Part shown: in pieces, positions 1 to 64,000 of the stretch
Numbering within the stretch: position 1 is the first letter of the stretch
How the letters are laid out: each line of letters begins with the position of its first letter
Assembly: GCA_032173965.1 (NCBI GenBank)
Contig: CM063284.1
Coordinates: forward strand, 107,465,910 to 107,529,909
Reading direction: 5' to 3'
Length of the DNA: 64,000 nt
From: Sitta carolinensis
Taxonomy: Eukaryota; Chordata; Aves; Passeriformes; Sittidae
Notes under the pieces: generated by a model
Told to the model about the DNA's origin: nothing
The model's database searches: none
Seen by the model: the letters and a program-made list of their open reading frames with translations, nothing else
Translations under genes and position numbers: made by a program

Positions 1-109
1 TGTGGTGGCTGTGGTGGCCCAGGCTGTGTGGGTCTGTAACCCCCATACTGCTGTCCTTGTCCTTGTGGATAATTGGGATACTGAGGCCCTGGACCACTCT
101 GGGAAGGAC
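1..109 (-). CDS. SS18: SS18 coding exon 10 (partial; cut by window edge)
   Basis: After a CCCCAG acceptor the exon reads PSQSGPGPQYPNYPQGQGQQ, then YGGYRPTQPGPPQPP, and runs off the window at position 1. Human SS18 continues with about 16 more residues ending NYQQ. The stop codon, 3' UTR and poly(A) site are outside the window. Confidence 0.93.
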
Positions 110-3100
110 CTGGGGATCATTAAATGAAAAAAAAAAAAAAATTGCTTAAGACGTTGGAAAGAAGAGAACAGGAAAAACACTGAATTTTACAGCTAACCAG
201 GACTAAGAAATACCACTACTGTGCAATTAGGTCTTTTGAGCAGCCCACCCCCCTCCCCTCAAAAGCACCTTTGCTGCCAGGGCCTGTGCTCCAACCACAA
301 AAACATTTACTTTTATTTATATATTCATTATTTAATATCGATGCATGAGTCCTTTCAAGGATTTAGGAAGGCAGTCTCCTGATGTATGCTGCTTCAGTTC
401 CAGAATTTTCTAATGCCAAGAGCAGCCAGATCATCAGCTATATTAAACATTTGGACTTTCTGAAGAGACCTGCAGCACTGTGCTGCCAGAAAGTGAAGTC
501 TCACACCACAGCAGGCAATCATGGACAGGGAGTCAGGCAAGCAAGTTATAGATGTATAAAATGTGAGATGTGACAAGCAGTAAAAGCTATTGTGAGATGG
601 AAAAAAGCACCCTCTACTCTATACTCCTTTGGTAATACTAACTTTCCAGAAAAAGACTAAGAAAAAAACCCAAAACTTGGACTCCAGTCTTTTTTGTCTG
701 TAAAAGAAGTAGTTCTTTTGCAAGCATAACTTTCTATTACTATTCACAAGGACTTGGCCTGTCTACCACTGGAAGCTTCACGTTACCACCATCAGGCAGT
801 GCAGCCATGTTCCAAACAAAATTATCCCTGTCCTCTCCAGCACTGGGAGAGATATACTCTGTATTTCAGTGGCACTACCTATGAATCCTCTGCAGTGGAT
901 CTGTTAGCTTTTTCAACACCACCCCTTAAAAACTGGGTCTGTGTTTTTCAGAGCTGAAGATCTGCAGCTCTTCAGAAGCACTTTCTTTTAAACAAACCAA
1001 CACTATTTTTTCCCTCCCCTCAAAAGAAACAGATGTGTTTTAGCAACTGTGATTCAGTGCTAGAGAGGTTTAGTTTTAGCTATAGGCATTGAACATTTAG
1101 ATGACATCAGCTGGTAACTCCTTAAGTAATTCTGGATCTATAAGACAGTGAAAAGATGACCCGGAGAAGAAAAGCTCCATAAGCTATTACCAGTCTCCTC
1201 AGGCCTCAAATCCCCTTGAAGTCTGCAGTTTCACCTTTCCACAGTGAAACAAAACCTTAAAAATTGATAATAATGACTGAGATATTGATTTATTTTTTAA
1301 AATTAGAAAGCAATTAAATATTAAGTTGAGCAAGAATACGACATCCTAAAAGTGCTGTGTTCATCTGAAAAATTAACATGGGTTTATTTATTCGTGGTAA
1401 TTCTTTATAGCTGAATTCTAAATATTTACTGACACATTTCACAGAAAACAAATGGAACTTCAGTAACAATTTTTGCTAAAAACCAGAAACTGAAAAATAC
1501 CTTCTGTTTTATGAATTATGTTGCATAAGTGGCTCCAAAAGATTTCCTAATTCCTTTTCTTCTAGTATTTCTTTACCTAAACTTTCAGAATAAATCAGAT
1601 TTTATTTCTTTACTTACAAAGTTCAGAGCAGAGATCTACACAGACCTCCACTCTGATCTTCAGTCTGATCTAATATCACGTTTAGTAGAATGCAGGTACA
1701 AGTATTACTTTAGAACTATCAAATCATCCATAACCTCCAGAAGTAGAACACTTGGTAAATCTCAGTGGATCCTCTTAAAACTTAACTCTGTCTCAACATA
1801 ACTGGATTTCATGTGAATCTGGCATTTATCTACATGGCAAACAAATTACCCACACATTTCCTCACACACACACATTGCTGAAAGTTTTAGCATTTAAGCC
1901 TGGAAAAGAGCTGAAAGCTAAAATACATGGATGGAATTTAAGGAATTTCAGAGACTCCTTCTTCTGTCATAAATATATATGACTTTACAATATGCAAGCA
2001 AGTAAAACTTAAAAGAGCAATAGTTTCAGTATGTTCTTTGACATGAAGCTTTTTAGAATTAATGCACCAAAATTACATTCTACTGCTTTAAGTTTCCTTT
2101 TTGGGCGGTTTTCCTTGAATCCAGGGACGTGTGGCAGAGGATTTCTCATTCCTGCTGGGTATCAGAAGGTTAGAACTACTAGTGTGAATTTATAAGGCAG
2201 TTTCTTTAAAGCTGCACTGCCAATGCTTATAGTCATTTCTCTACTGATCAATACATGAATTTGAAAAAAATGATTCATTTGTGCTGAATGAAGTTTTAAG
2301 TCAGTTTTTAGAAGACTGTTTTGATTGGCAAATCCACAGATGAAATGGGTTTTTTGTCATCTTTGTGAGTGTGTTCACCTACAGAAGACAGGAGAGAGCA
2401 GAATCTTTCCAGGTCCTTCTAAATTACAGACACCCATTACAATGCTGTTCAGTCACCTTCAGTTTTCTGCACTACCAGACTCTCCTGACTGCCAACAGAT
2501 CAAATTCCCAGAAGACGCTGCCTTCTACGTTTTCTTGTCTCGGCCCAGTGGAACTGCAGGCACAGAGCTGTTCTGTGCAAGCCTGGCCTCTGGACACAGT
2601 CAAACAGAGATGAGTAACACACAAGGGTCTCTCTCTTAGTCCTTTCTGTGACAGCTGTCTGCATCCTCAGGTTCTTACCATAACCCTGCTGTTGTCCTGG
2701 ATAGCCTTGTTGGCCGGGATATTGCTGCTGTTGTGGTGGATAACCCTGCTGTTGGGGTGGTCCTTGATACGCATCTTGCTGCTGACCATATTGCGAGTTT
2801 CCTGTAAGATCATTGCAAGAAAGCAAAAACTCATAAAGATACCTATTTTACTATTTTATTCTTCTAAGATGCACAGCCAACAACACAAGAACAGAATGAA
2901 AATGCAATATTGATTTCAAAAACTGAACAAAACAAAGAAAACTCAAACCAAACAGAAGGAACTCGGCCAAACAAACTGCAGTTAAAGCCAATTTTGCAAA
3001 GTTGAACTGCAGCATTTTCAGCATCTCTGCCAAACGAGCATTACATTTACTGGAACATCACAGTCATAAGATCATGACTATGCTAAATAAAATAAAAAAC

Positions 3101-6100
3101 AAAAAAAAGACAAAATTAAGGACAGCTACAAGAGCACAGACTAGCTACACAAGATCAGCAAGCTGTTTCCTAACGGCACTATAATTATACAAAATATATA
3201 CACACACAAAAAGATATACAACTGAACCAACAAATTTATGTTAAAATAAAAATTTCCATTGAGGTAAAAAAAAAATCTCTAAAGTGTTTTAGTCATTTTA
3301 CTGTTGTTAGAATGGCAAATTGTGGTTATATATTTTAGGTGTTTGCAAGAAATTATTCTGAAGGCTTCAAGTTCCCTGCCATTTCCAAGACAGCCAGCAA
3401 CTAGTATTCTACAAGAGCTTTGCATGGGTATAAGTTGTGTTGTGCAAGAATTTCTGTTCCCGTTGAGGGTGGGGGAGGAAAGGGAATGTATGTGCGTATG
3501 TGTGTGAAGGTATATAGATACCTCCTTCGTAGTAATGTTGTGAGGAATCCTCATAAGGCCTATCGTAGCCTTGTTCAGGATACGACGGTTGCTGATAACC
3601 GTAATCATTATGACCTACATCAATTCGACAAGAGACAGGAAGAAACGTTAATGGCCTCTGAGTGAAAACCCTAAAAATATTTCATTTTTCAGAAAAATGA
3701 AAAAAAAAAAAAAATTCAACTGGATATACATGAAAAAGAATTTTCAATTGTATTAGCCAAAGACTTATTAATATGATTTCCTTTCATATTGAATTAACAT
3801 GTGACAGGGGAAAAAAAAGGCTTAATGCAGTAGTTCTAGAAACATCACAGCAAGGGATGGTCTTAACCTTCCGATAATCCTTGTTGGGGGAGTGGGGGGG
3901 GGAAGTACTTCATCTTTCACTCAAAAAAAAAATGAAAGCATTTAGGCCTTTCACATGTAAATAACCTGAATTAAATTAGAATGAACAAAGAAAGCAATTA
4001 TCATACTTTGTCTAACACCTGTTCTGCTGATCTCCAATTCAAAAGCATATGCTAAAAGCAGTGTGAAATATAACAAATAAAGCTCAATGAAGTTATGAAC
4101 CATCATCTACATTAAATTCTGGTTTTGAATGACAGAAATATAACACTCTCAAGGTTTTTCCTACAAACAGAATTCCTACTTAAAGTCTTAAGAAAACTTT
4201 TCCTCTTACATTCCAGTCCTAAGCAGATTCATTACAAACAAACCTTTCTATTCAGAGACTACAGGCATCTCGGATTAAGAAACCAATACATGCAGTAAGC
4301 ACCCCACCTGTTGCTGGTTTCAGCACACATATATTTTGTTTCACACATGATCAAAATATATCTTATTGCTAACTTGGTCAAGAATATGTGCCAAAATTTT
4401 GTTTATATTTGAAATTAAATGATACAAATTTGGAATAAAATTTTTAGATACAAGTAAGGAAAGGAGGAAACAGTTCTGAAACTCAGTGTTTTTGTTATCA
4501 GGTCTGCAACTATACAATACTTCACTGACTGAATCCTACATACATACATAACCATTAAAAGAAGTCTTAAAATATGCTCCTTGTATTCTACATAAGAGTA
4601 ACAACGAGGTAATGGTAAAGATGACTCTTTAGAAGGAATAGATCTTAGAAGTAATCTGTGCTGCCACAGAGCAGCTGATGGTAACATCAAACTGGCCTTA
4701 CTAGAGTAAATTGCCTGGAACAATTTAGTGTTCATGTGTGTACATAAAAGTTCCAAAATGAAAGCTGAATAATTACCAGTTAATGCAACTTGTAAAATAA
4801 CTCTGCACACATACCTCCAGAAGTTAACACATGTAAGCTTATACAGATATGGCTTGATGTATTGTAAAATCGATTTGATGGAAATTAAATTCAAACTGAT
4901 TTGCATCCCTTTATTTGGTATGAATAGTTGCTTTGGCAATTGCAAAGCTTTGCTTTGTATACATTTTTTATATATTAACATCTACCACATTTCTTGAGCT
5001 TCATAAGATACCATTAAGTTGCACACGTGGTTATGACAGTAGTCAGGAGTCAGCATCTTTGTTCTCCCAGTCTCTGCTCAGCCTGAAAACAAGTTCATTT
5101 TAACTTTTCTAACTTAAAACACAATCCAATAGTCTTCAGCACTCCATATTCCAAGAGGTAGGAGGACAGATTTATGAAATTCAAAGTTTGAGTTTTGTCT
5201 TGAAAGCACTGAGGGGACATGTAAAGAGGATTCACATTTTACAATATCCTCAGGGCAGGGACCACTTTATTCCTATATAAATGTTAAACTGAAGGCCCAT
5301 ACCATGTCAGCAATAACACATTTGTGCGACTTATATGAAAATGAAACGCTAAGTTAAAAAAAGTATTTACAGAAAAAACCCACATTGTTTTAGCAAGTTT
5401 CTTCAGTTCAGTAAAATTTTTAATAAAAGGATATTGCCCCCTCTCTTATTGATAATAAAGGTATGACTGTTTAAATTCATCGTAATTATATCGGATATGC
5501 TAAGGAACTCCATTCTTTGAGAGAAACCAATTATGTCCACTCTTTTGAAATACTAAAACTGTTGTTAAGAGTTTCAAATGGGAGTAATACAAATTACATG
5601 CTTTAAGTTGTAAATTTAACTAGTCATAGTAACTTAAACTGTAGTAACAATTCTGAATTTGGAAGGTTTTGTAAATGTGAGGTATGATATCCAATTACTA
5701 TTTTTGCCTCATCCCCTAATTTTGGGCATATGACTACATTAGTATTGGGCAGGTATAGAAAATGGGAAAGTTAACATTTATGAGAGATTACCATCAGGGT
5801 AATATTGCTGGTTCATGCCTTCTGGAGGACCTTGTCCACCATGACTGTATTGGTCCCCATAATAGTCTTCCTGGCCTGAGTACTGCTGTGGTGGGCCTGA
5901 AAAACCACAACCAGTCAATACGTAAATAACTTGTTTTCTCTGTTATAAAGCCTGCTAATTTCTGATTTTAGTATCAGAAATATTTCTCAAATGTATTCCC
6001 CACCCATATTGTTGCATTACAGACAACATATGTAATCCGGTTTAATTAAAAAAATAAGTAAATGTATCTATCTACATATACAAACACACAGTTGTTTGGC

Positions 6101-9100
6101 TGCACTAGACTGAGACTATATATATCAAACTTCAGTTTTGAGCTCATTTCAGGAATATGTGTATAACAGACTCAGGTGTTAAAAATAAAATTATTCCTTG
6201 TTGAAAAGGACTAAAAAGAAAAAAGAAAACCAGTATTGTGGAACATCGTTCCTTTTTTTGTAACTGAATGAATTCAGAACCAAGTAGGTATTCTGTTCCT
6301 TTTCTTTACCTATCATTTAAGTATCAAAACAGAATTCTGCATCAGCATATGTGAGATGCACAATTTCAGAATGCATAATCTCAGAAAGAACCAAAAAGAA
6401 AACAATCTTGTCTTCACATTTCATGGTGAGAGCAGTAATCTCTTGCTGCAAGAACCACCCTTAAAAAGGGCAACAAAAAGACTGTGCAAACAAAGTCTGC
6501 CACACCAAATGACTTGATAGAAATTTGGTGTAAGTAAGAAGTGATGTAAATTGGTTTTAGATGTGGTTATTTAAAATCGATGTAAAAATACTGAAGTGAA
6601 TTCCTACCTTGCTGTGGCGGTCTGTATGGAGGAATCTGTCTCTGCCCCATCATGTGATTTCCTTGGTTAACTTGGCCCATCATTCCCATCGGTGGCTGCT
6701 GCCCCTGGTAATGCTGGCCACCTGCCTGCGGCATGTTGTATTGCTGGGAGGGAGGCTGCTGGTGCATCATTGGACCTGAAAAAGGAGAAGCAGCAAAAAT
6801 GTCAAATATGCAAAAATGATTTGTGATTAAGCCTTTCCAAAAGAACATGGAAAACCCAACCTTTAAAAATGGACCAAAAAAAGGATCTGTATATGCACTG
6901 CTCTGACAAGGGCTTGTTGTTTCTGGACCTATGCAAATGTAGGGGAACAATTCAGTAACCAAACTACAAAACAGAAGTCAGCCTAAATAAGGTTGCCTTT
7001 TAGATGATTTTTCTTCAAAAACCACAGATATTAGTTTACACATACACAAAGATAACTGAAACACTTTTACGACTTTTTGTTTCTAAAAATATCTTCAAAA
7101 AAATTGTAGGTGAAAACCTGATGGCGAAACCTTGATAAGTCATAGAAAAAATATTTAACATTTGTGATCTCCTTGGAGCATAGTTTAAATACACACACAG
7201 TCGTTGTTATATTCCATCAACAAATCACTAAACTGTTATCACAAAATCAACAATTTTATTTATCCTGTAAAGGCAAACCACGTGAACCAGAGAGGCATTA
7301 CACAGCAAGGCATATACAGAAGGCCCACACAGGCTCTGCCTGACACTGGACAGTCCCAAATAGTCTGTAACAACAAAATCTTTCGTAACAAGTTGCAAAA
7401 AGTTTCTATGAACCACAGGAAGAGACCAGGAGAGATAAGTACTGTCCATGTTTTATCAACTGACAAAATCTGATTAAGGCTGTACTTGGAGAAATGCAAA
7501 TTTCAGTAATGAAAACAGACAGTTAAAGAGCACCCTACTGACACCACACAGCAATGAAAATGATGATTACACCATTTCATTATATGAGATTGCAGGTTAG
7601 ACTGATACAACATTTAACAAAGAACAGCCTCTGTGCCTCCTCTGCAGTACCACTTCAGAATAGATTTATTGTAGTATCAAAATCACGAGGAGGAAAAAGT
7701 TGTGACAAGGGGCTCAACTTTTTTATACAGATTTTTGTAATATATTAATTCAAACCACTTCACACATACTGCCCAGTCTATAATGGTGAAACCCTAAGCG
7801 TTCTTGCCTTTTAAAAAAATAACTTATTTTATAAACTACAAAGACAACAAGCAGCCTCACTAAAAACTAAAACAAACCATTACATCAAACATCAAACTAG
7901 CAGAGTTAGGAGAAGAACTCCTAAGTGCCATCCAAGGAGAAAAAGGAAGATATCACCTACTTTCTTTATGCTTACATTTTTCCAGTCCATTTAGTATTTT
8001 TAAACAACTAGGTGGTGAAGCACAAGCAGGAAGTCCTGTGTGAAACTACAGTACTGGAAAAATATCTAGACACAACCAAGTGACAATGGATTTATACAGG
8101 CAAAGATATATGTAGTCACTTAGATCCTGTCTATGGAGAGTTATGACGGAAAGTTAAGACAAATAAATTAATCATATGAATTCAAAGTGCATTAGTTACA
8201 TCTCATAAAAACCCTGTGTGGGATCTCTCATTGAGAAGTAAAGTGGCCTAAGCTTCATTTTCCTCTAAAGATAAGTATTAGCCACTCTTAAGATGATCCA
8301 GTTATGCTTCTGTCCTTCAGCATGTCAAGTTTCTGTTTAATAAAAGGGTTAATTTTAGCTATTGGCAAGATACATTTCCTTTTTTGATCTTCTAAATGAG
8401 TAGGTAATTTAGATTATTCCATTTCACTGCTCCTCTCTTTGGAGCTACTGAGAAACATCAGGCAGTCTTCAAGAAAAAAATAAACTTGTTGCCATAATAT
8501 TCCTAGATCTCAAGAAAGCTTGTTAATTAACAATATTAATATTAGTCACAATACAATGTGATAAAATGTGTTGGGTCCCCATGGTGCAATGTAGAGATTT
8601 TCTGTTTGCTTTTTAAATTAGAACTTCATTAATGCTTTGTAGAGCCACAATGAGAATTCACTACCCTATACTAGGCTGTGTGTTGTGTTCATAGCAGACG
8701 GCCTGGCTTCCTTCCAGTTTGGTTCTTCTTATTAAGAAGATACTTAAAAGAACCACATGGTCTCTACTGCTTCATGGAACATACCATTTTATGCAGCATT
8801 CTGAGGGATGAGGGGACTTCGAATTTATTCTTTCATTTGAAAAATCTAGCCTAGTAGAAAGCTAAGTTTATTCATTGTGTAATACTTAATATAACATAAA
8901 ATCCCAAAACTTAATAAAAAACTTAAGACTATTAATTCATTATCTACTTGGATATGGACAAACTTGAGAAGTGGGCCCAAGAGAACCTCATGAAGTTCAA
9001 CAAGTCCAAGTGCAAGGTGCAGCACCTTAGTCAGGTCAAACCCAGACATTAGTACAGTGTGGGAAACTCACTGAGAGCAGCCCTGAGAAGAACTTGAGTG

Positions 9101-12016
9101 TTCGCACTGATGAAAAGCGGGGTCTGATCTAAAAACGTGGGCCCTGCAGCCCAAAAAACCAACTGTATCCTGGGCTGCATGAAAAAACATGGCCAAAAGG
9201 CCAGGCAAGTTGATTCTGCCCCTCTATTCTGCTCCGGTGAGATCCCACCCAGAGTGCTGTAGGGTGTCCAGAACAGTAAAGACAGACCTGCTGGAGCAAG
9301 TCTAGAAGAAGGCCACAAGGATTATCAGAGGGATAGAGCACCTCTCCTATAAGGAAACGCTGAGAGACCATGGAGAAGAGAAAGCTCCAGAGACACCTCA
9401 TTGTGGCCTTCCACTATTTTAAAGGGGCTTTATTAAAGGGAGGGAGACAGACTTTTCATACAGGCAGATAGTGACAGGACAAGGGGCAATGGTTTTAAAT
9501 TGAAAGAGGGTAGGTATAGATTGGATATTAGGAGGAAATTCTTCACTGTGAGGATGGTGAAGCACTGGAACAGGTTGCGTGAAGTTGTGAATGGCCCATC
9601 CCTGGATGTGTTTAAGACCAGAATGGATGGGGCTCTGAGAAACCTGGGCTAGCTGCAGCACAGACAGGGAAGATGGAACTGTATGATCTTTCAGGTCCCT
9701 TCCAACCCAATCCATTCAATGATTCTATAATGTTTTCTAATATTTGTGGCACGTATTTTTACAAGCACCCTAAAACACAGCTCTAGAATCTCTGATCAGG
9801 TAACAACAAACTACATTTGGTGGAAGTCATGATCTCTTCCAGACCTGGAGATATACAAAGCTCACATAACTGTGAGCTGCAAGAGAATGCTCACTGCTTT
9901 CAAAAACTCCATAGAAACATTTTTTCTGTGAATTTCTAGAACTATTTAATCCAGAGAGGACAAAGTACCTTATTCGCACACAGTTCAAAATGCACCCAAA
10001 GAAATATTGTGTTAACATTATCTCTGTAAAATATGCAAGTAGAGAATTTAACTGGTCTACATTATCACGAACACACATTTTTGTTTAGTAGGTATAGGCA
10101 ACTTTGAGCAGTTGAGGAAAAAAAATAACTTCTACTCCAGCCAGTAAATCACAAAGAGGCCTCATGCACAAGGGAAGAAACGGTACATGAATTAAAGCAA
10201 AAATGAACTACTACCTGATCTTGCACATTATAGTGACACAATGGCAGTCTTCTGACAAGAAAGGACTTTTGGAAACTGACAACCTAGTCTTCACACAGGT
10301 AAGATTAAGAGAAAGAAACAGAAATACAAACTGAAAGTAGGTCCCAGATAAAGCTAATAAATCTGAGACCAGAAGTGCAGAGGATGAAAGGGCTGCAGAA
10401 ATGTTTAGTGGTTTAAAAATGTCTCCTTAGCATCATCCCTTATGCTGAAACTCAGATACTGGTGATAAACACCATGAGACGACAAGAATAATTGCAGACA
10501 TGGCTGAACCTTTTGAGGAAGCAGAGAAGTGAGGAACCACTCACAGAGGAACTGGTGACTCTGCTGTTCTGACTAAAGAGCTATGGGAACAGGTGGTTAT
10601 GACCAAAAAGAAGCAGTACAAGCTACTGATTCTTCAGTCTTCCAAATTACGCTGGTTATGTTGCTCAGGGGTCTATTCTTTTGGCATTTCACAATGTACA
10701 CTTGCATAGATGAAGCAACTGGATATCCATGCCTAGAGTATGAGCAAAGCCTACCATGCCAGACTTACCATGGTCCATCTCATCACTGTATCTATTTTTA
10801 CAAAAATAACAAAATATGTATCACTGCAGCAGCCCTCAGCAAAACTTTTTTTGCTCTTTTTCCATATTTAAAAAAAATCCTTGTTTTTTAAATGACAGTT
10901 TTAAACCTTGTGAAAGCTATCTTAGAAACTAAAATGTAGGGTCAATTTAAAACTTAACACTACAATTCAGATGTGCTTAGTCAAATGAACCACCATCCTA
11001 AAGGTGTATTAACACCAGGAGCACTTTAAACATTATCTCAAAAGACTTTGAGGATACAAAAATTTTTGACACTCCTAATGTATGATTCAGGCAGCAAATT
11101 AAAGACAGTAGACACTTCTTCACACTTTATTCCTCCACAAACTTCTCCTCTCAAACTGAACCATAATTTCAGGTATCATTTTAAAAAAACTAGAACATAA
11201 AATGTCACAGAAAAAAACTCCTTAGTTACCAACACTGCCTTTCATGTTTTACCCTAGGGAAAGAAGATGAAAGCACAAGCTCTGTGGCAGCTGTTTACAT
11301 GTTTTGTTTTTTCATGACAAAACTACAGTGTCTTCTACAGCTAGACATCCTACTCAATGCAGCTACAGCATGATCGTGTTTCACAATGTGGAGGCAATTT
11401 TATTTCCCTTTAATAGGTTAGATTAAAAAAAAAAAAAAAAGAGAGACTGCCCTACTTTTTCCAAAACATCTTGACTACTGTAAGCAGTTGAGGCACTGAA
11501 ATTTAACAGTCTCAGCTTACATGGGAGAGAACAGATGGCAAGACATTCACAAAAGGTAGTCAAACTCAGAAATCACTTTATCCTTGTCTGCCATATCCTG
11601 AATATGCTTATATTTTAGCGAACATTGGATGTTTCTATCTTTATGTTCCCTTCTTTATGTGCACAACAAAAGAACCAGAATCTGCATCTGCCTCATCTCT
11701 ACTCTTTCCATATCTTCATATTTGCTTGTAAGAGAAAGAGCTCTGAAATTTGAATGGGATTTTTCTAAGATTATACAAATGAAAATATCATTAAAAAGTT
11801 TCAGCACCACATTTGACAACTGGTCTGCAAATGACTGACTCAACATGATATTGTCCTGTAGAAGTCACCTGAAACTAGTTCTCCTCCCTTACCACAAGCA
11901 ACACATAATACTCATTCAATAGAGACTGGGAGTATGGCAACTTTGTGTCAAGCTCTTCTAGCAAGGGAATGGATCCAGAAAAAGGATCTGAGAAAATAAG
12001 AGATCTAAGAAATAAG

Positions 12017-12047
<31 letters not shown>

Positions 12048-15000
12048 TTTCCTTTTGCAAGTTTTGGAAAAATCATGCCTACATCTCCCCTCTGAAAAGT
12101 CAAAAACTGGCAACACTTGAAATTTTTTTTCAACCTAAGTAGTTTACCATACACAAGAAGAAATGCACCCATAAGAACAGAGTTTTTCCCCATATTCATT
12201 CAGTTCATTCTGCTTCCCATCTTTTCCAAAAAGGTAGCCAATATTCCTTGAAGATATCCCAGGCTGCTGTATTAACTTTTCAATGAAGAGTCATCTAAAG
12301 AAACTTCCACTTAAAACATTCTGCTTTTTAAGTCAAAAATTACTAGAATCCCTCTTTTAAACTGGACTGACTATATAAAATCAATACCATGAAAACTTCG
12401 CTTCTCATTATGGTATTCCTCTGGACAGCATTTTATAACTAGTGCAAATCAATAAGGAGTGGATACAAAAAGTAAATCCAGCAAACAGTTCTGTTACTAT
12501 GCATTTTATTTCTTAATTAGCACTTTCTCATTTTTTTCTTGCTAACACCATCTGCCTCACAAGGTGTATATACAGCAAGACGTTTTGGTAGCAAGTGCAC
12601 ATAAAGAGGTTATGCTCAAGCATAACCCAAGCGTTAGAGCATTTCTGAGTGTTATGGTGATTTTATCTATTATATAATAGTACACTTTCTTTCCCCTAGA
12701 AGTACTGGCTTCATTTAGTACACTGTAGGTATTAATCACTGAAAAATTATTTCGGTATTTTCCTTCTTCCTAATAGTTCATGTGAGATGTGATGCCTAGT
12801 CAAACACTGTAGACAGAATTATTAATTTATTCATAGGTTTTCTTATGGCACCCATAAGTAATCTGTCCAAATCTTCATAATGAATATACTTTGAGAACTC
12901 TCCTGTGAAATCAGATGGTATCATAATCTTACCATCAGATTCATTTCTCTACAGATGAGAAACCCACATAGGGAAAGATTAAGGTGAAAAACATCTACTG
13001 ATTTTTAACAGCCAACTTGAGATGCTTAGACCTCATCTTGTGGAATATTTAGCATTATATTTAGCTAGTGATGTTATTAACTGACAGATGTAGTAGGATC
13101 TCTCATTTTCAGTACGGATCACTCCTGTTAGACAAAGAAACGAAGCATACTTAGGGGCTCACAAATGTCTCCTGACAACAAAACTGAGGTTCAGAAATTT
13201 CGGTTCACTTGTGTTTCTGAATTGTTGCACATGCAACCAATTAAGAAATCGTGAGTCACAATCTGCTTATTCCCTTTTTGTTAAACTGCACTGAGTGCAT
13301 TTCCTAGCAGCTCATTCTTGTTTCTTCACTTAGGTGAGAAGCCTAAAATGGTCATGCTTCGCTGAGACCTCTGCCCAGCTGGACTGGGGCTTGGCTGCTT
13401 ACCTCAAAAATTCTCATGGTCTCACAGAAGACTCTGTCATTCTCTGCCTGGTGGTCTTGGGAGTTACAAGAGAGTGAAGATATAAAAATACTTCCTCGAA
13501 TTTGTCATCAAACTTCAATACACATGTAACAACTAAAAGCAGAAAATGGAGGAAATGTACTAAGCAGACCTGATTGGGAAGCATCTTAGATCAAAATAAC
13601 AAAGATGCCTATCTTCAGACTCAAGACTTCCTCTCTCACAGATATTTGGAACAATATTTTCATTAAACAGCAAATAGCACTTTGCTTGCATAACAGACAA
13701 GTTTAAAGCTTTGCTCTAAAGAAAAGGGCACCTGTACTCCGACATTTATATATGAAGTGCTCTGTTTACTAATGTTTTTGTGAGACATTGAAACATTTTA
13801 AATAATGCAATGTTTCACCCCACTGCCCTCTACTTCTGTGAAGCCTCTGCAAAAAACAGAACCAGCCTTGAAGAAGACACTTGGAATGGAAAAAGTCTCA
13901 GTCTACAGGTCAAAACTTGGCAGAATTAGAATCACACAATGTGAAAGCTTGCTGTGGCAATGGTACCATTGTTCTAACTAAAGATTTTGCTCTTGTTCTT
14001 GAACCTATAACTTGGTTAATACTGTTTTATTCTTTATTCCCCAAAGTCACTTCAGTACCATTATTTGTTCAGAACAGAAACTTTTTAAGTTTATTTCTGT
14101 TTAGTTTCTAATGACCAATTTTCAAGTTTGATAGAGTACTGAAAACGCAACAGAGGAATATTATGAGGAAGAATAAAGAAAGCTACTTTGAGACAAAATC
14201 ACCTCCTAAATTTTAGGCCAGTCACACAAAATTGTTTGCTGTAGAGTGACTTACTAGATGGCTCCCTCATACATACTGCTACATAATTATTGCTAACTCT
14301 GCAACTAAAAAATCTGAACTGAAACAGCACAGGGCTTTTTCAAAGCATCTTACAACATTCGCAAAATTGCTACACTATGTAATGCCCAGAATACAGAGAG
14401 AACTTGCCAGTTTAGAGAGACGGTCAAAAATTCTCTCACTTATGATTTCCTCTGCTTTGTGTCTATCTTTTCTTTCTTCCATTGTTATAGTTTAAGAAAA
14501 ACGTTATTAACTATGTGGATGTTGAAGGCTTCAGACCTCCCACTTTCTCTACTGGTAAGAAAAGTGCAGAAACAGCTTCTCTCATCATGACAATTTTAGT
14601 CTCTCCTTAAGATAGTCTTTTGTCTGTTTTGCACCTTTCTGTAACCTAATAGTCAAACTGATCAGTACGACCTGGTCTGTCTGTATACCTCAGGAACAGA
14701 TGGTATCTACATATAAAAAAGTGGAGCTTTGGTTTGTCATATGTCTTCTAGCAGGTGCTATGTACAGATCCAGTGCAGTAACAGACTTAACAGGTAAGCT
14801 GATAATACTGACTGCTGACTTGTAAAGCACCTCTATAAAAATATGCAGTACAAATACAACTTAATAAATTGCTGTGCTGTGACTCTAATGCAGTATTTTA
14901 ATTCCACAATGTCCTTGCACTTCAACAAGGACATCAAAACACCAATGGAAATATCTTCGATATAAAATAAGTTTTAATTTTTACTATATACACAAGGAAA

Positions 15001-18000
15001 TCTCATGAAAACAGCAGGGAGTACCAGATTTGTTCCTGGAACTGAATTTTGCTTCTCTAAGACTAAATAGACATTCCATGCTAACACAGCATGCAGCAGA
15101 AAACAAAGACTAACTAGGCATAACAATCTGAGGGCTATCTGACTCTAATTTTTCAATTTAACCAAGAGACTTAAAAGCAGAATTTTTTTAATCAACCTAA
15201 TAACAATAACACTTAGCTAGAAGTGTAAAGTCTGAAAAAGACAATCAGTAGTTCCAGCTTAAAACTGACGAAAACAGATCCATTCCCAGATTCTCACATA
15301 CCTGAAAATAGTTCAATGTCTGCAAATAAACAAAACAAAATAAACAAAATGTCACAGGTTGACACTGTGACGTCATGGAGAGGCGCAACAGAGATGACAA
15401 AGTCAGAGTGAGAGGAGAAAGAGAGAAGTTTACTTTTTTGACTTTACTTTATATACCTTTCGCAGAAAGGGACCACATTGGAAGATAGAGGTTCAACCTC
15501 TTCAATTCTACTGGTCTTAGAAAATGTCCATCAGTTGTCCCTCCTAACTGCAAGGAATGTCAACAATAATATTGTTTATAGAAAATTCATGAGAAACTGA
15601 CTCCCAAATATGTAAATAATCAGAAGGCTAGAAAGAACAGCAAAAGAACAATGCGACAGCAGATACACAGGAGAAAAGAGATGTAGAATCCTCCAAACAT
15701 AGGTAAAGAATATTCACAGAGTATTCTGAGATTATCGTTCCATACAGATCATTGAGTCCATGTAAATGGCCCATAGGGTGATTGAAGTCACAATCTTTGT
15801 GTTCTCAGCACCATGCCCTAACCAAGCGAGCCAATCTCAGGGTACAAACACATTTAGAGGAAGGAACTCTACAAGATAAGACCTTTAAAAAAATCTGCAC
15901 CCAAGACATTTTCCTTAAACAGAAGTTAACAAACACCTCACTTACCTTGGTTTGGTTGCATATTCATGTTTGGTCTGGGCCCATAGTTGCCCATCGGCTG
16001 ACCCTGGCTCATTGTCATCTGATTCTGCACTGGCATGCTTTGCGACGATGGCACTGAGTGATTATAGCCACCCATGGACCCATGGCTACTTGAAGGCATA
16101 TTCATGGAACTGTTTGTCATATTGAGTTGGTTAGGTCCTGGTCCTTGCATAGGCATATGGTTGGGTCCTTCGGAAAGAAAACAGGGAAAAAAGTTGTACA
16201 TTACGCATCATAAAAGAAGGTGAAAACAGTCATACTGAATCACAAAACTAAACAGAAGTCATTAAATACAATTACATGAAAATAAATTTAAAATACAGTC
16301 TGCATGTGATTTCATCACTTTAAAATAAGAAAGTGAACATCAAAATTCATGAATACTATGAAGTACTTTTTCTTTTATTGAGTAGCTAAAGGTACTGAAA
16401 CAAAGGTTAATTATCATCTTCTATCCATATCATACACAAAACTAGTCTTCAGTACTTGCATAAAACAGCCTGAATTTTGTTCTGAATGGCACAAGACCAG
16501 TGTAACAGACAGCTTGATAAGGCCATCAGAGCTTAATTGTTACAACAGCTATAACATTTCTGTGTATTCAAACAACCTATTCTAGACAATTTTTTGAAAC
16601 TAACAATTGTTACTACTTTTAAACACAGGCAGTATTAACACTGAGATGGTATAATTACATAGAATCATAGAAACATTTTGGTTGGAAAAGATCAGTAAGA
16701 CTGTCAAGTCCAACAACAAATTTAACACTGCCAAGTACACCATTAAATGCTAACTTAGGGTAACTTTCATTCAAATGATTATACAGTTACCCAGAGAAGA
16801 AACAGAAGGTGACAAGCACTCCATGGATCACTGATATAACAGCAAAGCTTTTATGGAAAACCCGTGAGCCAAATTAATTCTTCTACAGAGCTGTTTTAAT
16901 GCACCTGTAGAAAAAAATATAGCCCAAAGTTGTTCATGACAAGAAGACAACTCCTGAGTTTATCTCCTGAGATAGGAATGAGAACAAATCTCTGTGGTAA
17001 GACACCAAGACTTTTTTTTTGATACTTCAATCATGACTTTTTTCTAAGAATGACATGTAAATGGAAAGCATTTAATAACCTATGTTAGTAAACCCCATCA
17101 CCTTTGCTGTGCATATGTAAAAGAACAACCTTGGAAATCAGAGAAAGATGTGAAAAAAGAAACAAAGAAAAATGTTACAGACAATGCACTGCATCTCTTC
17201 TACTTGTAAATAAGGTGGAAATTTTCAACACAACAGAAATTCAATGTTTTTCATTTCTAATGGACCTAGAATTGCAGTGATTCAGATAGTAAAAAACAAT
17301 GTAGAATAAAAATTGCTAAAGAACTATTTAACATTTTTTGATCATATACTATACATCCAATATTCTGCAACTGTATTTGCAGATTATTATAGTGGAGGAT
17401 GATGACTGGAAGGACTGTCTCCAAATTATCAGTTCAACTTGCCAAGATGCAAAGGAAAAGCAACTTGTTCGTACACCCACGAGCCAACATCTTTTCACCT
17501 TTTATGTTCCTTCTTCCTGACAACAGCTTGAATTTTGATTATTCTCTGAATTCAATCTACTCACAATGAGTATTTTAACAAGTATGACATTACAATACCA
17601 TCTGGTCAGTTTACTCATTACTTTAGGTGGAATAGGTGAACAGATACTAAAACTCAAATTAGTAAGAGGTGGGACTGGATATAACTATGGTAAGTAAAAA
17701 AAAAGTAGATGAAATGCATGGATTATGCCCATGACAAGCACCACATGAAGACCTCACGAAAATACATACAACCGGAAGACACGACAGACCAGGTCATCTG
17801 TAAACAAGGCAAATGCTGATACATACAGATTTTACCAAGAAGATGCTGCTGTTGCTGAACATGCCATGGATTTTTTGTTAAGGTAGAAAAGTCTAAGAAG
17901 AGGAATCTGAAAGAAACCACACTAGTAGAGCTGTAGGAAGGTACTGATTTGTTTACGTATTTCCTAGTGAAAAATTTAAAGAACCACACACACCCCCTCT

Positions 18001-21000
18001 GCCTTCAGATGTAAACAGTTCCTAAGTCCTTGGCTAATGAAAAAACAGCACTAATCTAGGGTAGAATTAAGACAGAAATAAGGACACAGAGAGCTACACA
18101 CAAGGTCACAGAGACAATACTAACTGACTGAAACAAAAAGATGCAGAAGAAAAAGATAACAATGATAAATGAACACAGCTATTAAAGCCAAAGTGAAGAA
18201 ACAAAGAATAAGTTTTAAAATGTTTTTATCTTCTTGCCCTTTTTAAGACACCTTACTGAAATAAACCTATTTTGTCAAGCAAAGTGTAAAAGCTGAAAAA
18301 GGTATCATACATGCAGTTCACTGTCCCTGCAAAATAAGGTGAGCACAGATTGCTGAAATGTACAAAGGCATGTCTACCACAAATACAGAGAAAGTAATTC
18401 AGTGAATAGGATTATGCCCACAAGAGTACTACAGATGCCGATACTACCCCTCTTCAATTCAACTGCTTAATTCAGTAATAATGAGAACGTGGAGACAGTT
18501 TAATTATGAAAAAGTGAGCTTGTCTCTAACCATGAGCTCAATCATGAATGTGTTCATAGATAAAACTACAGTGAAGAAAAGCTTTCAACTGTAGTGCCAA
18601 GCAACTATTGCAGAGCTGCTAGAAGACCACTTTCCAAATTAAAGGAAGGAATACACAGGGTTAATGCCAGAAAGTTAGGGCCTGGGAGTGGTTTTGTTTC
18701 TTTCTGATTAAAGGAAGACATTGTCAATGAGTTAAGCAAGAACACAGAGAAGCAAGTTTTTAAAAATTGGTAATGCAAGAAGCAAACTGAGGAAAGCAAA
18801 AATCATTGCAAGAGGTAACTTGAAAAAATAAAACACCTTCTCTAAAAGGCTGGTTTGCGCTTCATGTCTCAGGTAGCACTAGAACAGGAGAAAGCACTCC
18901 TAAGCAAAAGCTGTCATATGAAATGCAAGGCATGTGTATTTTCTGTGGTCAAAATCTGGGGGTTTGTTAGTGAGAAGCTAGAAAACAAGGACAGAGAAAA
19001 AGTTCAGACCATGGGATCAAAAGCCTTGCAAATGAAAAATAATAAAAACACACTTTACAATATAATATATATGTTTTTATATATTTTATCACAAAATTAG
19101 ATGGAGTTCTCTTGCGTATGAAGACAAAACTATTGATTTTCTTTTTTATATGCAATAGGAAGCAGAGAATATGAAGTGTGAGTGAATTAATGAGGCTTGA
19201 AGTATGCATGTCCACTTTAAAGTAAGTGCTTTAAATGTTATACTTAGATATATGTAATTAGATATGTGTTATAATGAAGTTAACAGAGTAACTATCTACC
19301 CTGAGTAAAAACAGAAGTCCTTTTTCCTCTTAACCACCTATGCACAACACCTTTCCTTCAAGAAACTGTAATACAAACTAAATACATCTGTGACTACATT
19401 TGAAGGAAGACTTTGAGAGATCTTGTTGGGAACACACAAACACCTGTGTTGTGGTTTAGAAATGCTATTCCCCAGTTTACTGTTTCCACTAAAAAACTTC
19501 AAATCACACAACACTTTGCTCGCTCCCCTGTATCCCCTTTCCTGTGCTGGGCTGGAGAGGAGAACTGGAGGCAAAAAAAGTAAAGATTACAAGTTGAGAT
19601 AAGAACAATTTACTTGAAACAGTAATGAAATAAGAAAAAGAATAGTAACAGCAACAGTATTAATAACAGTGTACAAGATGCAAAAGAGTCACAGGCAACT
19701 GCTCACCATGCAGAATCCCCGACATTATCCTGCAGGTCAGAATAACCACCAGGTCCTGGCCATGCCTTCTCCTAGCTACTGCAAAAATTAACCCTGTTCT
19801 GGTTGGAACCAGGACAACCTGTTGTTCAGAAAGGTCACCTACCAGTGCCACGAGAAAGGTCAAAGACCCCTACAGCTAGTCTTAGCTTTCAACTTTTTAC
19901 GTGTGAGAAAACAACTTCAAGAAATCATTAAGAGAACCTGCCCCCAGCACAACTTAGTTCATCATCTCCTTCCAAATCCAGATCACCCTTACTTTGCATC
20001 ACATAAACTCAGTCAAAGTAATCTTGAGACAGCTAAAACCCACAATCTGTTACAGGTACAGATAACACTCAAATGTATCACCAGCTGAAAAAGGTTTGTC
20101 ATGACTGTCTTCTCTGGCAAAAAGATACAGATGCACATTTGTCAGGGGATGTAATTAAGGGCCCCAGCAACACTTCAGGTTCTGAATTAACCAGGACACG
20201 AGTATAAGAAAAATCATCCTTTGCCCTTCAGGCAATGGGATAGGTCTACAGCAGAACTTTAAAATTACTCATGCCCTGAATCACTAGGCAGTTCTTCTAA
20301 TCTCATCAAGCCATCTCCTCTTCTACTCAGGTCTGTGGAAGCCCCTGCTTCAATAATACCTGAAATTCTTAGCTGGCATTTTTAAGAGACCACATTTTAT
20401 TTTTTCCAGACTGGTCACCTGGTATCAGTCCTGGATTCTCTCGATTTAGGATTAGAGACTTTACTTCTTTTACACAGATAATCTTTACAGTTATTTAAGA
20501 TTTTGTATCTGTTTTTTAGCACAAATGTTTATGTAAGCTCAGACTAAGTGCCCTAAAACCAGAAAGCAAATGCATACACTGCAGAAATTATTAGAAATAC
20601 ATCTCTGAAATAGAGAAATGCTCAAAAGCAGGTAAACTAACACACACTTGAAAAGATATGTGTAATTCAGCTACACACTTAACAAGATGATTCTGTTTCC
20701 CTTTTTCCAACGCCTACCTATGAAATGATTTTAGCATGCCCTTCTGATATTAGAGATGCCCTCATCCTAAGCTGTTTATCTTCACATCCTCTGAGAAAAC
20801 TTCAAACTGAGAAGGAAAGAACAGACATTCAAGAAAGGGAATATGTTGGAGGAAAGGCTAAATTAAAGCTTAGTTGGAAACTGTATTTAAGTATCTGTCT
20901 AGGTGAATACCAAAACAAAGCTATTTACCTTTCACATATTTTCCTAAGAGCTCTTTTCTTATTCTATCTAATTACAAAATATGTATGTTTAAGGAGTGAC

Positions 21001-24000
21001 TTTTCTCCCCTGTGGCTCCGCAGTGAAGTCATTATGCTCACATTGTGACTTAGTAATCCTTCTCCTTGGAAAAGATCACTATAAAAACAATAATATGATT
21101 ACACTTGAGGGTCAAAGAGACTGATTTTTTGAGAGGCAATGCTATTCTCCATGGGAACTGATGGATCTTAGATGGATAAAGGACACCATAATCAGAATAT
21201 TTCTGCCCTACTTAGGGAGCAGCATATATTGTTCTTTACACTTCCAAATGCCGACCATGACCAACATGTATGATGAAACTAACTTCTCTAGATCTTTTAT
21301 TGCACTTCTTACACTCAGTCTCTGGAGGCTATTCAAGCTACTCTTTCAGAAAAGGTGCCATTATCAAGTCCATTTTATCAAGATTTTCAAAGAAATTAGA
21401 GACTACAGCAATTGTTATATTTTTTACTTTGTATTAAGTTTTTCATAGTAATTACTGTGTTTGCTGTCAGGAAGGTTATCCTTGACACCAGTGAGAGATG
21501 AATTTTCAAAGATCCTTTGACAGTAGTTTCCTTTCCTGAAAGTACCAATACCTCGAGGAGCTTTTGTAGGATAAGTTCCTCCGTAACAAAAAAAAAAAAA
21601 AAAAAAAAAAAGAAAAGAAAAAGGAAGGATCCTGAACAAAAGCAATCCTGGGAATGCAATTTTATGCTGAAAGCCATTTCACATGAAATAGGCAGTATGA
21701 TTTTACAAGTGGAAATTCAGGAAAACAGCCTCTGTATAAAGAAGCATGCTCTTCCATTGCCTACTCCACTCTGATCTGACTGCTAAAGGGAATAGTTACC
21801 CCGAAGCCAGTATTGGTAGGTACAATGTGGAATTTTATCATCCTCTTTCTCTGCTTTGTTTCTGTCTTCCCAAATACTTTTCTTTTTATTACAAAACAGA
21901 ATGGCATAGAAACTGACTTAAAATTTACACCTAGAACAATAATCTGGAGACCATTTCTTTACAAATCCCTTACGATTCAACACATCCTCAATAATAAAGA
22001 ACACAGGAGATTAGTGGATGCTATACAAAAGCAATCTTTTTTTTCCTTTTAAACATTTACCCAACTCAGAAACAGCCTCTTTCAGATGTATCTATTTTAT
22101 TATTATCTAATTATTTAGCAACAATGATTTTACATTATCTTTTTATGGAAGGATTTGTGTTCGCTCAGCCACAGGCCAATACCTTTCCCCAGTAAGCCCT
22201 CTAAAGCCAGCTGTACTGCATGGTTTCAAACAGACTAAATTTAGCCAGTTCTGTTCATCAGAGGAATGCTGTGTGTCAGCTACATCAAAGCCCAAGGGCA
22301 GCCTGATAAACACTGAATACAGGTCACGTAGCTCTGTAGCTAACAAACTCTAAGAGAGCTTGTACTCCGGGGCATTCAAAGCAGTTTTGTCATCAACAAT
22401 CTAGTATCCCTTGAGCCCCCATGTCGTTTCAGTTGCCAGGCAACGCTGGTGTTAATGTCTTAGAGGAGAAAAACTTACCAGGCATCTGGCCGTTCATCTG
22501 GTTCTGCATGTGTGGTGCAGGAGGGCCCCCACCTACCATACCATCTGAAGACATGTTGTGCGAGCGCGGGGGTGGGGGAGGGCCGCTCTGACTCATCCCG
22601 CCCGGACCCATAGGCATATTCTGTGTGGGTGGCTGAAAGGAGACAGTTTAGTCAAACACGAGAAGCAGTTAGCCTGACAAATATATTATATGTACATACG
22701 GTACAGCACTTGCCTATATTGTTCAACGGCGTATGAAAGAAAGCACTGAAACGCATTTCTTTCTCAATCTGATATGTTTAACTCCTCCCAACATTAATTA
22801 TGGCAAAACACTTAACATTTTAATCAATTTTACACGAAGTATTACATGCAGACAACACCACAGCACCTTTGAGCACCACTTTAAAATAAAGAAAACACAA
22901 ATCAATGCCTCATTAAAAAATTAGTTTAAGATTGCTGGAGTCACTCCCTCACACACACACAAAAGCTCTCATTCAACAGAGAAATAAGTCTTCACTGTAA
23001 TTCTCTCACATCAACAATTTGTTGCTGTTAACAGACCTTGCACTGGGACAAAACAGGTACAACATGAGATGAAAGCCTCTGAATACTCATACACCAGCAA
23101 AAAATTTGCACCAGGGTGTGGTAAATGCTAGCGATCTCTCCCCCGCTCTCCCCCAAAGCGGTGAAGGCCTAGTTCATAATTCCGTGCCAAACACCCCCTA
23201 CAGACTGGAAGCACATTAGTGCTGGCCTCCAAAGGTCCAGAGACAGCTGCCTAGAAAGGATGTTTTTGGCAAATTTCCTAATGAAATTGTGAGGAAAATA
23301 ACTGAATAACCTTGAGAGTTCAAAGAGGGAGAGCAAGAAAAACAATAAACACAAGGGGGAATTTACTGGTAGGTTCTACTCATGGCAATGTAAGGAGACA
23401 CAGAAACTGCTAGTAGCCAGCTTTGTTTTCTACTACAAACACCTTTGAGACTACAGTCTTCCTCACATACCTTAGCCAAGCACTTTCAGGGGAGTAAAAG
23501 TCATCTCAGTGAGAGCAAATTCCTGGCTCTCTAGCATTTGAGGACTCTGTCTACAGGTTATATCTATTCTAGAAAAACCCTACCCATGAGACAAACATAT
23601 GTGCATTTTTCAACATTTCTTCTCAGATACCGAACCAAGAGGGTGAACCCCGTCTAGTCCGGTCTGTGCTTAAGCCTACACTATCCATCAGGTTCGTAAA
23701 GACAAAACACAATACAGGAGTAAAGAGTAAGGCTTTCCCAGCGAGTGTATGTTGGAGATGGTAACAGCAGGGTAACACATGAACACACATATTCACTTGC
23801 CAGGGGAGAGGAGTGAACGGTAGTAATTTATTGTCTCAACATTTCTTCAAATATCTCAAGCAGGTATTATTTTCCCTGCAGTACTTTAAAAAACTCCTCA
23901 GGAAATTGTGAAGGCTTTTTTTCAGCAGGAAGAAGGAAGGAGATGAAGAAAAATATAAGCAAGTAGGTAACTTCTCTTACTAAATTCCTTTCATTCTTCC

Positions 24001-27000
24001 ATGATGAAGAAAATGACATTTTACATGCAAAGTTCCTTCCTCAGCCTATACAAGACGTGGGAGGAGGGAAAGAAGGTAAGAGTGAAATGTGGCTCTACTC
24101 TCTGAACATTGTGAGTGAAATGCTGGTCCATTTTGCTTGTTCTTCCTCCACTGATGAGAAAATAAGGCAAGGCTGCTTCATCTCAGTTAAGTCTTCTGCC
24201 CCTTCACCTTCAAAACTCACTATCATCCTAATTTTGCATCTAACAAAATCTAAGAGAAATTATCTAAAACTGATATACAAAGAAACAAACAAAAAAGAAA
24301 ACAGACTAATTTTTTTTTTTTGAAAGTATGTTCAGGAATACTAGCAAAACCAACATGTGAACAGACAGAGCTCAGAGCCCATCCCTCATCAGCCTCAGAG
24401 CAGTCCCATGCCAGAAAACTGAGAGAAAAGTCAAAAATCATCCAAGCTGACATGTTTTTAGAATTAAAATTAACTTCTTCAATTCCAACTATAAAACATT
24501 AGAAAGTCCAATGAAGTACTAAAGAAGATCAGCTCCTACCTAGGTTTTAGGTATTCTGCATATGATATTGTACAAACATGGAAATGCCCTTGTCTCTGGA
24601 AAGATGGATGAAAAAAGCTCCCAGGATTATTTAGACAAAAGTATATATATTTCAACTCTATTTAGTCTGAAGTTTTCAAAAGAACTAGCCTTCAATAAAA
24701 ACACTGCCGTTATCAAAAAGACAGCACGAGAGAGTACAGACATGCAAGGACAGGAAAGAAAAAAGTATTAAGGACTTTAGATACAAAAACCTGCAAGAGT
24801 CTTCACAAATCACAGGGAATTAAGACAACTAAGGAAGCAATTAAAAACACTCAAAAAGGTACCACCAGAAAGTAATTCATCAAGAGAAGCTTCTGCATAT
24901 GGAAACAGCCCAAAGACCTATATGAATCCATATCAGATTCTTGAAAATAATGCAAGAAAAAGGTTCAAGCTGCTAAAAAAATTTCAATCTTCCATTAAAA
25001 GAAACTACCCCATCAGATGACTAGAAGGTAGACAAACACTGTACTCTATTTATAAAATTCTAGGAATTATGGACCTGTGAGCCTTTTCTCGGAGCTACAG
25101 GTAAAGTGATGAAAATAATTAAATATTATAAAATTCCAAGTACAGTAAAGCTGAGTTAGTACTGTCAATATAGTAAAGTAAAACCTAATTTACTAAATAT
25201 AATTTTTAAAAATATAATTTAAACCACCTAGCTGCATAATTAACAAATACTTCTTAACACAAAGTTTTTGACAAAACCTTTTGGAGCAATACATTGTCCA
25301 GTGGCACTTACCAGAAACTGCCCAAAGGGAAGTTTGTGAAGTTCAAAGAGTAAAGGAACATACAGAGATCTCCTGAAAATATTTTAGTAAATGTCAACAT
25401 GTGAAGCTACTGCAACATTACTGAAAATGTGGAAGAAAGATTAAGCAGAAGGTGCCAAGTGATGTGGATAAATATATGGCAATTACACTGAACTGTAAAC
25501 CATTTTCTTCAGAAAGAGTAAGCTCCTATTTGCATTAATCCAGAAAAAAATCTAACAAACAAAATACAATTGACCACAATCCTTAGAGTTTGGTGGGGGG
25601 AAAAAACCCAAACCAAAACCAAAAAACACAACAAAATGAACAGAAATCTCAAAACACCATAAAATCTATTCATAATACCTGTGGTAACTTGCTGATTATC
25701 TTCAGTAATATCCAAAGTGAGGCAGAATATTAAAGAAAAAATTGCCAAGGTATTTGATACCATAACACGCATTTGATTTGGGCAAAGTAATCTCAAAAAG
25801 ATAGTGTAAAAATAGAAGGATTCTAAAGAAAGGCAATCAGTGATTAAAAACTTTCAATGTTTACACCCTAAACAGCAAAAAGGACAGATTTTTTTTTTTT
25901 TGCATATAAAGGAATATAAAGTAAGAGGACATGACAGAAATACAATTTAATGTATGATACATACAAAAAGTAGATCATCCAATTTATGGCTTAACAAGAA
26001 AGAAAACCTCAGGAGAATAGTCAGTAAATTAAGGAATAACACTAAACATACGAGACACCCCATAAATCACATAAACCTGAGGTATTCATCAACACAGTAT
26101 GCTACAACTAAGTTTAAATAAGATTAAGAGATAATTACACATACATATATGCAAAAGAAACAGTTATATAGGCTATTATATAGGATATTTTCAAAGAGCA
26201 TTACAAGCCTTTTTGTCAGACCATAAACCAATCACAACCTGATAGTAATTAAAATGAAATGTCTCCTGCAGATATAATTATTCCCCAGTGAAATTCCTCC
26301 AGAGGATTTTTCTAGTGGATGCAGACAGAAGAAAACAAGAAAAAATTGTTTTGAAATGGCAACTTCCCGATTTCTATTGGACTTGATCCAGACTTTTACA
26401 GATAATAAACTTCTTTAAATTAATTTTAATTTAAAAACCCCACAACAAAAACCCCAGCCAGTTACATAAACTAGATTATTTAACCTTTTTGTTCTTTAAA
26501 GCAGTTAAGAAAATTGACTATCCCCAGGAACATGCAGTACATATAGCAAAGACTTTTTAAAATGCAAAAAGATCACACAGTATTCAAAAGAAACAATCCA
26601 CCCTCTGTGAAAGAAAAGCTACCCAAAATGAACCCTAGCCATTAAACCTATGTATGAAGGGTGAAATTACATCCAAACATCGTTAGGTTAACAGAACCAA
26701 AGGAAAGGCTACTACCCTTCTTTTTGCTGGATGTGTGACAAAAAGGAATGAAAATTGAAATCACTGCTGATTTTATTCCAATTATGTAACAGAAAATGTT
26801 ACATATTTCACTTCCAATAAAAAGCAAATTAAAGACTTAGAAAATGTTAGATATAGCTTCAGTTGCTTAACACTAACTTTTGGTTCATTTCCCCAAACAC
26901 ACAGATTACATTTATAGCCACTGTGAGCATTTAAAATTTATCAGAGCATGAAAAAAAAATAATTATAAGCTATTTAGTGAAACTCTGGAAATCTGAACTG

Positions 27001-30000
27001 GAAAAAGACTGAAACTGACCCAAGAGTTGTAACAAAAAAACAAAACAAAAAAACCCACCCAAAACAAACAACAACAACAACCAAAAATACAAAAAAAATA
27101 CAAACAAAAAACAAACAAACAAAAAAAGACAATAAGAAAAAATTAGATTTTAACTGACTACTTCCAGCAAACAAAATCCTACTAAATAAAAAAAATTATT
27201 TGAAAGCATGCATTTAAGACAACAGCTACACTGCATTTTTTAGAGGATTTTCTTTTAAATAATAAAACAGATCAAATGCAAGATGCAACAATAAAATCTC
27301 CCAGAGTAGAAATATGCACCTGAAGATGGAAAGATTTTTCTTACCACCACCAGCAGGTACAAAGACTTGAATATGGAACATCTATTGCTGTAAACTGAGG
27401 TGGAATACCAACTCGGACACCAAAAAATAAAAGCAAAAATCAGGAAATACTGTTAAGCACATTAAAACACAATATTGCTAAACAATACAACTAGTGATAC
27501 ATATTTAAGCGATACTATCAAAAATACAATTTTCTTGAAATTCTCGCAGAGTAACAATTAAAAGGTACAGGCAATGAAAACATAAATAGCCTTTCTTTTT
27601 TTCCAAGAGAAGCCCTAACTCGGGATTTAATCAATCATCTTTGTTTTCAGTTCTCAAATTCCATTTTCTGCAAAGCAAAACACCCCTTCCCAGGGGGTAC
27701 TCTTCCCTGCTCATATCACATTGCTAATATCACAGGACCTGTCCCAGTCTCAGAGAGCAGTACTCTGTTGATAGGTGGTGATGGCACCTGTGGAGGACTT
27801 ACTAAGGTGTCAGACTGGGAAATAAGATCGTAAAGGAATATGGCTTTGAGATTTGAAAGAGCAGAGATTTAACTGGGTGACAACTCTTCTTCTACAAGGT
27901 ACTGGGTATTCTAGTACTGAGTGTCTTAAATGAAAAAATAAAGACCCTGTATCAATGTTCAGCTAGTGTAATTATCTGGGGGTAGGGAGGATTTCTAGAG
28001 GAAAAGCATTTACAATCATGTCTAAATAGTGAAGTTAATTATAAATGTAATGTGTGTTCTCACTGTTAGATTACCCGTTGTGATGCTCAGAGTACGGAAT
28101 TTTAAATTTAGAATGACAACCAGTTTATGTATCTTGACTTACACCAGTATCGTCAAAAATCAGAGAAATTCTTATTTAATATTTGAACAAACATTAAAAT
28201 AGTGCATAATGTAATACTTAAACATTCTGTTTAAAGAGGAAATTGTTTCATACTGCATCATAAAAATATTTTATCATCCCAATATTCTTTGACAACACTT
28301 TAACAAACAAAATTTAACCCTAAAATATCTGATGTCCTCTTAGCAATAGCTACTCTGATACTTAAAAACATATCCCCCAAAAATTCTTTCTGGGGCTTTA
28401 GTAGAACTAAAAATTATTTAAATCATAAATTTAAAAAATTGTATTAATTCATATGAGTTTATTAAAAGTGACCATGAATAAATTAACTGTGGATGTTAAC
28501 TCAGTGATCACTGTATTACAGAAACTAGACAACTTCTGAGGTGCTCTGTAAATCCCCCATAAAATGCAGTTCCTATCTATCCTCAGAAACTTTGTGTTCC
28601 ACAGCCCTTGCCTCTTTAGCTTTTAAGATGGTTTAACATTTGGTCTGATATTTACAGGTTTTGCTTGCATTTAGTTGCCTAAGAGAAAAATTCACCTCTG
28701 TTCTTGCTAAAAGGCTTTACGTAAATTCAACTAAAGCAGAAAGAATCCTGCAGAACCCTCACAGCAAGGCATTTGGGAAAGAGCAAAACCATACAGGCTC
28801 TGTACCTACATTACCAGATGACCTGGTACAGCTCTGAGGAAACTGCATACGGTTGAAAAGGTATTTATTATGCAGATACTGCAATACAGAGAGGCAAATC
28901 ACATCTTCCAGTATGAAAGAATTACACTTTAGGGCATACACCTCATTCAAACTGGCAGCGATTTTTACTGATTCCTAAATCAGCCACAGAAGTTCACAGG
29001 CAATAAATGTAGTTTTTTGTGTACAGTGCACTAGCTCCCCATGTGGACACACCTGATTAACAATATATGCAAATTAACTTACAGAACTTAGATCGATCCT
29101 CTGGTTTAAAGTGGCAGCTAGCAGGCTCTGAATTCACTCCTAACAACTTCAATTCCTTTATTTATTTTTTCTTAATGTAGTTGCTGGGTTAAGAAGGTCC
29201 CTCCAGTGACTCTTCATCTCCAACAGCACCCTCTCAGTTGTGCCAACACAGCCACCTTTTTCTCTCATAACATCTTAAGAAATTATTTTTTTTTCAAAGC
29301 TATTTAACTTTTAATCAGAACAATTATTCTTCAAAATCCAAGCTCCAGTAATGACTAATAGTTCCTTGCCTCTTAACAGGAAACATTCAATCTTCCTTTT
29401 GCTCTCTTCTCTATTAATTCAGTTTACAAATAGCTGAACTTAAACTAGGCATGGACTTGGGTTCTGAAAGGCTAATGCACAATTATGCACCATACTGCAC
29501 ATACCACAAACAGATTTTCTGCTAGGCTACCTGTCCAGATTTCTGCTAGGATAGAGTTAATTTTCTTCCCAGTAGCTGGTGCAGTGCTGGGTTTTGGATT
29601 CAGTAGAATAACACTGATAACACACTGATGTTTTAGTTCCTGCTAAGCAGTGCTTACTCTGAAGTGAAAGATTTTTTCAGTTTCCCAGGCTCTGCCAGCA
29701 AGGAGTGCAAGAAGTCAGAAGGGAGCGCATCTGGCACAGCAAACCAAAACTGGCCAAAAGGATAATCCACACCATAGAGCATCAGACTCAAGCTGGGCAC
29801 TGGTCTGTGGTTTTACTGTCGCATTTTTAATTACATTACAATCTTACTGTAGTATTTTATTTCAATTATTAAACTGCTCTTATCTCAACCCATAGGTTTC
29901 AACTTTTCTTCTGATTCTCCTGCCCAGCCCACTGCAAGGGGAAGGAAGTTGAATGGGGTGACAAAGCAGCTGCATCGTACTTAGCTGGCAGCTGGGGTTA

Positions 30001-33000
30001 AACCATAACACCACCACAGCTATCAAACTTTCCCAGGCATTTGGTACATAACCAGACAAGAATCTCATTAATTTAGGATTCCTCTCATCATCAGTAACAA
30101 AAGTTTTATTTTGAAAGTTTATTTTAAAGCGTGAAAATTTTTAAACTGAGCCATGTTTTTTTATTCTCAGGATGCCATCTGTTGTTTTTTTTTTTTTTTA
30201 AAGAAGCCAAGTCAAGGTAAATCAATTAACATGTATTTTAGACAACTTTTATGTTCAAAATAAAGGCTACTAAAAAAACAGCGTGCACAGCTCAGTTCCT
30301 AATACTCCAACATTTTTCTACAACCACATCATAAGTACATTAAAACCATACAATGAACATAACCACTTTGAAAAAGAAAGTGTTTAAAATTATATAAGAG
30401 CTCTCATTCTTTGAGTGAAATCATGCTTATATTGAAGATTCCTATTTAGCCTGCAGAGCTCCACAACTTAGAACCATTAAACATCATTACTAATACTTCA
30501 TGAAAACTTGTCTTAGAGTTAATTTTTGGAAGTATTTTATTATTTTTTGTATGGGCGGTGGCTGTCTTTGGTTTTGGAAATATTTTTGTATTCGTTTGGT
30601 TTGTTGTGTTTTGGGTTTTTTCCTATCTCTTGAAGCAGTTGCTTTGGAAATAACCAGCATTTCAGTGCTTGTTTATATTAGGTCTTAATAAAAAGCAATC
30701 CTTATCTTATAGAGAAGTATTTTATAACTGAAGTGGCATGGACTCCTCCCTAAACTGCATGACAAGTTTGAGAGCAGCACAGAATAAGGGACTTCACAAG
30801 TCCTACAAAAACCTTTATTTTTAAAAGAAACAGCTCAAGAAAAAAAGATCTTGTTTTTGTAATTACAAAGTTTATTAATAAGCTTTCAAATATGAAATTT
30901 AGAAAAACTGTTTAATGCAATATCCAGATTCTTCTACTACTTGGACAGCATAAGTTTTCTTGGAAGTCATGACATATAACTTAGTTAAGACTGTAACTTA
31001 GAACTTGGAAGAAACTAGCACTTTCAACATAAAAGAAAGCTCAAAGCTACACAAGTAAGCAATAATCAGAAGCACTTATTTTCAAAACCTTCTTGAAATA
31101 CACACTGAAATCTCATGCTCTGCATGCTGACAGAATTTAAGTAAGAAAACCTGAAAAAAAAATCACTTCCTATACTAAAAAAAGAACCCCAACAAAAAAA
31201 ACCTCAAACCAAACAAAAAAACCCACACCAAACCAAAAGACCAACAAAAACCCACACAAACATTCCCTAATAATTCCTGCAGATCTCAGTATCTGCCCAT
31301 TACAAAATGGAAAATTTCCCACTACATACTAAATAAAGTGATGGTCATAGGTTGTTTCCTTAAAAATATTTGGCAAAATGAAGACATATTAAGAGAGGGA
31401 AGATGTCCAAATAGAAAAGCTGTTTGGTTGTTTTTTTTTTTTAATTCAGTACTCTTCAATGACTTTTTAAGGGCACTAAAACACTTCAGAAAACAAAAAA
31501 ATACAAGTCAAGGAGGATAAGATGCTTGTTCTGCAGTTTGAAATTGTTTAGAAACACACACACACATATGGACGCACACTACCTCACCACCACTTTAACT
31601 GCATCTTTGCTCTCTACAGTTCAAGGACATCAGTATCTTGCTGTAGCCTCCCTCAAAAGCAGCACCAGTAAAAATCCCAAGAAAGCACGTTCCTCATGGT
31701 GCAAAATCCCTTCTTGGGAAGCTAGCTTATCTCATAAGGTGATGATAAAGAGATTCTTGACTGTGATCCAAGAAAGAGAATACCTGACACAACTCAAAAA
31801 GAGACAGCAAAAAGTTGCATCAACTTCACAAGTGAACTTAGTCACTGCTCTTATCCAGCTGGGAAGACACCACGTAACAGCCCTGCTCTTCATAATGCTG
31901 CTGTTCACACAGCTGAAGAAAGACTGGTTGACTCATGAACCCCACACTTTGTCTTTTAATGTGAAAGGTGTTTTACACCAAAAGCAATAATTTAATACTC
32001 TAGCAGGCTGTCGTAGTTTGGAAAAAATGAGTTTTTTCTGAACTTCAGTGGTCAAACCAATGAGTGCTCAGGTTTAAAGACTGGCACCTGGTGTGGCCAC
32101 TGAGGACAAGGATCTGCCTCTGAGAACACAAGGGGTTAAAAGCAGAGGGCTCCCCGGAAAGCTCTCTCTTGGTTCCGGTCCCTGAGGACGGAAGGATCTC
32201 CCCTGCCCAGCGGCTGGCTGGGCGGGGAGGGGAAGCCATGCGGCCTGGGTGAGGTAGGGCCGGAACCTCGGGCACAGAGGGGGAGAGGAAAATCCTACAG
32301 GATGGAAGGGTGGCAGACAGCCTTCTTTTCCCCTTCCCCCCCCCCCTCCCCCCCCGGAAAGAGAAACTGAAAAAAACCAAGTCTGTGATCTTCGTCACCT
32401 TGAAATTTAATATCAACAACTAAACAACACAGCCAAAAGAATATGGGGGGGTGGCGTGAAAAAAGTACCCAACAACAAAGATACCGTAAGAGTTCTAGAA
32501 AAACAAAGCCCAAGATTTTAACCCTTTTCGTAAATGATAGAAACTTTATAAATACTAATTCTCCTAGATTTAAAGAAGAAAGATAGAAAGAATTAAGCAA
32601 AGATGATAGAGTAGGAATACTGAAAAGAATCCTAGGTAAGAAGAGATGATAAAGTGGCTTTAACTAAACTCTTTTGTATAACCATAAACAAACTCATTTT
32701 TTTTTCCTGTAACATAGAAACTACATGTAAGGAAAAGCATTAGCTTAAAACCAAGAATAAACAGTAGTATAAACAAAAAAAGAAGTGTCCCAAAATTTGA
32801 GAAACTGTCATTTCTTAGAACTAACCAAAACATCTTTAAAAAGAGAAACCCTAAAAACAGCTCTAGTCCATACACAGTGATAAAAACACTGAACATAAAG
32901 AAAGAAGCCACGATGTAATACAAGAAAAACTCCTATCTCTCCTCAACGAACTAAGTACTAATTATCAGAAGAGTAGTAATAAACTAAAAATTAATTATCT

Positions 33001-36000
33001 AAAAAATAATAACGTGATAAAGAATTTTCAGTTTATTTCGTTAAGTTGAGAACTGGGGGGGGGGGGGAGGAAAAGTTTTTTTTTTTAAAGTTTCCATGTT
33101 CTTCTGTATGTGTTTTCTTTACCTATTATTAATAATAAAGTTTTTCTCTTGCTTTCTAAATTAAAAACTATTTTACTCTGTTTTTAGTCACATCTCACAA
33201 CAAATACCAAAAACAGTATATCGTTATAAGGACACTGGCCTTGTGCCAACGTCAAACCTTTGACACAGGCATACAAGATCACAGGAGCTTTGTTATGACA
33301 CTGAATTTTCAAAGTTTTCCTAGCTCCCTTCACCTAGACCCTGCAGCACTTATTTCACCTGTTTCACCTTTCTACACTTCCAGGTCCCTTTTGTATAAAC
33401 ATTTCTCTGCACAGCGCCATTGGGTCACTACACTTTTTGTTCTCTAATGCAACACCAGAGTTTCAGAAGCTACATGAGTCATTTCAATAGAACAGTGAAT
33501 TCTAAAAGACAAGGGGAAAGGCACAACAGCTGACTACAAGCATTCTTCCTAACAATATAAAGCATTAAGTGTAAGGAACATTAATATTGCTAGAGGCCAC
33601 AATGAAGTTCTCATAAGGTTAGAGTAATTTTTGCTTGTATTAAAAATTTCAATGAACCTGGTCATTTATGTCTTGTATTCAGTGTGAATGATATCTGAAA
33701 AGCATTCTTTCTCCAACCTCACTTTAGCATATAACTATTACTTTTTATGAAATGCTTTAAAAGTTGTGAAATTTCTTGAGAACTTATTTACCTGATTGAA
33801 AAATTAACAGGATAAAATTTAAACAAAAAAGAAAATATAGTTTATTGGGTGGAACAATCTTCCAGAAATTAATAGATGAGACACAACCCAACTTCAGAAG
33901 CTATCCAAACTCAAGGTCCTCCAACTTCTGTGGAAAGAAACTGCTATAGTAGTATCATAAAATTGATGTATTTTAGCATTAAAAGTAGTACATGTCTACA
34001 TACACATTATCCTGCTCTGTATTTAACTGTTACCATCCACACCTTGAATTTAGTAAGACTGATCAACTGCTGATATACAAGCACAGTGAAGAGAATCATG
34101 CTAATTCCAAGTCAGCATGAGCCTCATCAGCTCCTACATGAAAAGCCAGTGGAGAAAAAGATTCGGAAGTAGTTCATCTTGCATTGAGAAAAGAAAGATA
34201 ACAGGATAGCTCACATGTTCCCAAATTCCGTTAGCTAAAATTTGCTAGGAAGACAGAAAGAATTCAAAGAATGTTTTCCTGTAAGTCCCAATAAAAATCA
34301 TCTTATCTGATTATGCTATATTTTGGGACAATCTTCAAAGATTTTAAGTCAGAGCATCTACATTTAGATAAGACTGAACATCTAAATTTCATTTAGTATT
34401 TCTGAAAGAAAACCCAAGAAGCTACTTTTATTCCCTTCCTCACCTGTCCAAAAGAGACTTTCTCTACCCACTCAAACATATACTACGCTATTTTTCATAG
34501 CACCATGAAATATTTCTGACATTGAAGATCAGAAACACACTTCTGTCCAGATCTGCAAAAGCCTTTCCCAGCCCTATCTTCATTTTCTTTTAGGAGAATG
34601 TCATCACATTCCACTTTAACAACAGAGCTGTCCACCAGGGACTAGAATAAGGTCAAATTCATTTCCAGTTGTCATCAGAACCAGGATATGAATTAAGCCT
34701 CCAAAAATGTATTAGTTGAGGAACACACACAACCCTCTTAAAGGTTTCTCCCCCTCCCCCTCAGCTACAAGCATGGATTTATAAAAAGAGAAACCTCTAC
34801 AGGCACAACAGGTTGGACATAATGAAGCACTGTTTCTATAGTCCTCTAGGTACCAACTTGAAAGGATGTTTCGCTAGTAGCAATGATTGGAGAACACTTC
34901 TCCAGAGACCAAAGAAAAAGTAATTCAATTTCAGTTGGTGAAAACCAGTATCTAGAAATGGCTGTTTTATAGACATTCTTTTTAGCTTCATATTACAGAA
35001 ATGAATCAAGACTATATTAATTCAAGAAAAGTCTTATTACCAAAAAACAAAGAACTTCCTTGTGTTACTCACAATGAACTCCCAAGCTTTCTGATTAGCA
35101 CAAAAAGCAAACAGATAGCAAGCTATTTTAATGCTGCTGTTTCTTTTCTTACTGCTGCATAAACAATGGAAAAGGGGGAAAATTCGAGGCATCTTATAAA
35201 ATACAGAGTTCAAGAATACAGACTCAGGAAAAATTCAGACTAAAAAAAGATAGCAAGTAATATCCAAGAAATGTAAATTGATGCAGTGTTTCAAGGGCCT
35301 GTGGGCCCTTATTTCTTTCATATTATCATAATCCACCTTAAAAAAAGGTTGTTTTCCAACAGAGGAGGAAAGGCAAAGAATTTGAGATTCACTTAGAAGG
35401 TGGAAAAGCAGAAGAAAATTTAACCAGCCTCATTCCACTGGGGCAAGAGAACAGAGGACATTCCAGTGAAAAATAAAAAGATAAGAGAAAAATCCCATTC
35501 CCCCACCTTTTCCTAATCTAAGAGGAAAAAGAGTACCGCTGTAGGAGTTGACTAAGAACCATAACACTACAGTTCTCAGATGAGGGGAAAAAAAAAAAGA
35601 AAAAAAAAATTCTGTCTTTGACACAGACCAGATAGTTGAGCATTGCATATCTAATTCACAAATAAGAGTCTACACTTAAACAAGTCAGATTTTAAGCAAG
35701 ACATAAGCAGTAAGATTACTCCAAACACAGCATGAAGAGACAGCATTGTGTATTTACTGTGCAGTAAATCAGAGGCCAAGTGTTTGGTCATTATCTCAAA
35801 CATTTGGTTGGATAGTTTTTGGTTTGATTTTTTTCCCCTTCAGGAATCCAAATGAAATATACTCCCTACTTTTACGCTATTTTGTACTTACTGCTGGTAG
35901 TAGAGACTGCATGTTCTGGTTGGAGTCAGCTATAGTGGCTAGGTAAACCAAGTTTGTATGCAGCATCTGCTGATATCTATCAAAATAAACAAAATAAAAC

Positions 36001-39000
36001 AAATCTTAATTCATAAATACAGCAACATCAGAAATTACTCTAATTCCACAAATGTAAAGAAAGCTTCTTACGTAAAACAAGACTGAAGAGACTTAAAAGA
36101 GTACCTTTACTAGGAATCTTAAGCCTTTTCCCTCACACTTATCTATTATCCAATCTTTCCCAATGTCTCCATCATATCTGTGCTGATCTGTACTACTGTC
36201 TTGCTATGAAGAAAATCTAAAGCTGGGTGACACTGTTCTCACTTATTTCACTTCCTGCTTTAAACTAAATCACCAGAAGACATACAGGGAGTGTGTTTGT
36301 GTCTGGTGCAATTTCCATCACAAACACTAGAGAAAGAGAGCTGTTTATTATGTCCCCATATTCAAGATATCATCGATTTATGTGAGTTGTGATCACATTT
36401 CATCAGAATTCTGAGCTTAGGAAGTTTACTATGGAATAATTTTTCTGCTAGAGAACCACAGTCCTGATTCTCAGTATCTAGCCCACAGTCACAAAAATAA
36501 CCTTGAAAGCTGGAGCAGATTACAAGTACATAACTACAGGCTTGCAAAGAAAAGCACGTATTATTTATGATCCCACTCCTATTCCCAGACAACCAGTTCT
36601 CTTCTCAAGGTATTAAGATGCTCTAGCTGTCCACATTTGACTGACTACATGGGTGCCATCATCACCTCATGCCAGAAAAGAGTAACGGGAAAATAACACT
36701 CCTTAAAACAATTCACTCTTTCTATAGTTCCTTGAGATCACTCTCCAAAGGCCCCACTAGACAGCAAGTCTATTTTGGCAAGCCAAACTTCTGAGACAAG
36801 CCCATTTGTTCTTGGGCAAGTGAAAAGCAGGTAGTTTTCAAACATTCCATCAGGAAGCAGAAAGGTCCGTTTTCCTATATGATTTTGAGAATTTTTCAAA
36901 CAAAACTACCCTCTTTCCAACAATGTAATTAAGATACAGAGGAAAAATACCCTTGTTATACAGTCCTTATTTTTATGAGCATCATAATAACACCAACTTG
37001 CAGAGGGTGAGTTGCAACATTTCAGTGACAGAAATGATACACATGGAGCAAATGAAACCCATCCACCCCCCACAAAAATTTCAAGCGTAGTTTCTGTACC
37101 AATACTTTTCTTCACAGCACAGTTCTCCTGTAAGATAAGCTAAACAAATCAAGAATGATGATCTAGATGGAAATTCACCCAGTCCACAGTAGATATGGAT
37201 TAAGGTCTTACTGAGAGCATTCAGAAGTCTTTCCCTTGTTCTGATAGTCCATTATACACTGGATAAGATGGTTGTTTTCATCCAACATCTGAAACAATAA
37301 AGAATAAGTCTGGAGTAAATTTCATGTTCTTTGTGAAAAGAAACTGAAGATAAGTTTGAGTCCTGAGTAATGCTCCTCTTCTTAGTTTTAAAAAAACAAT
37401 AAAAAAGTTTCTATTGAGAAAGTTCTACTTCACCAATTATTTATAGAACACTGTTTTGCTCCCATTTCCCCCCTATGGTTAGTTTTCAGGTTTTGGCTTA
37501 AGGGTTTCATACCACTACCATCAGCAGCTACATTTGTGAAGCAGCCTGTTCAAATACCTATGCTGATTCTGCACCAAGTTCTTAGAAAGTTTTAAAAGTT
37601 TACTGCATTCCTTCATTTAATTGCTAATAAGAAATTAAATTCATTAAAAAGTCTATGCTCCAAGTTCCCTTTCTCCTTCGAAAGCCTTGAACTGCTTATA
37701 AATTTAATTTTAAAAGGCACTGAAATTGTTACTGATAAAAACTGAGCTGACTGGACTTGTTCAAAGCAAATGCACTGGAAAGCCAGGTGATATTTACATG
37801 AAGAACATTTAACTAAGCTGCATTTTATAAGTATTTTTGGTATAATGGCACATTATGGTTTAGGAATGGTACTGCCCAATTTAGTGTTCCCACTGAAACA
37901 CTCCAAGCCATGCATCCCTCTCCCCTCTGGTGGAGTGGAGGGGAGAACTGGAGGTACAAAGGTTAAGATCACCAGTTAAGATAGCAAAAATTTACTAGAA
38001 ATAGAATTGAGATAAGAAGAAAACAACAAAAGCAAAAATACTAATAATAGAGGGTACAGAAGGGCAAATGATTCACATGTAAGTGCTCGCCACATAGAGC
38101 CCCCAACAATACCTGACCACAGCACACTACATAACCCCTCCTCCATCCCTGGAAAATGAAGTGAGGTGCCACAGAATAACCTCCAGGTCCATGCCATGAC
38201 CCCTCCTGGCTACCGCTAGAATTAATCCTGTGGTGGCCAGAACCAGGACAAATGGACACAACAGATCTATTATACTTCAGCAGAGTCCATGAAAATGAAC
38301 ACCTATTAATTAATTTTCTGGCCAAAAAAAGAGTAGTTCTAAAAATCACGGGAAATGGCCAATTTCACAACTTTCTACAAAAAGTTCACAAAGTTAGAGT
38401 GTTCCAAGCTCTGTAAACAGGAAAAAAACCCACAACCTGGTCTCCAAGTGCACATGTGCCCACACTCATCTTTCTAGCTCATGTTCTGCATACTGGTCGG
38501 GCAAGATTCAGCAGAACCATGCCTAATCTGAGCCACCAGCCAAGTTATCCAAGCCAACTTAGAGAAATGGAAAACATACTGCCAAATGCAAAATTTTGCA
38601 TCAATTTACTCCTTTGCTTTCTCTCACTGGAAAGCTAGATTAGAACCCTTTATCCAGCTGCTGAATTTCACAAAACTAGCAGAATCTTGAAACATCCCAC
38701 AGATTCTCTCCTTCTTCCAAACACAGTTGGAACAGCTGTGACTAGCTGCGACATCCTTCCACAAGGAAAGCACAACATCATTCCACAACCTTTATTTCCC
38801 TAACAAATTCTACAGGGAGGGGAAAAAAAAAAAAAAGAAGTAGTGACACTTTTTTCCGTACCTAATCCATCTCTACTATGAAGAGAGTATGGAGTCAGAA
38901 ACCTTGTGCGGTTCAGTCAGAACTTCTATCCATGTAAGAACAAGCCAGCCAGCCAAGTTTTCTTAAACTCTAAACAGTAATTCACCAGAATGGACTAAAA

Positions 39001-39232
39001 TGATCCCAGTGCAAGTATTTTGCCTAAAACTGCTGGATCTGGAAACACATTCATTAAGCACTAAACACAGACATAACTGCAGTATTTTCAGCTACTGTAT
39101 AAACCTCAGAAAACAGGCAAAGCTACAACTGCACTCTCTGAAGAGGATCAGAAACCCACTGCTACACTAGCACACAATACACGTTCTAACTTTAAGTTTT
39201 GTAAGAAGCACAGTGGCCATTTTCACCAGGAA

Positions 39233-39283
<51 letters not shown>

Positions 39284-40915
39284 AGATAATACCTTTGATA
39301 CCAAAGTCTAATAGAGCACTTGCAAAGGAAGCTGTGAATCATGGCTCTCCTCAGAATATCTCCCACAGTCCTGAGGGAAGCAGCAGAGTCTTAAGGCTTA
39401 GCAGACAAGTAGACCTTGAAACTGCTCATTAGATGGTTGCTCTCTTCACTACAGCCATGTAAGCCAGACCTCTTGGGGAGGAAAGGACCGGAGAGGGGCA
39501 GGAATGCTAGGGCTAAGAGGAAAGGGAACAAGAAGGAATATAACTGTATCCTAGGTGGGGCTGCAGACAACTGTTTTATACAAGTGTAATTGAGTGTTAG
39601 CTGATAGAAAACTGAAATAGTTATAAACATCTACCATCCAAAGAGAATTTAGTTCCAGCTGGATGAAGGTACCTTCAGGGCTTCTGACAACTTAAGTACT
39701 TTACAAAAATTCTTCAACTTTAACACTTGGATTTTGCCAGCACACCACCACTGAATTAACGGTCTGACTACAGCACAAGAAAAACTTAATCGTCTGTATT
39801 CTCCATATGCACCTCAGCATCCTGAAGTCTCTACTCACTACCTTTGTGCAGCTACCCACACAGTGGATATGTATTTTTCATCTACAACTCCCAAGCACTG
39901 ACTTCTCCTACAGTACCCTGGAGATTCCACTACAACTCTACGGTCTTCTTTGAGGTCCATATTACTGCAACACCTGTTCTGTAGAGGTTCTAATTCTTTA
40001 CTAAATCAGAGGCTAGCTCTATCTACCCAAAAGACTCCTCTACATAAGGAGCTGGTAGCAATCTGAAATCTGTTTGATCCACGACCATCCACGCCAATGA
40101 TGATACGAGTCTTCAGTAAAGTTTCCAAACACCACACAGTTACCAGTGAACTCGAACATGCTCATTTGTTGCTGCTGATACAAAACACTGTGGACTATTA
40201 TAAATCCTGTATGTGCTCTTCTTTGATCGCTTTAGCGAGTTAACTTGCTCCCTCCCACAAGAGCTTAGGTGGAGTCGTCCGGAGCCGCTGCCATTGGCTC
40301 CGACCGCAATACTCTTCTACAATCACACCTAAGGTTTAGTGGGAGGCAGCCTTAACTACCAGGTCGACCAAGTTTGGGAACTGGAGCCGTCTCCTTCCCC
40401 GCAGCGCCCGGAGCCAGACACAGGGTCTGGAACAACCCGGCTGCGGTCCTACTGTCAGGGCTCCCCCGCAGGAAGGACTTACTCGACTCCTCCACTTTCA
40501 GGCCTTGTGCTTTTGGGTTAATGCAGGCCTGCGGGGGCGATCGGGGCAGCCCAAGTGGAGGAGGAAAAATGATGGCTGGAGAGGCCCAAGGGCATCGCCT
40601 GCCTCCGCCCGGCGCCTCCCGCCGTCCCCGGGACCCTCCAACAAGTGTCCAAGCGCAGAGATAGGGGCAGCACCCCGCCAAGGCCGAGCCCCGGGCACCA
40701 GCGAGTGCAGCCCGACCGCCTCCCTTCCCCGCCGGATCCTCGGCGCTCCGGGCCTGAGCCGCCGCCGCCCCCATTCCCCGCGCGGCAGAAAGCGGCAGCT
40801 GCAGCCCCCGGGGCTGGCCGGGCCCTCCTCCTCGCGCCCTCCTCACCTTCTGGATGGCGGCCGGCGTGATCTCGCCCTTGCCCCGTTGCCTCGGGGCTGC
40901 GAACGCCACCGACAT
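1..40915 (-). CDS. SS18: SS18 gene, coding span (ten exons, 3' end truncated by window)
   Basis: SS18 (SYT) is a nuclear subunit of BAF (SWI/SNF) chromatin-remodelling complexes. Its N-terminal SNH domain binds the BRM/BRG1 ATPase module, and its C-terminal Gln/Pro/Gly/Tyr-rich QPGY domain acts as a coactivator. In human cancer it is fused to SSX. Ten exons were placed by recognising the protein and by GT-AG junctions on the minus strand; they sum to 1205 coding bases (401 codons plus two bases), all in compatible phases. Human SS18 has 418 residues, so about 16 codons and the 3' UTR lie beyond position 1. The SNH domain is in exons 1-3, a Met/Pro/Gln-rich linker in exons 4-6 and the QPGY domain in exons 7-10. 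I saw no frameshift or stop, so the gene looks intact. The paralogue SS18L1 was considered, but the linker and the TAF4B/PSMA8 neighbourhood fit SS18. Confidence 0.97.
110..2678 (-). other. SS18: SS18 intron 9
   Basis: AT-rich intron between exons 9 and 10 with normal GT-AG ends. It holds a 14-A run near 127-141 and short CA tracts. I recognise no interspersed repeat, RNA gene or other coding exon in it. Confidence 0.85.
2679..2801 (-). CDS. SS18: SS18 coding exon 9
   Basis: This 123-bp exon (41 codons, phase-symmetric) encodes GNSQYGQQQDAYQGPPQQQG and then repeated YPPQQQQYPGQQGYPGQQQ units. The acceptor is TTACAG and the donor TATG|GTAAGAAC. It carries the repetitive QPGY motifs thought to drive self-association of SS18. 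Confidence 0.95.
2802..5791 (-). other. SS18: SS18 introns 8 and 7 (interrupted only by exon 8)
   Basis: Intron 8 (2802-3521) and intron 7 (3615-5791) are AT-rich with several poly(A) tracts (for example 3700-3714). The minus-strand open frame at 4415-4981 (188 codons) has no recognisable domain, and its composition fits chance. I see no repeat that I can name. Confidence 0.8.
3522..3614 (-). CDS. SS18: SS18 coding exon 8 (31-codon, skippable)
   Basis: This exon is exactly 93 bp and encodes HNDYGYQQPSYPEQGYDRPY followed by EDSSQHYYEG. The acceptor is GATGTAG and the donor GAAGGAG|GTATC. It matches the 31-residue cassette that is alternatively spliced in mammalian SS18. Phase symmetry means inclusion and skipping both keep the frame, so the two-isoform system is probably preserved. 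Confidence 0.94.
5792..5896 (-). CDS. SS18: SS18 coding exon 7
   Basis: This 105-bp, phase-symmetric exon (35 codons) encodes PPQQYSGQEDYYGDQYSHGG and QGPPEGMNQQYYPDG, the start of the tyrosine-rich QPGY coactivator domain. The acceptor is TTTTCAG and the donor GATG|GTAATC. Confidence 0.95.
5897..6607 (-). other. SS18: SS18 intron 6
   Basis: Short AT-rich intron between exons 6 and 7. I see nothing in it beyond A/T-rich sequence. Confidence 0.85.
6608..6775 (-). CDS. SS18: SS18 coding exon 6
   Basis: This 168-bp exon (56 codons, phase-symmetric) encodes PMMHQQPPSQQYNMPQAGGQ, then a run with MGMMGQVNQGNHMMGQRQ, ending PPYRPPQQG. The acceptor is TTTTCAG and the donor AAG|GTAGG. Human has GGG where this has AGG in the PQAGGQ stretch, the only difference I noticed. 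Confidence 0.96.
8935..9732 (+). mobile_element. CR1 LINE fragment, 5'-truncated, with 3' end
   Basis: CR1 (chicken repeat 1) is the dominant LINE of birds. This copy begins in CR1-type sequence ('cttgagaagtgggcccaaga', 'caacaagtccaagtgcaagg'), passes the hallmark 'cactggaacaggttgcgtga' segment and ends with 'aacccaatccattcaatgat tctataatg', the octamer-type tail of CR1 rather than poly(A). It lies in the sense direction on plus, antisense to SS18. It is about 800 bp, full of substitutions, and has no intact open frame, so it is dead. Confidence 0.9.
12017..12043. repeat. Poly(A) tract, 27 nt
   Basis: Mononucleotide run in SS18 intron 5. No retroposon body is recognised next to it. Confidence 0.9.
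15350..15639 (-). mobile_element. Solo LTR (290 bp) of an avian endogenous retrovirus
   Basis: The segment starts TGTCAC and ends ...AGAACA (TG...CA), flanked by acaaaa (15344-15349) and gcaaaa (15640-15645), a 6-bp target duplication with one mismatch. On the minus strand there is a TATATAAAG box. The 'ttcatgagaaactgactccc' and 'aatcagaaggct' segments are shared with the 296-bp LTRs at 44896 and 52581, so this is a diverged member of the same family. No internal viral sequence remains. Confidence 0.72.
15946..16167 (-). CDS. SS18: SS18 coding exon 5
   Basis: This is the largest coding exon (222 bp, 74 codons). It contains PNHMPMQGPGPNQLNMTNSS and later NYGPRPNMNMQPNQG. The acceptor is CCGAAG and the donor CAAG|GTAAGT. 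Low-complexity Met/Gln/Ser/Pro sequence is typical of the middle of SS18. The exon is phase-symmetric (222 = 3 x 74), so skipping it would preserve the frame. Confidence 0.96.
16659..16760 (-). mobile_element. CR1 LINE 3'-tail fragment
   Basis: 'catagaatcatagaaacatt' followed by 'ttggttggaaaagatcagta' and 'cactgccaagtacaccatta' is the reverse complement of a CR1 3' end, including the AATCATAGAA tail unit. Only about 100 bp remains, a very 5'-truncated insertion. Confidence 0.82.
19447..19816 (-). mobile_element. Solo LTR (370 bp), ERVL-like, 5-bp target duplication
   Basis: The element starts TGTTGTGGTTTAG and ends CCAGGACA. It is flanked by exact 5-bp repeats acctg (19442-19446 and 19817-19821). 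Read on minus it opens TGTCCTGGTTCCAACCAG and continues with GGGTTAATTTTTGC, the typical start of a common avian LTR group that makes 5-bp duplications. It shares structure with 37849-38250 and 29532-30010. There is no coding content. Confidence 0.82.
21588..21611. repeat. Poly(A) tract, 24 nt
   Basis: Mononucleotide run in SS18 intron 4 followed by a short A/G-rich stretch. I recognise no element upstream of it. Confidence 0.9.
22479..22632 (-). CDS. SS18: SS18 coding exon 4
   Basis: This 154-bp exon opens PPTQNMPMGPGG, runs through a proline cluster (GPPPPPRSHNM) and ends QMNGQMP plus the first base of a Gly codon. The acceptor is TTTCAG and the donor CTG|GTAAGT. It belongs to the flexible Met/Pro-rich linker after the SNH domain, where low complexity and sequence conservation coexist. 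It is one of three clear coding islands among long introns. Confidence 0.96.
29532..30010 (+). mobile_element. Solo LTR (479 bp), ERVL-like
   Basis: The element begins TGTCCAGATTTCTGCTAGG and contains 'gagttaattttcttcccagt' and 'tgataacacactgatgtttt', both familiar from a widespread avian LTR family. It ends GGGGTTAAACCATAACA. The flanks ctacc (29527-29531) and ccacc (30011-30015) look like a 5-bp duplication with one change. No internal retroviral region is present. Confidence 0.82.
32009..33265. mobile_element. Probable long LTR (about 1.26 kb)
   Basis: The element starts TGTCGTAGTTTGG, the complement of the usual ...AAACTACGACA end of avian LTRs, and ends ...CCTTTGACA. Exact 5-bp repeats caggc flank it (32004-32008 and 33266-33270). 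Its first 400 bp are GC-rich with G/C homopolymers (32331-32356), while the rest is AT-rich with an AATAAA at about 33133. This composition contrasts sharply with the surrounding intron. Orientation is probably minus, judged from the terminal motif. The right boundary rests on the duplication alone and could be wrong. Confidence 0.55.
35892..35976 (-). CDS. SS18: SS18 coding exon 3
   Basis: This 85-bp exon encodes YQQMLHTNLVYLATIADSNQ and then NMQSLLPA, the C-terminal half of the SNH domain and essentially identical to human. The acceptor is TTGATAG and the donor is GCA|GTAAGT. Together with exon 2 it makes exactly 54 codons. It is too short to stand out as an open frame and was found by motif and splice sites. 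Confidence 0.95.
35977..37211 (-). other. SS18: SS18 intron 2
   Basis: A 1.2-kb AT-rich intron. I see no repeat, gene or regulatory element in it. Confidence 0.85.
37212..37288 (-). CDS. SS18: SS18 coding exon 2
   Basis: This 77-bp exon begins at an ATG codon directly after a TTTCAG acceptor and reads MLDENNHLIQCIMDYQNKGK before ending in a split Gln codon (CA|GTAAGA). It is the core of the SNH helical domain. Human SS18 has DD where this has DE and S where this has Y, conservative changes also seen in the paralogue SS18L1. Confidence 0.95.
37849..38250 (-). mobile_element. Solo LTR (about 402 bp), ERVL-like
   Basis: Same family as 19447-19816: both hold 'tatggtttag/gtggtttag', 'ggagaactggagg', 'gataag' runs and end '...gccagaaccaggaca'. 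Exact 5-bp repeats aatgg occur at 37844-37848 and 38251-38255. The left terminal dinucleotide has decayed, suggesting an older insertion. It lies in intron 1 of SS18 in the same orientation as the gene. Confidence 0.75.
39235..39281. repeat. Poly(A) tract, 47 nt
   Basis: An uninterrupted run of 47 adenines in SS18 intron 1. No LINE or SINE body is recognisable directly upstream, so it looks like an expanded mononucleotide microsatellite rather than a retroposon tail. Length accuracy may be limited by sequencing. Confidence 0.9.
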
Positions 40916-41560
40916 GTCTGGCGGGTGTCGGGAGGCTCCGCTACCGCTCCCGCTCCCGCCGTTCGCGCGCGCACCCCACGGACCCAGCAGTGGCGGCGAT
41001 CCGGGAAGAACGCGGCGCGCGGGGGGGCGGGGGCGCGCGCCCGGTGGGACGGCCCATCCCCATCCCGCCGGGGGAGGGGGTTAAAGAGGACCGGCGGCTC
41101 CTTCCTGCTCTTCATCCTGGCGAGGAGGCGCCTCGATGAGACTGTGGCCGCTCCGCACGGCTCGACCAGAATAACTGGACCGAGAGCCGACACTGAGCTG
41201 CTCCGAAAGTGACCCCCTCCACAACAGCCTTGTCACGCGCCTTTCTTAGCCACCCCCTTTCCAATCCCGCCACGTTGGTACGTTCCTGCCCCACGCGCCT
41301 CATAGCAGGGAAGTGGTACGGCCGGCTGGGGGGGGATTGTGGCAGCGCTGTGGTGCGCACGTTGCAGGGAACACGCTTGGGCTGTGCCGGCAGTCAGTCT
41401 CTCCTCCCCCCTCTGCCCAGCGCCGCAGTTGGTTGCACCCGGGCAGCCCGCTCTGGCGGCAGCGCGGGGCGGAGCGGGACGGGACGGGCGGCGCTGAAGG
41501 GAGGCGCTGGGTGTGCGAGAGCTGCTGGTCTGCGGTCTGGAGCATCTCTCAAGAAGAGAG
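40260..41560. promoter_or_regulatory. SS18: CpG island covering the SS18 promoter and exon 1
   Basis: GC- and CpG-dense sequence with many GC boxes (for example ggggggcgggggcgcgcg near 41022) surrounds the SS18 start codon, in contrast to the AT-rich flanks. This is a typical housekeeping-type promoter. Transcription of SS18 must begin above 40915 on the minus strand. A second GC-box cluster near 41455-41500 (cggggcggagcgggacggga) on the far side suggests possible divergent transcription. No TATA box is evident. Exact start sites cannot be read from sequence. Confidence 0.85.
40847..40915 (-). CDS. SS18: SS18 coding exon 1
   Basis: This exon encodes the 23 N-terminal residues, beginning MSVAFAAPRQRGKGEI, a signature of SS18 proteins. 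It starts at the ATG whose complement ends at 40915 and ends at a CAGAAG|GTGAGG donor. It begins the SNH domain that contacts the BRG1/BRM module. It lies in a strong CpG island. The 5' UTR and transcription start must lie upstream (above 40915) but cannot be fixed from sequence. Confidence 0.96.
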
Positions 41561-41599
41561 ACTGCGGGAGCTGACCCTGTTAGTCTAAAGAGACGATTC

Positions 41600-41790
41600 G
41601 TTAGTGCATGTAAACGTCTCAAAGGAGGGTGCCAGGAGAGTAGTGCCCAGCAACAGGACAAGGAGCAATGGCCATAAACTAAAACACAAGAAGTTTCTAC
41701 TACAACATGAGCAAGGACTTTTTTAAATGGAGGATGGCAGAGCACTGGAACAGGCTGCCCAGGGGCTTGGGGCGGCTTTCCCCCATGAGT
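41600..41790 (+). mobile_element. CR1 LINE fragment
   Basis: Sequence such as 'ggtgccaggagagtagtgcc', 'caacaggacaaggagcaatg' and 'agcactggaacaggctgccc' is CR1 3'-region sequence. Only about 190 bp is present and the 3' tail is missing, so it is a broken copy just outside the SS18 CpG island. Confidence 0.85.
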
Positions 41791-42839
41791 TGGCCTGCTG
41801 CAGGATCCCTGCCGTGAGAAAGAAATAGAGCAAGAAACTCGGCTGCAAAATTAAACATAAATTACAGACGCTGGACATGCTTGATTTGTTTTAAAGCAGC
41901 CACTGGACGGAATCTCGGTGTGGCTCAAAGAGCCTCATGAACGGGGCTGCAAAGTCTAAGACAGTTTTTGGAAGAGTGAAAAGTTGCAACGGACAGTTGG
42001 TACAGGGACATTGAAAATCCCCAACAAAAGCATTATAAACCCGCTTTTCCTGGGCACATCCGTTGCTCAAGCCTTTGTGCATTCCAGCTCCACACTGGTA
42101 CAGAATGGTAGAGAATTCCTCGCCTTTAGCCAGCTGGTGGCCGCTCTTGCAGCTGGCCGAGGTGTGTGTGGCTGGCAGGACACCGGCTGCCCGCTGGCAG
42201 GATACCACAGCCCGCGCCACAAGACCTGAATCCTGATCCTTACTTCCTTGCTCCGTTTCTCAGCTGTAGCTGGCAGAAGACCCTGGCTCTTCCCTCCAGC
42301 CCTAGCCGGCCCTTTTGGGCACAGCACACGTTTGTCAGTGGCATCCATGGCCACCCCGTGGCTGTGCAGCTGCTTCCCGACTGACCTGCTCTCTCTCCTC
42401 AGACTGGGTCTAGGCTGGCTCCTGTCCCCAGCCCCATGACGATTGTTCGTGCTGGCTCTGCTCTCCGAGGATGTGCTGCGACTGCCCATCACCCCTGCTT
42501 TTTTCCCTTGACAACCAGTTTCTGGGCTGCTGGCTCCAAGTTGTTGTTGGATTCCTACAGCATCCCGCTCTCCAAAGGCTCGCCGCCTGGGCCTGATGCT
42601 CTCTGTTACCAGAATGACACTTCTTCTGCCCTGTCTCTTCAGATTATACAGGACACGGAGTTAATGCAATGCTAACCTGGCTTGCTTTTCTCCAGGAAAT
42701 ACCTGCGGCTCTCTAGGTTATGCTAAGATGGAGCAATGCCAGTGTGTCTGTTACATTGTCTTTCTAATCATTTCAGTCATCACTGTGGTCCATTTTTTGG
42801 GCTATTTTAGTCCATTTTTTCCTGTCTGCTATACACTTT

Positions 42840-42883
<44 letters not shown>
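42840..42883. repeat. (TCA)n trinucleotide microsatellite
   Basis: About 14.7 uninterrupted TCA units, then an imperfect unit (cattgtcatcac). A simple tandem repeat in intergenic DNA with no coding frame around it. Confidence 0.95.
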
Positions 42884-43164
42884 TGTCATCACTACTTATA
42901 ATACTTGTAGGAAGCCAAAAATAAAAAAGGAAAATTTGAAGAAACTGTATTTTTCTAACGTTGATATGCTTCATGGTGATCTATGGTTATTATTACAAGG
43001 TCTTGGAGTGAACTCAGAGAGTAACTGTTGTACTGAACCTGTGTGTTCATATTGGTACATTTTTAGTCACTACAAACAGCAGCAAAGAACCCTACAAATG
43101 AAGAATGTATGATGGCCGTGGCCAAATCAGTGTCACCTCTACCCAGTTAGTAATAGAAATATGA

Positions 43165-43168
<4 letters not shown>

Positions 43169-43196
<28 letters not shown>
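43169..43196. repeat. Poly(T) tract, 28 nt
   Basis: Mononucleotide run in intergenic DNA. No retroposon body is recognised on the minus strand beside it. Confidence 0.9.
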
Positions 43197-44895
43197 AGCA
43201 TACACTTGTCCCTGGAGAACTGGTGAGGTGTCTGAAAATGTCCCAAGGCTGCAGGCATAGCAAGCATGTTCCCATGGAATAAATACACTGAACACTGGGA
43301 ATGCCACAAAATGTTTTTCTTTCCACAAGTGTGACGTCCAAATGTCATGCTCTGGTTACCTGACTCCTGTGTATAAAGTATTTTGCACTGAGGTGTCTTG
43401 GTGATCAGAGTGTTTGAGACAGTGTGGGTTAAATGCCAGCCACATAAACATTGCTCTTAGGATCTGAATGTTCCATTTTGTTCTTCCACATTTTCAGGTT
43501 GGCTTTTGAGTTGAGGAAAAAAATAAATAGGCTTGTGGGATGCCACAGGTGAGGAATCTTAAAATTAAAGGAATCATTTCCCATTTTATTTCCCCAAATG
43601 GTCCAAACTAAATATATGAATTTTTTAGTACATTCCTGTTTCCATGCAAAATGCAGAACAGTGTTTGAAATTCAACTCTGTCAGTTTCTAGAGGAAAGAT
43701 ATGAAATCATTCATTCATTGTCGTTAAAACAATCTCCTTTGCTTCATTTTGTCTGAGGATTAAATTTAATCCTTTTATTTTTATTTTTTTTTTCCCATTT
43801 CTGATGTTTTTTCATTCATGTGTTTAACATTGTGGACTTCCACATTCATAAATAGCAACAGATCTAAAGAAACATTGAAAAAAAGTGAGTCTGAAGCGCT
43901 GGGGTTTTTTACCATGCAAAGGGAAATTCACATTCAAAATCAACATTTAAATAATGGCACAGATGCATACGAGCAGGGAAATAGATAGCTACAATGGAAA
44001 TGTGCCACATGTCTCAGAACACATAACCACAACAGGGTGTCTCTTTTATGACTTCCTTAATGCACTGCAATATGCTTAGATATCAAAGGACATATGGTAT
44101 ATTTTCCCTCTAATTGCACATTTCTTTGCTCTTGTGAGTTACTCACAACCTTAACATTATTTAATTGTAATTTAGATGCATAAATCTCAGTCATCATCAA
44201 GAGTTTCAAATGCAAATATGTTTCAGTGAGATCTTGGTTCCACCTCTATTCCAACTTTTGTCAGTGTAGTCTTTCTTTTTTGTTGATGTGCATTTCAGTA
44301 TGTCATATTTTTTTGGAGAGAGAAGAATTCAGACAGAGGAGGATTAGTCCTTTTCCGGAAGACTTTCTCCTATGTTTCCGACTCATATTTCTTAGGAACA
44401 AGTTGTTTTCTGACACTTGTATTATCTGAATTTCCACAGAGTCACAGACATTCCCATCCACAAGAAGGAAAACACAGAATAGCAGTTCATTAACATTTTC
44501 AAATGGACATTTGAAATTTAAAAAACTATACATAGTTTTTATGAAGCTATATATGCAAGAAAGGGATAGCAAAGAATTTTATGGTAGTACCATTTTCTTA
44601 AAAACCTTCATGACTACAGATCTCGGTATGAAAGTTAAAAATTCTTCCTATGAGCCAGGCGTTTCCTAGACAAAGCTTTTAACATATTTTTTTAACATAA
44701 TTTTATGTACTCACTCCAACTGACAGCAACCCACCCACTTTCTTTGCTATAGTAAGGATGATAGCTCAGATAATAAGTAATAAAATAAATAATAGATAAT
44801 AGATAATAAAAAGATAGGACAGTGGTGAATTTGAGTCTCTTTTTCAGAGTAAACTAATTTTTCATCTTGAAATTTAAAAAAATTAAAAGGGAGTG

Positions 44896-45191
44896 TGTTA
44901 CTGTGATGCAGATAGAAACACACAGTAACACACACAACAGGTGTTTAGGCAGAGAAGAAGAAAGGAAGTCTCTAGTTTATTGTTGACCTCGTATATATAA
45001 GTTTCTGGACAGTGATCAGAGATTGGACAGAGAAGTTACCACCTCTCCATCTTCACTGGTCACTTGAGAAGTCCATCAGGCGATATCTTTTCACAGAGGA
45101 ATGCAAACATGATTCTTGTTTATCTTAAAATTCATGAGAACTGACTCCACTATACTAAAACAAATCAGAAGGCTTATTTTCAGGGACAACA
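44896..45191 (-). mobile_element. Solo LTR (296 bp), copy A
   Basis: Starts TGTTACTGTGATGCAG and ends GGGACAACA (TG...CA). Flanked by ggagtg (44890-44895) and ggggtg (45192-45197), a 6-bp duplication with one mismatch. On the minus strand a TATATATA box is followed by AATAAA, giving the LTR orientation. It is the same length as copy B (52581-52876) and differs from it at about nine positions by eye (about 97% identity). No gag/pol/env sequence lies beside it. Confidence 0.85.
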
Positions 45192-46439
45192 GGGGTGTTT
45201 ATGTGGTGTTTCATATCAACAATACCATCAGGAAATAGAGCAGATCCCAAGGAAGAAGGGTCTTTTTGTAGACGAAAAAGGGAAGATGGCAAAAGGGAAA
45301 AATGCCATTTGGTGTAGTATTTCTTTACCAACTGAACTTGGTGATCTCATAACTTTTGGGATTTTCTACATGCCCGGTCTCTGTGTTAATTCATTTTGTG
45401 GCAAAATGAAGCTTGCACCTGAACGTCTGCGTATGGAAATGGTTGATGTTCAAATTCTCCTTGTTTAAAACCCAGAAACTTGTTATCGAAATACACAACA
45501 ATACCAGAGTGGGGTTTTTTTGGGTAAATGGTGCTTTTTGTTTCCTAAAAGGGATGATGCTAACAGAATGAATTTGTCTTGAATTTATTCTGCCAGCTTC
45601 TTGCCTGTTTCATTTTTTTTTTCCACAGAATTTTGTAATTTCTATTCTGCATTGGCTATTTTATGGAATAGTAATAAAAAGTAGCACTTGAAATGCAAGC
45701 CTGTATTTTCCAGTATAAAATAAAGTACTCAAACAGCACTTCACAGTACAAGGAATTTGGTGCCTCTGCCATATTCCAGAGGGGCAATAACAAACCCAGA
45801 AAAAAAATCATTGGGATGCTAAACTTTTATTCTACTACCTGTCATTTTAGTCTGAAAATATAAATATTTAGAATAAAGAAGCTCACAGCAGGTTCAGCAG
45901 TTTGCACTAATGGGAGTAAGTGCAATATCCGTGGTGAGAAAATCTTTACATGTCCTGATTTTATTCTTCAAAAGGGAATCTCCAGCTACTAGGAACTTAT
46001 GCCATAAATAAAAAATAGCAGAACATCTAATCTAAGCCTCCTTAGAGCTGAAAATTTCTCAAGTATTCTTAGAGGTTAATATTTTATTTTAGGGCATTGA
46101 AGCAAAGTGCTACAGATCACTAAATTCTTTAGTTTTTGAATGTTGAAAGCAAAGCAGGAAAGACAAACATAAGAAGGCACTGTCAAGCCTTGCTGAAGAA
46201 AAGGCAGCAAAGATCTTGATGGTCACTGTACTTTCATATCTGGCAAAAAGCCACACATTTGCAGCAGAGAGTCATACTGTTCTTCTGGGGAGTTACTTCT
46301 GCATCTGCATCATCTCCAGCATCTGCCTTCTGAAGACTCAGGACCATGAAGGACAGAGATGACCAAACAACTAGAGGGCAGTACTTCCACCTTGTCACAA
46401 TTCCAATCAACTTCCTGAGGGGGAAAATAAAAGTGCAAA
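45192..46439. other. Intergenic AT-rich stretch
   Basis: I see no gene or named repeat. A possible PSMA8 exon 1 relic near 45200-45260 was considered and is too weak to annotate. Confidence 0.6.
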
Positions 46440-47140
46440 TTATGTTAAGTGAGGGAAAGAAGACCTCCCTCATTCTGCTGGCAGTGCTCTTTCCAGTGCT
46501 GTCCACAATGCCCTTGCCCTTTGTGGCAAGGGTATGTTGCTGGTTTGCAACCTTGTCCACCAGGACTTCCAGGTACTTTTTGCAAAGTCATCCCTCAGCA
46601 TGAGGTGGTGCATGGGGCTGATTCTCACCAAGTACAGGACTTTGTTTTCCCCTTTGTTGAGCCTCATATGGTTCATGTCTGACTATTTCTTCAATCCATT
46701 GAGGTCATCCAAGAGCAATCCAAATTGCTGAGGATCCAATTCCTGCTGTCATCCAGGTTAGTAATGAAGAAGTCGGAGAGCACTGGCCCCAGCAGTGATT
46801 CCTGAGATGTACCACTGTTGAGTAGTCCCCAGCTGGACTGTGTGCTGCTGATCCCAACTCTGTGAGACTGACTGTTCAGCTAATGTTCAGTCCACCTTGC
46901 TGTATGCTTATTTAGTCTGCACTTCATCAGCATGCCTATGAGACGGTTGTAGGAGATAATGTCTAAAGACTTAACTAAAGCTGAGTCTACTAAAATATCC
47001 CCTCTCCGCTCAGACAGTATTTCTGTAGTATTCCTCCAGATTGCCTGTCCTTGCTTCCACCTCTGGTATGCTGCATTTTTAGGTTTGTTTTTTTTCAGGA
47101 GATCCTTGCTCATGTTCATGCAGACTCCTTGCATTTATGC
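46440..47140 (-). mobile_element. CR1 LINE fragment with reverse-transcriptase remnant, internally deleted
   Basis: On the minus strand 46880-47134 reads YQRWKQGQAIW, a hallmark of CR1 ORF2, then jumps to SALVKSLDIISYNRLIGML, matching the CR1 'SKAFDTVSHKILIEKLMKYG' region of the reverse transcriptase. The residues normally between them are missing, so an internal deletion has occurred. Sequence down to about 46440 corresponds to later CR1 sequence ('tggtgcatggggctgattct' is the complement of the '...CCCATGCACCA' segment). It is dead, with stops and gaps. Confidence 0.83.
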
Positions 47141-49110
47141 ATGTGTGTTTCTTTTCAAGAAGAAGCAAAAAGGAGGAGAAGGAAGATGCTTTGTGTGAGT
47201 ACAGTCTGTTAGAGGAGAGTCCCAAGGCAGAGAAGGTCTGCTGTGAAAAACAGGAGAAAACATATAAAAATAGTAACTATATTGAATTCTACTATTTATT
47301 TTATTTTTAATGCTTTTTTACCATTTCTCTTTTCCTTTTATTCAGCCTGAAATTTTAAAGCATGCCTCTCAGACAAAAAGATACTTTAAAAAAGTGTTAT
47401 CCTATAATTGCAATATATTCTTTTCCAAGCCAAATAGCAATATAGCTTACTGTTAAATCAGTCTGAAAAACAAGTTAACTTAATTTCGTATAAATAAGAA
47501 AAAATTCTAAGTTAAAAGACTAATTAGAAGCCTTGCTGATGGGAATGTGAGCCTTAATAATACTTATGCCTCTTTTCTGTTGATTCTATAGGAATAAGAA
47601 AAGAGTCTTTTTTCCTAGATTATAGCCTTCATTATTAAATACTACTAGTCTTCTAGTAATGACAAAATGTGGTTGTGGGTAATTTTCTAAATGCATTCAC
47701 AGTCTAGCTATTAGTGTGTATATATTTTTGAAGAAATGAGATACAGTTGCTCAAATCAATTCATTATGCCATTTTCTAAATGCTCTATTCTTTTTTAGCC
47801 ATTCCAAGTTGGCCTTTGATTCTGCTGTCCATGATGCATCATTTTACCCTGCTGATTCAATTAGTGAGAATAATTCAGTTTGGAATAATTATCTTTTGTA
47901 GGATTCAATATTTATGTATCTATTGAAAATAATAAGCATGGATTTTATTTTTCTTCGTCTTTCTCAGAATTCCTCATAGATAGTGTCAAGGAAAATAAAT
48001 TATAACCCAAGAATGAAGAATTGAAATAACTTTGCTCTTGAGAAAGGAACCAAAAAAAACCCCAAAAAAACCCAGACCTGAATTAATCAGAAATTATGAC
48101 AAGGAGAACCAAGTGGAAGAGAGAATGGCCAAATCTGGTGAAGAGAAGCAGATTAAACCTTCTATGTTTATTGATATTTATTGGTTTAGACCTAATTTTT
48201 CTAAGCAATGTAAAGAATTGTAAGGCTAGAACAAAGGACAAAATTTTAGTGGACTGACAATGTAACATGAAATTGGCTATGAAAACTTTCTGCTGGCATA
48301 TTTTAAAATGGAAGTTTTATGAGCTCTAGAACAAGTAGAATTGATGGTTAGATTGTATGTACCTATTGGCTTGGACTTTTGAAAAGAGCAAACATTTTAC
48401 AGTAGAAGTATGAAATCATAGCCTGTTATTCTTTTTAAATTACCAAAATATCAGCTTATGTCTTTTAAAATAATATACCGTTTTCTACATATATGCATGT
48501 AATATTTTACCCTGTGTGTACTTTACTATTTTTGTATAAAATAGTCACAGAAATTGTAAAGTTTGATGTTGGTTGTCTTATACAAAAGCTCTAGGTAAAT
48601 GATCAGGAGAATACTTATCATAAGAAAGTTGTGTAAAAAATGGATGAGTTTTGTATGTAGTGTACTATAAGAGTTTTTTTTTCTTGAGTTCTGGGTAAGA
48701 AGATACATTTCTTCAAGGAAAGGACTATGTTTGTTCCTATAAGCCCTCTTTTAAATCAATTTGTTAGTGTTAGTAGGAGAGCATCTTTGAGAAAGACTGA
48801 CTAAGCAAGGGAAGGGTTGCTTATTTTGTATTGATTGTGACTGTATTTCAATCATGCTTAAGATGTTCAGCTCAACATCCTTATTTATTTATCACTGATC
48901 CTATCATTCATTTAATTTCTTCAGTCCATTGTCAGATCTGACACAGCAATGGCCACTTTCCTTTTCTTTTTTCATTTACTTTCATATTCTAAGAAAAAGG
49001 TTTTATGAGGGGAAGTGATGAGTTTCAAATTGAGTAAGCACCCAAGTTCTTATCTGATCTTGAGATGTTGACTAACATTCATTCCATTAGTATCTCTAAA
49101 ACATTTTCAA
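47141..49110. other. Intergenic AT-rich stretch
   Basis: AT-rich DNA with an A/C-rich tract at 48048-48073. I see no gene, RNA or named repeat. Confidence 0.7.
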
Positions 49111-49118
49111 AGCAGTAG

Positions 49119-49193
49119 TTGTCTCTTTCTTTCTTTCGTTCTTTCTCTTTCTTTCTTTCTTTCGTTCTTTCTTTCGTTCTTTCGTTCTTTCGT

Positions 49194-49224
<31 letters not shown>

Positions 49225-49311
49225 CTCTCTCTTTTCTCCCTCCTTCCCTCCCTCCCTCCCTCCCGTCCATCCGTCCGTCCGTCCGTCCGTCCATCATCCG
49301 TCCGTCCTTTT
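49119..49311. repeat. Composite pyrimidine microsatellite: CTTT, CTCT, CCCT, then CCGT units
   Basis: About 190 bp of nearly pure pyrimidine on the plus strand passes through (CTTT/CGTT)n, (CT)n, (CCCT)n and finally (CCGT)n with CCAT variants to about 49311. Open frames across it (Ser/Phe-rich or Arg/Glu/Lys-rich on the other strand) are artefacts of the tandem repeat. Confidence 0.95.
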
Positions 49312-50124
49312 CCTTTCTCTATAAAAGGAGATTCTCTGTAGTGCATCTGCCTTCAAAACTCATGCCCACCAAAATACTTATGAAACCAGTGACAGTATTG
49401 AACTTGCAGTCTGGCATTATCTTACCAGCTAAGTAAATCTCACAGCGAGCTGTTACCAAATTCATGTTTTTTCCCTCTACGCTCACTTGTGTTCCCACTC
49501 TGTCTCCTGTGCCATCACTTTTACTTATCTGATCATGTAGTGAGATGTTTAAGGAAGCTAAATTGGCGGAAAACGAATTGCCTTTCTTTGAAAGCACTTT
49601 TCTGCCTGATCAGTTTCACAGATTGGGAGCAGATGAGTTTCAATATCAAAGCAAGAGAAGATGACTCACGGGGCAGAAGAGTGGAGCAGCTTTACCCTTC
49701 TTTGACAGCAGTTAACTTTTAGAAGACTGTAGCCATGACTGCACCTATAAACAGTGAGAATACTACTCACCACATTGATCTGTGCTGACTTGCTATCTGC
49801 CTGGGCTCTCATGTCAGTAACCACCTTATTTCCTTTGTTTTCTACTTGATTATAAGCCTTTTGTCCAGGGGATGCCTATCTGTACTGTATTTGTAAACTA
49901 CAACTTTTGCAAATTCAAAATCTTTTGCTGTGATGTTTACCATACCTTAGAATTTTTCCTTCTTAACAGGTGTAAGACATTATTATTATTTCTAATTTGG
50001 GGAGAGGGACACAGCCTCCAGATAACTGTTTGCCAATGTCTTTGTGAAAAGACTTATTACAACATCTCTTCTGCATAACATAAAAGAATATTTGGGATAA
50101 GAAAAATTTGTCCTTACGTAACAG

Positions 50125-50252
50125 GATGGAATTTGAGGGCTGGATACAGCTGTGTTGGGTATACGAAAACAAAAATGCTACCAAACTTCAAGAGGAAAGA
50201 ACTGTGAAGACAATGTATGCACTAGTTGATCACACCTGTTTGGCTTTTGCAG
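50125..50252 (+). pseudogene. PSMA8: PSMA8 pseudogene exon 2
   Basis: After an intact-looking ACAG acceptor the frame reads D-G-I-stop-G, then LDTAVLGI, matching PSMA8 VGIRGTNIVVLGV with the Arg codon turned into TGA (50134-50136). One extra base at 50164 shifts the frame, after which ENKNATKLQEERTVKTMYAL and DHTCLAFA follow, matching [20 protein letters not shown] and DHVCMAFA. Removing that base leaves 127 bp, exactly 42 codons plus one base as expected for this exon. The donor appears as GCAG|ATATTG in place of GT. Confidence 0.93.
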
Positions 50253-52580
50253 ATATTGTTACCAGTTATTGCACCACAATGTTGCCTTGCAAGTCTATGG
50301 TACATAGGAGACCTTTAAAATTGAATTTATGAAGATAATTGAATAACTATGACTTTATAAAGAATATTGTGAGGATGGACACTATGGTTTGGGAGATTGG
50401 TACTGGGATGTGAAGGCTTCTACACAACTGTTTTGAATATGGCTGAGGGATTCTTATGGTAATCATTTTGATTTTGCAAAATTATTGGTACTTTTTTTTT
50501 AAAAAAAAAAAAAGTCCTCTTTTAGCTGTCTTGTTTGCATCTCATTATTAGGAACAAGCCACTTGGATAGCAGAAGTTGCTCTTTACTAATTCCAATGGC
50601 AATAGGCAGACAAAGAGACAAGAAAGGCTAACCTACAGATAAAATTCATCAAAACAAATTAGAATTATATTGGAAATCTTTCTGGAGACTTGGAACATAA
50701 CTTTGGGCTTAAATCTCTGCTGCTGTCCTCCTCCCCTGCCCTAGATGCTGCCTCTTGACAAGTCCATCTCACAAAAGAGACCCCTCTTCCAAACATATAT
50801 AAGCCAGCCCTTTAGAACATTTGCATCCATAAGGAATATTTTTCTTCAGATGAGGACCGAATTAAGGCAAAATGCATGGAAGCTCAGCAGACAGTTAGCA
50901 GAACTGCCTAGAGCATATATATCATCCCCCTGTACAGTTCCATGGGACCCTTAAAGCTTGTCACGGCTCCCTGGCACCCCAAGGCAGAGGTCCTACCCCT
51001 GTAGGCTGTGCTCTCCCACTGTCACTTCTGTGCTGGCCTTGCTGCCTGTCTGGGGTGTGGCAAACCAGGCTGGAAGCACTGCAGGGCAGAGGGGTAAGCC
51101 AAGAAAACCAGAGAAGCTTTCTTGCAGTGTTTCACCTAGGCCAGGCGAGAGCCAGCAGAAAAAGAAGAAGAGGAAGCAATTCAAAGAGCAAAGCCACTGC
51201 ACAGGCTTAGATCAGTCTAAACTCTCACATTAGTGTGTGCTAGTGGGTGGCACTTCCTCCTGCCTCTGCTCTGTCCCAAGCACTGTCATCTCCCTGGTGC
51301 CCTTTCTGATGCTGCTTTGGAGCACTTGTGAGTTGACTCAGCTCACCAACCTCCTGGAAAAAAAATTTCACTTGCTTGTTGCATTGATTCAGTGGGCAGC
51401 CATATGAATCCCATTCCTGCGAGGAAAAGGGGAATGAAGGAAGAAGTTGGAGGAGGAGATGTAACTGTCCTTTTTTGAGGGTCAGACCATTAATGTCACC
51501 CACTGAGGGTGGAATTTGATGTTGCACATAACCAAATGTGCATGTAGGCTGCTCCTGAAGGTAATAATGTTAAACTCACTGATCTGATGCAAAGTGAATT
51601 CTTTTTTTGGTGAGTTGCCACAAAGCTGTGTGATTGTTAAATCCAGTTCAAGGAAAGCTGCAGGAATGTCTGTGGAAGTGGTTAGGAAGAACAGAACTGC
51701 TGTATTTTGTGGCAATCTCTAGGTTTATGCTATCAGGAGGTGAAACTATCCTCTTTGTGTGCTTTCAGAAGGGATGAAAACAAAATTCAGCTTCTCAAAA
51801 ACATTTAGTTTTGAGTTGGATCAACATACAGGTCTGTGTAGAACATCTGTAGAACTGCTCATCTTAAAAAAGGAAGAGAATCAAAATATGCAGTGAGGGG
51901 TAGAAGAGAGGAGAACATCTTTTGCAGCAGTGGGCTCTTATATTGGCTGATGCTGAACATGGAACTGCTCCCCAAGAAGGGGTGTCTAAGTGATCAAAGA
52001 AATTTTCAGCTTTTTGTAGTAAACAGCTCATCAGAATGATCCAACTTAAAAAAAAAAATATATTTTGCCTTTGGAAACTGCATATTTTCATTGGCCTCTC
52101 AAGCAAGTAAATTAGTGGGAGAATAAGAGAATAAAGAACTGCACCAGAGAGTGAATAATTTACTACAAAATTGGGAAGTAAGAAATTTACTCAACTGGCT
52201 CAACCATCAGAAAAGTTGTAATGTGGTACTGTGCTCTGGATTTTCTACAGTAACTTGTAATGAAGAAGAAAAAGGATTCAACTCAGTGGCACTCTGTTCT
52301 TACACACTATTATGCTGCTGGCAACCCCCATTTCCTGGTACTGTGGTTGGTTGGAGTGACACAATACCGGAACCATGATATGTGGTACCTAGGGAAGACA
52401 GTGCTTTTTACATGTATTTTTTGAGTGGCTAAATCCATATTTAATTTTTCAAATTAAATTTCTGTAAATTTAGAAACTGTTATGGCCTGATTTCTTTTTA
52501 CTTAAAATTGCTATTTCTTAGAATAAAGTTACTTCTATGTGCAGTTTTGAATTTGTCTGTTTTCACCTATGTTGTTTTCT
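50253..52580. other. Dead intron 2 of PSMA8 pseudogene
   Basis: AT-rich sequence with a T-run then A-run (about 50492-50513). Several short open frames occur without recognisable domains. I see no other gene or named repeat before the solo LTR at 52581. Confidence 0.65.
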
Positions 52581-52876
52581 TGTTACTGTGATGCAGATAG
52601 AAACACACAGTAACACACACAACAGGTGTTTAGGCAGAGAAGAAGAAAGGAAGTCTCTAGTTTATTGTTGACCTCATATATATATGTTTCTGGACAGTGA
52701 TCAGAGATTGGACAGAGAAATTACCACCTCTCCATCTCCACTGGTCACTTGAGAAGTCCATCAGGTGATATCTTTTCACAGAGGAATGCACATATGATTC
52801 TTGTTTATCTTACAATTCATGAGAACTGACTCCATTATACTAAAACAAATCAGAAGGCTTATTTTCAGGGACAACA
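52581..52876 (-). mobile_element. Solo LTR (296 bp), copy B, perfect 6-bp target duplication
   Basis: Starts TGTTACTGTGATGCAG and ends GGGACAACA, flanked by identical ttttct hexamers (52575-52580 and 52877-52882). It has TATATATA and AATAAA on the minus strand. Near-identical to copy A at 44896-45191. It sits in intron 2 of the PSMA8 remnant, just before exon 3. Confidence 0.9.
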
Positions 52877-52992
52877 TTTTCTCAGCGGTTTCTGACTTTA
52901 AAAAAATTGCAATGGTTTTCTCCTTCCTGAATAATAATTTGTTGTTAATTAATGAAGGACTCTGTGAGGACTTTATTGTTGTGATTATGCAG

Positions 52993-53096
52993 ACCTGACT
53001 GCTGGTGCCACAATAATGATTTAAAGCACCCCAGACTGACTCTTGAGGGTCCAGCCACAGTAGAATACATCACACACTGTCTTGCAACTTCAGCAG
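52993..53096 (+). pseudogene. PSMA8: PSMA8 pseudogene exon 3
   Basis: After a TGCAG acceptor the frame reads LTAGATIMI-stop, matching LTADARVVIN with the Asn codon now TAA (53022-53024). About 20 bp corresponding to the RVECQSH region is missing. The frame then resumes as RLTLEGPATVEYITHCLAT against KLTVEDPVTVEYITRFIAT. The donor is GCAG|ATAAGT, GT changed to AT in an otherwise consensus site. A 296-bp solo LTR ends only 116 bp upstream. Confidence 0.9.
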
Positions 53097-55158
53097 ATAA
53101 GTGGTTTGACACTTTTAGGTTTCTGCTTAAAAATGTCAGATGATAGTGAGTATCATGAAAAGGTATGGAAACTGGTTGAGGAAATCCTCTGGCTAAAGGA
53201 ACAGTCACATATGACAGCAGCTGGTGTTGTCCATACTTTGTACTCAGTCCATCAAGTATTTGCCACTATAATCCAGTGGACTAATTTCACTGCTGAGTTT
53301 GTGCTTAGTGAATTCTGAAAGCTCTTCCAGTGCCTGAGCTGATGGGGTGCCTCTTCACAAACAAAACTGCTGAAGACCATGTTTCGTCCTCGAGATCATG
53401 GTCAAACCAGCATCTCCTTGCCTCCAGAATGGACCAGCTGTGCCCTGGCTGCAGGTTCCCAGTATGTTCCAGAGACCATTGTAGCAGTAGAGATGAGCAT
53501 GCTCCAGTGTCTGATTACATCTCTGTTCTGGCACAGGTATAGCTAAAGGCAGCTGGAAGTTGCTGAATGGGATTTGTCTCCCCAATGCACAACAGGAGTG
53601 GTGTCCACCTTCACGGCTCAGCTTTGATTAGTTCTCTTTGGTAAGGCTTACTGGGAGAAGAGGAAGGAAGAAAATAGTGCATCAGCACATTTTGTAATTG
53701 CTTCCATACTTTAGTTATGACCAAACTGGAACAATTTTTTCTGTAGAACTAAAACTCCCCCAGACCTGTAAGAGTATGTGCCTTGGTGAAGGCAAAATCA
53801 AGTCACATTGGCTTTGAGGCAAAGGACTGAAGGACATCAGATCCTTTAAAGTCTTACACTAATTTTATGTATGTTCTGTGTGTTTTATGAATTTCTCTGC
53901 TTTTTTCCACCAATGAAATAAAAAATTTCAAAGTTGAATTGTGATTATCACTTCTATTTTGACCTATCTTTTTTTCTATGTGGGTAGTTTTATTACATAA
54001 GTATTTCTCATTACTGTGTTGATACTGTAAATACTAGTTTTATCAATTTGATATTCTTGCCAATTTTCTTTAACCTTTAATGCTATTGATGCTTTGATGT
54101 AGTTGCTAGAACTGGTAAGTAAGTACACACTTTGTGTTTGCCTCTATTTAAGAACTTTGTTGGGGAAAGTTGCTTTTTGATAATTTGCCAGGTAGTAGCC
54201 ATTCTTGCTGTTACCATTATCTCCCTCACTATTCCTTTTTGGTCAGAGATTTGGCCTCTTAACTTGGAGGTTATGGACCCAAGGCAATGAGGAGTCCTAA
54301 CTTCTTCTTTTCTCCTTTCTTAAGTATTGCATGTTTGTTTGTGTGGTTTTATTTTTCCCAAGGTGAGCATAGAGCAGCAGAGTTACTTAACGACGCAAGT
54401 GGTGGCGTTTAATTTTGCAGTCTTCTATTGTCTTATACTCTGATGTGCCCATCACACCTTCTTGGCTTCCTGTCCTGATGGGACCTGCCTGTACTTGCCT
54501 CTTATTCCCTAGTTTTTGCCTCAAGAGTGTAATTAACTGGATTAATGTTCATGACCTCTACTTGATTCCCAAAAGAGAGAAAGCAGGGAAGCCCTTGACC
54601 CCATCTGCTTTTCCCATCCTCTGAATATACTTTTTTTTTTTTTTTCACTGTAAACAGCGCAGAACACCTTTCTTACCATTCTCTTTCTAATTTCAAGAAA
54701 ATGCTGATGGATGATCCTTGTCTTTAGGACTAGTGAATGTGTGTTGGCAGTTGGACCACCAAGGATATCATTTATTGACAAAATCATGGCACAGGTGAAG
54801 ATGGTCATAATCAGCTCTTCAGTAAACCCAGGTGAAGCTTCCCACCTTCTGCATCTCTTCTATATGAACAAATGCTACTGGGTTTTTTTAGTGGTATTAT
54901 ATTAGAATAATTCTTCTATTATTAAATTTCAAGGAGGGAAAGATAATAATTGAATCACTAAAAATATTTATTCTCTAGATAATGTAAGAAAAGAAAGCAC
55001 AGCACTAGAAGCTAGTCTTGCACGTGAGACCATGTGGACAATCTTCAATTCACTAGGAAGTTGATAGTGATTTAGATGCCAATGAAACTGGAAAAAGTTT
55101 AGAATTCCATTTAAGAGGAACACTGTGTGTGCCTTTTTTTTTCTTCTCTGATGTAAAG
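53097..55158. other. Dead intron 3 of PSMA8 pseudogene
   Basis: I find no named repeat or gene. The plus-strand frame at 53082-53318 overlaps the exon 3 relic and shows no known domain. A 15-T run lies near 54632-54646. Confidence 0.6.
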
Positions 55159-55247
55159 AAGTATGTACCAATCTTTGGCAGTTCTTTCAAACGGAGCTTC
55201 TTGGCTGTTTTTGCAAAAAACCCTGTCTAACTCAGCCATGGCATTCT
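55159..55247 (+). pseudogene. PSMA8: PSMA8 pseudogene exon 4 (most degraded)
   Basis: A long pyrimidine tract and AAAG acceptor are followed by AAGTATGTA (KY..), then CCA and TTTGGC (P-FG), then AACGGAGCTTCTTGGCTG (NGASWL for DGISRL), then CAAAAAACCCTGTCT and CCATGGCA, aligning with QTDPS and YHAW. The remnant is about 89 bp versus 123 bp expected, so at least two deletions are needed. Position between exons 3 and 5 supports the call; the alignment alone would be marginal. Confidence 0.6.
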
Positions 55248-55712
55248 TAAAATGTGCAATATAGATCTACATGGGTTAGTGAAATAGTCTACATCCCAGC
55301 TTACTTGGAATGTTTCTACTATGGAAAGAATTTGAGTTGAAGGAACTCAAGGTTGCTCACAGGAGTGTGTTAAAGGATTGAAATTTTTGTGCTTTCCATA
55401 GTTGTTGATCAGAAGAAGTCTCAGCAAACAAGAGTTGCCAGAGAAAAAGAAATGGCATAAAAATAGTTGAGAACTGCTGCTCTCATGTATTTATGTTCTT
55501 AGATATCCTAAGATGAAGTACTGGATCATTAGCAGAGTCTAAGTACGAACTGCGAAGGGAAATGGTTGCCCTAGAAGACAGGAAAGTTGTGCACTGCATG
55601 TTGCACAGTCACTGTGAGGGAGTCCCTTTGCAAAATGTACATGAGCCATTATAAAAGTAATTTAAGCAGGTAAGATCATGCATGAAGTGGTGAGATTTGC
55701 AACTTCTTTCTG

Positions 55713-55834
55713 TCATCTGCAATTGGTGGCAATGCTAAAACTGGGTAAGAGTTTTTGGAACAGAAATACCCCAAAGTTGCTTCAGGAGCTCAAAGGACAC
55801 CATCAAATTAGCTAAGAAGTTATCCAGTACTAAG
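55713..55834 (+). pseudogene. PSMA8: PSMA8 pseudogene exon 5
   Basis: The frame reads SAIGGNAKTG-stop-EFLEQKY against NAIGRSAKTVREFLEKNY; the Arg codon is TAA at 55746-55748. After a diverged stretch and a 1-bp deletion, IKLA resumes at 55802-55813, exactly where the 34th codon should end. The acceptor AG is now TG (55711-55712), directly after a pyrimidine tract. The right end is uncertain because the last seven codons are scrambled. Confidence 0.85.
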
Positions 55835-55930
55835 TGCATGTTAGAAGCTGCAAGAAAAACCCAGGCCTCCTTCCTTCATGAAAATGCAAAATACCTAGCA
55901 AATATACTTGTTTTAATGATTTCATTGTAT

Positions 55931-55990
55931 GTTACACTGTGTGAAAAAAACATTGAACTTACTATAATAAGGAGAAACCAGCCATCTCAG
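55931..55990 (+). pseudogene. PSMA8: PSMA8 pseudogene exon 6
   Basis: Sixty bases read VTLCEKNIELTIIRRNQPSQ without a stop, against VQSGGKNIELAIIRRNQPLK, and 60 bp is exactly the expected length. It is the best preserved block. The acceptor reads GTAT where AG is expected (55929-55930), and the donor is TCAG|ATATGT. The open frame extends past both junctions (55838-56131), but the flanking translation is not proteasome-like. Confidence 0.92.
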
Positions 55991-56499
55991 ATATGTATTA
56001 ATGACTCTATAGGAAACAATTATATAAATGGTATGCAAAATCTTCCCACAAAAATTATTCCAGGTGACACCTGTGCATTCAACTTGATGTATGAAATCTC
56101 CCATAACATCTGGTGGTACAATGTTAGGTGACTTTTGTAGTGTCTCTGTAGATTGATAGTGCTGGGAGCTATAATGCTTGCTGCTGATTTATAATAGTGT
56201 AAGAGACTGTTGGGAACATTTCATGCAGGAAGCAGTGTAGGAAGGTGTATAGCAACATGCTATTTGTGTGGGTTGTATAAGACATTATCATTGTCTTTAA
56301 AAATGATGAAAATTATAGCAGTGTTTTAGACTGTAGTGATCCTTATCACAGTGTTTCTGACATGTTGTAGTCCCTTTGTAGCTTAACATCTTCTGTTTCC
56401 ATCACAAGTGGAAGAAACAGGTTTTAGAGTGTATAAAAAAATCACATTAAAATATTATCAGAATGCAGTGTTCTCAGTTTTTGTAATAGTTACTGTAAT

Positions 56500-57255
56500 A
56501 CTACCTCTATAAAGTACTGCCAGTAGGTTAAAGGGAGACAAACTTTCCTCTCTTCACAGCACTGGTGAGGCCACACCTGGAGTGCTGTATTCCATTCTGG
56601 GCTTCCCAGTACAAGAGAGACATGGATGTACTGGAGACAGTCCAGCAAGGATGATGAAAGGACTGGAGTGTAGCTGTTTCTGGTAGCACACGATATGGAC
56701 TCCAAATCATCAAGAAGAGTAATACCACTTTTATTAGGGATCATTCTCCCTTATATACAATTTTCCACAGACCACTGTGATTGGTGAGAGAAAGACAAGC
56801 CTCTTCACCCACATTGGTCAAACCAGAGTGACATCAAGAGAGATCACTCCTCCCAGAAGAATTCATAACATGGATACCATTACAAAAACAATCCTGGTGT
56901 TTATGTTCTTTCCCTGGGAAAGAACTTCAGAAAACCAAAACATCAGAAAAACAGAACTTTAGAAAACCAGAACATGAGGCCTGAAACCAGAATACACTGG
57001 AGCATCTCACCTATGAGGTTTAGAGTGCTGGGACTGCTCAGCCAGGAGAAGAGAAGGCTCAGGGAGATAATGTCTATAAATACCTGACGGGAGGGTGCAA
57101 AGAGGACAGCTGCAGTGGTGTTCAGTGACAAGACTGGAGTTAACAGGCTCAAACTGAATCACAGGAAGTTATGCTAAACATCAGGCTTTTTTTTTTTTTT
57201 TTTAATGAGGTGATGGAGCACCAGAGGGTATTGCCAGTCTCCAGGTAGTCAGCTT
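56500..57255 (+). mobile_element. CR1 LINE fragment, split by a solo LTR
   Basis: The left part (about 56500-56668) contains 'ctggtgaggccacacctgga' and 'tgctgtattccattctgggc'. The right part (56997-57255) resumes with 'gcatctcacctatgaggttt', 'cagccaggagaagagaaggc' and 'caggaagttatgctaaacat'. Both are consecutive pieces of CR1 on plus, so the intervening 328 bp is a later insertion. A 17-T run (57187-57203) interrupts the right part. The copy has no intact frame. Confidence 0.88.
56669..56996 (-). mobile_element. Solo LTR (328 bp) nested in CR1
   Basis: Starts TGTAGCTG and ends AGAATACA (TG...CA), with exact 6-bp duplications ctggag at 56663-56668 and 56997-57002. On minus, TATATAAGGG precedes AATAAA, as in an LTR promoter and poly(A) signal. 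Its sequence differs from the 296-bp family. Because the surrounding CR1 reads through when the element and one ctggag are removed, both boundaries are secure. Confidence 0.87.
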
Positions 57256-58904
57256 GAATAACAAATTTTAATGAGTGTGTACTTTGAAATTCAGTACGCA
57301 TTTCCTCTCTCCTAGTATGATAGTACTGTAAGTAACTGTGACTTGGGTGTTTTGGAAACAGCACAGAAAAAATAGGGGAGGGAACAAGATGTAAATGCAT
57401 TTTCCTAAATGTTTAAATAGGGGAAACAATTTACTTTTCATTAATGCTTTTGAAATTAGACTAATTTTTCAGTTTCAACATTTGTTCAAAGTTTAAAATA
57501 CCACTCTTTCCCCCTTCAAATATGAGAACACTGCGAAGGAAGGAAGAGGAAGGGAAAAAATCTCAATATTTTTATTAATGACCAAAAAAAAAAAAAAAAA
57601 AAAAAAATATCCAGGTATTCTTTGCAGGCACTTTTTGATCAAGTAAACCAGTTTCTTTGAATTATCCATGGAAGGAAAATAAGGAAACAAGATTGTAGTT
57701 CCAGGTTCAGAAATCATTAGCTTTCTATGCTTTTATGCTCTTTATGTATTAAGGGTAAATCAAATTATGAATTCCAGTGGAAGACAAGCAGTTCAGCTAA
57801 AAAACATGCACCTACTTAATCTAGGATGATATGCAAGCATAGGGAGGTGGAAATTTAACACACCACTCTAGCAATAGTTTTCTACAATGTGATATTTGTG
57901 AGGATAAAGGAAAAATAGATTGGAGCATCACAATTGGAAATTTATGGCATTAATCATTTTGTTTTACTCAGATTTTTAATGCAAAAAATACAGAAATGCA
58001 TGTTACAGAAGCAGAGAAGGGAAAAAGGTCTAAGTCACAGAACAATTATGACAGCATAATGTTTTTGAATCTCTAAGAGGCAGTAATTGTCCCCAGCGCA
58101 GAGTTGCTGAATTAACTTGTTTCTATCTAAGATGAGTTCTGTGGTTTTCCTGAAACATGATGGAGCTAGAGTTGTGCTACTTCTGATAAGCTTGAGCTGT
58201 GTAAGAAGAGGCTTGTTTTTTCCCCTTGCATATATTTGCCACAAAAAAATTACTGACATTTTTTCCAGAAGCTGATGATTGGCCTGGGTTAGTGGTGGTA
58301 CAGCATATGTAAAATCTGTCAGAACCTCATTTTTCCTCCTTTTTTATTGTAATTTTTGCAAATAGGCTAATTACTGCTCCATGGTACTATAAGTCCAGTA
58401 AAGATCTTATTTGTGTTCTGTTTCATTTACTAAGTGTTGCAATACCGTACATTATTCATGAGCAATATCAATAAATAAAACAGGAACACCACTGTACATA
58501 ATGCTGTATTATTATAGGCCACTGCAGCTTCAGTGATAAAACTCTTTTCTTTTAGTGAGTTTTCCTGGATAGCAAGTAGTATCCAGTATAACTTCATACT
58601 ATAATTCTGTAATTCTAAACATATTAAGCCTGAGATTAATTGGTTTTATTATCTGTGTTCTGTTGAGAATATATTTGTGCCCAATGGCTAAGCTTTAATA
58701 CTGTGGATCTCTTTTGCAGAGGCATTCTTCCTGTTACCGTTTCCTGTTACTGTATATTTTCAGCTACTCATGGTTCTTGCTTGTGCCCATCCCTCCCTTC
58801 TTTCTTCCTTTGTTCACTTAGTTTTCTGATCTATTTTTCTCACTTAGAGCCAAGCTTGTGTGGCATGTGTGCTTTCCAGACCTTCCCACCTCACCAGCTC
58901 ACTT
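57256..58904. other. Intergenic AT-rich stretch
   Basis: Includes a 25-A run at 57583-57607. A purine-rich segment at about 57517-57565 resembles the Lys/Glu-rich tail of PSMA8 only in composition. I see no gene. Confidence 0.6.
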
Positions 58905-59366
58905 CCAGCTGAACAAGAGCCAGCTGTGCTCAGGTGGCCAAGAAGGCCAATGGCATCCTGGCCTGTATCAGCAACGGTGTGGCCAGCAGGACCAGAGCAG
59001 TGACCGTCCCCTTGTACTGGGCACTGCTGAGGCTGCACTTCAAATCCTGTGTTCGGTTCTGGGCCCCTCATGACAAGAAGAACATGGCAACAAGAGGAAA
59101 TGGCCTCCAATTGTGCCAGGGGAAGTTTAGACTGGAGATTAGGAAAAATTCCTTCATGGGACAGGCTGTTGAGCATTCCTTCATGGGAACAGGCTGCCCA
59201 GGGAACTGGTTAAGTCACAAATCCCTGAAGGTATTGAAACAGTCAGGATGTGTGGTACTGATGGACAAGGTTTAGTGGTGGACTTGACAGTGCAGGGTAA
59301 TGGTTGGATTTGATGATCTTGGAGATGTTATGATCTCCAACATAAATGTTTCTGTGACTCTGTGAT
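58905..59366 (+). mobile_element. CR1 LINE fragment with 3' end
   Basis: 'ggccaagaaggccaatggca tcctggcctg', 'gttctgggcccctcatgaca', 'gaacaggctgcccagggaac' and 'ggatttgatgatcttggaga' are successive CR1 blocks, ending near 'ctgtgactctgtgatg', a CR1-type tail. A short copy with an internal deletion between the 'ctcatgacaagaagaacatg' and 'gaaatggcctccaattgtgc' segments. Confidence 0.88.
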
Positions 59367-62100
59367 GTAGCTTGGGGTTCCTCAAATCAGCTGGGACTGC
59401 AGATGCACAGCCAGACAGGAATTCCTCTGCTGGGACATCACATGCCTCACTCTTAGCTCTCTTGCTCAGTATAGTCAATCAAACTTTATGTCATATAACG
59501 GTATAAAAGTATAGGCCCAATTCTTTTATTATACCATCCTGTTGTACTTTAAAATGTTTTATAAGGTTTTAAAGCTGCAGGGTATTGTACCTCATGGAAC
59601 AAAGACTTTGATTTATGCAAATCTATATACATTGTGACCTGAATATCTGAAAGAAAGAGGCACCTCCATAAAAAGATCATCAGTCAAGACAGAAAAAAAC
59701 GGGCAGACTGTATTTCTGACTATAAACAAACAAACTAAAAAAATCTACTGAAATTGCAACCAAAATGCAGGTGTTCTTACTGTTGATATTAAATAGCTAT
59801 CTGTGATTTTACTTGGTTGTTTTCATTAGTAAATAGATACACATTCACAAGTTTGATTCCCATTACTTAGTCTTTTTGCTCATGTATTCTATTCCTGCAT
59901 TTCAAACTAAGAGAATATAAAACTTTTGTAAAAAGGATCATGGACAGATTAAAAACCCTTGAAGCATACTAGACAGAGGAAGCTGAAACCCATGTTGTAC
60001 GTGAAACTGGCTTAAGACCTAAGGAGTTAAAAAGGTTCGTCTTTGGAAGAGTTGAGGCCTGCTGTGTGGACAGAAATTTTGGAGGGCGAGTAGCTTTATG
60101 GAGGGTGGTTTGTGTTTTAAATATGCTATTTGAAAACCTCCAGAAAGCTTAGAACAGCACAGACTGCTTCAATGAATACTGTGAAGGTCTCAGCTGTTGG
60201 AAACGTATTATGCAGAGCAAACTACAGGCAGTACCTATCTAACCTAATAGCTCCTGGAAAGGAAATCTGAGCTGCTATTTGCTGTAATGCTTTCCTATGC
60301 CTGGAAGGTAAACGAGGGACTTCTATATGAATGTCAGATGTGCTCATTCATGGGTTACTCGAAGTATTAGAACAGGTCAGTTTGCCAAGGCTGGATGTTC
60401 ATGGAATAAACAGTTACATGGTTAGATGCATCTTCAGTTGAAACACAATTACCATGTGTAGCAGTATTCCCCAGACAAAGTCCCAGGGTAAAGAGTGTAG
60501 ACAAGGATGATGGCTTAATTCAGAGTTTTCAGTGTATGGGTTTGGCTTTTTTTTTTGTGTGTCATTTAGCCAAGAGAATAGAAATTTTTAAAATTCCCAA
60601 ATCTCCAGGCAATGACAAAACTAACTTCCTTACATGTGCTATAACCTCTTCAGTTATGAAAACAACTCTCACGTTACAGATTCTTTGTTCCTTTTTATTC
60701 TGAATGACTTTTTGTATTTCCCTTAACTTTGCCAAGAAAGAATGCATACTGGGCTTCTATGATAACACCTGTTTCCAGTGTGGGAGAAGGACTCTTCCTT
60801 TTATTTCCTGTGAAGTTTCATACAACGATGGGTGCCTCTGCTTTGTTTGGAGAAGACACTTATGGCACATTAACTTTTTCATTTTTTTAAAGATATGCAT
60901 ATTTTTAAATCTTCTGGGTATGTTTTCTTTCTCCTCTTTATTGTAATTGGGCTATGCTTTTTCTTGTAATGAATTTCATATTGCTTCCTTCGCTCCTTGA
61001 TTCATGTACTTCTTTCTCTCAATATGCTTTATTTTCTACTTCCCATTTGCACACACTGCTGTGCTTTGCAGCTTTGGTGCGTATACTTATGTTAGTTACT
61101 TATGTCTTTAGCTGTTTCTTTTTGCCTCTTTCAGATATGCTTTCACTCCTGAGCATTTGCATGGAGGGTCTCAGAGATTCCGTCTAAAGTTCAATCGCTG
61201 CAAGAAGATAAAATTTTGGCTTAAGAAGCCAACTCCATTCTTCCTGAAGTCCAAGAATAATAAACATGATGCCTTGCTTTGCATCCTCTTCCCTTTTGCC
61301 ATCAGTCACTGCTGGTCCTTGCTGAAACTGAAGCATCCCTCTCTCCTGATCTCTGTGTATCCTTTGGCATGCAGGAGGTAACTAACAGTGCCCTGGTTGT
61401 TACTTTATGTGTGTAACACAGCTTCATATGCATAAGAAGCGATGGAATTTGGTCAGACTTGGCAGAGCTGTAAAAGGCACAGAGGTTGCTCCCTCTTGCG
61501 TTACCACCTCTTCTCTTTCACCAACTTCTTAGCTTGCTCTGACATTTGGAAATTGTGACCATTGCTGCTGCCACCTCTGATATTTTGGGCTGATTTGTTC
61601 TGGAATAGAATAGGCATGGGAAGAGGTGAGCAAATGTCTCGTTTCTGTTGCTGCTGACAGCAATATAAAGCACTAACACTGTGGAATCAAGCAAAGCTGT
61701 TGCTCGAAATGGACAAAAAGAGGAGTGTTTCCCTTTCTTGTCTACATTTCTATCTGAAAAACACAGTTGCAAGGGAGGTTTAATACAAGAGTAATTTTTT
61801 TTCCCTCCTAGTATTTTTTGGACTTTGAGTTTTTCATACCACTTTGATGAACCATACATCAATAATCCAGGCCCTGGATTTTGCAATTGCCTACCTTATG
61901 CTCAATTTGTGTACTTATAAGCAATACCCCTTAAATTTTATACATAAAATAAACCATGTGCATCGACATGCTTCAGAATGTTTTGAAATTTAACCCAGAC
62001 TTGGCTATGATACACAACGACCTGAAAGCAGAATTACTGAAGGTCATACTGAGTTCCCTATCACACGTGCAAAAACTTTCCATTATATTCTAACATTTAT
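59367..62100. other. Intergenic stretch upstream of TAF4B
   Basis: AT-rich. Several short open frames lie at 60562-61381 but show no domain and no splice context. I see no further PSMA8 exon, RNA gene or named repeat. Confidence 0.65.
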
Positions 62101-62794
62101 TTTTTGAGCTCTGTTGTGCGTATTCTGTCAGAATCACACTTGTTTTACAAAGGGGACCGAGTTCAGCCTTTCTTCACGTCGAGCCCCGGGCATGAAGGTC
62201 AAACGGGACAACTTTGTCCCCTTCCACCTTTACAGGTCCCTGCTGCTTTCGCTGTCTCGGCCCGTCACCCACCACGACACGACGAACTCTCACACTTGCC
62301 GGAGCTGCTGTGGTTTTGTGTTTTTTTGAATGGAAGCCCCAAGGACACCTGCAGCCCAGGTACAGCCGGGGGTGGTCTGGCGCAGGTAGGCGGGCCGGAG
62401 GCTGGCACGGCGGGCGGAGCAGCTCCGCGGCTCTGCCGTGGCCGCCCACGCGTCACCCCCATCCAGGGCTCCGGGCGCGTCCCGCTCCGGCAGCCCGGCC
62501 TCTCTCCGCTGCCGCCGGCTTCAACGCGGCACGGGAGCGAGAGTCCGCATGGCCCCATAAACACGGGCGGGCTCACAGGGGCGGCGGGGCCGGGCCGGGC
62601 GCCGCCGCAGTAGGACGCGCTGGCGGCGTTGGACCGCCCTTCTTCCCTCCTCCCACCCCTCCCGCCGCCGGCAGGGGAGGCCGGGCCGGCCGGGCCCACG
62701 TGCGCGGCGCCCGGGAGCCGGAGGAGCGGCGCTGCCATGTGTTTCCGCGGGCGAGCCGCCGGCCGGGGCACCGCCTGAGCGCCCCCCGCCCGCC

Positions 62795-62866
62795 ATGCTG
62801 CGGGGCGCCGCGGGGCTCTGCGCGACGCGGCCGCCCCCCGTCCCCTCGCCGCCTCCTCCTCCATGA
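62795..62866 (+). promoter_or_regulatory. Upstream ORF of 23 codons overlapping the TAF4B start (ATGA)
   Basis: An ATG at 62795 (G at -3, C at +4) opens a frame MLRGAAGLCATRP followed by a proline run. It ends in TGA at 62864-62866, which overlaps the proposed TAF4B ATG at 62863-62865 as ATGA. The main ATG has T at -3, a weaker context. If the 5' UTR includes 62795, this geometry would favour reinitiation or reduce translation of the main frame. It depends on the start choice and the unseen transcription start. Confidence 0.6.
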
Positions 62867-63142
62867 GCACCTCGGCGGCCCCGGTCAGGCTGATGCCCGG
62901 CGGGCACCCGGAGCAGGCGGCCGCCTGCGCCCCAGCCGCGGGCTCGGCGCCCGACCGGGGCAGCCCCGCCGCCGCTGTGCGCGGCGGCCCCGCGCCCGCC
63001 GCCGCCGCACCGCGCCCGGCGGCCGCCCCCGCGGGCACCCCGGTGGTGCGGGGCGCCGCTCCCGGGGTCCCCCGGCCGGTGGCGCCCAAGGGGCCGCCCA
63101 CGGCCACCCTCCAGTTGCCGGCCAACTTGCAGCTGCCCCCAG
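62863..63142 (+). CDS. TAF4B: TAF4B coding exon 1 (rest of gene beyond window)
   Basis: TAF4B is a variant TFIID subunit enriched in gonads that pairs with TAF12 and supports germ-cell gene expression. The exon gives 93 codons plus one base: an Ala/Pro/Gly-rich start MSTSAAPVRLMPGGHPEQ and a C-terminal PTATLQLPANLQLPPG, matching TAF4B (NTTTIQFPANLQLPPG in human), followed by a consensus CCCCAG|GTGAGT donor. The TAFH and histone-fold domains are in later exons outside the window. TAF4 itself has a similar LQLP segment, but the SS18 neighbourhood points to TAF4B. The start was chosen as the first ATG of this frame; the low-complexity N-terminus gives no independent check. Confidence 0.85.
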
Positions 63143-64000
63143 GTGAGTGATCCGTCCTGGGTTGTCCCGGCTGCGGGCACGTCCCGTATCGCGACTTACC
63201 CGGCGTGTCGCGGTCGCCGCTGCCGTAGGGGCGGTGGGCACGAAAGAGGCTGCCGCGCTGCCCTTGCTGCTGGGGACGAGCCGTGGCGAAGGACGGGCCG
63301 GGCGGCGGGGGTGATGGTGATGGTGGTGGCGGCGGCGGTGTGTGTTTCGGGCTGGTTGTCTGCCCCAAACTTCTGGGAACCGGACTATGCGTCTGCCTTG
63401 CAGGGCATTGGCAGTGAGATTGGGCTCAGTCGGGTAGCGCTGGGGATGCTTACAGCCTGTCTGAAGGATGCATCTGGAAGTCTCTGGATAAAGGCAACTT
63501 CTGACTTAGCTAGATAGCACGAAGAGCGGGAGAAGTAACCAAAAACTCAGCGGCCAAGTTACCCTTATACGTGACTTGAAAAAGACTGCTCGAGGCTTTA
63601 GTGGAACTTGGAAGGAGGAGTATCCCGGGGAGGGGGGTGTGAGCGCGGGTCGGCGGCTGCAGAGCTCCTCCGTAATTTATGGAGCGGGCCAGGCTGCCCG
63701 CACTGCCCCCCAGCCGGGCCGTCCCGCGGCAATTCTTGTCGCTGGCACAACCAGGCCGATGCGACTTTTCCTGGAACAAAATGCTGCCGTGCTTAAGGAG
63801 GGCAGAGTTGAGAGTTCATTACGTGTTGCTCCTTGAAACTCTTTTTTTCTGTAAACCCTCTGTGGGAAACGTAAGAGTTCGGAGAGATACCGCCCTTACA
63901 GGTGTGCTTCCTATAGCAGCAGTGGCTGATACAGACATCTTAATACTTTGGATAGCAACAGAGGATTAGCCAGGCTTCCACCTGCATTTTCTCTTAAGAG
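63143..64000 (+). other. TAF4B: TAF4B intron 1 (start)
   Basis: Begins with the GTGAGT donor and leaves the CpG island at about 63520. It includes a short GATGGT/GGCGGC-type tract near 63309-63340. I see no further exon before the window ends. Confidence 0.75.

Follow-up and report, generated by a model that had tools for sequence, protein, structure and literature searches.

The window, by which we mean the whole analysed stretch of 64,000 nucleotides, contains SS18 on the minus strand, the beginning of TAF4B on the plus strand and, between these two genes, five decayed exons resembling PSMA8, the gene encoding alpha4s, a subunit of the sperm-cell form of the proteasome in mammals (Table 1). 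SS18 extends past the left end of the window, its first coding exon lying at 40844-40915; that of TAF4B ends ...LQLPANLQLPPG. In human, the PSMA8 locus is likewise flanked by SS18 and TAF4B. KCTD1, PSMA8, SS18, TAF4B and ZNF521, given here in alphabetical order, have been listed as genes of one cluster (PMC3436827).

Table 1. Features of the locus, with positions in the window. Exon scores are from the frameshift-aware search with human PSMA8 and with PSMA7 of this genome; the shuffle column gives the number of dinucleotide shuffles reaching the PSMA8 score.
Feature	Position	Strand	Length (bp)	PSMA7 exon (bp)	Score PSMA8/PSMA7	Shuffles	Acceptor	Donor	Remarks
SS18	3-40915	-							Ten colinear tblastn pieces, 76-100% identity, query human SS18
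PSMA8 exon 2 relic	50125-50252	+	128	127	110/106	0/300	AG, intact	AT in place of GT	TGA at 50134-50136; one inserted base near 50164
PSMA8 exon 3 relic	52993-53096	+	104	125	63/62	0/300	AG, intact	AT in place of GT	Frame shifts internally
PSMA8 exon 5 relic	55713-55827	+			68/53	0/300	TG, not AG	Ambiguous, end uncertain by 1-2 bases	TAA at 55746-55748; one frameshift
PSMA8 exon 6 relic	55928-55990	+	63	63	60/50	0/300	TG, not AG	AT in place of GT	No indel
PSMA8 exon 7 relic	57972-58059	+			52/38	0/300	AG, intact		Best PSMA7 match located elsewhere
TAF4B first coding exon	62920-63144	+							E = 7.6e-9, 40% identity, query a TAF4B fragment

The remnants were located with human PSMA8 as query, a sequence identical to PDB chain 9tmn_D. 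Frameshift-aware alignment of this protein to positions 41300-62500 of the window recovered exons 2, 3, 5, 6 and 7, all on the plus strand and in gene order, spread over 7.9 kb with introns kept between them. Measured against a PSMA7-like structure of seven exons, five exons lie at the expected breaks. Plain tblastn with PSMA8 yielded matches of which the best five of the 40 listed were all on the plus strand and gene-ordered (E = 2.8e-6, 0.002, 0.017, 0.12 and 0.17). The seven-exon chain scored 407, against 204.6 ± 7.4 (maximum 232) for 300 dinucleotide shuffles of the DNA, 207.8 ± 7.8 (maximum 232) for 300 shuffled proteins and 199-235 in five control stretches. Rearranging the five exons in all 120 possible orders gave the highest score, 353, for the true one, the next reaching 333.

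Exons 1 and 4 were undetectable. Within 41300-62500 the best score for exon 1 was 29, reached by 252 of 300 shuffles, and that for exon 4 was 32, reached by 176 of 300. Restricting the search to the proper intervals gave for exon 1 (41300-50110) a best protein score of 28 and a best DNA score of 107, with 22 of 200 shuffled queries scoring as high; for exon 4 the best protein score was 26 (53110 to 55690/55700) and the best DNA score 103 (53110-55690), a value that 13 of 200 shuffled queries also attained. A candidate for exon 4 picked by eye near 54730-54800 was dropped because of its score of 19 (54745-54771).

Human PSMA8 fits the chain of relics better than PSMA7 of this genome does (407 versus 361). 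Exons 2 and 3 by themselves barely discriminate between the two proteins, and at the noise level of exon 1 (PSMA8 29, PSMA7 32) and exon 4 (PSMA8 32, PSMA7 29) neither gene is favoured. In 28 aligned columns in which PSMA8 and PSMA7 differ, the relic is PSMA8-like in 13, PSMA7-like in five and like neither in ten, a count slightly tilted to PSMA8 because the alignment was built against PSMA8. Judged by these comparisons, the remnants are PSMA8-type and not PSMA7-type.

PSMA7 itself is intact on contig C25, with seven exons comprising 248 codons and a stop. About 2.3 kb upstream of it, on the opposite strand and head to head, lies the first coding exon of SS18L1 (L049:8463-8576, minus). Since PSMA7 stands head to head with SS18L1 as the relic does with SS18, the two lie in corresponding duplicated regions. 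A TAF4 fragment found no match in the two C25 stretches beside PSMA7. When the whole assembly (1.03 Gb in 252 contigs, gaps being possible) was searched with PSMA8, 18 matches were obtained: the seven PSMA7 exons, one from the relic and ten in exons of further alpha-subunit genes, with identities of 33-65%. No alpha4 gene other than the intact PSMA7 was found in the assembly. These results bear on a first alternative, namely that the relic is an additional copy of PSMA8 or PSMA7 that has decayed and that an intact PSMA8 resides elsewhere in the genome. The five PSMA7-like columns would agree with an extra copy, but the relic sits at the site expected for PSMA8, between SS18 and TAF4B, and the sole intact alpha4 gene adjoins SS18L1, in a search sensitive enough to pick up both the relic and alpha subunits of such modest identity. 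A retrocopy is ruled out because the introns are retained. We regard an extra copy as very unlikely.

The lesions of the relic are of several kinds. Exons 2 and 5 each carry one stop and one frameshift, exon 3 has a changed frame, further exons are missing, and splice sites are altered (Table 1). PSMA8 at this locus can therefore no longer encode alpha4s. Several details had been put forward in an earlier note on this DNA. Its five ordered, same-strand relics with introns were borne out far above chance, except that the interval 50125..55990 to which they had been assigned holds only exons 2, 3, 5 and 6, exon 7 lying beyond it. Exon 2 indeed measures 127 bp once one inserted base is discounted. 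Exon 6, said to be exactly 60 bp, reads 63 bp (KNIELTIIRRNQP), equal to exon 6 of PSMA7. Lesions had been described throughout; the relic does contain stops, indels that break the frame and changed splice sites, but the acceptors of exons 2, 3 and 7 keep their AG.

In exon 7 the acceptor is accompanied by an intact pyrimidine-rich tract (IFNAKNTEMHVTEAEKGK), and the aligned pieces of exons 6 and 7 are free of stops and frameshifts. One might take this as a sign that a shortened gene or a non-coding transcript still functions, with exons 6 and 7 open. Two exons of such shortness could, however, easily stay open by chance, and the undetectable exons 1 and 4, the stops in exons 2 and 5 and the three altered donors make residual function scarcely credible. 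That the blocks resemble a conserved protein merely by chance, as their short lengths and the E values of exons 5 and 7 taken singly (0.17 and 0.12 in plain tblastn) might suggest, is practically out of the question for five ordered pieces on one strand, each scoring above all 300 shuffles, in the best of 120 orders and with a chain score unmatched by shuffles and control stretches.

The three donors that are clearly readable, those of exons 2, 3 and 6 (50253-50254, 53097-53098 and 55991-55992), share an identical change at intron position 1, reading CAG/ATA (exon/intron). Because only seven of 48 G at comparable exon sites became A, three identical donor changes out of three are somewhat unexpected, and the coincidence may be due to chance. 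Just 5' of the exon 2 relic a long TCTT/TCCG simple-repeat tract occupies 49122-49307. At 56550-57200, within the final intron of the former gene, lies what looks by eye like a CR1-type repeat with an insert of about 330 bp inside it.

PSMA8-type remnants, their lesions, the flanking SS18 and TAF4B, the PSMA7/SS18L1 counterpart and the lack of another alpha4 gene in the assembly together make it very probable that the locus is a unitary pseudogene of PSMA8 at its ancestral site. This agrees with the reading of the earlier note, which had argued for PSMA8 rather than PSMA7, for loss in place between SS18 and TAF4B and for a locus from which no alpha4s protein can be made; of the two findings that it had named as contrary to this reading, an intact PSMA8 elsewhere did not appear in the search of the whole assembly, and a match no better than chance is countered by a chain score of 407 against a shuffle maximum of 232.

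The age of the loss was estimated from sites at which every substitution is nonsynonymous and at which the residue is common to human PSMA8, PSMA7 (chain 3une_C) and PSMA7 of this genome. The relic differs at 39 of 191 such sites, for which the Jukes-Cantor distance is 0.238 (bootstrap range 0.163-0.322); when the count is confined to exons 2 and 6, 13 of 84 sites differ and the distance falls to 0.173. Birds accumulate 1.9-3.3e-9 substitutions per site per year. Together, the distance and these rates correspond to about 72-125 million years, or 49-169 million years with sampling error, a figure that leans low because local alignment retains the best-preserved parts. The sequence comparison gives a rough age of at least some tens of millions of years. 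Since turtles and crocodiles are recorded as having Psma8 (PMC6662770), the gene most likely disappeared in the bird lineage once this had separated from crocodiles.

The loss of PSMA8 in birds is already known and not new: a sentence in Zhang et al. 2019 (PMC6662770) records the elimination of Psma8 from birds, and the paper reports the same for amphibians, lizards and some bony fishes. Extension of the loss to all birds rests on that paper, the one genome examined here being, to judge by its contig sizes and gene content, that of a bird. The relic sequence, the exon inventory, the lesions and the age, absent from the passages on Psma8 in that paper, are given in the present study. Two reviews describe alpha4s as conserved across vertebrates or as of amniote origin (PMC12650242, PMC13022661), and their passages on PSMA8 and birds make no mention of a loss of alpha4s in birds. 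The main text of a paper on bird gene loss (PMC4290089) names neither PSMA8, PSMB, the proteasome, SS18 nor TAF4B. No description of the relic itself was found in titles and the openings of abstracts, most subscription journals lying outside the scope of that search. We add the anatomy of the relic, a rough age and an inventory of the 14 genes of the 20S proteasome. With the relic legible in place, what had been reported as an absence becomes a documented decay, open to dating and to comparison among birds; beyond that, the biology is not new.

In mice, male meiosis cannot be completed without PSMA8, and knockout of Psma8 renders males infertile (PMC6662770, PMC6726247). PSMA7 drops at pachytene as PSMA8 rises, and in Psma8-null testes removal of RAD51 was not restored by extra PSMA7 (PMC6662770). 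Alpha4s is thus absent in knockout mice and in birds alike, yet the mice are infertile whereas birds evidently breed without the gene. A lineage that lacks PSMA8 and still breeds indicates that the need for PSMA8 in male meiosis is dispensable. Taken with the drop of PSMA7 in mice and the failed rescue, this suggests that birds changed when PSMA7 is present or how such substrates are removed, or that they never depended on alpha4s as mice do. In the course of events that we propose, alpha4s would have been lost long ago on the bird line, every 20S proteasome of this bird, including those of the testis, would contain PSMA7, and spermatocytes would have altered either expression or the handling of substrates, so that meiosis can do without the switch to alpha4s. 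The relic locus would most likely be functionless.

The 20S inventory was drawn up from a Pfam PF00227 search of the whole assembly. Its 37 matches were assigned to 14 genes, alpha1-alpha7 and beta1-beta7, one per position, on the basis of translated exons and, in part, known subunit sequences. Of the 37 matches, 30 were read in translation, as were four neighbouring pieces from the PSMA8 search; among the other seven matches, one is exon 5 of PSMA7 and six were placed by their position beside exons that had been read. Compared with PDB sequences, the three catalytic subunits were closest to the standard and not to the immunoproteasome forms: beta5 matched PSMB5 best (200.7 bits versus 159.6 for PSMB8), beta1 matched PSMB6 (127.5 versus 92.7 for PSMB9) and beta2 matched PSMB7 (247 versus 177.4 for PSMB10). 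The alternative subunits PSMB8, PSMB9, PSMB10 and PSMB11 were undetected by the PF00227 search of the assembly, from which faint relics of such genes could escape because it scores single exons and best candidates only. The PSMA8 relic was not listed by this search. Immunoproteasome, thymoproteasome and PA28 alpha-beta are described as lost in birds (PMC12650242, PMC13022661, PMC7915322). Our inventory agrees as regards PSMB8-PSMB11, and in each case alternative parts of the 20S proteasome were lost; the losses described earlier, however, concern catalytic beta subunits and caps, whereas PSMA8 encodes a germ-line alpha subunit with a structural role. We lean towards the view that this bird has a single kind of 20S core, with one gene for each of the 14 positions and the alternative subunits known from vertebrates (alpha4s, beta1i, beta2i, beta5i and beta5t) all gone. 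On this view, bird spermatocytes would have to retain PSMA7-bearing proteasomes throughout pachytene, or to clear RAD51 and RPA1 by some other route, and birds would offer a natural test of the mammalian need for alpha4s. PSMB5 (beta5; L001, L007) sits on the small contig C199 of 240 kb. Although PSMB5 is the best match of its pieces, their bit scores relative to length are below those of the beta1 and beta2 pieces, which suggests a faster change of PSMB5.
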